Source: Luteibacter mycovicinus (GTDB taxonomy: Bacteria > Pseudomonadota > Gammaproteobacteria > Xanthomonadales > Rhodanobacteraceae). From it: a DNA stretch of 64,000 nt. The translations under genes and the position numbers were made by a program. This document shows, in pieces, positions 1-64,000 of this stretch. The stretch covers positions 3,156,001-3,220,000 of the forward strand of contig NZ_JQNL01000001.1 of NCBI RefSeq assembly GCF_000745235.1, given 5' to 3'. Positions within the stretch are counted from its first letter, which is position 1. Each line of letters begins with the position of its first letter. Below the pieces are notes generated by a model. The model was not told where the DNA came from. It ran no database searches and saw nothing but the letters and a program-made list of their open reading frames with translations.

Positions 1-375
1 GGGGCGAAAACGGCCTATGCCGCGCGCGATGAGATGGCCGAGGCCATCGCGGCCGCCCTTGCCAATCCACCTGCCGGCAGTAAGACCTACACGCTGACGG
101 GATCGGAGGCACTTTCCGTGGATGCGATCGCATCGTTGGTCCGCGATGCCACAGGGCGCCCGCTGGAAGTCGTCAACGTGACCGACGAGCATCTCGCGCA
201 GGGCCTTGCCGCCGCCAACGTGCCGCAAGCGATCGTCAAACTGCTCGTGTCAGTCGAAGCGGCCGCGCGGTCGGGCACTCTGGCTACGGTTACGGGCGAT
301 CTGGGGTTTCTGATCGGTCGACCGGGCAAGTCTCTCGCAGCATTTATCGAAGGAAGTGCGGCGCTGCGGAGCTAA
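1..375 (+). CDS. NmrA-like NAD(P)-binding protein, 3' part only
   Basis: The reading frame is open from base 1 with no start, so the gene begins upstream of the window; the stop is TAA at 373-375. The visible part is the C-terminal region of an NmrA-like or QOR2-type short-chain reductase: it contains TYTLTGSEALSVDAIASLV, the usual substrate-side segment that follows the Rossmann fold in NAD(P)H:quinone oxidoreductase-like proteins, and it ends after a short helical tail. The dinucleotide-binding motif itself lies outside the window, so substrate and cofactor cannot be judged. Base composition matches the chromosome, not the adjoining island. Confidence 0.7.
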   Translation, partial: GAKTAYAARDEMAEAIAAALANPPAGSKTYTLTGSEALSVDAIASLVRDATGRPLEVVNVTDEHLAQGLAAANVPQAIVKLLVSVEAAARSGTLATVTGDLGFLIGRPGKSLAAFIEGSAALRS

Positions 376-503
376 GCGGCGTGCCAGCGCAAGGATCATC
401 GGATGACTCCGACGGGGAGCATCGGCCGAAGCACGAAGGCGTTTGCCCGTCATGTGACATTGGCGGGCAAGCGCACTCCACCTGCGATTGCTAAAATGGC
501 CGT

Positions 504-572
504 ATGCAACGCATTGATCCCTCAGCCTTCCGCCTCACCGTCGCTCCCATGATGGACTGGATCGTTGGTTGA
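504..572 (+). pseudogene. dusA: Severed 5' tip of dusA (tRNA-dihydrouridine synthase A)
   Basis: ATG at 504 opens a 22-codon frame reading MQRIDPSAFRLTVAPMMDW and then I-V-G-stop at 570-572. The VAPMMDW segment is the conserved N-terminus of DusA and matches residues just after the start of the complete dusA at 8002. It is the original start of the chromosomal gene, cut off by the island that begins inside this motif. A TAAAAT box at 492-497 lies only 6 bases before the ATG, so the original promoter may have produced a leaderless or nearly leaderless message; that promoter is now separated from the rest of dusA by 7.5 kb. Confidence 0.85.
549..561 (+). repeat. attL-like direct repeat (left island junction in dusA)
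   Basis: ATGATGGACTGGA here is repeated exactly at 8080-8092. Both copies encode MMDW of DusA, in frame. Upstream flanks are related but not identical (GTCGCTCCC against GTTGCGCCA), as expected when one side is chromosomal and the other was brought by the element. Downstream, only the right copy continues with DusA sequence. Confidence 0.8.
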
Positions 573-910
573 TCTATCGTCATGATTTTTGGGACAATTT
601 CTTTCTCTTTAATCGGGCATGTTGCACTTTCGTAGCACGTAAATTCGCCGGAGGTCGCCGGTAAGGCTGGAGGGCTCGAAGTGACACGGCGCGCTCGCCC
701 AGTCAGCGTACTGAGCGACCGCCGCCGGGCGAGGCATTTGGAGCACGGTTGGCATGTCCATCGTCGGTGGAGTGCCAACCGGCGAGACGGTACCTTGTCC
801 GGGACCGCAGTCACAAATTCCACAGATGTAGGCCGAACCTTACAGACGCGGATCAGATGCCCTGCTACATATGCGCCTTCGCCCCAAAAGGCATGGACGG
901 AGCACCCCCA
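573..910. other. Gene-free left end of the island
   Basis: I see no convincing gene in these 338 bases. They hold the left copy of the 14-bp terminal inverted repeat (618-631) with a GTAGCAC motif directly after it (632-638), both probably integrase-related, and the ribosome-binding region of the metallopeptidase gene (GGAG at 899-902). Confidence 0.6.
618..631. repeat. Left copy of a 14-bp island terminal inverted repeat
   Basis: CATGTTGCACTTTC is the exact reverse complement of GAAAGTGCAACATG at 7991-8004. The two copies lie 56 bp and 75 bp inside the att-like repeats. Their symmetric placement suggests integrase arm or directionality-factor sites; this role is inferred. Confidence 0.6.
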
Positions 911-2194
911 GTGAACAGCCGATGGATCTTTCGCTTTTTCGGTCTCATTTACATGATCGCGCCACTAGTCGCCGAGGCCGAGACCGAGCCCGTATCGGTG
1001 GTGCTTTCTCAGTCGGCTGATCAGATAGCCACTGGGAAGACAAGCATAATCGTCACCATTAGGAACGACGGTGACCAGGCTGTCACAATCAGCAAGTTCC
1101 AACTGCCATTCGACTGGCACGGGCCCTTACCAAACAGACAGTTCGACGTCATTGATTTTCAGGGACAGAAGCAAGAGTACAGCGGTAGCTGGGACAAGGT
1201 GGTCGGTAGGCCGGCGAGTAGCTTTGTGCATCTCGGTGCGCATCAGACGCTTACCGGTACCGTGGAACTTCGGTATTCCTACAGGTTTGACACCCAAGTC
1301 AGTAATCACTTCACGGTTCAATACTCACTTCCTCTCGGTATTGTTGAAGAAGGCACTGAACCAGATGAGAATTCGCCGAGCTATTCCGTAGATCCAAATC
1401 GCATAAGAGTCATAACTAGTAATGTTCTTCCGCTCAATATCGACGCCACTTCTCCGCTTGATCCAGCTGTAGCGAGCGCAGAGCCGTCAGCGTTCGTCCC
1501 TGCTTCCCTTTTAGAATTTCGTCAGCTCGCAGCTGGCGAAATTAATGATCCTAACCATACGTGCAATGTCCCTCAGACAGCAGCAATTATTGCGGCTTTC
1601 TCGGACGCTAAGTCTGTAATCAATAATTCACTCGGCTACGTGAACTCGATGTTCGGTACAACAGGTTTTGACGCAACGAAGCCTGCATCTGTCTCTTACG
1701 TGAAATGGTTCGGAGAATACGACGGAGACGGGAAGATGCCCGGAGAGGGCGGTAATTACTATGCTGGTCGTGCTGGTGTTGTCGTCGCTACGATGCGGTC
1801 AGCGCTCTACGCAAGCAGTACGCATACTGGCGGGCAATCATACGTGCCTTTGACTGAGTGTCAGTGCCCGGCGGGAACGCTACCTGAGGTCGCGGCCAAA
1901 GCCCGAGGGAATTATCAAATTCTCCTATGTGAAGCTTTTTTCAACCTAAAAGCAACCGGAGGCGACGACTCTCGTGCTCTGACGCTTTACCACGAGCTAA
2001 CGCATTTCAAGTCTGCCATCGCCGACGGGCGAGGCGGGACAACTCAAGTGCGCCAAACCTGGGATTACGGCTACGGCGCCAGTTTCGATCAGTCGTTAGC
2101 AAAGACGCAGCCGGCGCAAGCTGTGAACAATGCCGATAGCTACGAGAAGTTCGGACTGGATGTCATGCGCTATTACGGAGTCTCCGGGTGGTAA
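911..2194 (+). CDS. Secreted M35-like (aspzincin) metallopeptidase
   Basis: Predicted 427-residue exported zinc endopeptidase. GTG at 911 is chosen because GGAG sits 8 bases upstream and it opens directly into a signal peptide (NSRWIFRFFGLIYMIAPLVAEA). A beta-rich region up to about residue 200 may be a pro-domain. The C-terminal catalytic part has LYHELTHF with zinc ligands His361 and His365 and Glu362, followed by WDYGYG with Asp385 as the likely third ligand, then NADSYEKF, which closely resembles the end of deuterolysin and peptidyl-Lys metalloendopeptidase proteins. Cys pairs are present, as expected for a secreted enzyme. It is island cargo with no partner gene. Family placement is fairly sure; target (competitor, host or own surface) is unknown. 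Confidence 0.8.
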   Translation: MNSRWIFRFFGLIYMIAPLVAEAETEPVSVVLSQSADQIATGKTSIIVTIRNDGDQAVTISKFQLPFDWHGPLPNRQFDVIDFQGQKQEYSGSWDKVVGRPASSFVHLGAHQTLTGTVELRYSYRFDTQVSNHFTVQYSLPLGIVEEGTEPDENSPSYSVDPNRIRVITSNVLPLNIDATSPLDPAVASAEPSAFVPASLLEFRQLAAGEINDPNHTCNVPQTAAIIAAFSDAKSVINNSLGYVNSMFGTTGFDATKPASVSYVKWFGEYDGDGKMPGEGGNYYAGRAGVVVATMRSALYASSTHTGGQSYVPLTECQCPAGTLPEVAAKARGNYQILLCEAFFNLKATGGDDSRALTLYHELTHFKSAIADGRGGTTQVRQTWDYGYGASFDQSLAKTQPAQAVNNADSYEKFGLDVMRYYGVSGW

Positions 2195-2361
2195 CGCATT
2201 TCACAGAATGAACGTCTTCAGATTTGCGGCTGACGTCGCATGATCGGGTCAGTAACGAAAGCCGTCTTCGATGAAACGGGTGGGCTAAAGTAGCGACGTC
2301 CGCCCAGATTTGAGTAGCGCCCCGGTTTCGAGTTCAATCCCCCACGAGAAGGAGATTGGAC

Positions 2362-2625
2362 GTGAAGAAGCGTTTTTCCGAAGAACAGATCATCGGTTTC
2401 CTGCGTGAGGCCGAGGCCGGCATGCCGGTCAAGCACTTATGCCGTAAGCACGGCTTCAGCGAAGCCTCGTACTACCTGTGGCGAAGCAAGTTCGGCGGCA
2501 TGAGCGTGCCCGAGGCCAAGCGGCTGAAGGACCTGGAGTCGGAGAACGGCCGCCTCAAAAAACTGCTGGCCGAACAGCTTCTGGAAAATGAGGTCATCAA
2601 GGAAGCGCTGCGAAAAAAATGGTGA
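2362..2625 (+). CDS. IS3-family transposase OrfA
   Basis: 87 residues. It starts KKRFSEEQIIGFLREAEAG and continues with a helix-turn-helix (CRKHGFSEASYYLWRSKFGG) that binds the element's ends, then a leucine-rich coil from about residue 50 (LESENGRLKKLLAEQLLENEVIKEAL) used for multimerisation. This order is typical of IS407-type OrfA proteins. GTG at 2362 is preferred over TTG at 2356 because AGAAGGAG ends at 2354, a normal distance before the GTG. The gene ends over the A7 slippery run. It appears intact. Confidence 0.85.
   Translation: MKKRFSEEQIIGFLREAEAGMPVKHLCRKHGFSEASYYLWRSKFGGMSVPEAKRLKDLESENGRLKKLLAEQLLENEVIKEALRKKW
2613..2619 (+). promoter_or_regulatory. A7 slippery sequence for -1 frameshifting in the IS
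   Basis: Seven A's straddle OrfA codons CGA AAA AAA. A -1 slip here leads into the frame of ATG 2619 (MVSAPA), the expected OrfB start. A deletion shortly afterwards breaks that frame. Confidence 0.6.
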
Positions 2626-3436
2626 GCGCACCGGCCGGCGCGAGCTGGTGCGCTATCTGATCGGCCGGGAGCTGAGTGAGCGCCGGTCGCTGGCGATCGC
2701 TGGCATGAGCGCAAGCGCTTACCGATACGAAGCGCGACCCGACTCCAATGTCGAGCTGCGCGAGATGATCTGCGCACTGGCGAATCGCCATAAACGCTAC
2801 GGCGTCGGCATGATCTACCTGAAACTCCGCCAGGCCGGACAGATGGTCAATCACAAGCGAGTCGAGCGCCTTTACTAGGAGGCGAACCTGCAGGTGCGCC
2901 GGCGCAAACGGAAAAAGGTGCCTCCGGCCGACAGGCAGCCACTGCTCCGGCCGGCGGCCGCGAACGAGGTTTGGTCCATCGATTTCGTCTTCGACCGCAC
3001 CGCCGAAGGGCATGTCTTGAAGTGCCTGACGATCGTCGATGACGCCACGCATGAGGCAGTCGCCATCGAGATTGAGCGGGCGATCTCAGGCGTCGGCGTA
3101 ACGCGCGTCATGGACCGCCTGGCCGTCACACGAGGCCTGCCGAAGATCATTCGCAGCGATAACGGAAAGGAGTTCTGTGGCAAGGCCATGGTCGCATGGG
3201 CACACGAACGCGGCGTACAGCTGCGCCTGATCGAGCCCGGCAAGCCGAATCAGAACGCCTACATCGAATCATTCAATGGACGGCTTCGCGATGAATGCCT
3301 CAACGAACACTGCTTTCCCAGCCTGCTGCATGCCCGAACCGAGATCGAAAAATGGCGACGGGAATACAACGAAGAGCGACCCAAGAAGGCACTCGGCGGG
3401 TTGACTCCCGCCGCTTACGCGAAACAGTTACATTAA
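2619..3436 (+). pseudogene. IS3-family transposase OrfB, broken by a frameshift and a stop
   Basis: The expected OrfB begins at ATG 2619 and reads MVSAPA, then the frame is lost at about 2636-2640 and resumes one base off as RRELVRYLIGRELSERRSL, consistent with loss of one C from a GCCCGG string. A TAG at 2876-2878 then interrupts [18 protein letters not shown]. After it the DDE integrase core is complete: Asp in SIDFVFD, Asp in RSDNGKEF and Glu in [14 protein letters not shown], followed by the usual [16 protein letters not shown] end. The catalytic residues are therefore intact, but the protein cannot be made whole. The downstream open part (2894-3436) could at most give a fragment. Confidence 0.85.
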
Positions 3437-3484
3437 TCCTGAACTCAAGATCGGACCGCTACTCAAGGCGGGGGGACGTCGCAA

Positions 3485-3808
3485 GCGCCAGAGAGGCCTT
3501 CCCGTCAGAAGTGCTCTGTGGTCGTGTGCGCGACTCGGACCTGAGCAATAGGGCCGGGCAGGGGAGGCGGGAGGCCGCGACCGGTGCGCAGTGGCACAGG
3601 CGCTGGGCTGGTCGATCGCCGGGGCGCGGAGGCCAGTCCGGGGAGGCGGTCTGCACCTCGCAGCGCGCGGTAGTCCCCCCTCCTCGCCTGCGCGCTTCCC
3701 TCTCCGTTTTTGATGCGGCTGATGCGTGTCCGGACCCTAAGCGCGCCAACGGACGCCGGCATCGCTCAAACTAGTTTGAGCGATGCAGTTTGATGCAGCT
3801 GAGGACCG
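3485..3808. other. Gene-free stretch between the IS and the ATPase gene
   Basis: No credible gene is seen. The stretch is very GC-rich with purine or C runs in the first 230 bases, then holds a perfect 28-bp palindrome (3759-3786) about 22 bp past the stop of the leftward ATPase gene. Confidence 0.5.
3759..3786. repeat. Perfect 28-bp palindrome downstream of the ATPase gene
   Basis: GCATCGCTCAAAC, then TA, then GTTTGAGCGATGC: 13-bp arms around a central ACTAGT. A partial echo (GTTTGATGC) follows immediately. No T-run follows on the minus strand, so it is not a standard terminator for the ATPase gene. A site for a dimeric DNA-binding protein or a recombination site is equally possible. Confidence 0.7.
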
Positions 3809-5344
3809 TTATGCTGCCTCGTCGTGCGAGAGAAGAAGGGCTTCGGCATTTGCCGGCACGGCCGCGAGCAGCTTTTCCAGTGTGCCGTACTCCAATATGG
3901 GAGCGGATCGCATGAGGTCTTTCGCGTTCTTATCTGAGACATCAATCTCACTGAAGCGCCCCTCCAACTTGCGCATGTGCGCATAACAGCCCAGGTCTAC
4001 CGCAAAAGCGTGATAATTGCCGTTGGTAGATTTGTGCGTGAGCGCTGTCGCACAGCTGTGAATAATCCTGTAGTCCAACAGGCGGTATACGAGCGCACGC
4101 CACGAGTCACGCTGCTGAAGCTGCCGTTCTTCAATGAGAAAAATGTTACTGCGTTTTTCTAGGCAGAAGTGACGGATCACGTATATGCCCTTAATTAGTT
4201 CGTCCTGCTCATCATCCTTGCTATCTTGCTTTAACTCTTGAATCTTCTGTTCAAAATTCGTTCGGGAAAGTTGACGTACCTCGTCCTTGCCTATTTTTGC
4301 TTTGCCTTCAACAACTACAGCATTCAGTAGTTCCAAGAAAAGCGACAAGACGTCGCGAGGAACGCCGCCTCCCGCCATAACTAAGCGTTCGAATCCTTCC
4401 CCTTTAAACAGGCCGCTGATCTCGGCCTTGCTCATTTTAATTCGTGAACCAAAGTGCTCCAGGATTGCGAGGTTTTGCTTAGACGTCTTGCTAAAATCGT
4501 CAAAGGTGTAGTCAATATTTATGGGCTGATAATCGTGCCGCTCTTGAGCGCCAATAGGCTGACCGTCGCGATCGAGATAAAGAGTTGACGCATGGCGGAG
4601 TGTCGCAATCTTAAAGTAAAGCGGCAGGTCCTTGCATAGACGATGGATGTAATCCACCACAAAAGCCTGATCCGCGCGCTTCAAGTGGTAGAGATCGTCT
4701 ATCTGGATCAGCAGCGTCTTAACTTTGCTAGACAGATCGAACACTTGGCGGACCATCTGTTTGAGATCAGGCAGCCAGCGATCTAGCAGCTCCAACTTCT
4801 CGCGATGCACCTTAAATGAACGTTCTACCTCGTCAACCTCCTTGCCTTTAAGCGCGGCGTCGACCTTTGCGGGTCCTGCGCCAATATGGCCGCCGAGTTC
4901 GGAAGCGAATTCCTCGGTTCGCTTTCGCCTGACATCTTCATCGTGAATATCTGCGGCGACGCGCAGTTCGCCCAGCCTGTGGATGATCTGTCGCACCGTT
5001 TCCCTTGCGCGTCGCTTGGGGCCGAACCAAGCAGTGAGGTTTCGCTCCAACTCGCGGAATATCGAGACCAAAATTTCGATTAGCACATTAGGGAAGGAGT
5101 GGCGTTTGAAATCCTCGCAGTTCAGGTAGATGGCCACGTATCCGTCAGGAAGGTTTCGTGCCGAGCTGTGCAGGAGCAAAGTCTTTCCGCACCCGCGCCG
5201 CGCGAATATGGTGTGATTTTGCTTCATGCGGGCGTCCTGCATCGCACTGCCCACGGCAATGTAGTCGGATTCGGTGCCCGTCTGCACTCGAAGATTTTCG
5301 ACAATTATCTCGCGCAGCTTTTCCAGCTTTTTTGCATCGTTCAT
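3809..5344 (-). CDS. Orphan P-loop ATPase (AAA/STAND-like), function unknown
   Basis: 511 residues; start supported by AGGGGG about 5 bases upstream. Walker A is FARRGCGKTLLL (Gly51-Cys52-Gly53-Lys54-Thr55), and Walker B is TLLIQIDDLYHL at about 210-220. A following segment KIATLRHASTLYLDRDG fits a sensor-1 strand. An Arg/Lys-rich charged helical insert lies at about 110-190. The C-terminal 150 residues look like a winged-helix region (KGIYVIRHFCLEKRSNIFLIEERQ), giving an Orc1/Cdc6- or STAND-like layout. No nuclease, protease or membrane domain is visible, so it is either a solo ATPase or has lost a partner. Its AT-richer codon use than the chromosome supports acquisition with the island. An anti-phage role is a reasonable guess for such cargo, but nothing in the sequence proves it. 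Confidence 0.65.
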   Translation of the reverse strand: MNDAKKLEKLREIIVENLRVQTGTESDYIAVGSAMQDARMKQNHTIFARRGCGKTLLLHSSARNLPDGYVAIYLNCEDFKRHSFPNVLIEILVSIFRELERNLTAWFGPKRRARETVRQIIHRLGELRVAADIHDEDVRRKRTEEFASELGGHIGAGPAKVDAALKGKEVDEVERSFKVHREKLELLDRWLPDLKQMVRQVFDLSSKVKTLLIQIDDLYHLKRADQAFVVDYIHRLCKDLPLYFKIATLRHASTLYLDRDGQPIGAQERHDYQPINIDYTFDDFSKTSKQNLAILEHFGSRIKMSKAEISGLFKGEGFERLVMAGGGVPRDVLSLFLELLNAVVVEGKAKIGKDEVRQLSRTNFEQKIQELKQDSKDDEQDELIKGIYVIRHFCLEKRSNIFLIEERQLQQRDSWRALVYRLLDYRIIHSCATALTHKSTNGNYHAFAVDLGCYAHMRKLEGRFSEIDVSDKNAKDLMRSAPILEYGTLEKLLAAVPANAEALLLSHDEAA

Positions 5345-5517
5345 AGCGTCCCCCTAAGGTCGTCTGCGGATGCTACATCGAGGCTTGGCTGGTTTCTGTA
5401 AGGGAACCCCTACATTTCCTATTATTTTTGGTCCGCCCAGCCGAGGTGGGTGTGCTCACGACTGAGACCGGCATCGCGGGTCCGGTTCGCGATCCGCAGC
5501 CGTACGCGTAGAGGGCA

Positions 5518-5967
5518 CTAGGAAACCAAGTCTTCCGTTTTCTTCCACAGCCTCATTGGGTCATCGACCCACTCCGCTACGCTGAATATGCCGCCGCCGG
5601 CGCCGTGTGCAAATTGCCACACCGTGGCTTCTGGAAAGCTGCCAAATCCCGCGCCGGCATCAACGTCGGAGTGGAGGTCAAGCGATGGTTTTTCGTCTAG
5701 CCCCTCGGTGTTGATGCCGTAGACGTGCTTCTGCGACGGGTGGGCTGCAAAGGCCTCAGAGTCATCAACCGGTAGCACGGCAACCAGGAGCACGTGCGAC
5801 GGAGCGCACTCAGAGTGGCCACACGGGAACTCCACACGAAACTCTGGTGCCCAATTACCAACAGGAGCCGGAGTGAGTGACCACTTCCATCCAGCGAGGT
5901 CGAAGAATGCGGCCCACCGTGCCTCGAGCCTGGTGCGAAAGATCTGGTTGTTGTATGTCGCGGACAT
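5518..5967 (-). CDS. Island protein of unknown function with a phage-type N-terminus
   Basis: 149 residues, start at ATG 5967 chosen because GGAGAG lies just upstream; the frame is open further but the extra part looks non-coding. The N-terminus MSATYNNQIFRTRLEARWAA FFDLAGW resembles the FRSRLEARWAVFFD segment of small phage and island proteins thought to be related to restriction-endonuclease-like folds. The rest (WAPEFRVEFPCGHSECAPSH) does not show a clear PD-(D/E)XK set, so nuclease activity is not claimed. It ends 173 bp upstream of the ATPase start and is read in the same direction, so the two could be co-transcribed. Confidence 0.55.
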   Translation of the reverse strand: MSATYNNQIFRTRLEARWAAFFDLAGWKWSLTPAPVGNWAPEFRVEFPCGHSECAPSHVLLVAVLPVDDSEAFAAHPSQKHVYGINTEGLDEKPSLDLHSDVDAGAGFGSFPEATVWQFAHGAGGGIFSVAEWVDDPMRLWKKTEDLVS

Positions 5968-6466
5968 TCTTCGCTCTCCATTGGGCGCACGTGGTCTGGC
6001 GTCCACAGCGCGGTAATCTAGTTTTTTCTTGAGAGTAATTCTCAAGTAAAAACTATTTTTTGGCGGGTTCAGAATAGCGCCTTCGAGTGTTCGAAGGGGA
6101 GGCCGTCGCAAACGTGTAATGTCGCCAAAAATTGTCCCGGAAAAAGGGGTTAAGTGGTTGATCGGTAAGCATAAGCAAAAATGTCATATCGGTGTATTCC
6201 CGTGTCATTCGCTGTTATGTCATTGATTTTTGGTGCCTTCTCATTACAGATAATAGGTGTAGGAACACAGCAACAAACGACGCTATTCGTTACACCTTTG
6301 GATTGCTCGAAAATGACCATCAATCAATCGTTTGCCGAAGGATCGATGGCTACGTTATACATATGACACCTTTCCGATGGTGCCTTCCCTTTGAGGTGCT
6401 ACATAAAGAACTTTGGGAAGGGGATGGCGGGAGGGAGACTGTCTGGCCGGTAGCGGCCCTATCCGC
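5968..6466. other. AT-rich gene-poor stretch in the island
   Basis: About 500 bases without a convincing gene. It contains a short inverted repeat at 6028-6046 and a noticeably AT-rich part (6020-6400) unlike the surrounding chromosome. A short frame at 6181-6366 (MSYRCIPVSFAVMSLIF) looks like a membrane helix but has no ribosome-binding site or recognisable relative. The stretch most likely holds the promoter of the leftward gene at 5518 and decayed island DNA. Confidence 0.45.
6028..6046. promoter_or_regulatory. Inverted repeat upstream of the 5518-5967 gene
   Basis: CTTGAGA-GTAAT-TCTCAAG, 7-bp arms with a 5-bp spacer, about 60 bp before the leftward start at 5967 in AT-rich DNA. It could be an operator; no -35/-10 pair is clear enough to call. 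Confidence 0.3.
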
Positions 6467-6778
6467 TCATGCTGCTGCAGCTCGCTTAGCGCTCATCGCA
6501 GGGCAGGGCGTTACGCAGTCCGCTCGAGGCCGCGGTACCCGTGCAACCGCTGGTGGTGATGCAGTTGCGTCGACTGTCTGCGCCTCTGCGTCTACGGCGC
6601 TTCGGATTTTCCGCTGCAGCACGAGTAGTCCGCCGGCGTAGGTGGCCAGCATGTTGTGGACGTCGCCGTGCTTAAGTACCTCGGTGTCCAAGGCTGCGGC
6701 GATCGCTGCTCCAAGTCCGCCCAGCGCATCGATGCGTGCGCCGAGCTCGTCAAGGTCATTGAGAATGTTTAGGGTCAT
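6467..6778 (-). CDS. Small island protein, unknown function
   Basis: 103 residues from ATG 6778, with GGAG about 10 bases upstream (CACGGAGTGGAATC). The first 55 residues (MTLNILNDLDELGARIDALG) form a predicted amphipathic helical region followed by LATYAGGLLVLQRKI; the rest is Ala/Pro/Arg-rich and probably disordered. The same frame is open further upstream but crosses the integrase relic and is not credible as coding. It lies next to the integrase in the same direction, the usual place for a small phage or island accessory gene. No family is recognised. Confidence 0.5.
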   Translation of the reverse strand: MTLNILNDLDELGARIDALGGLGAAIAAALDTEVLKHGDVHNMLATYAGGLLVLQRKIRSAVDAEAQTVDATASPPAVARVPRPRADCVTPCPAMSAKRAAAA

Positions 6779-6900
6779 GATTCCACTCCGTGATTCGTGC
6801 GCCACGGTTTTTGGCCGCGTGCGCGGCCCAAAGTTGAAGGGCGCGCCGCAGCAGCTCATGCCGGCGGCATCCGATAAACGGTTATCGGCAGGAACGGCGT

Positions 6901-7906
6901 TTATCTGACGGCCACATTTTCGGGCCTTAGATGCGTACAGCGTTTCAACGTTTCCCAAGACTGATGCAGCGACAACTGCGCTACCTCTTAGATCTGATAT
7001 CCACGTTCGAACAGTCGGTTACAGCCTCGTGGCGGAGGTCGTGGAAGTGGAGATCCTCGATATCAAGCACGCGTGTTGCGCGTGTAAAGGCTGCGCTGAT
7101 TGACTTCTGTCGATGATTTCCCAAGCGCTCTCGAGCATGCGAAACGCTTGGCGATTTCCCACCTTGTGTCTCGGGTGTTTAACATCATCAAGCCAGCCTA
7201 CGCCTTTCTCGCGATCGAGATCGCACCACTTGAGGCGGCAGATTTCTTCCTGGCGCCGCGACGTAAGCAGGGCGAACTTCACGATGTCCTGCATCGGTAT
7301 GACGGCTCGCATATCACGCGAGGCGAAGTGCCGAAGGAGCTTCTCCTCCTCCGTTGGCGTCACTCGCCTGGTGAGCGCCTTGCTCTTACCCACGAGGCGG
7401 CGATTAGCGAGCTCCTGCCTGGCATCCTCGATCGCGGTCAAGTCGACGTGCACTCCGAGCGAGGGGCGCGCGAAGCGGAGCACTTGGCCGAACCACACCA
7501 GGTCGTTCAACACAGTGGCAGGGCCCGCGCCATCTTCGCGACGCTCCACGACATGGGCGATGAAGTGCGCTGCAGTTAGCTCATTGACGGGCGTGTCGGT
7601 AATCTTGTCCTTGAGTAGTTTGCGCAGGTCAGCTGCCTTAGTTCGGCCCCAGGCGGCGGTCTTGCCGACTTCCTCGATGTACCATTCGATAGCCTGGCCA
7701 ATTGTCATGCGGACGCCCTTTAAGTGACCGCGTGCTTTCAGTGCATCGAGCTCGGCTTCTCGCCGGCGTATTCACTCCTGCGCGTGCTGCTTACGATCGA
7801 AGGTTTCGGTCTCGTTATGGATGACCTGGCCAGCCCGCTTTAGTCGGATCTGTGCGGTATACCCGCTGGTGCCGTCCTTGCGACGGCGCGAAGTGATGGT
7901 GCCCAC
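6901..7906 (-). pseudogene. Tyrosine-type site-specific integrase, multiply broken
   Basis: Pieces of one integrase can be read in order from GTG 7906: GTITSRRRKDGTSGYTAQI (arm-binding domain); an in-frame TGA at 7772-7774 where Trp is expected; the core-binding and catalytic parts with TSRRQEEICRLKW (first catalytic Arg); a frameshift at about 7100-7115; ISAAFTRATRVLDIEDLHFH then DLRHEAV (the HxLR box); a second shift at about 7017-7022; RLFERGYQI; a TAA at 6988-6990; EVAQLSLHQSWETLKRC; and the normal end at 6901. The catalytic Tyr expected in KRYTHL is Cys (TGT, 6937-6939). The gene adjoins the right junction in dusA, as dusA-targeting integrases do. It cannot be functional. Confidence 0.9.
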
Positions 7907-7907
7907 G

Positions 7908-7945
7908 GTGCTACATTTCCCTCTGTGTAGCACTGAGTGTAGCAC
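7908..7945. repeat. Cluster of GTAGCAC motifs, possible integrase arm sites
   Basis: GTGCTAC at 7908-7914 (the reverse complement of GTAGCAC), then GTGTAGCAC at 7925-7933 and 7937-7945. The same GTAGCAC core appears at 632-638 beside the left terminal repeat. Short repeated motifs at both ends of an integrated element fit integrase arm-binding sites. Confidence 0.45.
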
Positions 7946-7955
7946 CGAGCTCACG

Positions 7956-7974
7956 CCCCCCCCCCAAAAAAAAA
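7956..7974. repeat. Adjacent homopolymers C10-A9
   Basis: Ten C's (7956-7965) directly followed by nine A's (7966-7974), 27 bp before the present dusA start. Such tracts slip easily during replication and sequencing. Confidence 0.75.
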
Positions 7975-7990
7975 CCCTGTCTATTGCCGA

Positions 7991-8004
7991 GAAAGTGCAA
8001 CATG
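7991..8004. repeat. Right copy of the 14-bp island terminal inverted repeat
   Basis: GAAAGTGCAACATG, the exact reverse complement of 618-631. Its last three bases are the ATG start codon (8002-8004) now used by dusA, so the element itself provides the start. Confidence 0.6.
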
Positions 8005-9015
8005 GAAAACTCCTTAAAAACCGCGTCAGATAGCGCTAAAGCGCAACAAAACGACGCGTGGAGGGTGACGGTTGCGCCAATGATGGACTGGACGGACCGT
8101 CACTGCCGGTACTTTCATCGTCTCCTGTCTCCCCATGCCCGCTTGTACACCGAGATGGTCACCAGCGCGGCCCTGGTACGCGGCAACCAGCTGCGTCTCC
8201 TGGAGCACAGTCACGAAGAGCACCCCGTGGCGCTCCAGCTCGGTGGCAGCGACCCGGTCGAGCTGGCGAAGGCGGCGGTCCTCGGCGCGCAGGCGGGGTA
8301 TGACGAGATCAACCTCAACGTCGGTTGCCCCTCGGATCGGGTCCAGTCCGGCAAGTTCGGGGCGTGCCTCATGCGCGAGCCGGACCTGGTCGGCGAATGC
8401 GTCCGGGCCATGGCGGAGGTCGTGGATGTCCCGGTCACCGTCAAATGCCGCATCGGCGTGGACGACCAGGACGAATACGCCGACCTTCAGCGTTTCACCA
8501 CCACGATGGTCGAGGCTGGCGTCGGCATTCTCTTGGTGCACGCGCGCAAGGCCTGGCTGGAAGGCCTGAGCCCGAAGGAAAACCGGGAAATTCCGCCGCT
8601 GGACTACGAGCGGGTCTACCGGCTGAAGCGCGAATTCCCCGACCTGACCATCGTCATCAACGGTGGCATCACCACGGTCGAGGCGGTGCGTGAGCACCTT
8701 GCTCATGTGGACGGGGTCATGCTTGGCCGTGCCGCCTACCATGATCCGTTCGTGCTCGCCCGACTGGAGTCGGACCTCTACGGCACGGCGCTGCCCGACC
8801 GGGCCGATGTGCTCGATCGCATGCGCATCTATATAGAGGCCGAACTGGCCCGTGGCACCCAGCTCAAGCACATCGCCCGGCACATCCTCGGCCTGTTCCA
8901 GGGGGAGCCGGGAGCGCGCGGGTTCCGTCGCCAGCTGAGCGAGGGATCGCACCTGCCGGGAGCCGACTGGCGGTTGATCGAGTCCGCCATGGCACCGCTG
9001 CGGCAAGCTGCATGA
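8002..9015 (+). CDS. dusA: tRNA-dihydrouridine synthase A with island-derived N-terminus
   Basis: 337 residues from ATG 8002. FMN-dependent NADPH reductase that converts uridine to dihydrouridine in the D-loop of tRNA (positions 20/20a in DusA). Visible signatures: VAPMMDWTDRHCRYFHR, YTEMVT, NLNVGCPSDRVQSGKFGACLM with the catalytic Cys in GACLM, VTVKCRIGVDD, VHARKAWLEGLSPKENR, and NGGITT and GVMLGRAAY for FMN phosphate binding. The first 22 or so residues (MENSLKTASDSAKAQQNDAW) are not DusA-like and come from the island; the native start is stranded at 504. The catalytic domain is complete, so the enzyme is probably active, provided the new upstream region is transcribed. ATG 7984 is a possible earlier start but less likely. 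Confidence 0.95.
   Translation: MENSLKTASDSAKAQQNDAWRVTVAPMMDWTDRHCRYFHRLLSPHARLYTEMVTSAALVRGNQLRLLEHSHEEHPVALQLGGSDPVELAKAAVLGAQAGYDEINLNVGCPSDRVQSGKFGACLMREPDLVGECVRAMAEVVDVPVTVKCRIGVDDQDEYADLQRFTTTMVEAGVGILLVHARKAWLEGLSPKENREIPPLDYERVYRLKREFPDLTIVINGGITTVEAVREHLAHVDGVMLGRAAYHDPFVLARLESDLYGTALPDRADVLDRMRIYIEAELARGTQLKHIARHILGLFQGEPGARGFRRQLSEGSHLPGADWRLIESAMAPLRQAA
8080..8092 (+). repeat. attR-like direct repeat (right island junction in dusA)
   Basis: ATGATGGACTGGA, identical to 549-561. Sequence to the right is continuous native dusA; sequence to the left belongs to the island. Confidence 0.8.
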
Positions 9016-9045
9016 GTCCGCGAAGAGCAACTATTTCTTAAACAT

Positions 9046-9078
9046 AACATCCATGTTGTTATGTTTAACATGAATGTT
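9046..9078. promoter_or_regulatory. Twin operator-like palindromes before the toxin-antitoxin-like pair
   Basis: AACATCCATGTT (9046-9057) and AACATGAATGTT (9067-9078) are two copies of AACAT-NN-ATGTT whose starts are exactly 21 bp (two helical turns) apart. They also sit in a larger perfect 12-bp inverted repeat, TTAAACATAACA (9038-9049) and TGTTATGTTTAA (9057-9068). A TTATATAGT stretch follows just before the ATG at 9091. This fits autoregulation by the winged-helix protein encoded next, as AbiEi-type antitoxins do. Confidence 0.7.
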
Positions 9079-9090
9079 ATATAGTGACGC

Positions 9091-10137
9091 ATGGATGTCT
9101 CCTTTCATCGCCAATTGGCTGACACCCTTCGATCCAGCCTCGGTGTTGAAGTAAGAATGACGGCATGGTCAGGTGCGGCGTCGCTTCCCGTCGTACTAAG
9201 AAAGGAAACGGAATTCGCAGAAGCGAATATCCGCGGGCTCGCGGTCGTCTTCATGCGGTCCGTCGGTGATGACCTTCGTTCCTCTGGTGATGTCCTTTCG
9301 CGACTTGCTCGAGTTGCCGAAGCCGCGGGTGCGCCGGTTGTATATGTCGCCAACGCTTTGCCCGCCCACCGCCGTTCGGCGTTAATCGCCCAGGGCGTCC
9401 CGTTTGTCGTTCCGGGGCGATATGTGCATCTCCCGGATGTGGGCGTCGACTGGCGAAAACACGCCCGACAAAAACGTGCGGCGGCGGCTCATGCTTCCGG
9501 GCGCGGGATGCTGGAGGCTAGCGCGCAGGCGCTCCTCATCGCGGGTCTCCTGAATACACCCGAGAAATCGTTCTCCCCTTACGACAGGGGGCTTGAACTC
9601 GGCTACACGCGCATGACGGTCGGGCGGGCCTGTCGTTCCTTGATCGAAGCGGGTTTGTTCGAGCCACAACGGCGGGGTACGTCGCTCTTGCTCACTTCCG
9701 TGGGGAGCTCTCGCGACGTATGGTTTCGAGCGATGCCTTTGTTAAAAAGTCCGGTGCGCGCTTCGCTCACTGTAGCGGGGCATGTGTCGTTAGAGTCGTC
9801 CCTTCCGTGGTCGGGGGAGTCCGCACTTGCGGAATGGTCGTCGCTGAATCCCCCTCGGATTCCCGTCCGCGCGCTGGGGCCCGCCGGGCAGAAAGAGCTA
9901 TTCGCGGCGTATCGCGTTACGAACTTCCGTAGCCTGTCTGCACGCCTCAATCACGACGACATAGAGAAGGCCGATGCGTGGAGGCTGGAATCATGGGCCT
10001 ATCCCGCCACGGCGCGTGCTGCCGGTGGGCGAGCCGATCCGCTCTCTGTATGGTTGAGTTTGCGTGACGCGGCGGTTGATGACCCACGCCTCGAAAGCGC
10101 CCTCGAACAACTCATGGAGCGGTTGGATTGGCTATGA
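9091..10137 (+). CDS. Winged-helix protein, putative antitoxin/regulator partner of a nucleotidyltransferase
   Basis: 348 residues. The N-terminal 100 residues are an alpha/beta region (AEANIRGLAVVFMRSVGDDL, GAPVVYVANALPAHRR). A central segment, about residues 148-205 (SAQALLIAGLLNTPEKSFSP, YTRMTVGRACRSLIEAGLFE, RGTSLLLTSVG), is a clear winged helix-turn-helix of the MarR/AbiEi type. The C-terminal third is unassigned. The gene overlaps the nucleotidyltransferase gene by four bases (ATGA), so translation is coupled, and twin palindromes lie at its promoter. By analogy with AbiEi/AbiEii (type IV toxin-antitoxin) it would repress the operon and oppose its partner. That role is inferred from layout and fold, not from a recognised antitoxin signature. 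Confidence 0.6.
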   Translation: MDVSFHRQLADTLRSSLGVEVRMTAWSGAASLPVVLRKETEFAEANIRGLAVVFMRSVGDDLRSSGDVLSRLARVAEAAGAPVVYVANALPAHRRSALIAQGVPFVVPGRYVHLPDVGVDWRKHARQKRAAAAHASGRGMLEASAQALLIAGLLNTPEKSFSPYDRGLELGYTRMTVGRACRSLIEAGLFEPQRRGTSLLLTSVGSSRDVWFRAMPLLKSPVRASLTVAGHVSLESSLPWSGESALAEWSSLNPPRIPVRALGPAGQKELFAAYRVTNFRSLSARLNHDDIEKADAWRLESWAYPATARAAGGRADPLSVWLSLRDAAVDDPRLESALEQLMERLDWL

Positions 10138-10889
10138 AAGGACTCGATGTTTTCAGGGAGCACTTCCGATCATTCGATGACCAGTACGTACTCATCGGCG
10201 GGTCCGCGGCCATGCTGGAAATGGCGCAAGTGGGTGAATCTTTCCGGGCAACACACGACCTTGACCTCGTCCTTCTCATAGAAGCGCGGACTGAAGGTTT
10301 CGGAGCTGCACTCATGGAGTTCGTTGAACGGGCTGGCTACAAAAGGCGAGAGGTCGGCGGTCGACCGCAGTTCTACCGTTTCAGTGATCCATGTGCAGGC
10401 GACGCCCCGGCTATGCTGGAGATCTTCTCCCGCGCGCCGGACGGCCTGGTTCTTCACCACGGTCAGCGTGCCATCCCGGTCACCTTGGGCGGCGATCTCA
10501 AAAGTTTGTCCGGGTTGCTCCTCGACGATGCCTACTACAACGTGATTCGGGATGCGGCGCGGACCAAGGAGGGTCTGAGCTGGTTGGATGCCAGGGGGCT
10601 GATCGTGCTGAAGGCAAAGGCCTGGCTCGATCTCAGGGAAAGAAGGGCTGCGGATGCGTCCTCGGTCGACTCGAAAAGAGTACGAAAGCACCTTTTCGAC
10701 GTGCTGGCGCTATCCCAGGTCATCCCGGCAAACGCTTCGATCGATCTGCCCGAATCAGTTCGTAAGGACGTGCGGCGGTTCCTGCAGGCGGCCCTTATTG
10801 AGCCGCCGACCAGAGATTTCGGCGAACCCCTCGAGGTGATGCTGGCCCGTATCGGCCGACTTTGCGGCCTCCAGGTTGCGTTAGCCTAG
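10134..10889 (+). CDS. AbiEii-like nucleotidyltransferase, putative toxin
   Basis: 251 residues from ATG 10134, overlapping the stop of the previous gene; TTG 10128 is an alternative start. DNA polymerase-beta-type nucleotidyltransferase: VLIGGSAAM (Gly22-Gly23-Ser24) followed by ATHDLDLVL with metal-binding Asp42 and Asp44, then a strand-helix region with RPQFYRFSD and LEIFSR, and a conserved Lys in the helix LIVLKAKAWLDLRERR. This is the layout of AbiEii and MenA/MenT-type toxins, which modify tRNA or other RNA ends with NTPs. The enzyme class is well supported. Toxin activity depends on its pairing with the winged-helix gene. The pair lies just outside the island, directly downstream of dusA. 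Confidence 0.7.
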   Translation: MKGLDVFREHFRSFDDQYVLIGGSAAMLEMAQVGESFRATHDLDLVLLIEARTEGFGAALMEFVERAGYKRREVGGRPQFYRFSDPCAGDAPAMLEIFSRAPDGLVLHHGQRAIPVTLGGDLKSLSGLLLDDAYYNVIRDAARTKEGLSWLDARGLIVLKAKAWLDLRERRAADASSVDSKRVRKHLFDVLALSQVIPANASIDLPESVRKDVRRFLQAALIEPPTRDFGEPLEVMLARIGRLCGLQVALA

Positions 10890-10965
10890 GTTTCGTTCAG
10901 CTTCAGGCGGGGCGCCCCTCGGCATGATCGGTCGACTACTGCCCGTCGTGCTGCCCGCGCCAGAC

Positions 10966-11253
10966 ATGAAAATCACGTTTCGTCCGCTACTTTTCGCCGC
11001 GCTCTGCATCAGTTTGCCCGTGGCCGCCCAGGCGGACCAGTCGCTGACGCTGGAGCAGGCCGTGAGCAAGGTCCAGAAGGACACCGGGGGAAAAGTGCTG
11101 TCGGCGGATACGCGACTCGTCGAGCGCGGCCGGATCACCGAATACCGGGTCAAGGTCCTTACGCTGGACGGTCACGTCCGCGTGGTGCCCGTCCGAACCG
11201 AAACCGCCAAGCCCCTGGACGTCAGTGCCGGGGACAACAAGGAGAAACATTGA
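10966..11253 (+). CDS. Periplasmic PepSY-domain protein
   Basis: 95 residues from ATG 10966 with a signal peptide (MKITFRPLLFAALCISLPVAAQA). The mature part is a single PepSY-like unit: SLTLEQAVSKVQKDTGGKVL followed by a YRVKVLTLDGHVRVVPV strand. Its TGA overlaps the response-regulator ATG (TGATG), so the three genes 10966-13387 form one operon. In related bacteria a PepSY gene stands next to a PhoP/PhoQ-like pair and may modulate the sensor or a peptidase in the periplasm; that link is inferred from position. Confidence 0.8.
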   Translation: MKITFRPLLFAALCISLPVAAQADQSLTLEQAVSKVQKDTGGKVLSADTRLVERGRITEYRVKVLTLDGHVRVVPVRTETAKPLDVSAGDNKEKH

Positions 11254-11945
11254 TGCGCATCCTGCTCGTTGAGGACGAGGCCCCGCTTCGCGAGACCCTC
11301 GCCGCGCGGCTGAAACGTGACGGCTTTGCCGTCGATGCCGCCCAGGACGGCGAAGAGGGCCTGTACCTCGGTCGCGAGGTCCCCTTCGACCTGGCCATCA
11401 TCGATCTGGGCCTGCCCAAGCTCTCGGGCATGGATCTGGTCAAAGCCCTGCGCGAGCACGGCCAGCGCTATCCCATCCTCATCCTCACGGCGCGTGGCAG
11501 CTGGCAGGACAAGGTCGAAGGCCTCAAGCACGGCGCCGACGACTACCTGGTCAAGCCCTTCCACGTTGAGGAACTGCTGGCCCGTATCAATGCGCTGGTT
11601 CGTCGTGCGAGCGGCTGGTCCAAGCCGGTCCTCGCCTGCGGCCCGATCAAGCTCGACACCACGGCGCAGACGGTCACCGTCGAAGGCCGTCAGGTCGACC
11701 TGACCAGCTACGAGTACAAGGTGCTCGAATACCTGATGCTGCATGCGGGCGAGCTGGTCTCCAAGGCCGACCTGACCGAGCACATCTACCAGCAGGATTT
11801 CGACCGCGACTCCAACGTGCTGGAGGTCTTCATCGGCCGCCTGCGCCGTAAGCTGGATCCCGAAAGCGCGCTCAAGCCGATCGAGACCGTCCGCGGTCGC
11901 GGCTATCGTTTCGCGATTCCGCGTAACGAAGCGGACGAAGACTGA
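11253..11945 (+). CDS. phoP: PhoP-like OmpR-family response regulator
   Basis: 230 residues. Receiver domain MRILLVEDEAPLRETLAARL with acidic pocket Glu7/Asp8, phospho-acceptor Asp51 (AIIDLGLPKLSG), the conserved Thr in LTARG and Lys in YLVKPFHVEELLARI. The C-terminal winged helix has VDLTSYEYKVLEYLMLHAGE, VLEVFIGRLRRKL and VRGRGYRFAIP, so it binds DNA as a dimer. Start ATG 11253 overlaps the PepSY stop. It is followed after 56 bp by its kinase. In xanthomonads PhoP-like regulators respond to low Mg2+, cationic peptides or low pH; the stimulus here is not shown by the sequence. Confidence 0.85.
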   Translation: MRILLVEDEAPLRETLAARLKRDGFAVDAAQDGEEGLYLGREVPFDLAIIDLGLPKLSGMDLVKALREHGQRYPILILTARGSWQDKVEGLKHGADDYLVKPFHVEELLARINALVRRASGWSKPVLACGPIKLDTTAQTVTVEGRQVDLTSYEYKVLEYLMLHAGELVSKADLTEHIYQQDFDRDSNVLEVFIGRLRRKLDPESALKPIETVRGRGYRFAIPRNEADED

Positions 11946-12001
11946 GCGAACCGTGGACGGTGCAGCAAAGTCGCTGCACCGTCCCGAGGTAAGCTGGACG
12001 C

Positions 12002-13387
12002 ATGGATAACGCTCCACCGACCAAACGCCGGCCGCTGTCGCTGGCCGCGCGCGCGGCGTTGGCGACGGGCTTCGCGCTGGCCGCCTTTCTGGGCCTGACG
12101 GGCCTGGCGCAGAACAAGGCCAACTACGCGTCCGAGCTGTCGGCCATGCACGACCGGCTGCACAACTACGCCATCGCCTATATCACCGGCACCGACATCA
12201 CCCGCGCCGGAAAGGTCACCACGCCCGACAGTCAGCCCAATCCCGATTTCTCGCGGCCGGGCTCGGGGCTCTACGCGATCATCGTCGGCAACGACGGTTT
12301 CCGCTGGGAGTCGTCGTCGGCACTGGGTCGCGATTTCGATTTCGTGCGCATGCTGTCGCCCGGCGAGACGGCGTTCGAGCCGGTGGAAACGCGCAGCGGC
12401 AAGCTCTATGTCTTCAGCTACGGCGTGTCGCTGGACAGTACCGATAAACGCAGTGTGCCGCTGACCTTCGCCGTCGCGCAGACGGAAGATCAGTTCGAGC
12501 GGCAGGTGGCGACCTACCGTCGGACGCAGTTCCTCTGGCTGGCCATGCTCGGCATGATGCTCATGCTGCTGCAGCTGTTCCTGCTGCGCTGGAGCCTGCT
12601 GCCGTTGCGCCGTGTATCGAGCGATCTCGCGCACATCGAGCGCGGCACGCGCGACCACCTCGACGGTCCGTATCCGATGGAGCTGACGGTGCTCACCAAG
12701 CGCCTCAATGCCTTCATCGACAGCGAGCGCGAGCAGCGTACGCGTTATCGCGACACCCTGGCCGATCTGGCGCACAGCCTGAAAACCCCGCTGGCCGTCG
12801 TGCGCTCGCAACTGGAAAACGAAGCCGACGCACGTTCGCTGCGTGGCGACATCCTCGAGCAAGTGCGCAAGATGGACGAGCTGGTCGCATACCAGCTGTC
12901 TCGCGCGGCCACCTCCGGTCGTCGCACCATCGCCTCGGTCGAGCCGATCGCCGGTCATGCGGAAGATCTGGTGCAGAGTCTGGAAAAGGTCTACGCCGCA
13001 AAGAACGTGCTGTGCGAGTTCGAGATCGAAGACGGTGTCTCGTTCCCGGGCGAGCAGGGCGACCTGCTGGAACTGATGGGTAACCTGGTCGAGAACGCCT
13101 TCAAGTGGGCCTCGCATCGCGTCCTGCTCACCGCGCGTTCCGTGGCGAAGGTGCGCGGGCGCGCGGGTCTCGAACTCATTGTCGAAGACGACGGCCCGGG
13201 CATTCCGGACGAAAAGATCGAGAAGATCCTGCAACGTGGCGTGCGCGGCGATGAGCGCGTGCAGGGCCACGGCATCGGGCTGTCGATCGTGCAGGACATC
13301 GTCAAGGCGTACCAGGGCGAGCTGCACGTCGATCACTCGGAAGAGCTCGGTGGCGCACGTTTCAGCGTGCGTATTCCGCCCGCCTGA
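12002..13387 (+). CDS. phoQ: PhoQ-like sensor histidine kinase
   Basis: 461 residues. Two membrane segments (about 17-36 and 178-198) flank a periplasmic sensor domain. A HAMP-like linker (RWSLLPLRRVSSDLAHIERG) leads to the H-box DLAHSLKTPLAVVRSQLENE, then the N-box GNLVENAFKWAS, G1 EDDGPGIPDE and G2 GHGIGLSIVQDIV. All catalytic boxes are present, so it should autophosphorylate and pass phosphate to the regulator encoded directly upstream. The ATPase boxes (NAFKWA in particular) are PhoQ-type. No separate promoter is obvious in the 56-bp gap. Confidence 0.85.
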   Translation: MDNAPPTKRRPLSLAARAALATGFALAAFLGLTGLAQNKANYASELSAMHDRLHNYAIAYITGTDITRAGKVTTPDSQPNPDFSRPGSGLYAIIVGNDGFRWESSSALGRDFDFVRMLSPGETAFEPVETRSGKLYVFSYGVSLDSTDKRSVPLTFAVAQTEDQFERQVATYRRTQFLWLAMLGMMLMLLQLFLLRWSLLPLRRVSSDLAHIERGTRDHLDGPYPMELTVLTKRLNAFIDSEREQRTRYRDTLADLAHSLKTPLAVVRSQLENEADARSLRGDILEQVRKMDELVAYQLSRAATSGRRTIASVEPIAGHAEDLVQSLEKVYAAKNVLCEFEIEDGVSFPGEQGDLLELMGNLVENAFKWASHRVLLTARSVAKVRGRAGLELIVEDDGPGIPDEKIEKILQRGVRGDERVQGHGIGLSIVQDIVKAYQGELHVDHSEELGGARFSVRIPPA

Positions 13388-13393
13388 GGATCG

Positions 13394-14158
13394 TCAGTCG
13401 GCGGGCGAAGGTCCGTAATAGGCATCGAGCAGGCGCGCCACGTCCGGCTCCGCCTCACGCAGCAAGGCGGGCTGCGAGAAATGCATTTCGCTTGTCACCG
13501 CGAAATATTCCTCGGGCGCTTCCGCCGCATAGGGATCGATCGCCGTCTTGCGTCGACGACCCACCGCCTTCGACAGTCGTTCGAAGCCCTGTTGCATGCT
13601 GCCGATCCATTCGCGCCGGTTGATGCCGCCTGGTAGCGGCGGCACGCCATTGGCGGGGCCGGCGAGCATGTCCAGCTTATGGGCCATTTCGTGGATCACC
13701 ACGTTGACGCCATCCCACGGTGCTTCGAGATCCAGCGCTACGTCAGCCAGCGAAAGGATCATCGGCCCGCGCTCCCACGCTTCGCCGATCAGCGTGTCGT
13801 CGCTCTCGGTGATCACGCCGGTGGGTGCGTCATGGTGACTGCGACGGACGTTGAATTCGCCGGGGTAGACCAGGATATTGGTCCAGCCTTTGAAGACCTT
13901 CGGGCCGTGCGGCAGGGCAGGGAGGCTGGCCTGCATGGCGATAGCCAGACGCCAGAAATCATCCAGCGAGGCGTCGCCCAGCGCGTGGAATCGCTTGGTG
14001 TGGAGAAAAGACGCAGCGAGTTGGCGCAGGTAGTGGGCTCGCGGCGCGTCCAGCGCGTTCGCCAGCGGAACGCGGGTCAGCGCGTGTGCCCAGAGTGTGT
14101 CGTCGATGGGCGGGACGGGGGCGCGAAAACGCGCGAGCAACGACTGGAAAACGCTCAC
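13394..14158 (-). CDS. mtfA: MtfA-family zinc peptidase (M90)
   Basis: 254 residues, cytosolic. Contains VNVVIHEMAHKLDMLAG (the HExxH zinc motif with the family's HKLD continuation) and, about 60 residues on, PEEYFAVTSEMHFS, which supplies the third ligand Glu. An N-terminal WRLAIAMQASLPAL and a GWTNILVYPGEFNV segment also match the family. In E. coli MtfA binds the repressor Mlc and so relieves PTS gene repression, and has aminopeptidase activity. Whether a Mlc partner exists here cannot be told. It converges with the PhoQ-like gene, 6 bp apart. Confidence 0.88.
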   Translation of the reverse strand: MSVFQSLLARFRAPVPPIDDTLWAHALTRVPLANALDAPRAHYLRQLAASFLHTKRFHALGDASLDDFWRLAIAMQASLPALPHGPKVFKGWTNILVYPGEFNVRRSHHDAPTGVITESDDTLIGEAWERGPMILSLADVALDLEAPWDGVNVVIHEMAHKLDMLAGPANGVPPLPGGINRREWIGSMQQGFERLSKAVGRRRKTAIDPYAAEAPEEYFAVTSEMHFSQPALLREAEPDVARLLDAYYGPSPAD

Positions 14159-14176
14159 ACGACGGCCGGCGGATTC

Positions 14177-14524
14177 TTAGAAGATCGACCCGGGAAGCAT
14201 GGACTGCCAGGTCGGCCCCGCGCCGTGACCGCTCGAAGAGCCATCATGCATATCGGCGTCGGCCTCGACGGGGGGTGGCATGGGCGCCTGACCCGGGCTG
14301 GCCTGCGCGTTATTGACCTGCCTCGCGGTGGTCACGTCGCCACTGCCGCTGTCGCGGCTGCTCTGGCTGGAACTGGAGCGCGAGGTGGATCCGGCATCGA
14401 ACGACGACGACACCGACCGGCCCAGCGAAAGCAGGCTGTTGGTCACGCTGACGTCGGAAGCGGCGGCGGTGCCGATGGCACCGACGAGGCACAGACATCC
14501 GAAGATGTAGGGTCTGGCGTTCAT
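14177..14524 (-). CDS. Small secreted serine-rich protein, unknown
   Basis: 115 residues. The N-terminus MNARPYIFGCLCLVGAIGTA AAS is a signal peptide (alternatively a lipoprotein signal around Cys). The mature part is low complexity, rich in Ser, Gly and Pro (TSRSSSSQSSRDSGSGD, APMPPPVEAD), with no fold motif, so it is probably disordered in the periplasm or envelope. It lies 18 bp upstream of mtfA in the same direction and may share its transcript. The gene is divergent from birA. No family is recognised. Confidence 0.6.
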   Translation of the reverse strand: MNARPYIFGCLCLVGAIGTAAASDVSVTNSLLSLGRSVSSSFDAGSTSRSSSSQSSRDSGSGDVTTARQVNNAQASPGQAPMPPPVEADADMHDGSSSGHGAGPTWQSMLPGSIF

Positions 14525-14724
14525 CGGTATACCCCGTGGGCCCCGGACGTGCCGGGGGACCGACCGATCCTCTCAGATATTTCGAAACGGTGCCAGTGCT
14601 GGAGGTGTGTCATCGGGCTCTGCGGCGCCATGCGGGCGAAATCCTCGCGGCTGCCCTAGAATTACCCGATGCCCCGGCTCTCCCTCCCCCTGACACCGGC
14701 CGCCTGACGGCCTCACGGCAGCCC

Positions 14725-15705
14725 ATGCTCGCACGCGACCTCCTGGAAGCCCTTGCCGGCGGCGATGCCGTGTCCGGCGCCACTCTGGCCCGTCAGGCCG
14801 GTGTGACCCGTGCCGCCGTCTGGAAACAGATCGAGTCGCTACGTCTGAAAGGCGTGCCCGTCGAAGCGAAGGTGGGCGGCGGCTACCGGCTTCCGTGGGC
14901 GACCGAACTGCTTGACGGTCAGCGCATCCGCACGGCGCTCGAGCCTGCGCTTTCGTCGCACGTGGGCATGCTCGAGGTGCACTGGGATATCGACTCCACG
15001 TCCAGCGAGCTGGCGCGGCGTATTCCTACGCTGGACGACCTGGCTTTCGTCATGGCCGAAGCCCAGTCGGCAGGGCGCGGGCGGCGTGGCCGGACCTGGC
15101 TCTCGCCGCCGGGCATGAATCTCTACCTGTCGGTGCTGAAGCGTTTCGACTCGGGGTTCGCGTCGTTGTCGGGCCTCTCGCTGGCGGTGGGTGTCATGCT
15201 GATCCGCGCGCTGGACGACCTCGGCGTCCGCACGGCCGGGCTCAAGTGGCCCAACGATGTGCTGGCGGGCCAGGCCAAACTGGCCGGCATCCTGGTGGAG
15301 CTGTCCGGCGAGTACTCCGGTCCCTGCGCGGCGATCATCGGTGTCGGTCTCAACATCCGGCTCCCGGACACGCTGCACGAGCGGGCGGGACAACCGATCA
15401 CCGACCTGGCGGAACTCACCGGCGGCCAGCCGCCGGGACGGAATCGCGTCGCCACGGCGGTCGTGTCCGCGCTTGCGGAGGGGCTGCTCGCCTTCGAGCG
15501 ACATGGCTTCGCGGCCTTCGCCGACGAATACGCGGCCAACGACCTGTTGCGCGACCAGCCACTGCGCGTCATCGATCCTCGCGGCGAGTACAACGCCACC
15601 GGAGAGGGTGTCGACGAGCGCGGTGCCTTGCGTGTGCGTCGTGCCGACGGCCAGTCCGTGACCGTCGATAGTGCGGATGTCTCCGTCCGCAGGAGTGGCG
15701 CGTGA
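14725..15705 (+). CDS. birA: Bifunctional biotin ligase / biotin operon repressor
   Basis: 326 residues from ATG 14725, the usual family length; the frame is open further upstream but lacks similarity. The N-terminal winged helix (AVSGATLARQAGVTRAAVWK, then VEAKVGGGYRLP) can bind a bio operator. The catalytic domain follows: DSTSSELAR, AEAQSAGRGRRGRTWLSPP (biotinoyl-AMP loop), LKWPNDVLAGQAKLAGILVE and IIGVGLNI. It activates biotin with ATP and attaches it to carrier protein lysines. Its TGA overlaps the GTG of coaX, so the two are translationally coupled, an arrangement common in xanthomonads. Confidence 0.93.
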   Translation: MLARDLLEALAGGDAVSGATLARQAGVTRAAVWKQIESLRLKGVPVEAKVGGGYRLPWATELLDGQRIRTALEPALSSHVGMLEVHWDIDSTSSELARRIPTLDDLAFVMAEAQSAGRGRRGRTWLSPPGMNLYLSVLKRFDSGFASLSGLSLAVGVMLIRALDDLGVRTAGLKWPNDVLAGQAKLAGILVELSGEYSGPCAAIIGVGLNIRLPDTLHERAGQPITDLAELTGGQPPGRNRVATAVVSALAEGLLAFERHGFAAFADEYAANDLLRDQPLRVIDPRGEYNATGEGVDERGALRVRRADGQSVTVDSADVSVRRSGA

Positions 15706-16460
15706 TTCTTCTGCTCGACCTCGGCAACACCCGACTGAAATTCGCGCTGATCGATGGCGCCGAATTCAGTCATCGCGGGGCCCTTGGCTGGGACGCGGAT
15801 ATCGCGCACGAACTGGCGACGTTGTGGGCGTCCTGGCCGGCGCCGGTTCGGGTCGTCGGTGCGTCGGTGGTGGATCCCGCCCGTGAGACCGCGGTCGCCG
15901 TGGCGGCGCAGAAGGCGTTCGGCCTCCCGCCGGTCTGGGTCCGTACGCCCGCGCAAGCCTGCGGCGTCACCAATGCGTATGCCGAACCTCATCGTCTCGG
16001 CGTGGATCGCTTCCTCGCCCTCGTCGATGCGCATGCGGCGGGTCGCTCGCCCTGCGTCCTCGCCAGCGTCGGCACGGCCCTGACGCTCGATGCGCTGGAT
16101 GCCGACGGCAGGCACCTCGGCGGATGGATCGCGCCGGGGCCGTTGCTGATGCAGCAATCCGTACTGGGCGCGACCGTGCAGGTACGCCCCGGTGGCGCAG
16201 GTGCGGTACGCGACCTTGCCGATAACACCGCCGACGGTCTGGCATCGGGCTGCTGGCAGGCCTGCGCCGCGTTGGTCGACCGCTTTGTCGAGCGTTCGGC
16301 ACCCCTGCTTGGCGGCCACCCCACGGTGACCCTCGGTGGCGGCGATGCGGCCGTACTGGCGCCATTGCTCGAGCGCGAGGTGCTGCTCGTGCCCGACACC
16401 GTCCTTCGGGGTCTGGCCGTCTGGGCCAAAGCACACACCGTAACCGCCAAGATCGCCTAG
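15702..16460 (+). CDS. coaX: Type III pantothenate kinase
   Basis: 252 residues starting at GTG 15702, which overlaps the birA stop. Catalyses the first step of coenzyme A synthesis, pantothenate to 4'-phosphopantothenate. Signatures of the ASKHA-fold CoaX family: N-terminal LLLDLGNTRLKFALID (phosphate-binding Asp), GVDRFLALVDAHAAG, VLASVGTALTLDALD and HLGGWIAPG, then the adenosine motif VTLGGGDA. Type III kinases are not feedback-inhibited by CoA and need a monovalent cation (family knowledge). Confidence 0.93.
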   Translation: MILLLDLGNTRLKFALIDGAEFSHRGALGWDADIAHELATLWASWPAPVRVVGASVVDPARETAVAVAAQKAFGLPPVWVRTPAQACGVTNAYAEPHRLGVDRFLALVDAHAAGRSPCVLASVGTALTLDALDADGRHLGGWIAPGPLLMQQSVLGATVQVRPGGAGAVRDLADNTADGLASGCWQACAALVDRFVERSAPLLGGHPTVTLGGGDAAVLAPLLEREVLLVPDTVLRGLAVWAKAHTVTAKIA

Positions 16461-16525
16461 AATCCGGACGCCGCCGGTTCTTACAGGGGAACGCGAGCAG
16501 GCCCCACCGTAAGCCCAAGGCCACC

Positions 16526-17425
16526 ATGCTGCTGCGTTTGTTCTTCGTCTTGCTGATCGCCCTAAATATCGCGGTAGCCGCGTGGCTGCTGCTGGGCGAT
16601 ACCGGTAAGCACGCGGTGGATCCCACTGACAGCGGCGTGCCCCGACTGAAATTGCTGGCCGAAGTGCCCGCCGCCGCGAGCACGGCGCCCGCGACCGCTG
16701 CCGGGCGCCCGGTTGCGGCCGGCACGATCACGTCCAGCATGGCGGCACCGGCACCGGCACCGGCACCGGCACCGGTAGCAGCGCCAACGCCACCCGCGAC
16801 GGCTGCAAAGAGCACGCCGGGCATGTCGTCGCCCGTGACGCCGGTCTCCGGCAGCTCAGCGACGGCGGCGCTGGCTGCCGCCGCGGCGAAACCGGCACCC
16901 ACGGCGCCCAGGGCGGCGGTGGATACCGCGCCGACACAGCCCGACGCGCCGACCAGTTCCCGCCGCAGCTACAAATGCCTGGCCATCGGTCCCTTCGCCA
17001 ATCAGGTCGACCTGCGGACCGCGCGTACCGCCATCGCGCCGCGCACGGTCCGCAGCCGCCAGCGCCAGGAGACGACCAGCGAATCCCGCGGCTGGCGCGT
17101 CTTCCTTCCTTCACAGTCGACACGCGAACTGGCGCTGGCCCAGGCCCGTCGGCTCGAAGCGAAGGGCATCAAGGATTATTTCGTCGTGACGGCCCAGGGG
17201 GAGTTGCAGAACTCGGTTGCGCTGGGCCTGTTCCATGATCCCGCCAACGCCCGCAAGCGCCGCGACGAAGTCGTTGCCGCCGGGTTTCCCGCACGGATGA
17301 GTGAGCGTACGGAGACGACGCCGGTCTGGTGGCTGGATGTGGTTGTCCCGGATGACGGTGGCGCCGACCTTCGCCGCAACCTGCGCAATCCGGCGGTGAG
17401 TGCTCGACCGACGGGCTGCTTCTGA
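16526..17425 (+). CDS. SPOR-domain envelope protein
   Basis: 299 residues. One N-terminal transmembrane helix (MLLRLFFVLLIALNIAVAAW LLLG) leaves the rest in the periplasm. A long Ala/Pro-rich linker (about 50-145) contains a hexanucleotide tandem repeat. The C-terminal part (YKCLAIGPFANQVDLRTART, and GWRVFLPSQSTRELALAQA then GLFHDPANARKRRDEVVAAG) is a SPOR-type fold that binds denuded peptidoglycan glycans. Follows birA-coaX, an order known from xanthomonads. Probably a cell-wall or division-associated protein. Confidence 0.8.
   Translation: MLLRLFFVLLIALNIAVAAWLLLGDTGKHAVDPTDSGVPRLKLLAEVPAAASTAPATAAGRPVAAGTITSSMAAPAPAPAPAPVAAPTPPATAAKSTPGMSSPVTPVSGSSATAALAAAAAKPAPTAPRAAVDTAPTQPDAPTSSRRSYKCLAIGPFANQVDLRTARTAIAPRTVRSRQRQETTSESRGWRVFLPSQSTRELALAQARRLEAKGIKDYFVVTAQGELQNSVALGLFHDPANARKRRDEVVAAGFPARMSERTETTPVWWLDVVVPDDGGADLRRNLRNPAVSARPTGCF
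16744..16773 (+). repeat. Five tandem GGCACC hexamers in the SPOR gene
   Basis: Five perfect copies encode an Ala-Pro linker. Changes in copy number would keep the frame and only alter linker length. Confidence 0.8.
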
Positions 17426-17441
17426 TAAACTTCGCGACTTC

Positions 17442-17517
17442 GCCGGCATAGCTCAGTTGGTAGAGCAACCGCCTTGTAAGCGGTAGGTCCCCAGTTCGAA
17501 TCCGGGTGTCGGCACCA
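17442..17517 (+). tRNA. tRNA-Thr (anticodon TGT)
   Basis: 76 nt cloverleaf. Acceptor GCCGGCA pairs with TGTCGGC (one G-T pair), the D-arm is AGCTCAGTTGGTAGAGC, the anticodon arm ACCGC-CTTGTAA-GCGGT gives TGT, the T-arm includes GTTCGAATC, and CCA is encoded. The T-stem has one A-C mismatch. It reads ACA, and by wobble other Thr codons. Confidence 0.95.
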
Positions 17518-17525
17518 TCGGATGA

Positions 17526-18356
17526 TCAACCATCCGTCGAGCGCGTCAGTGTTTCCCACCTCGTCATGTCGTCCGCCATCGCCTTGAGCTTGTCGCGGAC
17601 CAGAGCCAATGCATCGCTGCCGAGCAGGAGATGCGCTGGCGGAGCGGGCAACTCGACAAGCGCGAGCATCGCCTTCGCCGCCTTTGCCGGATCGCCGAGC
17701 TGCTTGCCGCTTTTCTCCTGGCGTGCCTGCCTGATCGGATCGAACGTCGCGTCGTAGTCCGGAATGCTGCGCGGTGAACGCTGCATCGACCGGCCCGCCC
17801 AGTCGGTACGGAAGCTGCCGGGTGCCACGGCGGTGACATGGACGCCGAAGGGGCTCAGTTCCTTGCCCAGCACTTCGCTGATGCCTTCGAGAGCGAACTT
17901 GCTGCCGCAGTAGTAGGCGATGCCCGGCATCGTGATAAAGCCGCCCATCGAGGTGATGTTCACGATGTGGCCGCGGCGACGTTCGCGAAACCGTGGCACG
18001 AAGGCCTGCGTGACCGCCACGGCACCGAACACGTTGACCTCGAACTGTCGGCGCATCTCATCGAGAGGCGATTCTTCGAAGATCCCTTCGTGCCCGTAAC
18101 CGGCGTTGTTGACGAGAACATCGACCGGTCCGAAGCGCGCTTCCGCGTCGGATACGACAGCGGGAATCGCGTCGATATCGGTGACGTCGAGAAGCATGCC
18201 GTGGGCGCGCGTCTCGTCGAGCCCTTCGAACGCGCGGCGCGCCTCGTCGTTGCGCACGGTGCCGATCACGCGATGGCCGGCAGCGAGGGCCTCGCGGGCA
18301 AGGGCCTCGCCGAAACCGCTGCTGACACCCGTGATGAAAAAGGTCTTGCTGGACAT
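17526..18356 (-). CDS. Short-chain dehydrogenase/reductase
   Basis: 276 residues from ATG 18356. Classical SDR: TFFITGVSSGFGEALAREAL (TGxxxGxG cofactor motif), NNAGYG, a catalytic Ser in NITSMGG, and YYCGSKFALEG with the YxxxK pair. The Arg in TVRND after the second strand suggests NADP(H). The C-terminal part resembles SDRs annotated as oxidoreductases of unknown substrate. It is divergently transcribed from an AraC-family gene, which is its likely regulator. Substrate cannot be inferred. Confidence 0.88.
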   Translation of the reverse strand: MSSKTFFITGVSSGFGEALAREALAAGHRVIGTVRNDEARRAFEGLDETRAHGMLLDVTDIDAIPAVVSDAEARFGPVDVLVNNAGYGHEGIFEESPLDEMRRQFEVNVFGAVAVTQAFVPRFRERRRGHIVNITSMGGFITMPGIAYYCGSKFALEGISEVLGKELSPFGVHVTAVAPGSFRTDWAGRSMQRSPRSIPDYDATFDPIRQARQEKSGKQLGDPAKAAKAMLALVELPAPPAHLLLGSDALALVRDKLKAMADDMTRWETLTRSTDG

Positions 18357-18492
18357 GGATGGTCTCCTGGTCAGGTAGGGGAGCCATGCTAGGCTCCGTA
18401 CCCCTTGCCTCCCATGGCCTGGGGTGTGGCGTGCTTGCCTGATCCTATGAGTGGCGATTGCCGGGACAGGCGATAAGGCGGACCATGTCGTC

Positions 18493-19425
18493 ATGGATTC
18501 CCACCTCCGACGCCGCATGATCGACCTGCTTCGCGAGCTCGCACCCGCGGAGGGTTACACCCTGACGCCGCTGTCCGACGTGCGTCTCCTGCGGTCCGAC
18601 CGGCCGCTGAGTCGTACGCCCGTGCTCTACGAACCCGGCATCGTCGTGGTGGTGCAGGGGCGCAAGCGGGGGCTTCTCGGTGATGAGGTCTTCGTCTACG
18701 ACGCCGAGCATTACCTCGTGGTTTCGGTGCCCGTGCCCTTCACGATGGAGACCGATGCGTCCGCCGACGAGCCGTTGCTGGCGATCTACTTTCGCCTCGA
18801 TCACGGGATGGCGGCCGACCTGTGCATGCGGATCGACGAACGACAGGGATCGTCCACCGCGTCTCCGCGAGGGCTTTATGCCTCGCCGATGGAGGACGCA
18901 CTCGCGGTATCCGTGCTTCGCCTGCTCGAAGCGTTGGCCAGGCCGCCGGAAGCTGACGTTCTGGGCCCGGCGCTCGTGCGCGAAATCTACTACCGGATAC
19001 TGTCCGGTGCGCAGGGGGGGTCGCTGCGCGCCGCGCTCGCGCAGCAAGGCAAGTTCGGCATGGTGGCGAGAGCGATACGGATGATCCACAGCCGCTACCG
19101 CGATGCGCTGAGCGTCGATGAACTGGCTGACGAAGCGGCCATGAGCGCGCCGACGTTTCATGCCCACTTCCGCGCGATGACCGGGACGTCGCCCATGCGC
19201 TACGTGCAGTCCACACGGCTGCATCAGGCACGTCTGCTCATGCTTCGCCAGCACGCGACAGCAGCGGCGGCGGCAACGGCGGTAGGTTATGAAAGCGCGT
19301 CGCAGTTCAGTCGCGAGTTCAAGCGCCTGTTCGGCAGGCCACCGGTCGAAGAGGTCGAGCGCATGAAGCGGAACTTCGCGCTGCCCGCGGCCATGACGCC
19401 GTCGCCCTACGTCTCATCGCACTGA
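18493..19425 (+). CDS. AraC-family transcriptional regulator
   Basis: 310 residues from ATG 18493; GTG 18451 would add 14 residues. The N-terminal half (EGYTLTPLSDVRLLRSDRPL, YEPGIVVVVQGRKRGLLGDE, HYLVVSVPVPF) is the AraC_N cupin-like domain. The C-terminal half contains two helix-turn-helix units: LSVDELADEAAMSAPTFHAH and ATAVGYESASQFSREFKRLF. The 136-bp gap to the divergent SDR gene should hold both promoters, so regulation of that SDR is the simplest reading. Ligand unknown. Confidence 0.87.
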   Translation: MDSHLRRRMIDLLRELAPAEGYTLTPLSDVRLLRSDRPLSRTPVLYEPGIVVVVQGRKRGLLGDEVFVYDAEHYLVVSVPVPFTMETDASADEPLLAIYFRLDHGMAADLCMRIDERQGSSTASPRGLYASPMEDALAVSVLRLLEALARPPEADVLGPALVREIYYRILSGAQGGSLRAALAQQGKFGMVARAIRMIHSRYRDALSVDELADEAAMSAPTFHAHFRAMTGTSPMRYVQSTRLHQARLLMLRQHATAAAAATAVGYESASQFSREFKRLFGRPPVEEVERMKRNFALPAAMTPSPYVSSH

Positions 19426-19518
19426 CCGGAGGCCTGTCGGTCTTCACATGCCCTGACGCGCTGCAACGTGGGTGTTTTAAAGGCCCGTGTAAACTTACCG
19501 GATGCTGAGTACATCCCG

Positions 19519-20439
19519 ATGAGTCCCACCACCCGTTCGGTTGCCCTCGTGGGCGCCCCCACCGATATCGGCGCCGGCCACCGCGGCAGCTCCATGGGCC
19601 CCGAGGCCCTGCGCGTCGCCCGTCTGGCCGAGCGCCTGGCCAGGCGCGGCATGCATGTCGTCGATCGCGGCAATCTGGTCGGCCCCCTGAATCCGTGGGA
19701 GCCCCCGGTGGACGGTTATCGCCACCTCGATGCCGTCGTGGCCTGGAACACCGCGGTGCACGACGCGATCCATGCCGCGCTCACCGAGGGGCACCTGCCG
19801 ATCATGCTCGGCGGTGACCATTGCCTGGCGATCGGCTCAATTTCCGCCGTGGCGCGTCACTGCCGTGACACGGGCAAGAAGCTTCGCGTGCTCTGGCTCG
19901 ACGCCCACGCGGACTTCAACACCAGCCAGATCACCCCGTCCGGCAACATCCACGGCATGCCCGTGGCCTGCCTGTGCGGCTACGGCCCAGACGTCCTGAC
20001 CCATATCGGCGGCACGGTGCCGGCCACCTCGCCGGACGTCTTCCGCCAGATCGGCATCCGCTCCGTGGACGAGGGCGAAAAGCGTTTCGTCCACGAGGTG
20101 GGCATCGACATCTACGACATGCGTTACATCGACGAGATCGGTATCAAGGCCGCGATGGAAGAAGCTCTGTCGGGCGTCGACGAAGACACCCATCTGCACG
20201 TGAGCTTCGATGTCGACTTCCTCGATCCGTCGATCGCCCCGGGTGTAGGAACGACGGTCCGCGGAGGACCCAACTACCGCGAAGCCCAGCTGGTGATGGA
20301 AATGATCGCCGACACCGGCCGGGTAGGTTCTCTGGACATCGTCGAACTGAATCCGGCCTTCGACAAGCGCAACCAGACCGCAAAGCTGGCGGTGGACCTG
20401 GTGGAATCGCTGTTCGGTAAATCCACCCTGATGCGCTGA
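19519..20439 (+). CDS. rocF: Arginase
   Basis: 306 residues. Hydrolyses L-arginine to ornithine and urea with two Mn2+ ions. Metal ligands are all visible: GGDHCLAIGS (His), LWLDAHADFNT (Asp-x-His-x-Asp), and HVSFDVDFLDPSIAPGVGT (Asp-x-Asp), with substrate motif SGNIHGMPVA. Start ATG 19519 (MSPTTRSVALVGAPTDIGAG) fits family length; an upstream in-frame start is less likely. It stands alone, with no ornithine or urea genes nearby. Confidence 0.92.
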   Translation: MSPTTRSVALVGAPTDIGAGHRGSSMGPEALRVARLAERLARRGMHVVDRGNLVGPLNPWEPPVDGYRHLDAVVAWNTAVHDAIHAALTEGHLPIMLGGDHCLAIGSISAVARHCRDTGKKLRVLWLDAHADFNTSQITPSGNIHGMPVACLCGYGPDVLTHIGGTVPATSPDVFRQIGIRSVDEGEKRFVHEVGIDIYDMRYIDEIGIKAAMEEALSGVDEDTHLHVSFDVDFLDPSIAPGVGTTVRGGPNYREAQLVMEMIADTGRVGSLDIVELNPAFDKRNQTAKLAVDLVESLFGKSTLMR

Positions 20440-20529
20440 TCGCGGCGACGCGTCGCAGGCCCGGGTCGCCCCCGGGCCGCCTCGCGGGCTACACTCGGAC
20501 GGTTATCGTCTGTAGCTCATAAGGTTCCT

Positions 20530-21951
20530 ATGCACACCCGCGTCCTCACCGGCATTACCACCACTGGCACGCCGCATCTCGGCAACTTCGTCGGTGCGAT
20601 CCGCCCGGCCGTGCTGGCCAGCAAGGATCCGAACGTCGATGCGTTCTACTTCATGGCCGACTACCACGCTCTGATCAAGAGCGACGACGCCAACCGCGTC
20701 GAGGCGTCCCGTCTGCAGATTGCCGCGTCGTTCCTGGCCGCGGGTCTGGATCCGGATGTCGCCACGTTCTACCGGCAGTCCGACATTCCTGAAGTTCCGG
20801 AGCTGATGTGGCTGCTGACCTGCGTGACGAGCAAGGGTCTGCTCAACCGTGCGCATGCTTATAAGGCCGCCGTGGACCGCAACATCGAGCAGCGGGAAGA
20901 CGCGGACGCCGGCGTCACCGCGGGCCTCTACATGTACCCCGTGCTGATGGCGGCGGACATCCTCGCGTTCAACGCGAACAAGGTGCCGGTCGGCCGCGAT
21001 CAGATCCAGCACATCGAAATGGCGCGCGACATCGCGCAGCGCTTCAACCATACCTACGGGCGCGAGTTTTTCGTGATGCCCGAGGCGCACATCGAAGAGC
21101 AGGTGGCGACCCTGCCGGGCCTGGATGGTCGCAAGATGTCCAAGAGCTACGACAACACCATTCCGCTGTTCGAGGGCGGCACGAAGGGCATGCGCGAGGC
21201 GATCATGAAAATCGTCACCGATTCGCGTGCGCCGGGTGAGCCGAAGGACAGCGCCAACTCCGCGCTGTTCACCATCTTCAAGGCGTTCGCCACACCGGCG
21301 GAGACGCAGGCCTTCGAAGAAGCCCTGCACGGCGGTATCGGCTGGGGTGAGGCCAAGACGGTGCTGTTCGAGCGCGTCGAGGCCGACGTCGCGCCGATGC
21401 GCGCGCGTTACGAAGACCTGATGGCCCGCCCTGACGACATGGAGGACATCCTTCTTGCCGGTGCGGCCAAAGCACGCGCCATCGCCGGTCCGCTGGTGGA
21501 GACGCTGCGCGAGGCCGTCGGCCTGCGTAACGCGCGGCATCGTCGGAAGGTGGCTGATGAGCCGGCCGCTGCGGCTGCGCCGGCTGCCGCGCCGAAAGCG
21601 AAGCCGCCGCGTTTCGCCAGCTTCCGGGAGGATGACGGCAGCTTCCGTTTCCGCCTGTTCGGCGCGGACGGCGAAGAGCTGTTGTTGTCACGGTCCTTCG
21701 CCGATCCCAAAGCCGCGGGGACGCTGCGCCAGACGCTCGCTACGCTGGGTGGCGCCCAGGCCGCGCTCGAGTCGCAGGGCGACCGTATCGTTCTGCTGGT
21801 CGACGGCGCGGTCGTCGCCGAAGGCCAGTCGTATCCGGATGAGGCGGCTCGCGCCGCCCTCGTCCTTCGCCTGCGTACGGCACTCGACGTGCTTGCCGCC
21901 GTGACGGCGGACGAAGCGGCGGCTAAAGCCGCGAACAAGGCGGCGGGCTGA
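20530..21951 (+). CDS. trpS: Tryptophanyl-tRNA synthetase with C-terminal extension
   Basis: 473 residues against about 335 for the usual bacterial enzyme. Class I synthetase: TTTGTPHLGNFVGAI (HIGH-like), FYFMADYHAL, MYPVLMAADILAFNANKVPV, and GLDGRKMSKSYDNTI (KMSKS). After about residue 335 an Ala-rich linker leads to an extra domain (PRFASFREDDGSFRFRLFGA then SFADPKAAGTL) reminiscent of YegP/DUF1508 units, followed by a second similar half. Xanthomonad TrpS proteins are known to be longer than the norm. The extra domain's role is unknown. AAGGTTCC precedes the ATG. Confidence 0.93.
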   Translation: MHTRVLTGITTTGTPHLGNFVGAIRPAVLASKDPNVDAFYFMADYHALIKSDDANRVEASRLQIAASFLAAGLDPDVATFYRQSDIPEVPELMWLLTCVTSKGLLNRAHAYKAAVDRNIEQREDADAGVTAGLYMYPVLMAADILAFNANKVPVGRDQIQHIEMARDIAQRFNHTYGREFFVMPEAHIEEQVATLPGLDGRKMSKSYDNTIPLFEGGTKGMREAIMKIVTDSRAPGEPKDSANSALFTIFKAFATPAETQAFEEALHGGIGWGEAKTVLFERVEADVAPMRARYEDLMARPDDMEDILLAGAAKARAIAGPLVETLREAVGLRNARHRRKVADEPAAAAAPAAAPKAKPPRFASFREDDGSFRFRLFGADGEELLLSRSFADPKAAGTLRQTLATLGGAQAALESQGDRIVLLVDGAVVAEGQSYPDEAARAALVLRLRTALDVLAAVTADEAAAKAANKAAG

Positions 21952-21993
21952 GGCATGGTCCATCCCGGCGACATCGGGCAAGGCGCCTGACGC

Positions 21994-22314
21994 ATGCGCT
22001 ATCTCGCGCTCATGCTGCTGGCGCCCTGGCTGATCGTCCTGGGCTGGGCGTACTGGCGCTATCCGAAGTCGCTGCTGACCAACGGCACGCGGCGCAGCTT
22101 CGATGTGCTGGCGTTGCTAGCCGCCGTGACCGCGGCGATCCAGTCGGCGTTGATCGCCTTCGACGCGGTGCAATTGCCCGCGGCCGATCAGTTCGGTCCG
22201 AAGAGCGGCGCCATCTGGCAGCAGGTGGTGCCGGCGCTCTGGGCGTACGGAGCGTTCGTCGCCGTGCTGGTCGTGGCGCTCATCGTGCGGCAGCTGGTAT
22301 GGCGGCGGCGCTGA
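21994..22314 (+). CDS. Small membrane protein, unknown
   Basis: 106 residues with three predicted membrane helices (about 3-20, 37-58 and 80-101), ending in a basic cap (RQLVWRRR). It follows trpS by 42 bp in the same direction and may be co-transcribed. No catalytic motif or known family is recognised. Confidence 0.65.
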   Translation: MRYLALMLLAPWLIVLGWAYWRYPKSLLTNGTRRSFDVLALLAAVTAAIQSALIAFDAVQLPAADQFGPKSGAIWQQVVPALWAYGAFVAVLVVALIVRQLVWRRR

Positions 22315-22338
22315 GGCGCTCGCCGCCATGCGTCCCTC

Positions 22339-22803
22339 TCACGCCCCGCGTACCTGCGCCGTCAGGCCTTTGAGAAAATTCCGCAGGAACTGATCGCCGC
22401 ACAGACGAAAATTGCTGTGTTTAGGCTGGCGGAACAGCGCATTGATCTCGCCGCGCGACACGCGGAAACCCACGTTCGCCATCAGCGCCAGAATGTCGTC
22501 CTCCTTCAGTTCGAAGGCGACGCGCAGCTTCTTCAGCACGAGGTTGTTGTTGATGCGCGCCTCGACCGGGCGGGGAGGCTGGCTCTCGTCGCGGCCGCGG
22601 CGATGAATGATCAGGCCGTCGAGAAAGTGCGCCAGCGCGATGTCCGGCATCTCGACGAAGCCGGGTTCGTCTTCCTTGCGCAGCCAGGGAGCGACCTGTT
22701 CGCGGGTGGCGTCGAAGCCGGTGAGCTTGAGGATCTCGACCACATGAACCTCGCCGAGGTCGAGCATGTAGCGGATGCTGCGGAGGGTGTCGTTATTGAG
22801 CAT
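22339..22803 (-). CDS. YehS-like DUF1456 protein
   Basis: 154 residues. Two tandem DUF1456 units: MLNNDTLRSIRYMLDLGEVH VVEIL up to FLDGLIIHRRG, then NNNLVLKKLRVAFELKEDDI LALM up to FLRNFLKGL. Each repeats the LRxxR/KxxLRVAFxL pattern of the family, which has no established function. Length matches E. coli YehS. The gene converges with the small membrane protein gene and stands alone. Confidence 0.85.
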   Translation of the reverse strand: MLNNDTLRSIRYMLDLGEVHVVEILKLTGFDATREQVAPWLRKEDEPGFVEMPDIALAHFLDGLIIHRRGRDESQPPRPVEARINNNLVLKKLRVAFELKEDDILALMANVGFRVSRGEINALFRQPKHSNFRLCGDQFLRNFLKGLTAQVRGA

Positions 22804-22846
22804 CGGCCTAGGATAGCGCGATGCGGGGTCGGCAGGGCTGAAGGCA

Positions 22847-22900
22847 TCGCGCGCGGGGCGCGCTCCTACACCATCGTGTAAGAGCGCGCCCCGCGCGCGA
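22847..22900. repeat. REP-like inverted pair
   Basis: TCGCGCGCGGGGCGCGCTCC TACA, then a short loop, then TGTAAGAGCGCGCCCCGCGCGCGA: one inverted pair of the REP family scattered through this window, in the gap between the DUF1456 gene and the E2 gene. Confidence 0.85.
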
Positions 22901-22924
22901 ATGGACCCACAGGATCGCCGCGAC

Positions 22925-24330
22925 TTACTGCGGCAGACCGAGGTCGTCGATCATCGCCTTGAGGAAGCGCGCCGCTTCGCCGCCGGTGGCGGCGCGGTGG
23001 TCGAAGGTCAGCGAGAGCGGCATGCGGCGATGCACTTCGATACCGCCCATCACGGCGACCACGTCGTGGCTCAGCTTGCCCGCACCGATGATCGCAACGG
23101 TCGGCGGCACCACCACCGGCGTAGCGTAACGACCGGCAAACATGCCGAAATTGGACAGGCTGATGGTGTAGCCGGAGAGTTCCGATGCCGGGATGCTGCG
23201 ATCCTCGACCGACGAACGCAGTCGCTTGATCGCGGCGCGGACACCGGCACCGTCGAGCACGTCGGCGTTACGCAGCGCGGGCACGAACAGGCCGTCTTCG
23301 GTGTCCACGGCGATGCCGATGTCCACGTGCGGATGCAGCGTGCGGGTCAGGTCCTTGCCGTTGAACCAGGCGTTGAGCGCCGGCACGGCCTTGCAGGCCA
23401 CGACGATGGCGCGGATCAGACGCGCGGTGATGTCCTGCTTGCCGATCCAGGCATGCAGATCGGCATCGTCGACGATCGTGGTCGGGACGACCTGGGCATG
23501 CGCATCGGCCATGACGCGCGCCATGTTGCGGCGGACACCCTTGAGCTGTTCCGGCTGGCCCATCGCGTCCTTGCCCGGAGGCGCCGTGCGCACGGCCTTG
23601 CCCGCGAGCGACACCGGCGTACGCGAGGGGGCGGGACCCGGCTCGGGCAACGTGGGTGCCAGGTGCTGGGCCGAGGCGGGGCGCGTGGGTGCGGCAGGCT
23701 GCGAGCCGGATGCCCGAGCGCGGCGCCCCCGTTGGCGGCGGCGTTCTTCACGTCGGCCATGGTGATCACGCCACCGGCGCCCGTGGGCGACACGCGGGTG
23801 AGGTCGATCTTCATCTTCTTCGCCAGCGCGCGCACGGCCGGTACGGCCTTGACGCCACCGGCGCTCGAGACCTGCTCGGTGTGCACGGCGTTGCCGCTGA
23901 CCATGGCGCCGACGACGGTGCCTTCGTCTTCGCGCTGTGCCGGGGCCTTGCCGTCGGATTCGATCTCGCCGCCGTCGTCGGAGGCGACGACCTTGGACGC
24001 ATCATCCGGTGCCGGGCTGCCGACGCTCTTCTTCGGGCCGTGGTGGTGACCCGTGGATTCGGCTTCGGCACGCTGGCGGGCGTTCGGATCGATTTCGAAG
24101 TCAGCCAGCGACGCGCCGGTTTCGATGATGTCACCGACGCCGCCGTGCAGTTTCTTCACGGTGCCGGAGAACGGCGACGGCACGTCGACGACGGCCTTCG
24201 CGGTTTCCATCGACACCAGCGGGGCGTCGAGCTTGATGGTGTCGCCTTCCTTGACGTGCCACTCGACGACGGTCGCGTCGGGCAGGCCTTCGCCGAGGTC
24301 CGGCAGGTAAAAGGTCTTGATGTCGGCCAT
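22925..24330 (-). pseudogene. Dihydrolipoamide acyltransferase (E2) of a 2-oxoacid dehydrogenase, frameshifted
   Basis: Read from ATG 24330: an N-terminal lipoyl domain (DLGEGLPDATVVEWHVKEGD, lipoyl Lys in METAKAVV), a linker, a peripheral subunit-binding domain (VKAVPAVRALAKKMKIDLTR VSPTG), then the frame is lost at about 23708-23735. In the next frame a linker (APTLPEPGPAPSRTPVS) and the complete catalytic domain follow (LKGVRRNMARVMADAHAQVV, TISLSNFGMFAGRYATPVV, and the active-site SLTFDHRAATGGEAARF). One missing G in the CTCGGGCAT region, or near a C5 run, would restore one protein of about 468 residues. Both halves look under selection, so a sequencing error or a very recent mutation is likely. 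Third gene of the operon after E1alpha and E1beta. Confidence 0.85.
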
Positions 24331-24343
24331 GTCTATCGTTTCC

Positions 24344-25324
24344 TCAGGAGGCGGCGAGCGTGCGCTGGGCGGCTTCGACGATGCGTTCGACGCTGGGCAG
24401 GTACTTCATTTCCAGGCGGAACAGCGGGATGTGGGTATCGAAGCCGGTGACGCGTTCGACCGGCGCGAGCAGGCTGTACAGGCATTCCTCGGACAGACGG
24501 GCGGCGATCTCCGCACCGAAACCGGCCGTCTTCGGAGCCTCGTGCACGATGACGCAGCGGCCGGTCCTGCCGACCGACTCGGCAATCGTGTCGAAGTCCA
24601 GCGGGGTCAGCGTGGCGACGTCGATGACTTCGGCGCTGATGCCCTGCTGCGCGAGTTCGTCGGCGGCCTCGAGGCATTCCTTGACCTGCGCGCCCCAGGT
24701 GACCAGCGTGACGTCGGTGCCGTCACGCAGCACGAAGCACACGTCGAGCGGCAGCGCTTCGCCGTCATCGGGCACTTCTTCCTTGTACTGGCGATAGATG
24801 CGCTTGGGCTCGAAGAAGATCACCGGATCCGGATCGCGGATGGCGGCGAGCAGCAGGCCGTAGGCACGCGCCGGGGACGACGGCATGACTACGCGCAGGC
24901 CGGGGATGTTGGTGAACAGGTGCTCGTTGGCCTCGGAGTGATGCTCCGGCGCACGAATGCCGCCGCCCCAGGGGGCGCGCCACACAGCCGGCACGGTCAT
25001 GCGACCGCGGGTGCGGTTGCGCATGCGCGCGGCGTGGCAGGCGATGTGCTCCATCATCGGGTAGATGAAGCCTTCGAACTGCGCCTCGGCGACCGGCTTC
25101 ATGCCCTGCACGGCCAGGCCGATGGTCAGGCCGGCAATGGTGCCTTCGTCCAGCGGCGTGTCGATGACGCGCTCTTCGCCGAACTGTTCCTGCAGGCCCT
25201 GGGTGGCGCGGAACACGCCGCCGTTGACGCCGACGTCCTCACCGAGCACCACGACGCTTTCGTCGTTGCGCATTTCGTAGGCGAGCGCCTGGGTCACTGC
25301 TTCGATCAGAGTGATTTGTGCCAT
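24344..25324 (-). CDS. 2-oxoisovalerate (branched-chain) dehydrogenase E1 beta subunit
   Basis: 326 residues. Pyrimidine-binding and C-terminal transketolase-like domains: TLIEAVTQALAYEMRNDESV, GEDVGVNGGVFRATQGLQ, DTPLDEGTIAGLTIGLAVQG and MMEHIACHAARMRNRT, then GGGIRAPEHHSEANEHLFT with conserved His residues. The sequence is closer to branched-chain (BkdB/PdhB-type) E1beta than to pyruvate dehydrogenase AceE. It forms an alpha2beta2 E1 with the upstream subunit and decarboxylates branched-chain 2-oxoacids with thiamine diphosphate. 13 bp from E2 and 12 bp from E1alpha, so one operon. Confidence 0.9.
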   Translation of the reverse strand: MAQITLIEAVTQALAYEMRNDESVVVLGEDVGVNGGVFRATQGLQEQFGEERVIDTPLDEGTIAGLTIGLAVQGMKPVAEAQFEGFIYPMMEHIACHAARMRNRTRGRMTVPAVWRAPWGGGIRAPEHHSEANEHLFTNIPGLRVVMPSSPARAYGLLLAAIRDPDPVIFFEPKRIYRQYKEEVPDDGEALPLDVCFVLRDGTDVTLVTWGAQVKECLEAADELAQQGISAEVIDVATLTPLDFDTIAESVGRTGRCVIVHEAPKTAGFGAEIAARLSEECLYSLLAPVERVTGFDTHIPLFRLEMKYLPSVERIVEAAQRTLAAS

Positions 25325-25336
25325 GGGAAGAGATCC

Positions 25337-26416
25337 TTACGACTTGCGATCGAGGGAAGCGACGTAGTCACGCTGCGCTTCGAGGTCGGCCGGGACTTCG
25401 GCGTACAGATAGTCGAACATCGCCGTGGCCGGCTGGTTCTTCGTCTCCAGGTACGCGTTGACCTCGTTGTCCATCCAGTCATCGCACTCGGCCTTCCAGG
25501 CCTCTTCCTTCGCGTCGTCCCACTTGCCCTTGGCTTCGAGCCACTTGCGCAGGCGCGGCACGGGGTCGCGCTCCCAGGCGTCCTTCACTTCCTGCTCGCC
25601 GCGGTAGCGACGGGCGTCGTCGGCGGTGGTGTGGTCGCCGAGGCGGTAGGTCACCGCTTCGATCACGCTGCCACCCTGGCCGGAACGGGCGCGCTCGAGC
25701 GCGTCTTCCATCGCCTTGCGCACGGCGATGATGTCGTTCCCGTCCACCTGGATGCAGAACAGGCCGGCCGCGATGCCCTTCTGGGCCAGTGTGCCGGAAC
25801 CGCTCTGGATGCGGCGCGGGACCGAGATGGCCCACTGGTTGTTCACGATGACGGCGACCAGCGGCAGGTTCTGCGCACCGGTGACGTTGATCGCGCCGTA
25901 GAAGTCGCCCTTGGACGAACCGCCGTCACCGATCGTGCAGACCGCCACGCGCGGTTCCTTGCGGATCTTGAAGGCGAGCGCCGAACCGGCGGCGTGCAGG
26001 CACTGCGTACCGATGGGCACGCACCAGGCGAAGTCGTGCGCGGGGGCATCGGCGAAGTCGTTGCCACGCTCGTCGCCACCCCAGTAGGTGTAGACCTCGC
26101 GCGGCTTGACGCCGCGATACAGCTGCGCGCCGTATTCGCGGTAGGACACCGCGAGGGAGTCTTCGCGGCGCATGGCGCTGCCGATACCGACGTGCGCGGC
26201 CTCGTGACCGAGGCACGACGCGTAGGTACCGAGCTTGCCGGTGCGCTGCAGCGCGATCGACTTGGCGTCGAAGACGCGTGTGGAGACCATCAGCTTGTAG
26301 AGCTCGACCATATGGTCGAGATCCTTTGCGAATTCAGGGAGTTCCTTACCGGTTTCCTTGCCATCCTGGTCAAGGTACTGCAGGTATTCGATTTCGAACT
26401 TGGCGGCGACGGACAC
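25337..26416 (-). CDS. 2-oxoisovalerate (branched-chain) dehydrogenase E1 alpha subunit
   Basis: 359 residues from GTG 26416 (VSVAAKFEIEYLQYLDQDG), chosen because GGGAG lies just upstream; the frame runs on but is not family-like. Thiamine diphosphate motif GDGGSSKGDFYGAINVTGAQ NLP ending in NNQWAISVP, plus SVIEAVTYRLGDHTTADDA with the phosphorylation-loop region, and GTYASCLGHEAAHVGIGSAM. First gene of the E1alpha-E1beta-E2 operon; no E3 (lipoamide dehydrogenase) gene is present in the window, so the complex must use one from elsewhere. Physiologically linked to valine, leucine and isoleucine breakdown or branched fatty-acid primer supply. Confidence 0.9.
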   Translation of the reverse strand: MSVAAKFEIEYLQYLDQDGKETGKELPEFAKDLDHMVELYKLMVSTRVFDAKSIALQRTGKLGTYASCLGHEAAHVGIGSAMRREDSLAVSYREYGAQLYRGVKPREVYTYWGGDERGNDFADAPAHDFAWCVPIGTQCLHAAGSALAFKIRKEPRVAVCTIGDGGSSKGDFYGAINVTGAQNLPLVAVIVNNQWAISVPRRIQSGSGTLAQKGIAAGLFCIQVDGNDIIAVRKAMEDALERARSGQGGSVIEAVTYRLGDHTTADDARRYRGEQEVKDAWERDPVPRLRKWLEAKGKWDDAKEEAWKAECDDWMDNEVNAYLETKNQPATAMFDYLYAEVPADLEAQRDYVASLDRKS

Positions 26417-26645
26417 GACTCGCTCCCAGGGGAAGGTTAGAAACGACACGCACGAGTGGGGAAGCGGACGGCCCATCCAGCGGGGCACGAGCGGCTTTTC
26501 GATCATTGCGAGCCGGACTAGATATCAGGGGTATTATCACCCGGCAAGGCACGGCGCAGCATGAGACCGGCCGTCGCAGCCCCGGAATGGCGGCGCGGCG
26601 CGGGTTTCAGGGCTTCCAAACCCCTTTTTGCGAATCGACTCACCC

Positions 26646-27494
26646 ATGACCAATCCTCAGCGCGACCTCGAACCGGGCATCCGCACCGACCTCGACGGGC
26701 GCCTCACGTATGGCGACTACCTGCGACTGGACAAGGTGCTGTCCGCGCAGGAGCCCCGCAGCAACCCGCCCCAGCATGACGAGATGCTCTTCATCATCCA
26801 GCACCAGACCTCGGAGCTCTGGCTGAAACTGCTGATCCACGAGCTGGACGCGGCGCTGGTGCATCTCCGCATGGACGACGTCGACCGCGCGTTGAAAATC
26901 CTTGCCCGTGTCAAACATATCCAGCACCAGCTCTACGAGCAGTGGGGCGTGCTCGAAACACTGACACCCACGGAGTATCTGCAGTTCCGCGACGTGCTCG
27001 GTCCGTCCTCCGGATTCCAGTCGCTGCAGTACCGCATCGTCGAATTCGTGCTGGGCAACAAACACGCCGACATGCTGCGCGTGTTCGAGCACGATCCGCT
27101 TGCCCACGAGCGCCTCAGGGCCACTTTCGAAGCACCTGGGCTTTACGACGAATACCTGCGGTTCCTCGCACGCCGCGGGCACGCGGTGCCGTCGAGCGTG
27201 CTGCAACGCGATACCAGCCAGCCGTGGCAGCGCGAACCCGCCTTGCTGCCGGTCTTCAAGCGCATCTACGAAAACACCGCCAGCCACTGGCCTGAGTACC
27301 ATCTCAGTGAGCAACTCGTGGATATCGAGGAATCGTTCCAGCTCTGGCGCTTCCGCCACATGAAAACCGTGGAGCGCATCATCGGCTTCCGCACCGGCAC
27401 CGGCGGTTCCTCCGGCGTGGCTTTCCTGCGCAAGGCGCTCGAGCAGAGCTTCTTCCCCGAGCTGATCGAAGTACGCACCATCCTGGGCACCTGA
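26646..27494 (+). CDS. kynA: Tryptophan 2,3-dioxygenase
   Basis: 282 residues from ATG 26646. Haem enzyme that opens the indole ring of L-tryptophan to N-formylkynurenine, the first step of the kynurenine route. Family signatures: [36 protein letters not shown] (with the acid-base His), [25 protein letters not shown], and the haem-ligand region [24 protein letters not shown]. It is divergent from the E1alpha gene. No kynureninase or formamidase gene is nearby. Confidence 0.94.
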
Positions 27495-27564
27495 CATTTG
27501 ACGTTCCCGCCCGGTCCAGCTAAACACCCTTGATCGATCGACCGATCCATCGCCAAGGGAAGCC

Positions 27565-29073
27565 ATGACACCGACCGCCCCAAGCCAGACACGGCCCGTG
27601 CCCGACTATCCGCAGACCCTGGGGCATCCGCGCCCCTTGTGGATGCTGTTCATGACCGAATTCTGGGAGCGCTTCGCTTTCTACGGCATGCGCTGGGCGC
27701 TGACGCTGTACATCGTGGCCGAATTCTTCAAGGGCGATGCATCGGGGCAGGGCTACGCCAGCCGAACCTACGGCGCGTACCTCGCGCTGGTCTACGCGTC
27801 GGCCATCTTCGGCGGCTGGGTCGCCGACCGCATCCTCGGTTACCAGCGCTCGATCCTCGTCGGCGCCGCCGTGATGGGCGCGGGCCTGTTCATGGTGATG
27901 GTGCCGAACCAGCAGGTGTTCCTCGCCGGTCTGGCCACGGTGATCGTGGGCAACGGTCTGTTCAAACCGAACATTTCTTCGCTGGTCGGCCAGATCTACC
28001 CGCAGGGCGATGACCGCCGCGATCGCGGCTTCACCATCTTCTACATGGGCATCAACATGGGCGGCTTCCTCGCCCCGCTGATCACCGGCTGGATCGCCTC
28101 GGTGATGAGCAACACGCCGTTGCAGGACAACTACCGCGCCGTCTTCGCCTCCACCGGCGTCGGCATGGTGATCTGCTTTATCTGGTTCCTCATCGGCAAG
28201 AAACAGCTCAAGGGCGTCGGCGTGCCGCCGCCGGAGCGCCACGAGGGCAAGAGCCTGATCGCCGTGATCGTCGGCATCCTCGTCGCCATTCCGCTGGTCT
28301 ACCTGCTGATGGCCAAGGCGGGCGCGATCTTCATCGCGTGGCTGCTCGGCGTGCTCTTCATCGGCGTGGCCGCGATGCTGGTCGTCGAGGCCGTCCGGCA
28401 CGACCGCATCCAGATCCACCGCGTCATCGCCATGCTGCTGCTGTTCGCCTTCAACGTGCTGTTCTGGATGTTCTTCGAACAGGCCGGCAGCTCGTTCAAC
28501 TTCCTCGCGCAGAACATCGTCGATCGTCACATGTTCGGCGGCTGGGAATTTCCCACCGGCTGGTTCCAGTCGGTGAACTCGGCGGCGATCCTGGTCTTTG
28601 CGCCCATCGTGGCGCTGGCCTGGGGCTGGTCGGCACGGCACCGCAAGGAACCGTCGATCCCGCGCAAGTTCGGCCTCGGCCTCATGTTCAACGCACTGGG
28701 TTTCCTGGTGCTGATGTACGCGCTGAGCGCGCTCGTCGGTGCGGACAACCTGATCCCGTTCTGGCCGCTGGCGCTGTGCTACGTCATGCAGACCATCGGC
28801 GAGCTGTGCCTTTCACCGATCGGCCTGTCGATGGTGACCAAGCTGGCGCCGCTGCGCGTGGTCGGCCTGGCGATGGGTGGGTGGTTCCTGTCCACGGCGA
28901 TCGGCAACAACCTGTCCGGCCTGCTGGCGGGTCATATCAGCGGCGAGACAGGGATGACCGTGGGCTCCGCGCTGAGCGGGTTCACCTTCAGCTTCGAGCT
29001 CTTGATCGGGGCGGGCATCGTGTTGTTCGTGATCGCACCGCTGATCAACCGGTTGATGCACGGGGTGAAATGA
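27565..29073 (+). CDS. POT-family peptide:proton symporter
   Basis: 502 residues with about 14 membrane helices. The family signature is present: FMTEFWERFAFYGMRWALTL (ExxER-type proton site), GGWVADRILGYQRSILVGA, GNGLFKPNISSLVGQIYP and DRGFTIFYMGINMGGFLAP. The C-terminal half keeps FWMFFEQAGSSFNF and GELCLSPIGLSMVTKLAP. Imports di- and tripeptides across the inner membrane. A perfect hairpin begins in its stop codon. It stands between kynA and a divergent MarR gene. Confidence 0.92.
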   Translation: MTPTAPSQTRPVPDYPQTLGHPRPLWMLFMTEFWERFAFYGMRWALTLYIVAEFFKGDASGQGYASRTYGAYLALVYASAIFGGWVADRILGYQRSILVGAAVMGAGLFMVMVPNQQVFLAGLATVIVGNGLFKPNISSLVGQIYPQGDDRRDRGFTIFYMGINMGGFLAPLITGWIASVMSNTPLQDNYRAVFASTGVGMVICFIWFLIGKKQLKGVGVPPPERHEGKSLIAVIVGILVAIPLVYLLMAKAGAIFIAWLLGVLFIGVAAMLVVEAVRHDRIQIHRVIAMLLLFAFNVLFWMFFEQAGSSFNFLAQNIVDRHMFGGWEFPTGWFQSVNSAAILVFAPIVALAWGWSARHRKEPSIPRKFGLGLMFNALGFLVLMYALSALVGADNLIPFWPLALCYVMQTIGELCLSPIGLSMVTKLAPLRVVGLAMGGWFLSTAIGNNLSGLLAGHISGETGMTVGSALSGFTFSFELLIGAGIVLFVIAPLINRLMHGVK

Positions 29074-29105
29074 CACGAGGCGTCGTTTCACGACGCCTCG
29101 TGTCA
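29071..29105 (+). terminator. Hairpin overlapping the stop codon of the peptide transporter
   Basis: TGACACGAGGCGTCG, loop TTTCA, CGACGCCTCGTGTCA: a perfect 15-bp stem starting with the TGA stop. No T-run follows, so it is a terminator-like or mRNA-protecting hairpin rather than a textbook intrinsic terminator. Confidence 0.5.
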
Positions 29106-29187
29106 CTGTAGGAGCGCGCCTTGCGCGCGATTCGGTAATGCCGCCACCTCGCATCACCGAATCGCGCGCGGGGCGCGCTCCTACGTA
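29106..29187. repeat. REP-like inverted pair (BIME-like)
   Basis: TGTAGGAGCGCGCCTTGCGC GCGATTCGGT and, 20 bp on, its inverse ACCGAATCGCGCGCGGGGCG CGCTCCTACG. The arms match over about 29 bases with a few differences. Located between convergent genes. Confidence 0.85.
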
Positions 29188-29205
29188 AGCGGTCGCGGTG
29201 TGGTT

Positions 29206-29661
29206 TTACCGCGCCGTGTCGAGAAGCTTGTCCAGAATGCTGTTGAGCTGGGCCCTCTCGCCCTCGTCCAGCTTCGCGAGCAACTCCCGCTCATGCGCCC
29301 GCGCCATCGGCGCGACCTCGTCATGAATCGCCCATCCGGCCTCGGACAGCTGCAGCACGGACCGGCGCTTGTCCCCGTCATGGGTGCCCCGATCCACGCG
29401 CCCCTTCTCGACCAGCCGCGCCACGGCCCGGCTTACGGCGACCTTGTCCATGGCCGTCCGCTCGACCACCTCCCGCGCCGAAATCTCGGGGAACCGGGCC
29501 AGAATCGTCATCACGCGCCATTCGGTCATGCTGAGCTGGAACCGGTCCTCGTACTCCGCGGCGATCGACTGGCTCACCGTGTTCGACAGGATCGACAGGC
29601 GGTAGGGCAGGAAGTGCTCCAGTTCCAGGGGGGCATGGGCGGGCACGGGTTCAAAGGTCAT
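29206..29661 (-). CDS. MarR-family regulator, likely of the tyrosine degradation genes
   Basis: 151 residues. MarR winged helix: LSMTEWRVMTILARFPEISA REVVERTAMDKVAVSRAVAR LVEKGRVDR (HTH), then the wing GDKRRSVLQLSEAG. Start at ATG 29661. It is divergent from hppD with 89 bp between the two starts, and in several proteobacteria a MarR-type protein (HmgR/HpdR-like) next to hppD controls homogentisate genes. Control of hppD-hmgA-fahA is therefore likely but inferred; no operator palindrome was identified with certainty. Confidence 0.85.
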   Translation of the reverse strand: MTFEPVPAHAPLELEHFLPYRLSILSNTVSQSIAAEYEDRFQLSMTEWRVMTILARFPEISAREVVERTAMDKVAVSRAVARLVEKGRVDRGTHDGDKRRSVLQLSEAGWAIHDEVAPMARAHERELLAKLDEGERAQLNSILDKLLDTAR

Positions 29662-29750
29662 TGCTGCGCTGATCCTTGCAAATGGTTACAAGTGAAACTA
29701 TAAGGTGCGAGTCGACGGCGTAAGCCGTGCCCAAGCCAGGAGTATCGCCC

Positions 29751-30839
29751 ATGAGCGCCCAGCCCAATATCGGTATGGAAGTCACCACCTTCGAAAACCC
29801 GCAGGGTGTCGATGGCTTCGAGTTCGTCGAGTTCGCCGCGCCCGACAGCGCGCTGCTGCACACGCTGTTTCCGAAGCTTGGCTTTACGGCCGTGGCGAAG
29901 CACAAGACCAAGGCTATCACTCTGTATCGCCAGGGCGACTGCAATTTCCTGGTCAACGAAGAGCCGAACTCCTTCGCGTCCGATTTCGCAGCCGCGCACG
30001 GTCCGAGCGCCTGCGGCTTCGCGATCCGTTTCAACCGTCCGGCGACCGACGTGCAGGCCACCGCGCTGTCGAACGGCGCTGAGAAGATCGCGGACAAAGC
30101 CGACACGCTGGCGCTGAATGTCCCGACGATCCAGGGCATCGGTGGCTGCGCGCTGTATCTCATCGACACCTATGGCGCCAAGGGCGATGTGTTCGATTCG
30201 GAGTTCGAGTGGATTCCGGGCGTCGACCGGCACCCGAAGGGTTTCGGCCTCACGTTCATCGATCACCTGACCCACAACCTGCACTTCGGCAACATGCAGA
30301 AGTGGTCGGATTACTACGAGCGCCTGTTCAACTTCCGCGAGATCCGTTATTTCGACATCAAAGGCGCCAAGACCGGCCTGGTGTCCAAGGCGATGACCGC
30401 GCCGGACGGCATGGTCCGTATCCCGCTCAACGAGTCGTCGGACGAAAAGTCGCAGATCAACGAGTACATCCGCGAATACAACGGCGAAGGCATCCAGCAC
30501 ATCGCGCTGTTCACCGATAACATCTACGAGTCGGTGGAAGCGATGCGTGCGCAGGACGTGGCTTTCCTCGAGACCCCGGACACGTATTACGAAGTGATCG
30601 ACATCCGCGTGCCGGACCACGGTGAAGACATCCCGCGCCTGCAGAAGAACAAGCTGCTGATCGACGCCGACGACGAGACCAAGAAGAAGCTGCTGCTGCA
30701 GATCTTCACCCAGAACAACATCGGGCCGATCTTTTTCGAGATCATCCAGCGCAAGGGCAACGAAGGCTTCGGCAACGGCAACTTCAAGGCGCTGTTCGAG
30801 TCCATCGAGCGCGACCAGATGCGTCGCGGCGTACTCTAA
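29751..30839 (+). CDS. hppD: 4-hydroxyphenylpyruvate dioxygenase
   Basis: 362 residues from ATG 29751 with AGGAG 8-12 bases upstream. Fe(II) enzyme that turns 4-hydroxyphenylpyruvate into homogentisate. Two vicinal-oxygen-chelate halves: GVDGFEFVEFAAPDSALLH, then the catalytic half with FIDHLTHNLHFGNM (first His), GIQHIALFTDNIYESVEAM (second His) and FFEIIQRKGNEGFGNGNFKA LFESIERDQ (Glu ligand). First of the hppD-hmgA-fahA run for tyrosine catabolism; its product can also polymerise to pyomelanin if hmgA is lost. Confidence 0.95.
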   Translation: MSAQPNIGMEVTTFENPQGVDGFEFVEFAAPDSALLHTLFPKLGFTAVAKHKTKAITLYRQGDCNFLVNEEPNSFASDFAAAHGPSACGFAIRFNRPATDVQATALSNGAEKIADKADTLALNVPTIQGIGGCALYLIDTYGAKGDVFDSEFEWIPGVDRHPKGFGLTFIDHLTHNLHFGNMQKWSDYYERLFNFREIRYFDIKGAKTGLVSKAMTAPDGMVRIPLNESSDEKSQINEYIREYNGEGIQHIALFTDNIYESVEAMRAQDVAFLETPDTYYEVIDIRVPDHGEDIPRLQKNKLLIDADDETKKKLLLQIFTQNNIGPIFFEIIQRKGNEGFGNGNFKALFESIERDQMRRGVL

Positions 30840-30854
30840 GATCACCGTCGACAC

Positions 30855-30877
30855 GTAGGAGCGCGCCTCGCGCGCGA
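30855..30877. repeat. Single REP-like unit
   Basis: GTAGGAGCGCGCCTCGCGCG CGA between hppD and hmgA, 16 bp after the hppD stop. It can fold as a short hairpin and may uncouple hppD from hmgA expression. Confidence 0.8.
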
Positions 30878-30887
30878 CAGGACCCCG

Positions 30888-32198
30888 ATGAGCCACATCG
30901 AAGACACCCGCGCCTACCAGACCGGCTTCGGCAACGAGTTCGCCACCGAAGCGGTCGCCGGCGTGTTGCCGACCGGACAGAACTCGCCGCAACAGGTCGC
31001 TCAAGGCCTGTACGCCGAGCAGTTGTCCGGCAGCGCGTTCACCGCGCCGCGTCACCGCAACCGGCGCAGCTGGCTGTACCGGATCCGTCCCGCCGCGCAG
31101 CACTCACCGTTCTCGGCGCTGGGCCACGAGACCTTCCATAACCGGTTTCAGGAAGCGTCGGCGACACCCAACCAGATGCGTTGGGATCCGTTGCCGATGC
31201 CTTCCACCCCGACGGATTTCCTCGACGGTCTCGTCACCATGGGTGGCAACGGCGGCGCGGAAGAGCAGGCGGGTATCGGTATCCACCTTTACTGCGCCAA
31301 TCGCTCGATGGAAGGTCGTTACTTCTACGATGCCGATGGCGAGCTGCTGATCGTGCCGCAACAGGGCCGGTTGCGCATTCGCACCGAGCTGGGCGTGCTC
31401 GACGTCGCCCCGCTCGAGATCGCGGTGGTCCCGCGTGGCGTGCGTTTCCTGGTCGAGCTGCCGGACGGCGAAGCGCGTGGCTATGTCGCCGAGAACTTCG
31501 GGGCGCAGCTGCACCTTCCCGACCTCGGTCCGATCGGCGCGAACGGACTTGCCCACCCGCGTGACTTCCTCACGCCGGTGGCGTCCTACGAAGATCTCGA
31601 CGGTGATTTCGCACTGATCGCGAAGTTTCAGGGCGCGCTGTGGTCGGCCACCATCGACCACTCGCCGCTCGACGTGGTCGCGTGGCATGGCAACTACGCG
31701 CCCTACAAATACGACCTGCGCCGCTTCAACACGATCGGCTCGATCGCGGTGGATCACCCGGATCCGTCGATCTTCACGGTGCTGACCTCGGCCAGCGACA
31801 CGCCGGGCACGGCGAACATGGATTTCGTGATCTTTCCGCCGCGCTGGCTGGTGGCCGAGCACACATTCCGCCCGCCGTATTTCCATCGCAACGTGGCCAG
31901 CGAGTTCATGGGCCTGATCGATGGCGCGTACGACGCGAAGGCCGGTGGTTTCGTGCCGGGTGGGTCGAGCCTGCACAACTGCATGAGCGGCCACGGTCCG
32001 GACGCGGCGAGTTTCGAGAAGGCCTCCAACGCCGATGTCTCGCGCCCCGATCACATCACGGGCACGATGGCCTTCATGTTCGAGACCCGCAAGGTCATCC
32101 GCCCCACCCGCCAGGCGCTGGCATCCAAAGCGCTGCAGGGCGATTATTACGAATGCTGGCGCGGCCTGAAGAAACACTTCACGCCGCCGACGGTCTGA
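30888..32198 (+). CDS. hmgA: Homogentisate 1,2-dioxygenase
   Basis: 436 residues, the normal length. Fe(II) cupin enzyme that opens the homogentisate ring to maleylacetoacetate. Motifs: [13 protein letters not shown] at the start, [30 protein letters not shown], and the metal-binding stretch [31 protein letters not shown] (His, Glu), with a later conserved His in [13 protein letters not shown]. 15 bp upstream of fahA, in one transcript. Confidence 0.95.
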
Positions 32199-32213
32199 TC
32201 GCAAAGGACATCC

Positions 32214-33194
32214 ATGAAACTCGCTTCACTGAAGGAAGGCGGCCGTGACGGCACGCTGGTCGTCGTCAGTCGTGACCTAACCCGCGCCGTGAAAGCGGCG
32301 GGCATCGCGCCGACGTTGCAGGCCGCGCTCGACGACTGGAATGCCATCGCGCCGCGTCTCAATGCCTTGTCGGAAGATCTCAACGAGGGCAGGGCGACTG
32401 GTGCTTTCGATCTCGACGTGACGAAGCTCGCCGCGCCGCTGCCGCGTGCCTATGAATTCGTCGACGGCAGTGCCTATCTGCCTCACGTCGAGCGCGTCCG
32501 TCGTGCCCGTGGTGCCGAGGTGCCCGCGTCGTTCTACACCGACCCGCTGATGTATCAGGCGACCAGCGCCGGCTTTCTTGGGCCCCGCGATCCGGTCGTC
32601 GTGCCCAGCGAGGACTTCGGCATTGACCTTGAGGCCGAAGTGCTGGTCGTCACCGATGACGTGCCGATGGGCGTGACACCCGCACAGGCGGCTGGCCACA
32701 TTCAGCTGATCGGACTGGTCAACGACGTTTCGTTGCGTGGCCTGATTCCCGGCGAGCTGGCGAAGGGCTTCGGCTTTCTGCAGTCCAAGCCGCGTTCCGC
32801 GCTGTCGCCAGTGTTCGTCACGCCCGACGAGCTGGGCGACGTGTGGAAAGACGAGAAGCTGCACCTGCCGATGCGGACGTGGATCAACGGCCAATGGTTT
32901 GGTGAGGCCGAGTGCGGTGTCGATATGCAGTTCGACTTCTCTCAGCTCGTTGCTCATGTGGCAAAGACGCGCCCGTTGACCGCCGGCACGCTGGTGGGCT
33001 CGGGCACGATTGCGAATGAGGACACGGGTAAGGGCGCTTCGTGCCTTGCCGAGCAGCGTACCGTTGAGACGTTGCGCGATGGCAAGCCGACGACGCCGTT
33101 TCTTTCCTTCGGCGATACCGTGAAGATCGACATCACGGATGAGAAGGGTTTGAGCATTTTCGGCTCGATCGAACAGCGCATTCAAAAAAACTGA
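32214..33194 (+). CDS. fahA: Fumarylacetoacetate hydrolase family protein
   Basis: 326 residues. The FAH domain contains DPLMYQATSAGFLGPRDPVV VPS, FGIDLEAEVLVVTDDVPMGV (metal-binding Glu and Asp), LIGLVNDVSLRGLIPGELAK GFGFLQSKP and TLVGSGTIANED. It is the shorter bacterial form that splits fumarylacetoacetate to fumarate and acetoacetate, the last step after hppD, hmgA and maiA. Context makes the substrate nearly certain. A copy of its 3' end is found at 33933-34160. Confidence 0.92.
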   Translation: MKLASLKEGGRDGTLVVVSRDLTRAVKAAGIAPTLQAALDDWNAIAPRLNALSEDLNEGRATGAFDLDVTKLAAPLPRAYEFVDGSAYLPHVERVRRARGAEVPASFYTDPLMYQATSAGFLGPRDPVVVPSEDFGIDLEAEVLVVTDDVPMGVTPAQAAGHIQLIGLVNDVSLRGLIPGELAKGFGFLQSKPRSALSPVFVTPDELGDVWKDEKLHLPMRTWINGQWFGEAECGVDMQFDFSQLVAHVAKTRPLTAGTLVGSGTIANEDTGKGASCLAEQRTVETLRDGKPTTPFLSFGDTVKIDITDEKGLSIFGSIEQRIQKN

Positions 33195-33265
33195 CGGCCC
33201 CGCATCCGGGCGACTCATGCGTGCGTATCTATTGGTACCCCAATCACGGGGACAGAGGATCCGCC

Positions 33266-33850
33266 ATGAAAAGTCGCATGCTTGCTCGCACGCTTCACGT
33301 CGCGTTTGCCCTCACGGCCGTTTGCGGCGTGATCAATGTTGCTTTCGCCGACGACGCCATGGGGGCGCAGAAGACGGTCATGGTCGGTGGCGCCGCGATG
33401 TATCCGACGAAGAACATCGTCCAGAACGCCGTCAACTCGAAAGACCACACCACGCTGGTTGCTGCCGTGAAGGCTGCCGGGCTCGTCGATACGCTGTCGG
33501 GACCGGGTCCCTTCACTGTGTTCGCCCCAACCAACGAAGCGTTCAATGCGCTACCGGCCGGTACGGTCGATACGTTGGTCAAGCCCGAGAACAAGGCGAC
33601 GCTGACCAAGATTCTTACCTATCACGTGGTATCGGGTCGCTACACTGCGTCCGACCTTATGGCACTGATTACCAAGGGTAATGGCAAGGCGAGCCTGACC
33701 ACGGTTCAGGGCGAGCCGCTCACGGTGATGCAGTCTGGCAAGACACTCGAAGTGACCGACGCCAAGGGCGGTGTTGCGCACGTGACCATTGGCGACGTGC
33801 TGCAATCGAACGGCGTGATCCACGTTGTCGACAAGGTTCTGATGCCGTAA
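33266..33850 (+). CDS. Secreted fasciclin (FAS1) domain protein
   Basis: 194 residues from ATG 33266 with AGAGGA upstream. Signal peptide (MKSRMLARTLHVAFALTAVC GVINVAFA). One FAS1 domain: NIVQNAVNSKDHTTLVAAVK, LSGPGPFTVFAPTNEAFNAL, ILTYHVVSGRYTASDL and GDVLQSNGVIHVVDKVLMP. Such proteins are adhesion or matrix-associated in the periplasm or outside the cell. It separates fahA from its duplicated fragment and ends at a strong terminator, so it is a unit of its own. Confidence 0.9.
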   Translation: MKSRMLARTLHVAFALTAVCGVINVAFADDAMGAQKTVMVGGAAMYPTKNIVQNAVNSKDHTTLVAAVKAAGLVDTLSGPGPFTVFAPTNEAFNALPAGTVDTLVKPENKATLTKILTYHVVSGRYTASDLMALITKGNGKASLTTVQGEPLTVMQSGKTLEVTDAKGGVAHVTIGDVLQSNGVIHVVDKVLMP

Positions 33851-33863
33851 GTCAGGTATGAAA

Positions 33864-33898
33864 AAGCCCCGCACGTTTCCGTGCGGGGCTTACTTTTA
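33864..33898 (+). terminator. Intrinsic terminator after the fasciclin gene
   Basis: AAGCCCCGCACG, loop TTTC, CGTGCGGGGCTT, then TACTTTTA. Preceded by an A-run, so it may work in both directions. A near-identical copy is at 34916-34949. Confidence 0.9.
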
Positions 33899-33903
33899 GA
33901 GCA

Positions 33904-33927
33904 TCGCGCGCGGAGCGCGCTTCTACA
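33904..33927. repeat. Single REP-like unit
   Basis: TCGCGCGCGGAGCGCGCTTC TACA, a slightly diverged unit in inverse orientation, directly before the fahA fragment. Confidence 0.75.
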
Positions 33928-33932
33928 GAAAG

Positions 33933-34160
33933 ACCCCTCCGCTCACCGCCGGCACGCTGGTCGGCTCAAGCACCATCGCCAACGAACACACCGGTAAGGG
34001 CGCGTCCTGCCTGGTCGAGCAGTACATGGTCGAAACCTTCCGCGACGGTAAGCGGGCGACGCCGTTCCTGTCCTCTGGCCATACGGTGAAAATCGAGGTC
34101 ACCGACAAGCGTGGCGTATCGATCTTCAGTTTGATCGAGCAAGTGGTCCAGAAAGCATAA
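33933..34160 (+). pseudogene. Duplicated 3' fragment of a fumarylacetoacetase gene
   Basis: An open frame without a start reads PLTAGTLVGSSTIANEHTGK GASCLVEQ and ends KIEVTDKRGVSIFSLIEQVV QKA. It aligns with the last 74 residues of the fahA product at 32214-33194, with many substitutions but no stop or indel. It begins abruptly just after a REP unit. It is a truncated second copy, not expressed as a functional enzyme; the active-site domain is absent. Confidence 0.88.
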
Positions 34161-34301
34161 TCGCTCGATCACTCGCTGTGCGCGAAGGAAGTACTGTTCC
34201 CTGATGACAGGAGAACATGCCTAGCTCCGAAGCAGGGAATTCCTACAGCAGAAGTAAGCTTGGCGCGGTACCGTGTGCCGATCCTTTCATTGGATCAACT
34301 C

Positions 34302-34913
34302 ATGAAGACGGTGTGCTGGATCGTCGGATGTGCCGCGTTCGCACTGGTCATTGTGTTTTGCGGACCGACAAGGCCGGAGGACGGCGAGCGTGATGATGCG
34401 ATCGCCGACGCCCTCTCGCTTACCAGGAAACGCGTCGACGGAGAGCCGCGCGCTTACGACCCTCTTCCGCAGCAAAGGGATGAGCTCGCTTATGCTCTGT
34501 CTTTGAGATCTGGCGAAAGTGGAATTCGAGCAACGAGGGGCCGCGGTGTCCGGTGTTACCACAATTGTCCGCCGCCGGTAGGTAGCGTGACCGCGTCGCC
34601 TCAGGTCGTGAGCGTGCCGGTCGGCGCCCTCGGCAATGTGACTGTCCACTGGCGATGGGATCAATCTTCCACGCAGGAGGTTAGCCAGCACGGCTGTCTC
34701 TGGGTGAGTGTAGGCAAGGAGAGCGAGGTGCATCTCGTGGATTGCGGTGCTCCGGGCCGTAATCACGAAACAAGTGTGCGTTGGGTCGGAATGGACACCT
34801 ACGTGTTTCGCGTCGCACCGGGCAATCCAAAAGGACCGTTCACCAAGCCACTTGCGGGACTGTTCCAGCTTGCGCAGACGCTTGTCATCGGCGTATCCCA
34901 ACGCTACGAATGA
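34302..34913 (+). CDS. Exported or lipoprotein-like protein, unknown
   Basis: 203 residues from ATG 34302 (MKTVCWIVGCAAFALVIVFC GPTRP): a signal or anchor helix, with Cys20 a weak lipobox candidate. The middle is charged and probably flexible (DDAIADALSLTRKRVDGEPR). The C-terminal 100 residues with Cys pairs (RCYHNCPPPVG, HGCLWVSVG, LVDCGAPG) and alternating strands look like a small beta-sandwich with disulfides. Codon use is less biased than in neighbours, which may mean recent acquisition. No family recognised. An upstream TTG (34260) start is less likely. Confidence 0.6.
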   Translation: MKTVCWIVGCAAFALVIVFCGPTRPEDGERDDAIADALSLTRKRVDGEPRAYDPLPQQRDELAYALSLRSGESGIRATRGRGVRCYHNCPPPVGSVTASPQVVSVPVGALGNVTVHWRWDQSSTQEVSQHGCLWVSVGKESEVHLVDCGAPGRNHETSVRWVGMDTYVFRVAPGNPKGPFTKPLAGLFQLAQTLVIGVSQRYE

Positions 34914-34915
34914 AA

Positions 34916-34949
34916 AAGCCCCGCACGTTGCCGTGCGGGGCTTCTCTTT
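34916..34949 (+). terminator. Intrinsic terminator (copy of 33864-33898)
   Basis: AAGCCCCGCACG, loop TTGC, CGTGCGGGGCTT, then CTCTTTA. The same stem as the terminator 1.05 kb upstream, differing in one loop base. Lies between convergent genes. Confidence 0.88.
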
Positions 34950-34956
34950 AAATGCA

Positions 34957-34980
34957 TCGCGCGCGGGGCGCGCTCCTACA
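34957..34980. repeat. Single REP-like unit
   Basis: TCGCGCGCGGGGCGCGCTCC TACA, placed after the terminator exactly as the unit at 33904 follows its terminator. Confidence 0.82.
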
Positions 34981-35007
34981 GGGGAAGTGCGCGTTGCGCG
35001 GGTGCTT

Positions 35008-36024
35008 TTATTTTGCAGCCATCAACGCCTCGGTCATGTCGAGCATGCGGTTCGAGAAGCCCCACTCGTTGTCGTACCACGAGAGGACCTTGACCAGGGT
35101 GCCTTCCATCACGCGCGTCTGCGTCGAGTCATAGATCGACGAGTGCGGGTTGTGGTTGAAGTCGATCGACACCAGCGGGGCGGTGTTGACGGCCAGGATG
35201 CCCTTGAGGGCGCCGTTGGCGGCTTCGTTGATGGCGGCATCGATCTCTTCCTTGGTCGTCGCGCGGGCGGCGGTGAAGGTGAGGTCGACCACGGACACGT
35301 TGATCGTCGGCACGCGCATGGCGAAACCATCGAGCTTGCCGTTGAGCTCCGGCAGAACCAGGCCGACCGCGGCGGCGGCGCCGGTCTTGGTCGGGATCTG
35401 GCTGTGGGTGGCGCTACGGGCGCGGCGCAGATCCGAGTGGTAGACGTCGGTCAGCACCTGGTCGTTGGTGTACGCGTGGATCGTGGTCATCAGGCCGTGC
35501 ACGATGCCGATCTTCGAGTGCAGCACCTTGGCCAGCGGCGCGAGGCAGTTGGTGGTGCAGGACGCGTTGGAGATGACCTCGAGCTTCGAGGTCAGCTTGT
35601 CGTCGTTGACGCCCATGACGAAGGTGCCGTCCACGTCCTTGTCGCCCGGGGCGGAGATGATGACCTTCTTGGCGCCGCCGGCGATGTGGGCGCTGGCCTT
35701 GGCCTTGGAGGTGAAGAAGCCGGTGGACTCCAGCACCACGTCCACGCCGTGCTCGCCCCAGGGGAGCTTGGCCGGATCGCGCTCGGCAAAGACCTTGATG
35801 CGGTCGCCGTTGACGATCAGGTCGCCATTGTCGACCGAGACCTCACCCGGGAAACGGCCGTGAGCCGTGTCGTACTGGGTGAGGTGGGCGTTGGTTTCCG
35901 CGTTGCCGAGATCGTTGATCGCGACGATCTGGATGTCCTGGCCGTTCTTCTTCGACTCATAGAGCGAGCGCAGGATGTTGCGACCGATGCGACCGTAACC
36001 GTTGATGGCGACCTTGATGGTCAT
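35008..36024 (-). CDS. gapA: Glyceraldehyde-3-phosphate dehydrogenase
   Basis: 338 residues from ATG 36024. NAD-binding [17 protein letters not shown], then the catalytic block [17 protein letters not shown] with the nucleophilic Cys, partner His in the [15 protein letters not shown] region, and [14 protein letters not shown] at the C-terminus. Converts glyceraldehyde 3-phosphate to 1,3-bisphosphoglycerate. AINDLG after the second strand (rather than a basic motif) suits NAD. Convergent with the unknown exported gene at 34302, separated by a terminator and REP. Confidence 0.95.
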
Positions 36025-36196
36025 GTGCAGCCTCCGGGTGGGATTTGCTAACGAGGTAAGGGCAGGTGCGTAAACCTCCATGGTAGCGGAACGTCGCAGG
36101 GGCCTGCTTGCTGCACCGCCGCGATCTGTCATCCGAGTCTCAGTCCGGCTGTGGCACACTTGCCCGTTCGCCCCGTCCGGAATCGTTTACAGGCTC

Positions 36197-37021
36197 ATGA
36201 ACGCCGTTCTCAAGCGCCGCACCATTGCCGCCCTGCTGGCCCTCGCCGTCCCCGCCTTCGCCACCACCGTTCAGGCCTGGGGCGACATCGGCCACCGTAT
36301 CGTCGCCGAGCTGGCCTTCCGCCAGCTGGACCCCTCGGCCAAAGCCGAGGTGGAGCGCCTGCTCAAGGCCGACGGGGACGATTCCCTGCCCGACGTCGCC
36401 AGCTGGCCGGACCGCCTGCGCGACAACCCGGAGACGAAGGAACTGGGGAAGGCCACCGGCCCCCTGCATTACATGGACTTCGTCGACGGTAAATGCCATT
36501 ACGTGCCGGCCCGGCAGTGCGCCGGTGGCAAGTGCGTGGTGGGCGGCCTCGAGAAGTACGTCGCCATCCTGGGCGACCGCCACAAGTCCAACGCCGAGCG
36601 GGCCGAAGCGCTGAAGTTCGTGGTCCACTTCGTGGGCGACGTGCACCAGCCGCTGCATGCCGGCAACCGTGACGACAAGGGCGGCAACGACTACCAGGTC
36701 CAGTTCGACGGCAAGGGCACCAACCTGCACAGCGTGTGGGACTCGAAAATGCTCTACACCCGCGACCTCAAGTGGCAGGCCTACGCCGACCGCCTGGCCG
36801 CCGAAGGCCCGGTCACGCTCCCGAAGCCCCACGCGCCGCTGGATAACCCCTACGCCCAGTGGGCTGAGGAATCCTGCGAGATCGTGGCGAAGGACGGCTT
36901 CTACCCGGACTCGCACAAGGTCGACGACGCCTACATCGCCAGAAACCTCCCGGTCGCCGAGACCCGCCTGCGTGAAGCGGGCAAGCGTCTCGCCGACCTG
37001 CTCAACAAGACGCTGGACTGA
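36197..37021 (+). CDS. Secreted S1/P1-type nuclease
   Basis: 274 residues from ATG 36197. Signal peptide ends at VQA before WGDIGHRIVAELAF: in this family the mature N-terminal Trp itself binds zinc, and the cut fits. Further zinc ligands: LPDVASWPDRLRD (Asp), LHYMDFVDG (His), KFVVHFVGDVHQPLHAGN (His, Asp, His) and GTNLHSVWDSKML (His, Asp). Expected to cut single-stranded nucleic acids and remove 3'-phosphates in the periplasm or medium. No neighbours in the same pathway; pyk starts 41 bp downstream. Confidence 0.92.
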   Translation: MNAVLKRRTIAALLALAVPAFATTVQAWGDIGHRIVAELAFRQLDPSAKAEVERLLKADGDDSLPDVASWPDRLRDNPETKELGKATGPLHYMDFVDGKCHYVPARQCAGGKCVVGGLEKYVAILGDRHKSNAERAEALKFVVHFVGDVHQPLHAGNRDDKGGNDYQVQFDGKGTNLHSVWDSKMLYTRDLKWQAYADRLAAEGPVTLPKPHAPLDNPYAQWAEESCEIVAKDGFYPDSHKVDDAYIARNLPVAETRLREAGKRLADLLNKTLD

Positions 37022-37062
37022 CCCGCGCCCCGAATTCGCATTCGAAGACAAGGTAGACACAG

Positions 37063-38532
37063 ATGACCGATATCCAGGTTCGCCGTACCAAGATCGTCGC
37101 CACCCTCGGACCCGCCACCGACGTGCCGGGCATGCTTGAGAAAATTCTGGAGGAGGGCGTGGATATCGTTCGCCTCAACCTCTCGCATGGCGTGCCTGAC
37201 GACCACCGCGCCCGCGCCAATGCCGTGCGCGCCGCCGCGCTGAAGGTCGGTCGCGAAGTCGGCATCCTGGCCGATCTGCAGGGTCCGAAGATCCGCATCG
37301 AGAAGTTCGCCGACGGTCCGATCGACCTGATGGCCGGTGACAACTTCACCCTCGACTGCCGTCCGGACGCACCGGCCGGCACCCAGACCCACGTGGGCGT
37401 CAGCTACTACGACCTGCCCAAGGACGTCGTCCCGGGCGACGTGCTGCTGCTGGACGACGGCCTCATCGCGCTGTCGGTGCTGGAAATTTCGGGTACCGAA
37501 ATCCGCACCCGCGTCATCATCGGTGGCCGCCTGTCGGCGCGTAAGGGTCTCAACCGCCAGGGCGGTGGCCTCAGCGTGTCCGCGCTGTCCGACAAGGACC
37601 GTAACGACATCAAGCTGGCCGCCGAGATGGGCGCCGACTTTCTCGCCGTCTCCTTCGTCCGTTGCGCCGAAGACCTGCACGAAGCCCGCCGCCTGATCCG
37701 CGAGGCTGGTGGCGACGCCGCCATCGTTTCCAAGATCGAGCGCGCCGACGCCATCCCCGTGCTCGGCGAAATCATCGACGCGTCCGACGTCGTCATGGTC
37801 GCACGTGGCGATCTGGGCGTGGAAATCGGTGACGCCGAGCTCCCGGGCCTGCAGAAGAAGATCATTCGCGAGTCCGTGCAGCGCAACCGCTCGGTGATCA
37901 CCGCGACGCAGATGCTGCAGTCGATGGTCCGCGCGCCGATTCCGACCCGCGCCGAAGTGCTCGACGTGGCCAACGCCGTGATCGACGGCACCGACGCCGT
38001 CATGCTTTCGGAAGAGACCGCGGCCGGTGCGCACCCGGACAAGGCCGTGGCCGCCATGCGCCGCATCTGCCTCGGCGCCGAGCGTCAGTTCGAGCCGCGC
38101 GGCGACCTGCGCCCGGACGTGCAGTCGCTCGACCGCAGCGACCAGGCCATCGCGCTCGCCGCCATGTCGCTGGCCGCTCAGGTCGGCGTGCGCGCCATCG
38201 TGGCGCTGACCGAGTCGGGTGCAACCGCCCAGTGGCTGTCGCGCTATCGCTTCGCGGTGCCCATCTATGCGATGTCGCCGTCCGACATGGCCCGCCGCCG
38301 CATGCTGATGCTCCGCGACGTGCAGCCGGTCGACTTCGCCCAGGGCAACCTCGATCCGGCGCACACCGCGCGCGCCGCGCTCCAGCACCTGTTCTCGCTG
38401 GGCAAGCTGACCAAGGGCGATCGCGTGATCCTGACCCACGGTGACCACATCGGCCGTGGCGGCGGTACCAACACTCTGAAGTTGCTGGTGATCGGGGACG
38501 ACGGTATCGCGGATAGCCTGCGCGACCTGTAA
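37063..38532 (+). CDS. pyk: Pyruvate kinase
   Basis: 489 residues. TIM-barrel and C-terminal allosteric domain. Motifs: RRTKIVATLGPATDVPGML, VRLNLSHG, ADLQGPKIRIEKF, VSFVRCAEDLHEAR, KIERADAIPVL, VMVARGDLGVEIG (metal and substrate) and RAEVLDVANAVIDGTDAVML. Makes pyruvate and ATP from phosphoenolpyruvate. Sequence is closest to the PykA-type of proteobacteria, but the allosteric effector cannot be read. A GC-rich hairpin follows the stop. Confidence 0.94.
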   Translation: MTDIQVRRTKIVATLGPATDVPGMLEKILEEGVDIVRLNLSHGVPDDHRARANAVRAAALKVGREVGILADLQGPKIRIEKFADGPIDLMAGDNFTLDCRPDAPAGTQTHVGVSYYDLPKDVVPGDVLLLDDGLIALSVLEISGTEIRTRVIIGGRLSARKGLNRQGGGLSVSALSDKDRNDIKLAAEMGADFLAVSFVRCAEDLHEARRLIREAGGDAAIVSKIERADAIPVLGEIIDASDVVMVARGDLGVEIGDAELPGLQKKIIRESVQRNRSVITATQMLQSMVRAPIPTRAEVLDVANAVIDGTDAVMLSEETAAGAHPDKAVAAMRRICLGAERQFEPRGDLRPDVQSLDRSDQAIALAAMSLAAQVGVRAIVALTESGATAQWLSRYRFAVPIYAMSPSDMARRRMLMLRDVQPVDFAQGNLDPAHTARAALQHLFSLGKLTKGDRVILTHGDHIGRGGGTNTLKLLVIGDDGIADSLRDL

Positions 38533-38537
38533 GACCG

Positions 38538-38568
38538 CGTGGGGGCGCGCCTCGCGCGCGCCCCCACG
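38538..38568 (+). terminator. GC-rich hairpin after pyk
   Basis: CGTGGGGGCGCGC, a short loop, GCGCGCCCCCACG. No T-run follows. The core GCGCGCCTCGCGCGCG resembles the REP units, so this may be a REP derivative acting as a 3' mRNA hairpin. Confidence 0.5.
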
Positions 38569-38644
38569 TCAGGGTGTGATTTCACACGCAACGCAAACGC
38601 CCACAGGGTTAAACTCAACGCCCTGGTAAACCACCGAGGGCGTC

Positions 38645-39091
38645 ATGATCCGCATTTCTTCCCGCACCGGCGCCATCGCCGCCGCCGTCCTCCTCCTTGC
38701 CGCGGGCTCCGCGCAGGCGCAGAACCTCCGCCGTGTCGCCCCCGAGCGTCTGACCGGCTACTGGTACCTCACCAACAAGTCCGTCAGCCCGGACGTGCCG
38801 AACACCGGCAAGAACCTCAATCAGCCGACCTGCGTCGCCGTCAGCTACATGATCGGCTCGGACGGTCGCACCCAGAACGCGAAGATCGAGAAAGTGGTCC
38901 CCGCCGGCGATCTCGGTCAGGTCGGCGTGAGCATCGTCAACCAGCTGGTCTACGTGAAGGGCAACCAGAACGGCACCGCCGTTCCCGTGCAGACCTACTA
39001 CGTCACGGGCTTCAACCTGCCCGAGGACCCCGCCGCCAAGACGGCCCTCCTCGATAAGTGCAAACTGCCCGGCTACGACCAGACCACTTGA
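38645..39091 (+). CDS. Periplasmic protein with a TonB C-terminal-like fold
   Basis: 148 residues with a signal peptide (MIRISSRTGAIAAAVLLLAA GSAQA). The mature part has CVAVSYMIGSDGRTQNAKIE KVVPAG, the strand-turn-strand pattern of TonB C-terminal domains (YxIxxDGxxxNAxV), but lacks the membrane helix and Pro-rich spacer of a real TonB. Two Cys (in QPTCVAV and DKCKLPG) may form a disulfide. Stands alone between pyk and the aldolase gene. Function unknown. Confidence 0.65.
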   Translation: MIRISSRTGAIAAAVLLLAAGSAQAQNLRRVAPERLTGYWYLTNKSVSPDVPNTGKNLNQPTCVAVSYMIGSDGRTQNAKIEKVVPAGDLGQVGVSIVNQLVYVKGNQNGTAVPVQTYYVTGFNLPEDPAAKTALLDKCKLPGYDQTT

Positions 39092-39170
39092 TCGCATCGC
39101 ACAACATGATTCGCGGGGTAGCCGTTTATACTCCGTCGGCTTTGCATACCACTAAATCCATGGAGTCCTC

Positions 39171-40187
39171 ATGAGCATCGAAAACCTCGAAGAAATCGCG
39201 CAGGCGATGGTCGCCACCGGCAAGGGCATCATTGCCGTCGACGAGTCGACCAACACCATCCGGAAGCGTTTCGAAGCCGCCGGCGTCGAGAACACCGAGG
39301 AAAACCGTCGGGCCTACCGCGAGCTGCTCCTCACCGCACCGGGCCTGGGCGATCACATCTCCGGCGCGATCCTCTTCGACGAGACCATCCGTCAGAAGAC
39401 CGGCGACGGCACCCCGCTCGTCGACGCCATGAAGAAGGCCGGCATCATCCCAGGCATCAAGGTGGACAAGGGCCCAGTGCCGCTGGCCGGCTTCCCGGGC
39501 GACGTCGTGACCGAAGGCCTCGACGGCCTGCGCGACCGCCTCAAGGAATACGCCCAGCTCGGTGCCCAGTTCGCCAAGTGGCGCGCGGTGATCAACATCA
39601 CCGAAGACAACCCGAGCTCGACCGCCATCGAGGCCAATATGCACGCGCTGGCCCGCTACGCCGCGCTTTGCCAGGAAGCCGGCCTGGTGCCGATGGTCGA
39701 GCCCGAAGTCGTCATGGACAGCCCGGACAGCACGCACGACATCGACGTCAGCTACGACGTGCACGAGGCCGTCCTGCGCAGCCTGTTCAACGCGCTGTAC
39801 GAGCAGAACGTCATGCTCGAGGGCACGATCCTCAAGGTCAGCATGGTCATCGCCGGCAAGCATTCGCCGGAACAGGCCTCGCCCGAGGAAGTCGCCGAAG
39901 CCACCGTCCGCGTGCTGAAGGCCACCGTGCCTGCGTCGCTGCCGGGCATCGTGTTCCTGTCCGGCGGCCAGTCCGACGCGCAGGCGACCGAGCATCTGGA
40001 CCTGATCAACAAGCTGGGCCCGCATCCGTGGCCGGTCAGCTTCTCCTACGGTCGCGCCCTCGTCGCCGAGGCGCTGAACGTCTGGTCGAAGGATCGGAAG
40101 GGCAACGTCGCCAAGGCCCAGGCCGTGGTGCACGAGCGCGCCAAGGAAAACGGCGAGGCTGCGCTGGGGCAGTGGAAGAAGCGCTGA
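39171..40187 (+). CDS. fbaB: Class I fructose-bisphosphate aldolase
   Basis: 338 residues. Schiff-base aldolase of the eukaryote-like class I: GKGIIAVDESTNTIRKRF, SGAILFDETIRQKT, FAKWRAVINI, VPMVEPEVVMD and the active-site Lys in LEGTILKVSMVIAGK, followed by FLSGGQSDAQATEHL. Splits fructose 1,6-bisphosphate without a metal. Many proteobacteria use the class II enzyme; xanthomonads commonly carry this class. A strong terminator follows. Confidence 0.94.
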   Translation: MSIENLEEIAQAMVATGKGIIAVDESTNTIRKRFEAAGVENTEENRRAYRELLLTAPGLGDHISGAILFDETIRQKTGDGTPLVDAMKKAGIIPGIKVDKGPVPLAGFPGDVVTEGLDGLRDRLKEYAQLGAQFAKWRAVINITEDNPSSTAIEANMHALARYAALCQEAGLVPMVEPEVVMDSPDSTHDIDVSYDVHEAVLRSLFNALYEQNVMLEGTILKVSMVIAGKHSPEQASPEEVAEATVRVLKATVPASLPGIVFLSGGQSDAQATEHLDLINKLGPHPWPVSFSYGRALVAEALNVWSKDRKGNVAKAQAVVHERAKENGEAALGQWKKR

Positions 40188-40209
40188 GCCTTGACTGCTT
40201 CGGAACATG

Positions 40210-40242
40210 AAAAAGGCGCCGGGTAACCGGCGCCTTTTTTTA
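40210..40242 (+). terminator. Intrinsic terminator after fbaB
   Basis: AAAAAGGCGCCGG, loop GTAA, CCGGCGCCTTTTTTTA. Strong stem and T-run; the A-run also makes it usable for the convergent barrel gene. Confidence 0.95.
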
Positions 40243-40262
40243 TTTCCCGTGTCGCGGCGTGG

Positions 40263-40844
40263 TTAGAAGCGATATTCCGCCGACACCGACGTCATGTTGG
40301 TCGACAGATCCAGACCATCCTTCTTGGCATCGTAGTGATCGTAGTTGATGCCCATGCTCCAGTTTCTGTTGAAGTCATAGCCCACGCCCGCACCCGCATA
40401 CCAGCTGGTCTTGTCCAGATCGTGGCGGTTGATGTCGTCGTTGCTGGTGCCGTGACCCTTCCACGAGTAGATACCTGCGCGGCCGCTGATGTACCACTTC
40501 GGATCGATATTGAAGTGGCCATTCACGCCGGCGGTCCAGCCGTGCAGCTCGGACTTGCGACGATCGACGACGCGATCGCTGTTGAAGACATTCTTGGCGT
40601 GGATGTTGCCCAGGTCGTTGTAACCGGCCTCGACACCCAGGGCAGCCCACGGGCTCACGGCCCAGCGGTAGCCGCCGTTGACCGCGTAACCGGTGTCGTG
40701 GCCGTCATAACGGCCCTTGTCCACGGATGTGCGACCGACGTTGCCGTTGACGAACCAGCCAGCGCCGTTGGCGTCTTGCGCAAAGGCCGGAGCCGCAACG
40801 GAACCGGCGGCGACGAGGGCGAGCGCGATGAGGGTCTTCTTCAT
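40263..40844 (-). CDS. Outer-membrane beta-barrel protein (paralogue 1)
   Basis: 193 residues from ATG 40844. Signal peptide MKKTLIALALVAAGSVAAPA FAQ. The mature protein is an eight-strand-type barrel: GWFVNGNVGRTSVDKG, GYAVNGGYRWAVSPWAALGV EAGYNDLGN, GWTAGVNGHFNIDPKWYISG RAG and a terminal aromatic strand SVSAEYRF ending in Phe, the signal for BAM-dependent assembly. It belongs with OmpA-like/OmpX-type small barrels. Related to the gene at 41069. Role unknown; a structural or stress porin is possible. Confidence 0.82.
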   Translation of the reverse strand: MKKTLIALALVAAGSVAAPAFAQDANGAGWFVNGNVGRTSVDKGRYDGHDTGYAVNGGYRWAVSPWAALGVEAGYNDLGNIHAKNVFNSDRVVDRRKSELHGWTAGVNGHFNIDPKWYISGRAGIYSWKGHGTSNDDINRHDLDKTSWYAGAGVGYDFNRNWSMGINYDHYDAKKDGLDLSTNMTSVSAEYRF

Positions 40845-40991
40845 GGTGGATCTCTCCTGCTTTTCTTCTTGTTCGCTGCGACGGCCATGGGGGAGTGCCA
40901 TCGACAACGGCGCGGGGCCGGGGTGCCTCGCGTGAAAAATTAGATAAGGACAGGCCTTCGAGATTCAATACCGATCAGTGCAGTATTAATA

Positions 40992-41028
40992 AAAATTTAA
41001 GCCGCGACGGGGTGGCGTCGCGGCTTAA
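40992..41028 (-). terminator. Intrinsic terminator after the second barrel gene
   Basis: On the minus strand TTAAGCCGCGAC, loop, GTCGCGGCTTAA, followed by ATTTTTATT, 41 bp past the stop of the gene at 41069. Confidence 0.88.
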
Positions 41029-41068
41029 AGGTTGAGCGTAAAACGTTGTTACGTGGCGAACGTGTCGC

Positions 41069-41803
41069 TTAGAAGCGGTATTCACCCGCCAGCGAGACGA
41101 TACCGGTCGAGCGCTTGATGCCGCGCGAGATTTCGCCGGTAGCGTTGTTCTTGACCTTGCCCGCGTCAGCGTGGAAGTAGTCGTAGTTGGCGCCAACGCT
41201 GAAGTGCTCGTTGATATCCCAACCGGTGCCGACTCCGCCGTACCAGCTGCCACGGTCGGCCTTGCCGCCGTTGGAGAAGCCCAGATCCTGGCTAACGCTG
41301 TTGTTGTAGTTCTGGTTGTTGTCGTTGGCGCGGAAGTAGCCGCCATGCGCGCTGAGGTACCAGCCCTGAACCAGGTTGACCTTACCGTTCACACCGACCA
41401 TCCAGCCGCGCAGCGCGTTGCGCGTGCCCTTCTGATCGACGTCCTGGCCGTCTTCGAAGACGTTCTTGACGCGGTAGTTGCCGAGATCCGCATAGCCGGC
41501 TTCAAGGCCCAGGCCGAGATCCGGGCCGACCTTCCAGCGATAGCCGCCGAGCAGGCCGTAGCCGGTGCGACGGTCCTTGTTTCCCTTGAGGAAATTGAAA
41601 CCGCCGTTGTTGCCGTCACCGAAGCCGCCATTGTCGCTGCCATTGGTGCGGCCGACCTGGGCGCCGATGAACCAGTTACCGCTACCGACGGCCTGGCTGG
41701 GCTGATAGTTGCCGGTCACTGCCGGGTTGGAATCCTGTGCGAAGGCCGGAATGGCCGCAAACGAGGCGCAAGAGACTGCAAGGGCAAGGGCTGCCTTTTT
41801 CAT
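41069..41803 (-). CDS. Outer-membrane beta-barrel protein (paralogue 2)
   Basis: 244 residues. Signal peptide MKKAALALAVSCASFAAIPA FAQ. Strands such as GNWFIGAQVGRTNG, YGLLGGYRWKVGPDLGLGLE AGYADLGN and GWMVGVNGKVNLVQGWYLSA HGG parallel the first barrel protein (GWFVNGNVGRT, EAGYNDLGN, GWTAGVNG), and it also ends EYRF. Longer loops account for the extra 50 residues. The two genes are likely a tandem duplication with separate promoters, since a terminator lies between them. Confidence 0.82.
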   Translation of the reverse strand: MKKAALALAVSCASFAAIPAFAQDSNPAVTGNYQPSQAVGSGNWFIGAQVGRTNGSDNGGFGDGNNGGFNFLKGNKDRRTGYGLLGGYRWKVGPDLGLGLEAGYADLGNYRVKNVFEDGQDVDQKGTRNALRGWMVGVNGKVNLVQGWYLSAHGGYFRANDNNQNYNNSVSQDLGFSNGGKADRGSWYGGVGTGWDINEHFSVGANYDYFHADAGKVKNNATGEISRGIKRSTGIVSLAGEYRF

Positions 41804-42028
41804 GGGACTGTTCCTCTTATTTTCGGGGCGGCCAACACCCAGGGGGAAGGGGGAGTGATGCTGGCCTTGTACGATTAGAGGCCTTCGTACCTGAAGAGAT
41901 TCAAAAAGCAGAACTAAAAGATTAAGGCTTGGTTAACTTCCCTGCCGCGGCATGAACATCCACGACAAGCTCATGCCGGATGCGCGACAATCGTGGTTTT
42001 TCCGCCGCCTGTTAACTGGAGAATGCCG

Positions 42029-44041
42029 ATGACGACACGCCGCGAACGCGCAAACGCGATCCGCGCCCTGGCCATGGATGGTGTCCAAGCCGCCAATTCC
42101 GGTCATCCGGGCATGCCCATGGGCATGGCCGACATCGCCGAGGTTCTGTGGGGAGATTTCCTTCATCACAACCCGACGAACCCGCACTGGCCCAATCGCG
42201 ACCGCTTCGTTCTGTCGAACGGTCACGGCTCGATGCTCCAGTACGCCCTGCTGCACCTGACGGGCTATGACCTCGGCATCGAAGACCTCAAGCACTTCCG
42301 CCAGCTGGGCTATCGCACGGCCGGCCACCCTGAGTACCACCACACCCCGGGCGTCGAGACCACCACCGGTCCACTCGGCCAGGGTCTGGCTAACGCTGTC
42401 GGTTTCGCGATCGCCGAGGAAGTCCTCGCCGCGCGCTTCAACCGCCCGGGCCACGACATCGTCGATCACCACACCTTCGTGTTCGTCGGCGACGGTTGCC
42501 TGATGGAAGGCATCTCGCACGAAGTGTCCTCGCTCGCCGGTACGCTCAAGCTCGGCAAGCTCGTCGCGATCTACGACGACAACGGCATCTCGATCGACGG
42601 CGAAGTCCATGACTGGTTCACCGACAACACAGCCGAGCGCTTCCGCGCCTACGGCTGGAACGTCGTGGTCGGTGACGACGACAAGCCGGTCGACGGCCAC
42701 GATGGCGAAGCCATCAAGAAAGCCATCGCCTCGGCCACCGGCCAGAGCGAAAAGCCCTCGCTGATCATCTGCAAGACGATCATCGGCTTCGGTTCGCCGA
42801 ATAAGGAAGGCAAGGAATCCTCACACGGCGCCGCTCTGGGTGCGGACGAAATCAAGCTCACGCGCGAGCGCCTGGGCTGGAACTACGGTCCTTTCGAAAT
42901 CCCGCAGACCATCTACGATTCGTGGTCGGCGAAGGAAAAGGGCGCACAGAGCGAGCAGGCCTGGAACGAAAAGTTCGACGCGTATGCGAAGGCTTTCCCG
43001 GAACTCGCCGCCGAGTTCAAGCGTCGTACCTCGGGCGAGCTGCCGGGTAACTGGAAGAAGGATTCCGACGCCTACATCGCCAAGCTTCAGGCCGAAGGCC
43101 CGGTCGTGGCTTCGCGCAAGGCATCGCAGATGGCGCTCGACGCGTTCGGTCCGCTTCTTCCCGAGCTGATCGGTGGCTCCGCGGATCTGGCTCCGTCGAA
43201 TCTCACCATCTGGAAGGGTTCCAAGAACATCGCCGACGGCGGTGCCGAAGGCAACTACATCCACTATGGCGTGCGCGAGTTCGGCATGTCGGCGATCTCC
43301 AACGGCATCGCGCTGCACGGTGGTTTCGTGCCGTACGACGCGACGTTCCTGGTCTTCTCCGACTACGCCCGCAACGCGGTGCGCATGTCCTGCCTGATCC
43401 CGGCTCACGCGATCCACGTGTACACGCATGACTCGATCGGTCTGGGCGAAGATGGTCCGACCCATCAGCCGGTGGAACACCTCGGTTCGCTGCGCCTGAT
43501 CCCGAACAACCGCGTGTGGCGCCCGGCCGATGCGGTCGAGTCGGCCGTGTCCTGGCAGAAGGCGATCGAGCGCACGGGCAACCCGTCGTGCCTGATCTTC
43601 TCGCGTCAGAACCTCAAGCATAATCCGCGCACGGAAGAGCAGGTCGCCAACATCGCCAAGGGCGGCTACGTCCTCTGGGAATCGGCCGAGAAGTTCAAGG
43701 CGATCATCATCGCCACGGGCTCCGAAGTCGGTATGGCCGTCGAAGCCGCACAGGCACTCGGCGACCAGGGCATCCCGGTCCGCGTCGTCTCCATGCCCTG
43801 CACCGAGGAATTCGACGCGCAGCCGGCCGAATACCGCGAAGGCGTCCTGCCGTCGTGGTGCCGCGCCCGCGTGGCGGTGGAAGCCGCCAGCGTCGATTTC
43901 TGGAGCAAGTACGTCGGCCTCGACGGCACGGCGGTCGGCATGACGACCTTCGGCGCTTCGGGCCCGATCGACAAGCTGTATGAGCACTTCGGCATCACGA
44001 CCACGGCTGTGGTCGATGCGGTCAAGAGTGTCGTCAAGTAA
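42029..44041 (+). CDS. tkt: Transketolase
   Basis: 670 residues from ATG 42029, chosen over ATG 42023 because GGAG at 42018-42021 is then correctly spaced. Full-length enzyme: [49 protein letters not shown], the thiamine diphosphate site [20 protein letters not shown] and [34 protein letters not shown] and [18 protein letters not shown]. Moves two-carbon units in the pentose phosphate pathway. A second, split transketolase lies at 46704-48385. A long hairpin follows. Confidence 0.95.
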
Positions 44042-44074
44042 GTCGCGTTCTTGTCTGTAAAGCTGGCGACCCAG

Positions 44075-44116
44075 GGGCCCGGGTCCGGTATCGCACCGGA
44101 CCCGGGCCCGTTCGTT
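44075..44116 (+). terminator. Strong hairpin after tkt
   Basis: GGGCCCGGGTCCGGT, loop ATCGC, ACCGGACCCGGGCCC: a perfect 15-bp stem, followed by GTTCGTTT. Likely terminator separating tkt from ugd. Confidence 0.75.
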
Positions 44117-44137
44117 TGAGGAGGCCCTAGAGTAAAC

Positions 44138-45310
44138 ATGACTATGAAGATTGCTGTTGTCGGCACAGGTTATGTCGGACTGTCGAATGGCGTTCTGCTT
44201 TCGAAGATCGCCGAAGTCGTCGCGCTGGATATCGTCGAGAGCAAGGTGAAGATGCTCAACGAGCGCCGCTCGCCGATCGTGGACGCCGAACTGGTCTCGG
44301 CTCTGGCCAGTGACGGACTGAATTTCCGTGCAACGCTGGATCCACGGGATGCCTACGAAAATGCCTCGTTCGTCATCATCGCGACACCGACCGACTACGA
44401 CCCCCAGACCAACTATTTCAATACCGGCTCCATCGAGACGGTGATCGGGCAGATTCTGGAGATCAACCCGAAGGCGACGATGATCATCAAGTCGACCATT
44501 CCGGTGGGTTACACGCGCAAGCTGCGCGAACGTTTCGGCGTCGAGAACATCATCTTCTCGCCGGAGTTCCTGCGCGAAGGCAAGGCGTTGTACGACAACC
44601 TGCACCCATCGCGAATCATTGTGGGTGATCACTCGCAGGAGGCGAAGGCCTTTGCCGAGCTTCTGCAGCGTGGCGCGGAGAAAAAGGACATCCCCGTTCT
44701 CTTTACCGATTCGACCGAGGCTGAGGCGATCAAGCTGTTCGCCAATACCTATCTCGCCATGCGCGTTTCGTACTTCAACGAACTCGATACGTACGCGGTG
44801 ACGCACGGCCTGGACAGCCGACACATCATTGAAGGCATCTGCCTGGATCCTCGCATCGGCGCCGGCTATAACAATCCATCGTTCGGCTATGGCGGCTACT
44901 GCCTGCCCAAGGATACCAAGCAGCTGCTGGCCAACTATCAGAGCGTGCCGCAGACACTGATCAAGGCCATCGTCGAGTCGAACACGACGCGTAAGGACTT
45001 TATCGCTGACGATATTCTGCGGCGAAAGCCGAAGGTGGTGGGTATCTATCGCCTGATCATGAAGAGCGGATCGGATAATTTCCGCTCGTCGAGCATCCAG
45101 GGGATCATGAAGCGCATCAAGGCCAAGGGCGTGGAAGTCATCGTGTATGAGCCCGTACTCGAGTCGGAAGAGTTCTTCCATTCCCGAGTCGTCAACGATT
45201 TGCCGAAGTTCAAGAAGGAAGCTGATGTGATCATCAGTAACCGGATGGCTGAGGCGCTTTCCGATGTGGCGGATAAGGTCTATACGCGCGATTTGTTTGG
45301 CGATAATTGA
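44138..45310 (+). CDS. ugd: UDP-glucose 6-dehydrogenase
   Basis: 390 residues; M-T-M start, so ATG 44144 ([20 protein letters not shown]) may be the true one. Oxidises UDP-glucose twice to UDP-glucuronate with NAD. Motifs: GTGYVGLS (NAD), [61 protein letters not shown] and the catalytic Cys in [14 protein letters not shown]. It is the short (about 390-residue) E. coli type used for capsule, LPS or aminoarabinose precursors. First gene of the surface-glycan region; ends at a terminator, so it is its own unit. Confidence 0.95.
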
Positions 45311-45421
45311 GGTTGGGGATCGGGCGCTTTCGCGCCCGGTGATCCTGCAGCCGCAGTCCTGTCGCCACGCGGTGACAAGCTTCGTTAAGCTTCACGCGAC
45401 AGAGCCGGCAACGCTGTTAAA

Positions 45422-45446
45422 AAAGGCCCCAAAGGGGCCTTTCTCG
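45422..45446 (+). terminator. Intrinsic terminator after ugd
   Basis: AAAGGCCCC, loop AAA, GGGGCCTTT, then CTCGTTT. Situated 112 bp after ugd; the intervening bases hold nothing recognisable. Confidence 0.85.
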
Positions 45447-45639
45447 TTTATCGGCCTTGATGAAGTGGTTCGTGCAGCTTTGCCCCGCAAGTATGGGGAT
45501 CGCCAATGCAATGCGGACCATTTCCGCCGCGTCGGGTTGCGCGGTCGTATTCCCGGGCAGCCCACACTGGCTTTACGTGATGCTGCCGCCAATGGCTGGT
45601 GCCCGGCCCTCTTGTTCTGGACGGGACTTTTTCTGGTGC

Positions 45640-45906
45640 AACAACTATCGCTTGCCCGTGTTCGGTGACGATGAAGGTGCGATCGCGCCCGTTGCTAGCA
45701 GTCCATCACACCGCTCGGCCCGCCGCGTCGTAAAGGACGAAGTTGCCATCGCGTTGCATGATCGCCTGTACTGCGCCACGGCCATGCGTGTTTGTAGACC
45801 AGATTGCTCGCCACGCGCCGTCTGTTCAGTAAACGACGAAATTTCCGTCACTCTGCATGATGGCGACATAGCGCCCGTCTTTAGAGTGCATACTTTCTCT
45901 GGCCAT
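45640..45906 (-). pseudogene. Bulb-type (mannose-binding) lectin relic
   Basis: A single minus-strand frame from ATG 45906 reads MARESMHSKDGRYVAIMQSD GNFVVY-stop-TDGAWRAIWSTNTHGRGAVQ AIMQRDGNFVLYDAAGRAV-stop-WTASNGRDRTFIV. QSDGNFVVY and QRDGNFVLY are two copies of the B-lectin sugar motif QxDxNxVxY. The stops are TGA at 45826-45828 and 45706-45708, in frame with each other, so the lectin sequence is otherwise continuous. The start may overlap the end of the GT2 relic upstream. Bacterial B-lectins can be bacteriocins (lectin-like pyocins) or adhesins; which applies here is unknown. Confidence 0.75.
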
Positions 45907-46385
45907 CAAGCTCTCACCTGGCACCGGGAGAGCATGTCGTTGAAGGTACGGTCGACGATCCAGCTGGTGAGGTTTGTGGGTGCCCAGTTGCCGAAGCGAT
46001 GCCCGCTGCGGTGCGAGCGTTTTCGTCGGTGACACGTGCGCCGGCCACCAGGTCGAGCCACTGAGCGCGGAGACGACGGACAAGCTCCCAGGCGGCATCC
46101 GCGTCGTAAGTCGGATCGCTGTCCATCATGATGTAAACGTCCGCATCGATAAGGGCGAACATGCGGCGCACGCCGTTTCCCTTGCCTTGCTAGCGCTTGT
46201 GGAACACCTCTGTCGCTGTCCGATGGGCGACCTCGGCCGTGCCGTCCGTCGAGTTGTTGTCGAAATATGGTGATCTGAGCCTGCGGAAGGCTCTTGCGGA
46301 AACCCTAGGCGACGGCAGGGATCGCCAAGGCCTCGTTGAAGCAGGGGATCAGGACCGCGACGAGGGGTGGGCGGCTTCCATTGGG
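45906..46385 (-). pseudogene. Family 2 glycosyltransferase relic
   Basis: Pieces of a dolichol-phosphate-mannose-synthase-like GT2 follow each other on the minus strand: LVAVLIPCFNEALAIPAVA, a TAG, GFRKSLPQAQI, a frameshift, FDNNSTDGTAEVAHRT, VFHKR, a TAG, QGKGNGVRRMFALIDADVYI MMDSDPTYDADAAWELV, a further shift and HRFGNWAPTNLTSWIVDRTF NDMLSRCQVRA-stop at 45906. DSDPTYD is the DxD-type motif; NDMLSRCQV corresponds to the DMLSGYR block. At least two stops and two shifts show it is dead. The C-terminal membrane part is missing. Confidence 0.8.
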
Positions 46386-46703
46386 ACGAACTCCGTTCCG
46401 CGGGGGCAGGCACGATGGGACGTTCACCGGGGCGGAATGCCCACGCCGGACGGGCTGAAGGGCGCGCCCACCAATGCGGCACCTTCATTTTTTTTGCCTT
46501 CTCCGGGGTCTCCCCTTACCATGCATGACGCGCCACGCTGGCATGTCAAGGGATGTGCTGCCTCGCGGTCGCAGGCGGCGAGGTGACGCCAGCGTCCGCA
46601 ATTGGATTCACTTGCGTGAGTGCAAACACGAATGTCGCCAACGGGACGTCATCCTGGGGCAATCACCACTGATTGAGACTGATCGCATGCCTGAGGATGG
46701 TTT
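46386..46703. other. Gene-free stretch before the transketolase pair
   Basis: No credible gene. It should contain the promoter of the 46704-53317 operon. A CTTGCG then spaced TCGCCA pattern is too weak to call a promoter. The GT2 relic fades out at the left edge. Confidence 0.4.
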
Positions 46704-47483
46704 ATGAAGCAGGCACTGGACGAACAACGCCTCGCGGTCATCCGTGCCCGCCTCCTCAGGATGCATTTCGAAAGCGGCGTTGGACACATCGGTGGCAACC
46801 TTTCGGCCGTCGATGCCTTGGCCTTGCTCTTTAATGAGCGCATGGGCGAGCACGATCGCTTCCTGCTTTCGAAGGGCCACTCCGCCGGTGCCCTGTACGT
46901 TGCATTATGGAGCGCCGGAAAACTCTCGGATGAGGACCTGCGCACATTTCATCGTGACGAGACCCTCCTCGCGGGCCATCCGCCGGCAAGTGGTATCGCC
47001 GACATTCTGTTCGCGACGGGCAGCCTCGGTCACGGGTTGTCACTGGCCTCGGGGACGGCGCTGGCACTGAAACTCCAGGGGCTTCCCGGCCACACGTATT
47101 GCCTCATGTCCGATGGCGAATGGCAGGAGGGATCGACCTGGGAAGCGTTGATTTTCGCCGCCCATCGGCGCATGAGTGGCCTTACCGTGCTCGTCGATCA
47201 CAACGGTCTGCAGGGGTTCGGCCGCACGCACGACGTGGCGTCCATGTTCCCGCTGTCCGAGCGGCTTAAGGGCTTCGATGTCGATCTGCATCTGGTTTCC
47301 GGCCATGACCTGGACCAGATGCGCGGTGCTATCGATGCGGCTACCGATCGCCTGAAGGTCATTGTTCTCGAGACCATCAAAGGCAAAGGCGTCTCTTTCA
47401 TGGAAAATCGCATGGAATGGCACTACCTGCCGCTGAAGGAGCCGGATTACCAGCAGGCTCTCGTCGAATTGGGCCAGGCATGA
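46704..47483 (+). CDS. Split transketolase, N-terminal (thiamine diphosphate) subunit
   Basis: 259 residues. Covers the PP domain of transketolase: MHFESGVGHIGGNLSAVDAL, FLLSKGHSAGALYVALW, FATGSLGHGLSLASGTAL, MSDGEWQEGSTWEALIFAAH (GDG-like site as SDGEWQEGS) and VDHNGLQGFG. The partner domain is encoded by the next gene, whose ATG overlaps this TGA. Such half-size pairs occur in secondary and sugar biosynthesis clusters, where they move two-carbon units to make unusual sugars. Distinct from the full-length tkt 2.7 kb upstream. The substrate is not evident. Confidence 0.88.
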   Translation: MKQALDEQRLAVIRARLLRMHFESGVGHIGGNLSAVDALALLFNERMGEHDRFLLSKGHSAGALYVALWSAGKLSDEDLRTFHRDETLLAGHPPASGIADILFATGSLGHGLSLASGTALALKLQGLPGHTYCLMSDGEWQEGSTWEALIFAAHRRMSGLTVLVDHNGLQGFGRTHDVASMFPLSERLKGFDVDLHLVSGHDLDQMRGAIDAATDRLKVIVLETIKGKGVSFMENRMEWHYLPLKEPDYQQALVELGQA

Positions 47484-48385
47484 GGACGCAACTCTGCGAT
47501 GCGCTTGTGGCGCGCGCGAAAGATCCCCGCATGGTGTTCCTGACGGGTGATCTGGGCTTTATGGCGCTCGAAGCGCTGCAGACCGCCATGGGCGATCGAT
47601 TTATCAATGCGGGCGTCGCTGAGCAGAATATGATTTCCGTGGCGGCCGCGATGGCCCGGCAGGGTATGAGCGCCTGGGTCTACAGCATCGCTCCTTTTTG
47701 CTATGCCCGGCCTTTCGAACAGATTCGCAACGATGTCGCCTTTCATGGGCTTCCCGTCCGTCTCATTGGCAACGGTGGCGGCTACGGCTACGGCGTGATG
47801 GGTCCGACGCACCACGCCATCGAGGACTACGGCGTCCTCCTCACTTTGCCGAATATGCGAGTGTATGCGCCGGTCTTCGATCAGGACGTTGCCGCGGTGA
47901 TCGACAAGGCGGCGGGCGATATCAGGGCCGCCTATATTCGTCTGGGCCGGGGCGAGCCGCCCGTCGGCTTCGAGGTGCCCGCATACGCGCCGTGGCGTGA
48001 ACTGGTGAGCGGTGCGGCGATGCCGGTGATCGTGGTTGGCCCGCTTGCCGGGACGTATATCGATAGCCTGCAGCGTCTTCCCTTTGAAACGAGGCCGAGC
48101 TTGTGGGCAGTTTCCGAACTGCCGTTGGCGTTGAACCCGCTTCCGCAAGACCTTCTCGATAAAATGATCGCGGCCAAGAAAGTAGTCGTTGCCGAAGAGC
48201 ACGTCGCTCATGGCGGCTTTGCCTCGGACCTTTCCATGTATTTGCTAGGTCGGGGGAAGGGCGTTGCGCTCGTCCATCTCCATGCAAAAGCACACCACTA
48301 TTCCCGTTACGGATCCCAGGCCTACCTGAGGGCGCAATCGGGACTTGATCCGCAGACCTTACTTGGCGCCGTGGGTGCCGGCTGA
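47480..48385 (+). CDS. Split transketolase, C-terminal (pyrimidine) subunit
   Basis: 301 residues from ATG 47480, overlapping the previous stop (ATGA). Contains the Pyr domain (VFLTGDLGFMALEALQTAMG, RFINAGVAEQNMISVAAAMA RQG with the cofactor-activating Glu, FCYARPFEQIRNDVAFHGLP VRLIGNGGG, GYGVMGPTHHAIEDYGVL) and the C-terminal domain. Together with the previous gene it forms one active enzyme. Followed after 2 bp by the epimerase-GT2 fusion, which ties it to sugar activation rather than central metabolism. Confidence 0.88.
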   Translation: MRTQLCDALVARAKDPRMVFLTGDLGFMALEALQTAMGDRFINAGVAEQNMISVAAAMARQGMSAWVYSIAPFCYARPFEQIRNDVAFHGLPVRLIGNGGGYGYGVMGPTHHAIEDYGVLLTLPNMRVYAPVFDQDVAAVIDKAAGDIRAAYIRLGRGEPPVGFEVPAYAPWRELVSGAAMPVIVVGPLAGTYIDSLQRLPFETRPSLWAVSELPLALNPLPQDLLDKMIAAKKVVVAEEHVAHGGFASDLSMYLLGRGKGVALVHLHAKAHHYSRYGSQAYLRAQSGLDPQTLLGAVGAG

Positions 48386-48387
48386 CC

Positions 48388-50379
48388 ATGAACGACCTTA
48401 ATCAACATATCCGCGCGCTTCACGGCCCCATCCTCGTGACGGGCAGCGCAGGCTTCGTGGGCGCCAATCTTTTTCGAAAGATTCTTGCCCTTCGTCCGGA
48501 CGTTTACGCTGTCGTTCAGAGCTCGACCAACTGGCGCCTTGAGGGCGTCGGCGAAGCGAATCTGGTCGAGGCCAACGTGAATGATGCCGCAGCGTTGAGA
48601 CACCTGGTCGAGGAGATTTGCCCACGAACGGTGTTTGACTGCGTGGCTTATGGCGCCTATTCGTTCGAGCAAGATCCGCGACTGATTTACGAAACGAATT
48701 TCCAGTCCATCGTCAGCTTGACGACGATGCTGGCGGATCGTTCCATCAGTGCGTATATCCATGCTGGCAGTTCATCGGAATACGGCAGTAACAGCGCAGC
48801 CCCGCAGGAAGACGCGCGGTGCGAGCCCAATAGCCACTATGCCGTATCAAAAGTCGCTGCGGCCGAGTATCTCTCCTACCTGGGGAAGGAGCGCGCGTTT
48901 CCCTGCGTCAATCTTCGTCTCTACTCGGTTTACGGGCCTCTCGAAGACGGTTCGCGGCTCATCCCGAATCTCATCTACAAGGCGTTGCAGGGTTCGCTTC
49001 CGCCCTTCGTTGACCCGGCGACTTCACGGGATTTCGTTCACGTTGACGACGTTTGTGCGGCTTTCATTTACGCTGCGGCGAAGATGAATCCCGATCTCTA
49101 CGGCGAGAGCCTCAATATCGGGTCGGGACGTTGTACGACGATCGAATCGCTCGCCGCCATCACGCGTGACGTCTTCGGTGTGACGGAGGAGCCTCGCTTT
49201 GGTGCCATGGAGGGGCGATCGTGGGATCTCGCCGACTGGTTCTCCGATCCGACGAAAGCTCACGACATGCTGGGTTGGCAGGCTCAGATATCTCTCGAGG
49301 ATGGCCTTCGGTCAACTTCCGGGTGGGTTGCTACGCTGAGCGAGGATGAACTTGCGCAGCGGTCGAAGAAGTCGACTAACCGAAAGCGTCGCAGTGTTTC
49401 GGCCATCATCGCCTGTTACAAGGATGAGCCGGCCATTCCAGTCATGTACCGGCGCCTGAAAGACACGTTCTCGCGTCTTGGCATCGATCACGAGATTATT
49501 TTCGTCAACGACTGCAGTCCGGACGATAGCGCTGCGGTCATTCAAGCCATTTCAGCTAGTGACCCGTGCGTTATCGGTATCACGCATTCCCGCAATTTCG
49601 GCTCGCAGATGGCCTTCCGCAGCGGGATGGAGCTGGCATCGAAGGATGCGGTTGTGTTGCTTGACGGCGACCTTCAGGACCCGCCCGAACTGATCGAGGC
49701 CTTCTACGCGAAGTGGGAAGAAGGCTTCGACGTCGTTTACGGTCGTCGCGTGCAACGCGAGATGCCCTGGCATTGGGGGCTGTTGTACAAGGCCTTCTAT
49801 CGTGTGTTCGCGGCATTCAGTTACGTTCAGATCCCTCTCGATGCGGGCGACTTCTCGCTGATCGATCGCAAGGTCATGCAATGGCTGCTCGATTGCCCGG
49901 AGCGTGACTTGTTCATGCGAGGTTTGAGGGCTTATGTCGGCTTTCGGCAGACCGGTGTCGACTATGTTCGACCAGAGCGGATGTTCGGCCATACGACCAA
50001 CACGCTTACCAAGAACATCGACTGGGCGAAGAAAGGCATTTTTTCGTTCAGCAACGTGCCACTCACGCTCCTGACGACCGCCGGACTTGGCCTGCTTGCG
50101 CTGTCAGTCGTGGCGGCAATCGTCGTTGCAACCTTGCGTATCGTCTGGCCGGATATCGCGCCTCGTGGTGCGACGACTATGCTCATCGCGGTACTGATGT
50201 TCGGTTCCCTGAATCTGTTCGGGATCGGCCTGGTCGGTGAGTACATCGGTAAGATCATGCTGGAGGTCAAGCAACGGCCTCGGCTTATCCGGGCTGCGCT
50301 GATCCGCCATGGCGTCATAACGCCACAGGTTGCGAGGCCCTCCCGCACGCGATCCTTCGATGAAAGAAGCTCCGGATAA
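48388..50379 (+). CDS. Fusion of NAD-dependent sugar epimerase/dehydratase and GtrB-like GT2
   Basis: 663 residues in one frame. Residues 1-320: extended SDR, GPILVTGSAGFVGANLFRKI (GxxGxxG), HAGSSSEYGSNSAAPQED and the catalytic Tyr-Lys in NSHYAVSKVAAAEYL, with VDDVCAAFIYAA and LNIGSGRCTTIESLA. Residues about 335-640: GT2, SAIIACYKDEPAIPVMYRRL, FVNDCSPDDSA, HSRNFGSQMAFRSGM and VLLDGDLQDPPELIEAFY (DxD), then two membrane helices (about 570-592 and 603-625) as in GtrB/DPM1-like proteins that load a lipid carrier. The fusion couples sugar modification to transfer onto a polyprenyl phosphate. No internal ribosome-binding site is seen in the linker. Confidence 0.88.
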   Translation: MNDLNQHIRALHGPILVTGSAGFVGANLFRKILALRPDVYAVVQSSTNWRLEGVGEANLVEANVNDAAALRHLVEEICPRTVFDCVAYGAYSFEQDPRLIYETNFQSIVSLTTMLADRSISAYIHAGSSSEYGSNSAAPQEDARCEPNSHYAVSKVAAAEYLSYLGKERAFPCVNLRLYSVYGPLEDGSRLIPNLIYKALQGSLPPFVDPATSRDFVHVDDVCAAFIYAAAKMNPDLYGESLNIGSGRCTTIESLAAITRDVFGVTEEPRFGAMEGRSWDLADWFSDPTKAHDMLGWQAQISLEDGLRSTSGWVATLSEDELAQRSKKSTNRKRRSVSAIIACYKDEPAIPVMYRRLKDTFSRLGIDHEIIFVNDCSPDDSAAVIQAISASDPCVIGITHSRNFGSQMAFRSGMELASKDAVVLLDGDLQDPPELIEAFYAKWEEGFDVVYGRRVQREMPWHWGLLYKAFYRVFAAFSYVQIPLDAGDFSLIDRKVMQWLLDCPERDLFMRGLRAYVGFRQTGVDYVRPERMFGHTTNTLTKNIDWAKKGIFSFSNVPLTLLTTAGLGLLALSVVAAIVVATLRIVWPDIAPRGATTMLIAVLMFGSLNLFGIGLVGEYIGKIMLEVKQRPRLIRAALIRHGVITPQVARPSRTRSFDERSSG

Positions 50380-50383
50380 ATTC

Positions 50384-51346
50384 ATGCAGAGCCAGACGAC
50401 AGAAAATTCGCAGGGACCTGGCGACCGTGTCGAGCGCGTATGCCCGGTATGCGGCAGTCCTTCCGCCAGTGCGCGACGCTTTCTTGACGAGCGGATCGAT
50501 CCATCGCGGCTCAACGAATACAGTTTCGCGTCGCGCAAAGAGCCGGAATTCTTTAACTATCGTATGGTCCAGTGCGTGACGTGCGACGTCGTGTTCGTGG
50601 ACCGGCCGCCATCGCAGCAAGCGCTTCATCAGGCCTATCACGTCGCGGAGTACGACAGCTCGGAAGAAGCCGAGGACGCAGCGGCTGCTTACCTTCGCGA
50701 ACTGGAGCCCATCCTCCAGCGGATCGACTTGGGAGCCGCGCTGGAAATCGGTACAGGCACCGGTATCCTGCTCGAGGGGCTGGCGACGCGCGGCTTCTCG
50801 CAGGTAGCGGGCGTCGAGCCTTCGACGGCGGCTATCAAGGCGGCGCCCGCCCACCGACGGCCCTGGATCCGCGAAGGGATCTTTCAGGAAGACGACTATC
50901 AGCCGGAATCGTTCGATCTCATTTGTTGCTTCATGACACTCGAGCACGTCAAAGAGCCGCGCGAGATCGCGGAATCCGTTCATCGGCTGCTAAAGCCGGG
51001 CGGCGCGTTTGTCACCGTGACCCACGATTACCGAAGTGCCGTCAATCGCTTGCTCGGACGTCGGTCCCCGATCATCGATGTCGAACACATGCAGCTGTTT
51101 TCCCCGCAGAGCATCGTGGAGTTGTTCCAGCGTTCGGGTTACCAGCAGGTGGTGGCGCGTCCGTTTGCGAACCGCTACGCGCTCTCGTACTGGGTGCGTC
51201 TTATGCCCCTCGGCGCGACGCTGAAGCGCGTGACTTCACGACTGCTCGCGAGTCTCGGTTTGGCCAGTAATAAGGTTTCGATCAACGTAGGGAATATGGT
51301 GGCGGTCGGCTACCGACAAGTGGACGCCGTTCGGCACGACTCGTGA
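50384..51346 (+). CDS. SAM-dependent methyltransferase with N-terminal zinc ribbon
   Basis: 320 residues from ATG 50384, 5 bases after the previous stop; ATG 50360 is an alternative. An N-terminal four-Cys ribbon (CPVCGSPSASARR and VQCVTCDVVFVDRPPS) precedes a class I methyltransferase: ALEIGTGTGILLEGLATRGF (SAM motif I), VAGVEPS, DLICCFMTLEHVKEPREIAE and LLKPGGAFVTVTHD. Zinc-ribbon methyltransferases of this form often modify sugars or lipid-linked glycans (C- or O-methylation). Position in the operon points to a sugar substrate. Confidence 0.82.
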   Translation: MQSQTTENSQGPGDRVERVCPVCGSPSASARRFLDERIDPSRLNEYSFASRKEPEFFNYRMVQCVTCDVVFVDRPPSQQALHQAYHVAEYDSSEEAEDAAAAYLRELEPILQRIDLGAALEIGTGTGILLEGLATRGFSQVAGVEPSTAAIKAAPAHRRPWIREGIFQEDDYQPESFDLICCFMTLEHVKEPREIAESVHRLLKPGGAFVTVTHDYRSAVNRLLGRRSPIIDVEHMQLFSPQSIVELFQRSGYQQVVARPFANRYALSYWVRLMPLGATLKRVTSRLLASLGLASNKVSINVGNMVAVGYRQVDAVRHDS

Positions 51347-51717
51347 GGCTGGACGTCCGTTTCATCAAGTTTCTGATGGTTGGGGCACTGAACACGCTGT
51401 TCGGCCTGGGTATCTATGCACTGCTGATTCGCGCCGGAGTGCCCATCTGGGGTGCTTTGATTGGCGGTAATGTCGCCGGAATTGTTTTCAACTTCTTCAC
51501 GACGGGGCACCTCATCTTTTCGACGGTCGCCGTCTCCAGGGCGCCACGTTTCGTCGTGGCGTATCTGGCGTGCTACGCCATCAACTACCTCGCGCTCGCG
51601 GGATTCGCTTGGCTACATCTGGGTCCCATCGAAAGTCAGGTCGTGTTGACGCCCTTCATGGCGGTCGTGTCCTATGTTCTGATGTCCCGATACGTTTTCC
51701 GCTCAGATCAGCCATAA
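51343..51717 (+). CDS. GtrA-family membrane protein
   Basis: 124 residues from GTG 51343, overlapping the methyltransferase stop. Four membrane helices with family landmarks: RFIKFLMVGALNTLFGLGIY, GNVAGIVFNFFTTGHLIFS (the N-F/Y cluster) and FMAVVSYVLMSRYVF at the end. GtrA-like proteins work with GtrB-type transferases, probably by flipping the undecaprenyl-linked sugar. Its partner here is the GT2 half of the fusion at 48388. Confidence 0.9.
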   Translation: MRLDVRFIKFLMVGALNTLFGLGIYALLIRAGVPIWGALIGGNVAGIVFNFFTTGHLIFSTVAVSRAPRFVVAYLACYAINYLALAGFAWLHLGPIESQVVLTPFMAVVSYVLMSRYVFRSDQP

Positions 51718-51748
51718 AGCTATCGTTCGCCCGCTTCCGGAATATGCG

Positions 51749-53317
51749 ATGCCACTTTCCCTGAATATTTCATCCGAAGCCAAAAGGGCGCTCGTCGTCG
51801 GGCTACTCTTTGTGTTCGTGTTTTTTGCATGGGAGGGTCGGCAGGGCTTCAGTCTCTGGGACGAAGGTTACCTGTGGTATGGCATCCAGCGCGTCATGCA
51901 CGGAGAGGTGCCGATCCGTGACTTCCAGGCTTACGACCCTGGACGCTACTACTGGAGCGCCCTGATTATGTGGGTGAGCGGTAGCAGTGGTATCTCAGCG
52001 GTGCGCTATACCCTTGTGATCCTTCAGGCTGCCGCGCTCGTGCCGGTATTGGCCTGGCTCGGTGCGAGCAGCAATAAGCGGGGGTCCGGAACCTATCTCT
52101 TCATTTGCGCATTGACGCTCATGGTCTGGATGGTGCCTCGCCACAAGCTCTTCGACATTAGTATCTCGATAGGTCTGGTTTGCGTCCTCGCTGCCTGGAC
52201 CCTTCGTCCGACGACGCGTCGCTATTTTGGAGCGGGCGCCTTCGTGGGCTTCGTGGCGTACTTCGGGCGTAATCACGGCATCTATGGTGCCCTCGCCAGC
52301 ATCGGGATCCTGGTGTACCTGGCGGTTCGATGCGAAGACTGGCATGCCTGGTGGAGAGGCATCGCATCGTTCGTTGTGGGTGGGTTTGTCGGCTATCTGC
52401 CGATGTTCGTCACCATGCTTCTCGCACCGGGATTCACGTCGGCGCTTATTGAAAGCATCAAGTTCCTGTTCGACGTCAAATCGACCAATCTCCCCCTTCC
52501 TATCCCATGGCCTTGGCTAGCTCGGTTCGGCACCGTCGGGCTGGTGGATGCATTCCGCGACTTGACGCTGGGGATGTTTTTCCTTTCGACGCTGGCCTTC
52601 GGTGCGTCGGCCATCATCTATGTGCTCTTTTGTCGCTGGAGGCATCGGGCCGTGTCTCCGCTGCTGGTGGCATGCGCATTTGCCGCCATCCCATACGCCC
52701 ATTACGCATTCTCGCGCGCCGATGCGGGCCATCTCGCACAAGGGATCTTTCCGACGCTGATCGGCATCCTGACGTTGGCTGGCACCAGATCCGCGCTGTC
52801 GCGTTATTTCATAGCGGTTCCGCTGTGTGTAGCGAGCATCTTCGCCATGCTGCCGCTGCATCCAGGGTGGCAGTGCATGGGTGCGAGACATTGCGCACTG
52901 ATGAATATTGACGGAGACAGCCTTCGGGTTGATGCCGTCGCCGAGAAGGATGTCTTGCTTCTGCAAAAACTGAAGCGTGACTTCGGCTCCACGGGGCGGC
53001 CTTTCTTTGTCGCGCCCCTGTTGCCCGGCGCATATGCATTGCTGGGCGCGCGCTCACCGACCTGGGAAATATACACGGCGTGGAATCGCAGTGATGCGTT
53101 CCAGCAGGATGAAATCGCCAGGCTCAAACAGGCCAGGCCGGCATTCGTGGTCGTGTATGACCTTCCCCTGGACGGGCGTGAAGAGCTTAGGTACAAAAAT
53201 ACCCATCCGCTGATGGATCAGTACATCAAAGACAACTTCGAGCGCCTCGAGGGGTATTCGGTCAACCCGGCTCATGAGGTCTACCGTTCTCGGGACGCCG
53301 CTAGAGGATCACGCTGA
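51749..53317 (+). CDS. Polytopic GT39/ArnT-like glycosyltransferase
   Basis: 522 residues, about ten membrane helices. The first periplasmic loop reads FSLWDEGYLWYGIQRVMHGE VPIRDFQAYDPGRYYW: the acidic Asp-Glu pair followed by a conserved Y-PG-YYW segment is characteristic of C-type fold transferases that use polyprenyl-phosphate sugars. A C-terminal soluble part (VEKDVLLLQKL, RPAFVVVYDLPLDG) lies outside. In a gtrA/gtrB setting this is the third component that transfers the sugar to LPS, another glycan or protein. Last gene of the run; acceptor unknown. Confidence 0.8.
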   Translation: MPLSLNISSEAKRALVVGLLFVFVFFAWEGRQGFSLWDEGYLWYGIQRVMHGEVPIRDFQAYDPGRYYWSALIMWVSGSSGISAVRYTLVILQAAALVPVLAWLGASSNKRGSGTYLFICALTLMVWMVPRHKLFDISISIGLVCVLAAWTLRPTTRRYFGAGAFVGFVAYFGRNHGIYGALASIGILVYLAVRCEDWHAWWRGIASFVVGGFVGYLPMFVTMLLAPGFTSALIESIKFLFDVKSTNLPLPIPWPWLARFGTVGLVDAFRDLTLGMFFLSTLAFGASAIIYVLFCRWRHRAVSPLLVACAFAAIPYAHYAFSRADAGHLAQGIFPTLIGILTLAGTRSALSRYFIAVPLCVASIFAMLPLHPGWQCMGARHCALMNIDGDSLRVDAVAEKDVLLLQKLKRDFGSTGRPFFVAPLLPGAYALLGARSPTWEIYTAWNRSDAFQQDEIARLKQARPAFVVVYDLPLDGREELRYKNTHPLMDQYIKDNFERLEGYSVNPAHEVYRSRDAARGSR

Positions 53318-53338
53318 ATTTATGCCGCGGCCAGGCAG

Positions 53339-54103
53339 TCAGCGACGAGTTGCCTTCACGAAGTACCCCAAGGGATCTTCCTTGGCACCTAGTCCGAAGA
53401 GTTCGGCCACATGGGCGGCCACGACGAAGCCAGCGGTAAGCGGCAGCGTCACGATGAACAGGGGGAGTGTCCATAGCGATCTTGCGATCGATCGCGTCGG
53501 GGCGAGTCTGAGCGAGAGCACGACCAGCTTGCTCGCAATGGCGGTGATGTCGGTGCCTCGCTCTGCGATCTCCACGGCGTGGAAGCCATTCGCCTCGAAA
53601 AGCCTGGTCAGGCGCTCACGCGTGAAACGGTGGAAATCGTAGGGAACATGATGGCGGCGCGCTGACCAGGGAACGGTGACGAGTAGCGTCGCGTCGTGCC
53701 TGAGGCATCGTGCGACTTCGCGAACGACGACATCGGGATCCTCGACGTGTTCGAGGACTTCGATGCAAATGGCGCTGTCGAAAGACGCGTCAGGAAAGGG
53801 GATAGTTCGTCCATCGTAATACGTGATCCCCTCGCGTCCCTGTTTCATGCCGAATTCCTCGGCATTCCCGATATCTATGCCCTGGTAACGAGCGGTGGGC
53901 GGCAGCCATTCGCGCCAGGGTGATTCACCCGCGCCGACGTCCAGCACATTGCCGTCCAGTCGGGCCATCGCCGGGCGCAGCGGCCGCACAATCGTCAGCA
54001 GTTGCAGGTCGACCATGCACCTGACCCTGAACATGAAGGGATTTGATGAGGGCTTCTTTACCGAAATGGGTTTGAATGCCTCTGTCTGCATGGCCTGCGT
54101 CAC
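53339..54103 (-). CDS. Class I SAM-dependent methyltransferase
   Basis: 254 residues; ATG 54091 is an alternative start. Motif I DGNVLDVGAGESPWREWLP, GIDIGNAEEFG, SFDSAICIEVLEHVEDPDVV and LRHDATLLVTVPWSARRHHV PYDFHRFT, typical of the Methyltransf_11 group in polysaccharide loci. A C-terminal hydrophobic helix (SLWTLPLFIVTLPLTAGFVV AAHVA) suggests membrane association. Reads toward the polytopic transferase gene and follows a broken membrane gene on the same strand. Substrate unknown. Confidence 0.8.
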   Translation of the reverse strand: MTQAMQTEAFKPISVKKPSSNPFMFRVRCMVDLQLLTIVRPLRPAMARLDGNVLDVGAGESPWREWLPPTARYQGIDIGNAEEFGMKQGREGITYYDGRTIPFPDASFDSAICIEVLEHVEDPDVVVREVARCLRHDATLLVTVPWSARRHHVPYDFHRFTRERLTRLFEANGFHAVEIAERGTDITAIASKLVVLSLRLAPTRSIARSLWTLPLFIVTLPLTAGFVVAAHVAELFGLGAKEDPLGYFVKATRR

Positions 54104-54135
54104 TGTCTGGATGGCTTAAGGATATGAAGCTGGGG

Positions 54136-55261
54136 TTACGGTACTTTCGATAGTGCGGGGCGCGGAGCGTAGCGGATAGCGTCGTAGCTACCGAAATCCA
54201 GTGTCCCGTCGCGGCGATATACGGCATCGTAGTCCGTTAGCCATGCCTGTGCATCGTCGCCTTTGCGGATGAGTACCCATCCCGGCGCATTCAGTCTGCG
54301 CGCGACGCGGTCGAGGAACTTACGTCGCAAGTCCGCCGGAAGATAGAGGTAGTTTTCCGGCCCATGGTAGGCGCTCCAGGGCAACCCTGGGGTAGCGCCT
54401 TCAAGGTTCAGTGATGGGTCAAGGACGGTCACAAATTCGTGGCTTGCCGCCCAGATGGTTCGCATTCCGTGCGCCGCGTCACTGCCGGCAGTAGCCGGCG
54501 GATTGGGTCCCGCCATGGTCTGGTTGCTTGCCGCGCCCGCCGGATTCATGTAGCTGAAAGCCTGTATGGCGCGTTTCGGATGGAAGTCCAGAAGATTTCC
54601 ATCCGCCGTCACGCTTGCCCAGTTATGCCAGTTAGCCAACATTGGGTATACGAGGATGGCCGCGAGGAGACCGTTCGTCGTGACTCTCACCATAGGGGCG
54701 TGGTTTTCATGCCGAAGCGTGATCAGGAGCAGAACGAAAAAGGCACAGACATTGAGCAGGTTGTTGTCGTGACTCCGACCGAGGAAGTACGACGTGACGC
54801 CGAAGGCGGCAAGAAGGAGAATCACGATGCGATGGGTCTGCGCGTCGTCCGGCGCGCGACGCAGTCTTTCGTACAGCGCCATCGCTCCCAGTGTCCCGGC
54901 CAGGGCGAAGAACCAGATGATGCCGAACGGGCGCACCGGCACCGGTCCCGGAGGATATAAGACGTACGCAAAGTAGGCGTCGGCGGTTGGAAAGATTCCG
55001 TAGCCAAGGCGATACGCGCCTATAAAGCCAATGCAGGCCACCAGGAGCCAGCTTCCCAGCGTGACATTCGCCCACACGAAACTGCGCAGGCGGTCTTTCT
55101 TCTCGGCGCCGACGCAGCGAGCCCAGACATAATAAGGCCATTATACCGCGCTGACCTGAAACGCACTTTCGGGGGACCAAAGGCAGGGAGGTCGCCATCA
55201 AGCCCAGGAGAGCGGCTCCCAGACAGAGGTAGATGGCCACTGTTAGAGGCTTGTTGTCCAT
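54136..55261 (-). pseudogene. Polytopic membrane protein of the glycan locus, frameshifted
   Basis: From ATG 55261 the frame reads MDNKPLTVAIYLCLGAALLG LMATSLPLV (one helix) and then shifts. In the other frame WPYYVWARCVGAEKKDRLRS FVWANVTLGSWLLVACIGFI GAY continues through several helices (LVRP-free stretch FGIIWFFALAGTLGAMALYE, VILLLAAFGVTSYF, FFVLLLITLRH) to a soluble end (NYLYLPADLRRKFLDRVARR LNAPGWVLIRKGDD). A TAA in the second frame near 55140 marks the damaged region. The overall layout (helices, then a periplasmic tail) resembles the GT39-like protein at 51749. The N-terminal half of the ancestor seems to be missing as well. Confidence 0.7.
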
Positions 55262-55382
55262 GTCGTTGCGTCGAGACCCTTGTCAATGTGGCGAAATGGG
55301 GCCAGCGACTCGCATGTGCCCCTGGGCGACCGAGTCGGCAGCCATCATAGCGTGCCGCACCGCACTCCCGTGCCCGGGGGGA

Positions 55383-57299
55383 CTACCTCGGTGCCAGAAG
55401 TTCGCCAAGACGATCAGGGGCGCTGCCCAGACGTGCCAAGTGAGCATATTGCAGCGGTCCCGATGCGTGGAGCGTGGTGCTCATCGTTTCGCCGTCGACA
55501 CTCCACGTCAGTTTGAGAGGAGCTGGCGACCTATTTCGCAAGAGCGCTGCTAACGATTCAAAGGAATACGGTTTGCCATTGATTGCATCGATTTTGATGC
55601 CGGGGGCCAGTCCCGCCTTGAACGCAGGACCTTCCCACGCCACGCTGCGAATCACGCCGCCCTTGCCGATAGTAAATCCGATGGCGCTGGAGAAATCGCT
55701 GGCGCCGCTGTCCAACTCGTTTGCGCGGCTGTAGTCGCTTGGCGTTCCATCGAAGACGAGTCGATAGCCCTCACGCTCGATGCCATTGAGGACAATGGTG
55801 GGGTCGTGGGTATCCAGCCGCTTGCGCAGGAAGCCTGCCCAGTCCAAGGGTGCTACACGGTTGAGCGCAGCGCACACATCGGCAAACGCGTAGGTTCTCG
55901 TTGACAGATCGCCTTCGGCTCCACCGGCAAAGAAGTCCCGCGCAAAGTCATCGATACCTTTCACCTCATGGGTCTGCTCACGAATCTCCGCATCGACGGC
56001 CAGCCAGAGGAATACACCCTCACCGTAGTAATCCTCACGCCGTTGCCAATCACGCCACGACGTGGAGCGGCCGCCGGCGGTAATGATCGCATCGTTGGTA
56101 CTGTCCTGCAGCGACTTCCAGGTGCGTCCCTTCTGAGCGAGCACCTGCGCCGCACCCACCGCCAGCGCATCCAGCGTTTCCTGTTTCGTCCGCAGTCCGG
56201 AACGCGCCGCCAGCACGCGCCCCCAGAACTCGGTCTGGCCCTCGTACACCCACAGTAGGCTGCCCCGTGCGGGCGTGTTGAAGTCAGCTGTCCAAAGATC
56301 GGCAGGCTGGCGATAACGCCCGTTCCACGAATGGACGAACTCGTGCGCCAGCAGGTCGGCGTTGATGAGGTCGCGCTCGTCCCCGGCAAAATAGTCCGGC
56401 GGCAAGGTGTCGGTGCTGGACTGTGCCTGCTCGCTGCCGCCGGGACCGGGTAGCGCGTTGTCCAGCGCCAGCAGGAAATCGTAGTGTCGGTAATGCCGCT
56501 TCGGGAACACCTTGCCTGCCTGCTGCACCATCGCCCGAAGCGCGTCGAGTTGGGCCGATTTGATGGCGATCCTGCGCTCGTCATCGGCAAACACATTCAG
56601 GGTGACCGGCGCTTCGCCTTTGCGCGCTAGCGCATAACGCCCGACGTGGCGCGACGCGTAGACGGGCGAGTCGACCAGTGTCTCCAGTGAGGTGGTGCGA
56701 AACCCTGAGGCATCGCCCGGGTTGCTCTCCAGCGCCGTGGCGGAGGCGAAGCCATTTGGCAAGGTAACTCGTGCGCTTACAGGGATATTGCGCGTGAACC
56801 ACCCTGCCGGGTAAAGCACAACGTTTTGCCAGGGTACCGTGACCGTGGACGCGGTCATGGCAACGGCGCCCTGGCGAAGACTGAAGGGCGAGAGGTATTG
56901 GAACGACACGTCGAGCGCTTTCGCGTCGGCCGGAACGTCCACATGGAAGGCGAACATGTTGACGGTATCGCGTTCCCATTTCAGGGGCCGGCCGTTCGAT
57001 ACGACGGTCAAGCCTGTGAGGCCCGCTACCGACGCCGTCGGGGCATGGCTTGCGGTTTCCCATTGCGGGTACAGGAGGACCATGGGTCCCGCTGCCTGTA
57101 CCGGGATCGACTCCCGGACGCGGTAGATGCGCTGGCTCAGGTTGGAGGCGTCGACATCCAGCGTTATCTGCCCGTTGAAAGGCACGTCGCGTGCGACAGG
57201 AATCGGCGGGGGAAGGGGTGCCGGCTGCGGGCCTTCGGAAGCGAGGCTTGCCTGAGCGAAGAAGAAGGACAGAACGACGGCGGAAGCAACGACGCGCAT
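55383..57299 (-). CDS. M61-family glycyl aminopeptidase with PDZ domain
   Basis: 638 residues with a signal peptide (MRVVASAVVLSFFFAQASLA). An N-terminal beta domain precedes the zinc motif LLAHEFVHSWNGRYRQPADL (HExxH) with the third-ligand Glu in LLWVYEGQTEFWGRVLAARS. The C-terminal PDZ region (GFTIGKGGVIRSVAWEGPAF KAGLAPGIKIDAINGKPY) is part of the family layout. Exported enzyme that removes N-terminal glycine or other small residues; physiological target unknown. Divergent or convergent partners do not suggest a pathway. Confidence 0.9.
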   Translation of the reverse strand: MRVVASAVVLSFFFAQASLASEGPQPAPLPPPIPVARDVPFNGQITLDVDASNLSQRIYRVRESIPVQAAGPMVLLYPQWETASHAPTASVAGLTGLTVVSNGRPLKWERDTVNMFAFHVDVPADAKALDVSFQYLSPFSLRQGAVAMTASTVTVPWQNVVLYPAGWFTRNIPVSARVTLPNGFASATALESNPGDASGFRTTSLETLVDSPVYASRHVGRYALARKGEAPVTLNVFADDERRIAIKSAQLDALRAMVQQAGKVFPKRHYRHYDFLLALDNALPGPGGSEQAQSSTDTLPPDYFAGDERDLINADLLAHEFVHSWNGRYRQPADLWTADFNTPARGSLLWVYEGQTEFWGRVLAARSGLRTKQETLDALAVGAAQVLAQKGRTWKSLQDSTNDAIITAGGRSTSWRDWQRREDYYGEGVFLWLAVDAEIREQTHEVKGIDDFARDFFAGGAEGDLSTRTYAFADVCAALNRVAPLDWAGFLRKRLDTHDPTIVLNGIEREGYRLVFDGTPSDYSRANELDSGASDFSSAIGFTIGKGGVIRSVAWEGPAFKAGLAPGIKIDAINGKPYSFESLAALLRNRSPAPLKLTWSVDGETMSTTLHASGPLQYAHLARLGSAPDRLGELLAPR

Positions 57300-57415
57300 G
57301 CGGTGCGATACCTTGGCGGGAGGGAGTGGTGCCAGCTGGGTGCCCCCACGATAAGCGCATCGTCGCGGGGCACCCAGTGACCATCGGCATGGCCGCCCGG
57401 TCGTCCATTCAGGCC

Positions 57416-58066
57416 TCAGCCGGGAACGGTGGCACCCACCAGTGTTGCGATTTCAGCCGGTGTTTCAACCACCTTCCAGGCCCCGGCCTTCTCCAGTTCC
57501 TCGCGATCGCCGAAGCCCCAGAGGACGCCGATGCCACGAACACCGTTGGCGACCGCGCCGTCGATGTCGAAGTGGCGATCGCCGATCATGATCACGTCGT
57601 CCACGATGTGCCCGAAGTCCGCGATCGCCGCGGCGATCATCTCGGCTTTCTCGCTCTTCGACGTCGACGGATCGGGCGCATAGAGCGCATCGAACGCGTC
57701 GCCGAAGGGTAGGTGGGCGATGATCGGCTCCGCATGCGGCCGCACCTTGCTGGTGACGACCGCCAGCTTGTGACCTGCGCCCGCCAGTGCGGAGATCAGG
57801 TCGGCGATGCCCGGGTACACGGTGTGCTCGGACCAGCCGACATCGTGGAACCGCTGCGAGTAAGCCGCGACGGCCTGCTCGACGCGTTCGCTGTCACCAT
57901 TCAGGAGTTCGCCGAAGCTGACCCGAAGTGGTGGACCGATCCATGAGCGCAGCACGGTGTCGTCAGGCACGTCCGCGCCGACGGTCGCCAGCGAATGGCG
58001 AACGCCGGCGAAGATGCCGATCTCCGAGTTGATGAGGGTGCCGTCCAGGTCGAAGAGAATGAGCAT
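57416..58066 (-). CDS. HAD-superfamily phosphatase (phosphoglycolate-phosphatase-like)
   Basis: 216 residues from ATG 58066, which overlaps the pgk stop (TAATG) and so is translationally coupled. HAD motifs: LILFDLDGTLINSEIGIFAG (nucleophile Asp), VVTSKV (motif II Thr), Lys in SEKAEMIAAAI and IMIGDRHFDIDGAVANG (motif IV). Fits the Gph/pyrophosphatase-like subgroup with a helical cap. Substrate (2-phosphoglycolate or another small phosphate ester) is not fixed by sequence. The frame upstream of the ATG overlaps pgk and is not coding. Confidence 0.85.
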   Translation of the reverse strand: MLILFDLDGTLINSEIGIFAGVRHSLATVGADVPDDTVLRSWIGPPLRVSFGELLNGDSERVEQAVAAYSQRFHDVGWSEHTVYPGIADLISALAGAGHKLAVVTSKVRPHAEPIIAHLPFGDAFDALYAPDPSTSKSEKAEMIAAAIADFGHIVDDVIMIGDRHFDIDGAVANGVRGIGVLWGFGDREELEKAGAWKVVETPAEIATLVGATVPG

Positions 58067-59232
58067 TACTTCGAATCCGCACGAGCCTTGAGCGCGGCCA
58101 CGGCCGGAAGCTCCTTGCCTTCGAGGAATTCGAGGAAGGCGCCGCCGCCCGTCGAGATGTACGACACGCCGTCTTCGATGCCGTACTTGTCGACGGCCGC
58201 CAGGGTGTCGCCGCCACCGGCGATCGAGAAGGCCTTCGACGAAGCGATGGCACGCGCCAGCGTTTCCGTGCCCTTGCCGAACGCGTCGAACTCGAACACG
58301 CCGACCGGGCCGTTCCAGACGACCGTACCTGCCTTGGCGATCAGGTCGGCATAGCGCTTTGCGGTATCCGGACCGATGTCGAGGATCATCTCGTCGTCGG
58401 CGACCTGATCCACCGCCTTGACCGTGGCCTTCGCCGTGGCCGAGAACTCGGTGGCGACCACCACGTCGGTCGGCACCGGCACGTCGGCGCCACGTGCCCT
58501 GGCATCCGCCATGATCTTTTTCGCGGTGTCGAGCAGGTCCGCTTCGACCAGCGACTTGCCGACCTTGTGGCCGGAGGCGAGGATGAACGTGTTGGCGATG
58601 CCGCCGCCGACGATCAGCTGCTCGACGCGACCGACGAGGTTCTGCAGCAACTCGAGCTTGGTCGACACCTTGGATCCGGCGACGATGGCGAGCAGCGGCT
58701 TCTGTGGGTTTTCCAGCGCCTTGCCCAGCGCGTCCAGTTCCTTCGCCAGCAGCGGGCCAGCGGCCGCGACGGGAGCGAAGCGAATCACGCCGTGGGTCGA
58801 CGCCTGCGCGCGATGCGCGGTGCCGAAGGCATCCATGACGAAGACATCGCACAGGGCGGCGTACTTCTTCGACAGGGCCTCATCGTCCTTGCCTTCGCCG
58901 ACATTCATGCGGCAGTTCTCGAGCACGACGACTTCGCCGTCGGCCACGTCGACGCCGTCGAGGTAGTCGCGTACCAGGCGTACGTCTTTGCCGAGCTTTT
59001 CGCCGAGCCACTCAGCCACCGGCTTCAGCGAGGAAGCTTCGTCGAATTCGCCTTCCTTCGGCCGGCCAAGGTGCGAGATGACCATCACCTTCGCGCCAGC
59101 GTCGCGCGCTGCAACGATGGTGGGCAGGGAGGCATCGAGGCGCTGGGTGGACGTGATCTTGCCGTTCTCGACAGGCACGTTCAGATCTTCACGGATCAGG
59201 ACTCGCTTGCCTTTGAGGTCGAGGTCTTGCAT
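58066..59232 (-). CDS. pgk: Phosphoglycerate kinase
   Basis: 388 residues from ATG 59232 ([21 protein letters not shown]). Motifs: [78 protein letters not shown] and [14 protein letters not shown]. Makes ATP from 1,3-bisphosphoglycerate; the step after GapA. Slightly short at the usual insertion sites but all substrate residues are seen. Operon with the HAD gene downstream; the promoter side contains an inverted repeat family. Confidence 0.95.
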
Positions 59233-59317
59233 GCGAATGACGGGCACGGTGAGGCTCCAGCTAGGGGAAGGAGAATTCGCCATTGTCCGCGTCCTTGATG
59301 GGGTGGCGCAAATCCGT

Positions 59318-59408
59318 GTCGCCAGCTGGGCTGGCTGTTACAGGTCGCCAGCGGGGCTGGCTCCTACAACATTGCCGTAGCCCTGTAGGAGCCAGCCCCG
59401 CTGGCGAC
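59318..59408. repeat. Second intergenic repeat family: three copies of a 25-bp unit
   Basis: Direct copies GTCGCCAGCTGGGCTGGCTG TTACA (59318-59342) and GTCGCCAGCGGGGCTGGCTC CTACA (59344-59368), then a perfect inverse of the second (59384-59408) after 15 bp. It shares only the terminal TGTAGGAGC with the other REP family. It lies in the divergent gap between pgk and maiA. Confidence 0.85.
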
Positions 59409-59482
59409 CCGCGCGGCAGCGCGGCAAGGCTTGCCCCGGTCCCAGCGCTAGAATCGGGAATTCCCCGCCAAGGAAGCCCCTC

Positions 59483-60133
59483 ATGTCCCTCACCCTTTAC
59501 ACGTATTGGCGCTCCAGCGCCGCCTATCGTGTTCGTATCGCCCTCAACCTCAAACGCCTCGACTACGAAGCGCGCCCCGTGCACCTGGTCAACGAGGGCG
59601 GCGAGCACCTGAAGGCCGACTACCGCGAGCTCTCACCGCAGGCCCAGCTACCCACGCTGGTCGACGGCGACCGCGTCATTCGCCAGTCGATGGCGATCCT
59701 GGAATACCTCGACGAGACCCGGCCGGATCCGGCCCTGATGCCCGCGGATGCGCAGGGCAGGGCGAAAGTCCGCGAGCTGATGCAGGCGGTGGGCACGGAT
59801 ATCCACCCGCTGGGTAATCTGCGTGTCCTGCAAGCGATCGAGACGGAATTCGGGGCCGATCAGGCGGCGAAAGAGGGGTGGTCGCGGCGCTGGATCCAGC
59901 ACGGTTTCGACGGCATTGAGGCCCTGCTCGCCGAGGGTGCGGCAGGAACGTTCAGCTATGGCGATACGCCGACGCTGGCCGATTGCTGTCTCGTCCCGCA
60001 GTTCTACAACGCGGTGCGCTGGGGGGTGGATCTGGCGCCGTATCCGACGATCCGGCGAGTGGTGGAGGCATGCCAGGCGCTCGAGGCGTTCCAGCGGGCG
60101 GCCCCGGAAGTTCAGCCAGACGCTCCAGCCTGA
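59483..60133 (+). CDS. maiA: Maleylacetoacetate isomerase (zeta-class GST)
   Basis: 216 residues. N-terminal thioredoxin-like domain with the zeta-class active site LYTYWRSSAAYRVRIALNL (S-S-x-x-x-R-V-R) and LNPQ-equivalent ELSPQAQLPTLVDGDRVIRQ SMAILEYL; all-helical C-terminal domain. Uses glutathione to isomerise maleylacetoacetate to fumarylacetoacetate, the step between HmgA and FahA. It is 26 kb away from the hppD-hmgA-fahA run, so the pathway is split in this genome. The downstream end abuts a REP unit interrupted by an IS. Confidence 0.93.
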   Translation: MSLTLYTYWRSSAAYRVRIALNLKRLDYEARPVHLVNEGGEHLKADYRELSPQAQLPTLVDGDRVIRQSMAILEYLDETRPDPALMPADAQGRAKVRELMQAVGTDIHPLGNLRVLQAIETEFGADQAAKEGWSRRWIQHGFDGIEALLAEGAAGTFSYGDTPTLADCCLVPQFYNAVRWGVDLAPYPTIRRVVEACQALEAFQRAAPEVQPDAPA

Positions 60134-60143
60134 CCCCAAACCG

Positions 60144-60157
60144 TGTAGGAGCGCGCC
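60144..60157. repeat. Left half of a REP unit split by an IS
   Basis: GTAGGAGCGCGCC stops at the IS end (60157); the rest, GCCCCGCGCGCGA, resumes at 61395. GCC occurs on both sides, the target duplication. Rejoining them with one GCC removed gives a normal REP unit. Confidence 0.88.
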
Positions 60158-60195
60158 TGTAGTGGCCGGGTATTTGAGGACCACGCATAGGAGCG

Positions 60196-61011
60196 TTAAG
60201 CCGCCATCCTCTCAAACTCGGCTGGCGGGCGGTAGTCGAGCGCGGAGTGCAGGCGCTCGTGGTTGTAATAGCGAACCAGGTAGTCGATCGCGTCTTGTGA
60301 TGCCAGAGCTCGGGTCGGGAAGGTTTCCTCGCCGAACCACTCCTGTTTAAGGCTTCGGAAGACGCGTTCGACGACGGCGTTGTCCCAGCAGTTCCCCTTT
60401 CGGCTCATGCTTTGAACGATGCCGTGCCGGGCCAGATGTTGGGTGTAGCGATCGGAGGTGTACGAGGCGCCCTGGTCGGTGTGGATGACTAACCCGGGAG
60501 CCGGCTGGCGCAAGCCGATGGCCAGTTCGTTGGCCTTGATGGCCAGTCGTGAATCGGGCGTGTGGCTTGTGGCCCAGCCGACGATTCGCCGGGAGTACAG
60601 ATCGACCACGATGGCCAGATAGAGGAAGCCCTGGCCCGTTCGGATGAAGGTGATGTCGCCGGCCCAGGTCTGGTTGGGACGCGCCGGATCGAACTGTCGG
60701 TTGACGATATTTTCGGCCGGTGCAGGTTTCGTGTTGCGTCTGGCGTAATGAAACCGCTTCTTCCTCAGTCGAATGTCCAGCCGGCGCATCAGTGTCGCCG
60801 CCCGTTCGCGACCCACACGAAAGCCGTGCCGGCACAGGCTGCGCGCAAGGCGGCGTGCGCCATAGCTGCGGCGACTATCCCGATGAATGGCCAGAGCGGT
60901 CTGGGCAAGCCCTTCGTCGATGGCGGGAGCCGCCTTGACGGGGGCGTAGTGCCGGCTCCGGGGCCAGCCAAGAATCGCGTAGACCTGTCGTATCGACAAA
61001 TCCCCTCTCAC
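60196..61011 (-). CDS. IS3-family transposase OrfB
   Basis: 271 residues from GTG 61011, overlapping the OrfA stop. Helix-turn-helix-like start (LSIRQVYAILGWPRSRHY), then HRDSRRSYGARRLARSLCRH G, and the DDE catalytic core: Asp in NQTWAGDITFIRT, Asp in LVIHTDQGASYTS and Glu in CWDNAVVERVFRSLKQEWF, ending with YNHERLHSALDYRPPAEFE. All catalytic residues are present. It is normally made as an OrfAB fusion by -1 frameshifting. Confidence 0.92.
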   Translation of the reverse strand: MRGDLSIRQVYAILGWPRSRHYAPVKAAPAIDEGLAQTALAIHRDSRRSYGARRLARSLCRHGFRVGRERAATLMRRLDIRLRKKRFHYARRNTKPAPAENIVNRQFDPARPNQTWAGDITFIRTGQGFLYLAIVVDLYSRRIVGWATSHTPDSRLAIKANELAIGLRQPAPGLVIHTDQGASYTSDRYTQHLARHGIVQSMSRKGNCWDNAVVERVFRSLKQEWFGEETFPTRALASQDAIDYLVRYYNHERLHSALDYRPPAEFERMAA

Positions 61012-61334
61012 CTTTTGGACGATCTCGGCTTTCGCAAGATGGCGGCCAGGTGAGAGGGCAACTGTTTTTTTAGGACGTCACGCTCCTGTGCCAACACCGC
61101 ACGAGCGTCTTCAGAGGCTTTCAGCTGTCCCTGAAGCTGCGCGATGAGGCGCCGCTGCTCCACCGGATCGTCCGGTATCGCCGCTTGCCGTTCACGCCAT
61201 TCCTCCACCCATCGCCTCAGGGCCGTCGGCCCCAGACCCATCATCTGAGCGGCTTGAGGCGGGGTATATCCCACCTCGACCACCAGTCGTATTGCCTCGG
61301 CTTTGACCGCTGCCGGAATTTTTCTATGAGCCAT
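61008..61334 (-). CDS. IS3-family transposase OrfA
   Basis: 108 residues. Helix-turn-helix MAHRKIPAAVKAEAIRLVVE followed by YTPPQAAQMMGLGPTALRRW VEEWRER, then a coiled segment (RRLIAQLQGQLKASEDARAV LAQERDVLKK) for oligomerisation. Ends over the slippery run; the last 18 residues after LKKQ are the unshifted tail. Confidence 0.9.
   Translation of the reverse strand: MAHRKIPAAVKAEAIRLVVEVGYTPPQAAQMMGLGPTALRRWVEEWRERQAAIPDDPVEQRRLIAQLQGQLKASEDARAVLAQERDVLKKQLPSHLAAILRKPRSSKR
61065..61071 (-). promoter_or_regulatory. A7 slippery site for OrfAB frameshifting
   Basis: T7 on the + strand, A7 in the mRNA (CTA AAA AAA CAG). A -1 slip reads TVALSPGRHLAKAEIVQKV straight into the OrfB frame, giving the OrfAB transposase. 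Confidence 0.75.
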
Positions 61335-61459
61335 GATTCACCTCGCAGGAGATTTTGCTCCTACTTGGTGGTCCTGAAAAACCCGGCCATTACAGCCCCG
61401 CGCGCGAAAAACCAACGAAGCGAAGAAGCGGTGACTCTGCGACCCCTGTCTCGCGGCTG

Positions 61460-61483
61460 TCGCGCGCGGGGCGCGCTCCTACA
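61460..61483. repeat. REP-like unit, inverse partner of the IS-split unit
   Basis: TCGCGCGCGGGGCGCGCTCC TACA. Before the IS arrived it formed an inverted REP pair with the unit now split at 60157/61395. Confidence 0.85.
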
Positions 61484-61496
61484 TTAGTGGGTGGTG

Positions 61497-62606
61497 TCAG
61501 ACCCCGATTCCGTAGGGATCGCTCGAAGCAAACTCATTGCCCGTCGCACCTTCCGACAGACGAATCTTCAGCGCCAGGCCATCGCGCGAATCCGCCTTGT
61601 TCAGGCACTCCTCGAGCGTGATCTTGCCGTCCTTGTACAGGCGGTAGAGCGACTGGTCGAAGGTCTGCATGCCTTCCTGCAGGCTGCGGTCCATGGCGTC
61701 CTTCACCTCGTGGATCTGGCCGCGGCGGATCATGTCGCGGATCAGCGGGGTGTTGAGCAGCACCTCGGTCGCCGGCATGCGGCGGCCGTCCTTGCCGATC
61801 ACCAGGCGCTGGCTGATCACCGCGCGCAGGTTGAGGGCGAGGTTCATCAGCACGTTCTTGTGCGCCGATTCGCCGAAGAAGTTGAGGATGCGCTCCAGGG
61901 TCTGGTCGGCGTTGTTCGAGTGCAGGGTGGCCAGGCACAGGTGACCGGTCTCGGAGAACGAGATGGCCGCCTCCATCGTCTCGGTGTCGCGGATCTCACC
62001 GATCATGATGACGTCCGGGGCCTCGCGCATCGCGTTCTTCAGCGCCTCGTGATAGCTGTGGGTATCCAGTCCCACCTCACGCTGGTTGACGATGGAGCGC
62101 TTGTGCCGGTGCAGGTACTCGATCGGGTCCTCGATGGTGAGGATATGGCCCGAACTGTTGCTGTTGCGGTGGTCGAGCATGGCCGCCAGGGTGGTGGACT
62201 TGCCCGAGCCGGTGGCGCCTACGACCAGGATCAGGCCGCGTGGCTCCATGATCAGATCGCGGAAAATCGTCGGCAGCTGCAGTTCTTCCAGCGAGGGGAT
62301 CTCGCTCTTGATGGCACGGATGACCATGCCGATCTCGCCGCGCTGCTTGAACACGTTGATACGGAAGCGGCCGGCTTCCTTCACGGCCAGGGCCATGTTC
62401 AGCTCGAGATCGCGCTCGAACTGCGGCACCTGACCCTCGTCCATGAGCGAATAGGCGATCTTCTTGACCATGCCGCTCGGCAGGCCGGTATTTCCCAACG
62501 GGTACAGCTTGCCTTCCACCTTGATGTTCACAGGGGCGCCGGTCGTCAGGAACATATCCGACGCGCCCTTGTCCACCATCAGCTTAAGGAAATAACCGAT
62601 ATCCAC
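61497..62606 (-). CDS. pilU: Type IV pilus retraction ATPase PilU
   Basis: 369 residues. The N-terminus MDIGYFLKLMVDKGASDMFL TTG matches PilU. Walker A VVGATGSGKSTTLAAMLDHR, the Asp box (HILTIEDPIEYLH), Walker B PDVIMIGEIRDTETMEAAI and the His box GHLCLATLHSNNADQTLERI L are all present. PilU helps PilT pull in type IV pili and is needed for full retraction force in twitching. PilT, which usually precedes pilU, is not in the window; upstream here is a divergent lipoprotein gene. Confidence 0.92.
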   Translation of the reverse strand: MDIGYFLKLMVDKGASDMFLTTGAPVNIKVEGKLYPLGNTGLPSGMVKKIAYSLMDEGQVPQFERDLELNMALAVKEAGRFRINVFKQRGEIGMVIRAIKSEIPSLEELQLPTIFRDLIMEPRGLILVVGATGSGKSTTLAAMLDHRNSNSSGHILTIEDPIEYLHRHKRSIVNQREVGLDTHSYHEALKNAMREAPDVIMIGEIRDTETMEAAISFSETGHLCLATLHSNNADQTLERILNFFGESAHKNVLMNLALNLRAVISQRLVIGKDGRRMPATEVLLNTPLIRDMIRRGQIHEVKDAMDRSLQEGMQTFDQSLYRLYKDGKITLEECLNKADSRDGLALKIRLSEGATGNEFASSDPYGIGV

Positions 62607-62702
62607 CTAAACCCCCGGACGTTCATTACAATCGAGTCGAGGTCATAGCCTGACCGTTATATATATCGACAATATCTCGCAAACCTGTACGAGGAACGAG
62701 TG

Positions 62703-63260
62703 ATGGTGCACAACTTGCCGTCGAAAGCCCTTTCCAAGGGCCGCCGGCTCATTGCTCAGGCCGCCCTGGGCCTTGGTATCGCTACGCTCGCCGGCTGTGC
62801 CAGCGCCCCCCCACCCGACGGCTCGATGAACCAGGCACTGGCCCAGCTGCAGGCTGCCAGAGACGCCGGAGCGGCCGATTATGCGCCGGTCGATCTCGAT
62901 TATGCGCAGGGAAAATTCCGTCAGGCGCAGGCCGCGATGGCCAGCCGCAAGTACGACGAGGCGGCGGTGCTCGCCGACGAGTCGCGTGCCGACAGCGAAC
63001 TGGCCCGGGCCAAGGCCCGTCTGGGTGCCGCCCGCGCCCAGAACACGGCCAAGAGTCAGGAAAACTCCCGCATGCGCGTCGAGATGATCGACAACCATGC
63101 CAACGACACGGTGCCCATCCCGACCAACGTGCAGGAAACCGAATCGGTCCTGCCCGAGCCGACGGACAGCACGCAGCCGCCGGTCGGTGGTCAGACCCAG
63201 CCCCTGAATGACAATTCGGGCAACCAGATCCAGCCGTCCACCAACCAGGGAGGCCAGTGA
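62703..63260 (+). CDS. DUF4398-type lipoprotein
   Basis: 185 residues from ATG 62703 with GAGGA 7 bases upstream. Lipoprotein signal: LIAQAALGLGIATLAGCASA with lipobox LAGC. The mature helical part (MNQALAQLQAARDAGAADYA PVDLDYAQGKFRQAQAAMAS RKYDEAAVLADESRADSELA RAKA) is the DUF4398 helical hairpin; the C-terminal 60 residues are Gln/Pro/Asn-rich and disordered. Lipid-anchored in the periplasm, probably at the outer membrane. Its stop overlaps the next gene's ATG. Function unknown. Confidence 0.85.
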   Translation: MVHNLPSKALSKGRRLIAQAALGLGIATLAGCASAPPPDGSMNQALAQLQAARDAGAADYAPVDLDYAQGKFRQAQAAMASRKYDEAAVLADESRADSELARAKARLGAARAQNTAKSQENSRMRVEMIDNHANDTVPIPTNVQETESVLPEPTDSTQPPVGGQTQPLNDNSGNQIQPSTNQGGQ

Positions 63261-63916
63261 TGAAGCGTTCGACCCTCCTTACCTCCGCGCTGGCCCTTGC
63301 GCTTGCCACGGGCAGTGCCATGGCCGCCACGGACGACCTGGACATCCGCCGTCTCAACTCGAGCCTGGACCAGCTGTCGTCAGACCCGGTGCTGGGCAAT
63401 TACGCCCAGGCTGAACAGGCTCGCGCCCGCGAAGCGATCAGCCAGATGGCCCAGTTCCGTCCCAAGGACAAGGAGCACGGCCATTTGCTGTATGTCGCCG
63501 AGCGCCGGGTGGACATCGCCAAGGCGATGGCCCAGTACCAGGATGCTCAGGCCAAGAGCGCCCAGCTGGACCGCGAGCACGACGCCATCCTGCTGGAGGC
63601 CAGTCGGCTCGACGCCGAGATGGCCCGTCGCCAGCTCGAGCAGCAGCGTGCCCAGAACCAGATGATCCAGGAAGAGGCCGCCCGCCTGCAGCAGCAGGGC
63701 GTCGACTATGCCCAGGCGCTGGAGCAGGCCAAGGCTGAAGGCGACAAGGCCAAACAGGTCGCCGCGGCACAGGCCAAGGTGGCTAACGCCGCCAAGAAGC
63801 AGGCCGCGCTGGCCGAGGCCGCCGCGCGCGCCATGCGCGATATGAACTCGTCCGACGGTGGGGCGCCAGCCTCCACGCCTGCACCGAAAAAGAGCAAGAA
63901 AACCGACGGCAACTGA
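63260..63916 (+). CDS. Periplasmic coiled-coil protein, partner of the DUF4398 lipoprotein
   Basis: 218 residues from ATG 63260 (overlapping TGATG). Signal peptide MKRSTLLTSALALALATGSA MA. Nearly all helix: a DUF4398-like start (LRRLNSSLDQLSS then QAEQARAREAISQMAQF, LLYVAERRVDIAKAMAQYQD AQ) followed by a long Ala/Gln/Lys coiled coil to residue 195 and a Lys-rich tail. In related genomes such proteins are followed by an OmpA-family gene; the window ends before that can be checked. Likely works with the preceding lipoprotein in the envelope. Confidence 0.75.
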   Translation: MKRSTLLTSALALALATGSAMAATDDLDIRRLNSSLDQLSSDPVLGNYAQAEQARAREAISQMAQFRPKDKEHGHLLYVAERRVDIAKAMAQYQDAQAKSAQLDREHDAILLEASRLDAEMARRQLEQQRAQNQMIQEEAARLQQQGVDYAQALEQAKAEGDKAKQVAAAQAKVANAAKKQAALAEAAARAMRDMNSSDGGAPASTPAPKKSKKTDGN

Positions 63917-63964
63917 GAAATATCGCTCTTGCAGGCGTATGGCTAGCGGAGTAGCTTCGGTCTC

Positions 63965-63992
63965 CCGGCACCCGAAAAATTCAGGGTGCCGG
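63965..63992 (+). terminator. Hairpin at the window end
   Basis: CCGGCACCC, loop, GGGTGCCGG, 49 bp after the last stop. The T-run, if any, is at or beyond the window edge. Confidence 0.5.
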
Positions 63993-64000
63993 TCCTGCCG

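Follow-up and report, generated by a model that had tools for sequence, protein, structure and literature searches.

A split transketolase in a gene cassette of very distantly related bacteria, with a probable role in making an unusual and possibly branched surface sugar

The two halves of a split transketolase encoded in Luteibacter mycovicinus (TK-N and TK-C) belong, together with an SDR and a polyprenyl-phosphate GT2 glycosyltransferase, to a conserved unit in which a methyltransferase, a GtrA protein and a GT-C protein are frequent partners. Judging from the sequences, the probable product of this cassette, which occurs in bacteria that are only very distantly related, is an unusual surface sugar that may be branched. 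We put at roughly 55% the probability that it is a mobile, Gtr-type surface-glycan cassette with the transketolase pair as its carbon-joining enzyme, taking the whole route proposed below.

The cassette and its conservation

The window analysed here is a stretch of 64,000 nucleotides of Luteibacter mycovicinus, whose genome comprises 4,625,266 bases in one contig. It contains the following features:

46704..47483, + strand: TK-N, the ThDP-binding half of the split transketolase (PF00456, 88.8 bits)
47480..48385, + strand: TK-C, the pyrimidine half of the split transketolase, with its ATG at 47480 (PF02779, 80.6 bits)
48388..50379, + strand: SDR fused to a polyprenyl-phosphate GT2 (PF01370 and PF00535)
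50330..51346 (ORF as listed), + strand: zinc-ribbon class I methyltransferase (PF13489, 95.5 bits)
51343..51717, + strand: GtrA, small membrane protein of the flippase family (PF04138, 56.2 bits; cut-off 26.1)
51749..53317, + strand: membrane protein of GT-C fold (predicted fold, best match Pmt4)
53339..54103, - strand: second methyltransferase (MT2), convergent, a frequent cassette companion (PF13489, 53.3 bits)
54136..55077, - strand: probable C-terminal relic (313 aa) of a larger membrane protein (full family 619-695 aa)

From TK-N to position 53317, six genes run in a single direction with short overlaps or gaps; the transketolase halves overlap by 4 bases and the SDR-GT2 gene starts 2 bases further on. 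The coordinates and layout in the original prediction (a split pair at 46704..48385 with an ATGA overlap, 2 bp before an epimerase-GT2 fusion) were thus confirmed, as was its placing of a full-length tkt near the pair. This tkt ends 2.7 kb upstream of TK-N, with ugd between. The nearest solved chains are 6yak for TK-N (the N half of the Carboxydothermus split transketolase, 184 bits) and 6yaj for TK-C (99.9 bits). In the fusion protein, the SDR spans residues 1 to about 320 and the GT2 about 335-640, including two C-terminal TM segments. The best solved relative of the GT2 domain is sll0501 (197.5 bits), and it scores 204.6 bits against PgfS and 136.6 bits against ArnC, both under the equivalog cut-offs. 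The true start of the methyltransferase probably lies after the SDR-GT2 stop, and a CxxC...CxxC pattern occurs in 47 of 53 members of its family, the window copy among them. The alignment of the 54136..55077 product with the larger proteins in L045, L053, L065, L078 and L077 is confined to their last ~300 residues, which is why we consider it a probable relic. As a separate observation, this reverse-strand stretch (54136-55077) is a possible remnant of an exchanged acceptor-specific transferase.

A scan with an alignment of TK-C against 84,980 named species genomes returned 258 relatives. We examined the best 80 of these, and profiles run on all ORFs of these 80 loci gave the counts for each family. 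TK-C was present in 80 of them, TK-N in 79, the SDR in 78 and the GT2 in 75, with SDR and GT2 as one gene in 74. Five loci are incomplete at contig ends (L036, L047, L091, L092 and L095); among judgeable loci, the SDR lies downstream of TK-C in 78 of 79 and is fused to the GT2 in 74 of 76. The true exceptions are L059, with an unfused SDR, and L110, with a GT2 and no SDR. The SDR is not always the next gene, as two methyltransferases stand between in L054. The halves overlap by 4 bases in 65 of 79 loci, by 1 base in 10 and otherwise in 4. Pairwise distances among TK-N, TK-C, SDR and GT2 correlate at 0.81-0.89 (72 rows, uncorrected for species relatedness). The other partners are less constant: the methyltransferase was found in 52 of 80 loci, GtrA in 28 and the MT2 family in 34.

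The 80 record titles name Proteobacteria of several classes, as well as MAGs and genomes labelled Mycobacterium, Verrucomicrobia, Lentisphaerae, Eremiobacterota, Nitrospinales, Myxococcales, Chthonomonadaceae and others, among which contamination of MAGs is possible. The closest named TK-C is that of Dyella humicola (77% identity). Genome samples gave a similar picture. Of the 369 genomes in the class sample, 3 carried TK-C (E 1e-50); these were also the 3 with SDR-GT2 (E 1e-90), and the two were neighbours in each. In the phylum sample (398 genomes), 6 genomes carried TK-C and 5 of those 6 SDR-GT2, again always adjacent; the sixth, G444, seemingly holds the L110 locus. Both samples include the window's own genome, 4 of the 6 phylum matches come from one genus, and only the best first-look candidates per genome were scored. 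These counts suggest that the cassette is rare (about 1%) and its parts nearly inseparable. The pair had been predicted to be dedicated to a glycan operon, and both the locus survey and the co-occurrence across genomes bear this out; lack of conservation with the cluster, which would have spoken against that claim, was not found.

Split transketolases are common elsewhere in sugar metabolism, so we also considered a catabolic pair that lies beside glycan genes by chance. Given an SDR downstream in nearly every judgeable locus and the nearly perfect co-occurrence, this explanation was rejected and we regard it as extremely improbable. One scan of viral contigs confirmed no TK-C relatives, and plasmid records held one at E 1e-40, in Methylobacterium aquaticum (55%). 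Among open-licence papers, judged from their listings, we recognised none on the present cassette, which is a weak absence.

Active site, acceptor pocket and supply of keto sugar

We sought to assess which reaction the pair may catalyse from residues aligned to Escherichia coli transketolase, whose numbering is used here (81 rows for TK-C and 78 for TK-N, with L005 and L006 left out). The catalytic Glu411 and H473 equivalents are present in 81 of 81 TK-C rows. TK-N retains H26, H100 and H261 in all 78 rows and H66 in 77, along with the Mg/ThDP residues D155 and N185 (78/78); its GDG motif reads SDG in 78 of 78, Ser replacing the first Gly. The halves therefore carry the catalytic Glu and His set and the Mg/ThDP residues of the transketolase family. 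Catalytic residues are likewise kept in the SDR (NAD glycines, Tyr and Lys, 79/79) and in the GT2 (DxD, 76/76), so all three enzymes look active.

The acceptor pocket is changed. We take the housekeeping site for sugar-phosphate acceptors to be H461, D469, R91, S385 and R358; in nearly all cassette transketolases these residues are replaced or fall in unaligned stretches. H461 is replaced by Gly in 81 of 81 rows, D469 by Met (78) or Gln (3), and R91 by His in 77 of 78; the columns for S385 and R358 are empty, as these loops do not align. F434 is Ile throughout (81/81), while R520 is kept in 75 of 81. These changes bear on another reading of the pair, namely that it supplies an ordinary linear sugar phosphate (pentose or heptulose) as a glycan precursor. 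Such a role would suit its nearest solved chains, those of the Carboxydothermus hydrogenoformans split transketolase (6yak, 6yaj), with which it shares the two-chain layout. That enzyme keeps the H461 and D469 equivalents, which the cassette proteins do not. Against a role in ordinary precursor supply, H461 is Gly in every row and the R358 and S385 columns are empty, the families common to at least 10 loci include no recognised kinase, isomerase or nucleotidyltransferase, and a full-length tkt already stands 2.7 kb upstream. We thus think it rather unlikely that the pair makes an ordinary sugar phosphate.

In E. coli transketolase, D469 forms bonds to H26 and R91, and aldehyde acceptance is altered in variants at D469, H461 and R520 (PMC3657141). 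The double variant H100L + D469T is described as used to let the enzyme take pyruvate (PMC10787763, in part). H100 is kept in the cassette transketolases, which favours a ketol donor, and the residue pattern as a whole suggests that such a donor is combined with an unusual acceptor. In a further sample, all 14 readable long frames that carry a DXS-like motif (assigned by eye) have Asp at site 469, whereas D469 was absent from 11 of the 12 other rows, which are not DXS-like (the count left out the gapped L147, L148 and L150, and L144, a long frame of another kind). This change therefore marks a broad set of atypical transketolases and not the cassette alone. In L170 (G224, 4785-6182), part of TK-N and TK-C read through as one frame, which suggests that atypical transketolases may not all be split.

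Another possibility is DXS- or YerE-like chemistry, in which a pyruvate donor would yield an acetyl (later hydroxyethyl) branch, as in yersiniose. The decarboxylase-type ThDP family is recognised by TPP_enzyme Pfam domains; in the cassette pair, only Transketolase_N, DXP_synthase_N and Transket_pyr matched at E 0.001. TK-C does score on DXS models, with 64 bits against 75 for the best transketolase model, and in the YerE reaction, as described in a 2025 review, a CDP keto sugar receives activated acetaldehyde (PMC12247030). Against this, TK-N scores 200 bits on the transketolase model and 32 on the DXS model, and the ketol-binding histidines (H26, H66, H100, H261 and H473) are kept. A pyruvate donor consequently appears improbable to us.

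Evidence on the acceptor comes from the relatives of the cassette. In a tree of 40 rows, the 18 sampled cassette TK-Cs form one clade (100/100), and L135, L136 and L137 appear as its sister with moderate support (93/78, with the bootstrap unsettled). In the neighbourhood of L135 (L166), the genes run in the order glucose-1-phosphate cytidylyltransferase (TIGR02623, 460 bits; cut-off 300), CDP-glucose 4,6-dehydratase (TIGR02622, 499 bits; cut-off 278), two other genes, SDR, TK-N, TK-C, GT2, one gene and GtrA. The neighbourhood of L136 (L167) has the same two CDP-glucose genes (446 and 479 bits), followed by TK-N, TK-C, SDR, GtrA and GT2, and GtrA was matched by Pfam in both. DegT aminotransferases and an SDR lie in L168, the neighbourhood of L137. 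Among the 80 loci, cassette SDRs make up the eight top-scoring matches to the L166 SDR (93-108 bits), and the L166 and L167 transketolase pairs are 31-38% identical to the window halves. CDP-glucose genes were seen in only 2 of the 6 relative neighbourhoods looked at, both of them among the three nearest sampled relatives. CDP-glucose 4,6-dehydratase makes CDP-4-keto-6-deoxyglucose. By comparison, the acceptor of YerE, described in the same review, is a CDP-3,6-dideoxy-4-keto sugar (PMC12247030), a close relative of that product. We view the CDP-glucose neighbours of L135 and L136 as the best evidence for a ketone acceptor.

These neighbours also bear on the idea that the transketolase lengthens a chain, adding the ketol to the aldehyde carbon of a nucleotide-linked or free aldose to give an octose-type surface sugar. 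Aldehydes are what ordinary transketolase chemistry uses, and a less polar residue at Asp469 made the E. coli enzyme better with propanal and aromatic aldehydes, as reported in parts of two studies (PMC3657141, PMC10787763). Two of the three nearest sampled relatives nonetheless stand beside a dehydratase whose product is a ketone, and the shared gene set contained no recognised enzyme for opening a sugar to its aldehyde. On this evidence, chain lengthening seems unlikely, if the strongest of the alternatives to the preferred route.

As the cassette itself is without a dehydratase, a keto acceptor is a guess. Among the chosen ORFs of the 80 loci, no CDP-sugar supply was found (best rfbF and rfbG matches 64.6 and 55.9 bits). 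Housekeeping 4-keto sugars could be at hand, with rmlB over the cut-off in 7 of 8 cassette genomes and gmd in 6 of 8; these genes do not discriminate cassette genomes from 14 control genomes, where rmlB was found in 11 and gmd in 6. The ketone may thus come either from the SDR acting on a common UDP-sugar or from a housekeeping 4-keto sugar, with the SDR acting later. We lean towards the latter, because the SDR is still present beside the dehydratase in L166 and L167.

The proposed route and known systems

We infer a two-carbon addition that leads to a branched or long-chain sugar, including its substrates and product, from the kept catalytic residues, the changed pocket and the 4-keto-sugar neighbours; the two-carbon chemistry is a well-motivated prediction. 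In the preferred route, a ketose phosphate or hydroxypyruvate would donate a ketol (glycolaldehyde) unit to the transketolase, whose altered acceptor pocket would accept the carbonyl of a nucleotide sugar. That nucleotide sugar could be a keto sugar made by the SDR from a common UDP-sugar, or an existing 4-keto sugar, for instance the RmlB product. The SDR would reduce the product or set its stereochemistry, the fused GT2 would load the branched or extended sugar onto undecaprenyl phosphate, and the methyltransferases would O-methylate it. GtrA would then flip the lipid-linked sugar, and the GT-C protein would attach it to a periplasmic glycan, possibly the O-antigen of an export locus ~26 kb downstream. 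A narrower version of this route is more tentative, and we would not bet on it: a horizontally moving, self-contained cassette that, in very different bacteria, makes an undescribed C-branched (hydroxyacetyl or dihydroxyethyl) nucleotide sugar by transketolase addition of a ketol to a keto sugar. A dehydratase would be dispensable in this version, since formation of the ketone, reduction of the branch or both would fall to the SDR that is fused to the lipid-carrier transferase, and the sugar would pass straight to undecaprenyl phosphate.

The later steps resemble three-component Gtr systems, defined in part of one source as a GT-A polyprenyl-phosphate transferase, a GtrA flippase and a GT-C transferase (PMC13390465). 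The corresponding cassette members are the GT2 with its two C-terminal TM segments, which by sequence is a likely polyprenyl-phosphate transferase; GtrA, present in the window and in a minority of the loci; and the GT-C-fold protein, a predicted component. Unlike Gtr systems, the cassette has its GtrB-like domain fused to an SDR, a split transketolase in front and added methyltransferases. The operon partners named in the original prediction held up for the SDR, the zinc-ribbon methyltransferase and GtrA. Its GT39-like protein did so by fold and not by sequence family: none of 32 aligned members of this membrane-protein family matches GT39 or another GT sequence family at E 0.1. The likeness to Pmt4 is one of predicted fold alone, only a few Z units above the ~14 that helical models reach without a clear relative. 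The protein encoded at 51749..53317 is accordingly a predicted, and not an established, transferase that would hand the lipid-linked sugar to a periplasmic acceptor. The predicted structure of a TM2-type alternative membrane protein was poor (pLDDT 53) and was left out of the analysis.

Several known or proposed systems resemble parts of this route. The premise that transketolase halves can build branched sugars rests, in the portions of the 2025 review consulted, on proposals only: ketone-accepting transketolases are described there as proposed, none tested in vitro, and 13 further candidates are all from Streptomycetes (PMC12247030). Described in the same portions are the miharamycin and amipurimycin pathways, which likewise have split transketolase genes and an oxidoreductase thought to make a keto sugar, with a hydroxyacetyl branch proposed (PMC12247030). 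Those are transketolases of secondary metabolism, unproven in vitro, whereas the cassette pair accompanies a lipid-carrier glycosyltransferase and is found in records from many phyla; the two were likened by description. The YerE pathways (yersiniose and erwiniose) rely on a ThDP enzyme that attaches a carbon chain to a CDP 4-keto sugar (PMC12247030), which recalls the two cassette-transketolase relatives beside CDP-glucose 4,6-dehydratase, but YerE is a decarboxylase-family enzyme using 2-keto acids and the cassette enzyme is of the two-gene transketolase family. The wps-2 exopolysaccharide cluster of Actinoplanes missouriensis (AMIS_56710, AMIS_56720) is also comparable by description, with split transketolase domains annotated in a surface polysaccharide cluster together with a methyltransferase; it differs in being of Wzx/Wzy type with aminotransferases, and the source, as consulted in part, names the transketolase as domains only (PMC13390465).

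Genomic setting and significance

A search of 22 other genomes of the genus found no close TK-C; the best same-genus match was a different split transketolase (32%). One same-genus genome (G019; L134, about 9128-10485) carries a different split pair, 33-34% identical to the window pair. GC content dips slightly, to 0.57-0.62 between 44 and 56 kb, compared with 0.60-0.68 in the flanking windows shown. The interval from tkt to HAD/pgk (44042-57400 in the window) is a variable slot in the five same-genus genomes examined. It holds only 434 bases between the tkt and HAD matches in G012, a transposase and an AT3 acyltransferase in G005, an AT3-SGNH protein in G010 and G019, and an AT3-SGNH protein with a 299-aa gene lacking a Pfam match in G021, so that AT3 acyltransferases occur in 4 of the 5. 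AT3 proteins are O-antigen acylators, and the slot therefore appears to gather genes for surface modification. Some 26 kb downstream of the GT-C gene lie two proteins of the kind found in O-antigen exporters, an ABC-2 membrane protein and an ATPase bearing a Wzt C-terminal domain; gmd and rmlB are close by.

The UDP-glucose dehydrogenase gene ugd (44138-45310) was considered as a cassette member and rejected, its family being found in 3 of 81 stretches (window counted); at E 1e-80 it occurs in 3 of 23 genomes of the genus, that of the window included. A terminator-like hairpin (45422-45442) lies between ugd and TK-N, weak evidence alone given 11 such sites in 10.2 kb against 8.7 expected. The reverse strand at 45454-45924 shares 62% identity across 157 residues with a 299-aa gene that neighbours tkt in another genome of the genus (L132:14812-15711); that gene has no Pfam match, and its DGNFVVY motif may be lectin-like. 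As no listed frame of 90 aa or more spans this stretch, it looks like a degraded relic. A few kb past the cassette, a transposase ORF occupies 60196-61011 on the reverse strand (integrase core PF00665, 100 bits). In G005, GST and pilU are directly adjacent, which may be compared with this transposase.

If the proposed route is correct, transketolase would be a third ThDP enzyme class among the known makers of branched surface sugars, and one joined to a Gtr lipid-carrier route. In its narrower, C-branched form, this would be the first transketolase shown with a ketone acceptor for a surface glycan. The pairs are also candidates for making alpha-functionalised tertiary alcohols, and the question of a ketone acceptor is directly testable. 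Should the route hold, a new sugar may be present in the glycans of at least 80 named loci and of another 178 C-half relatives.
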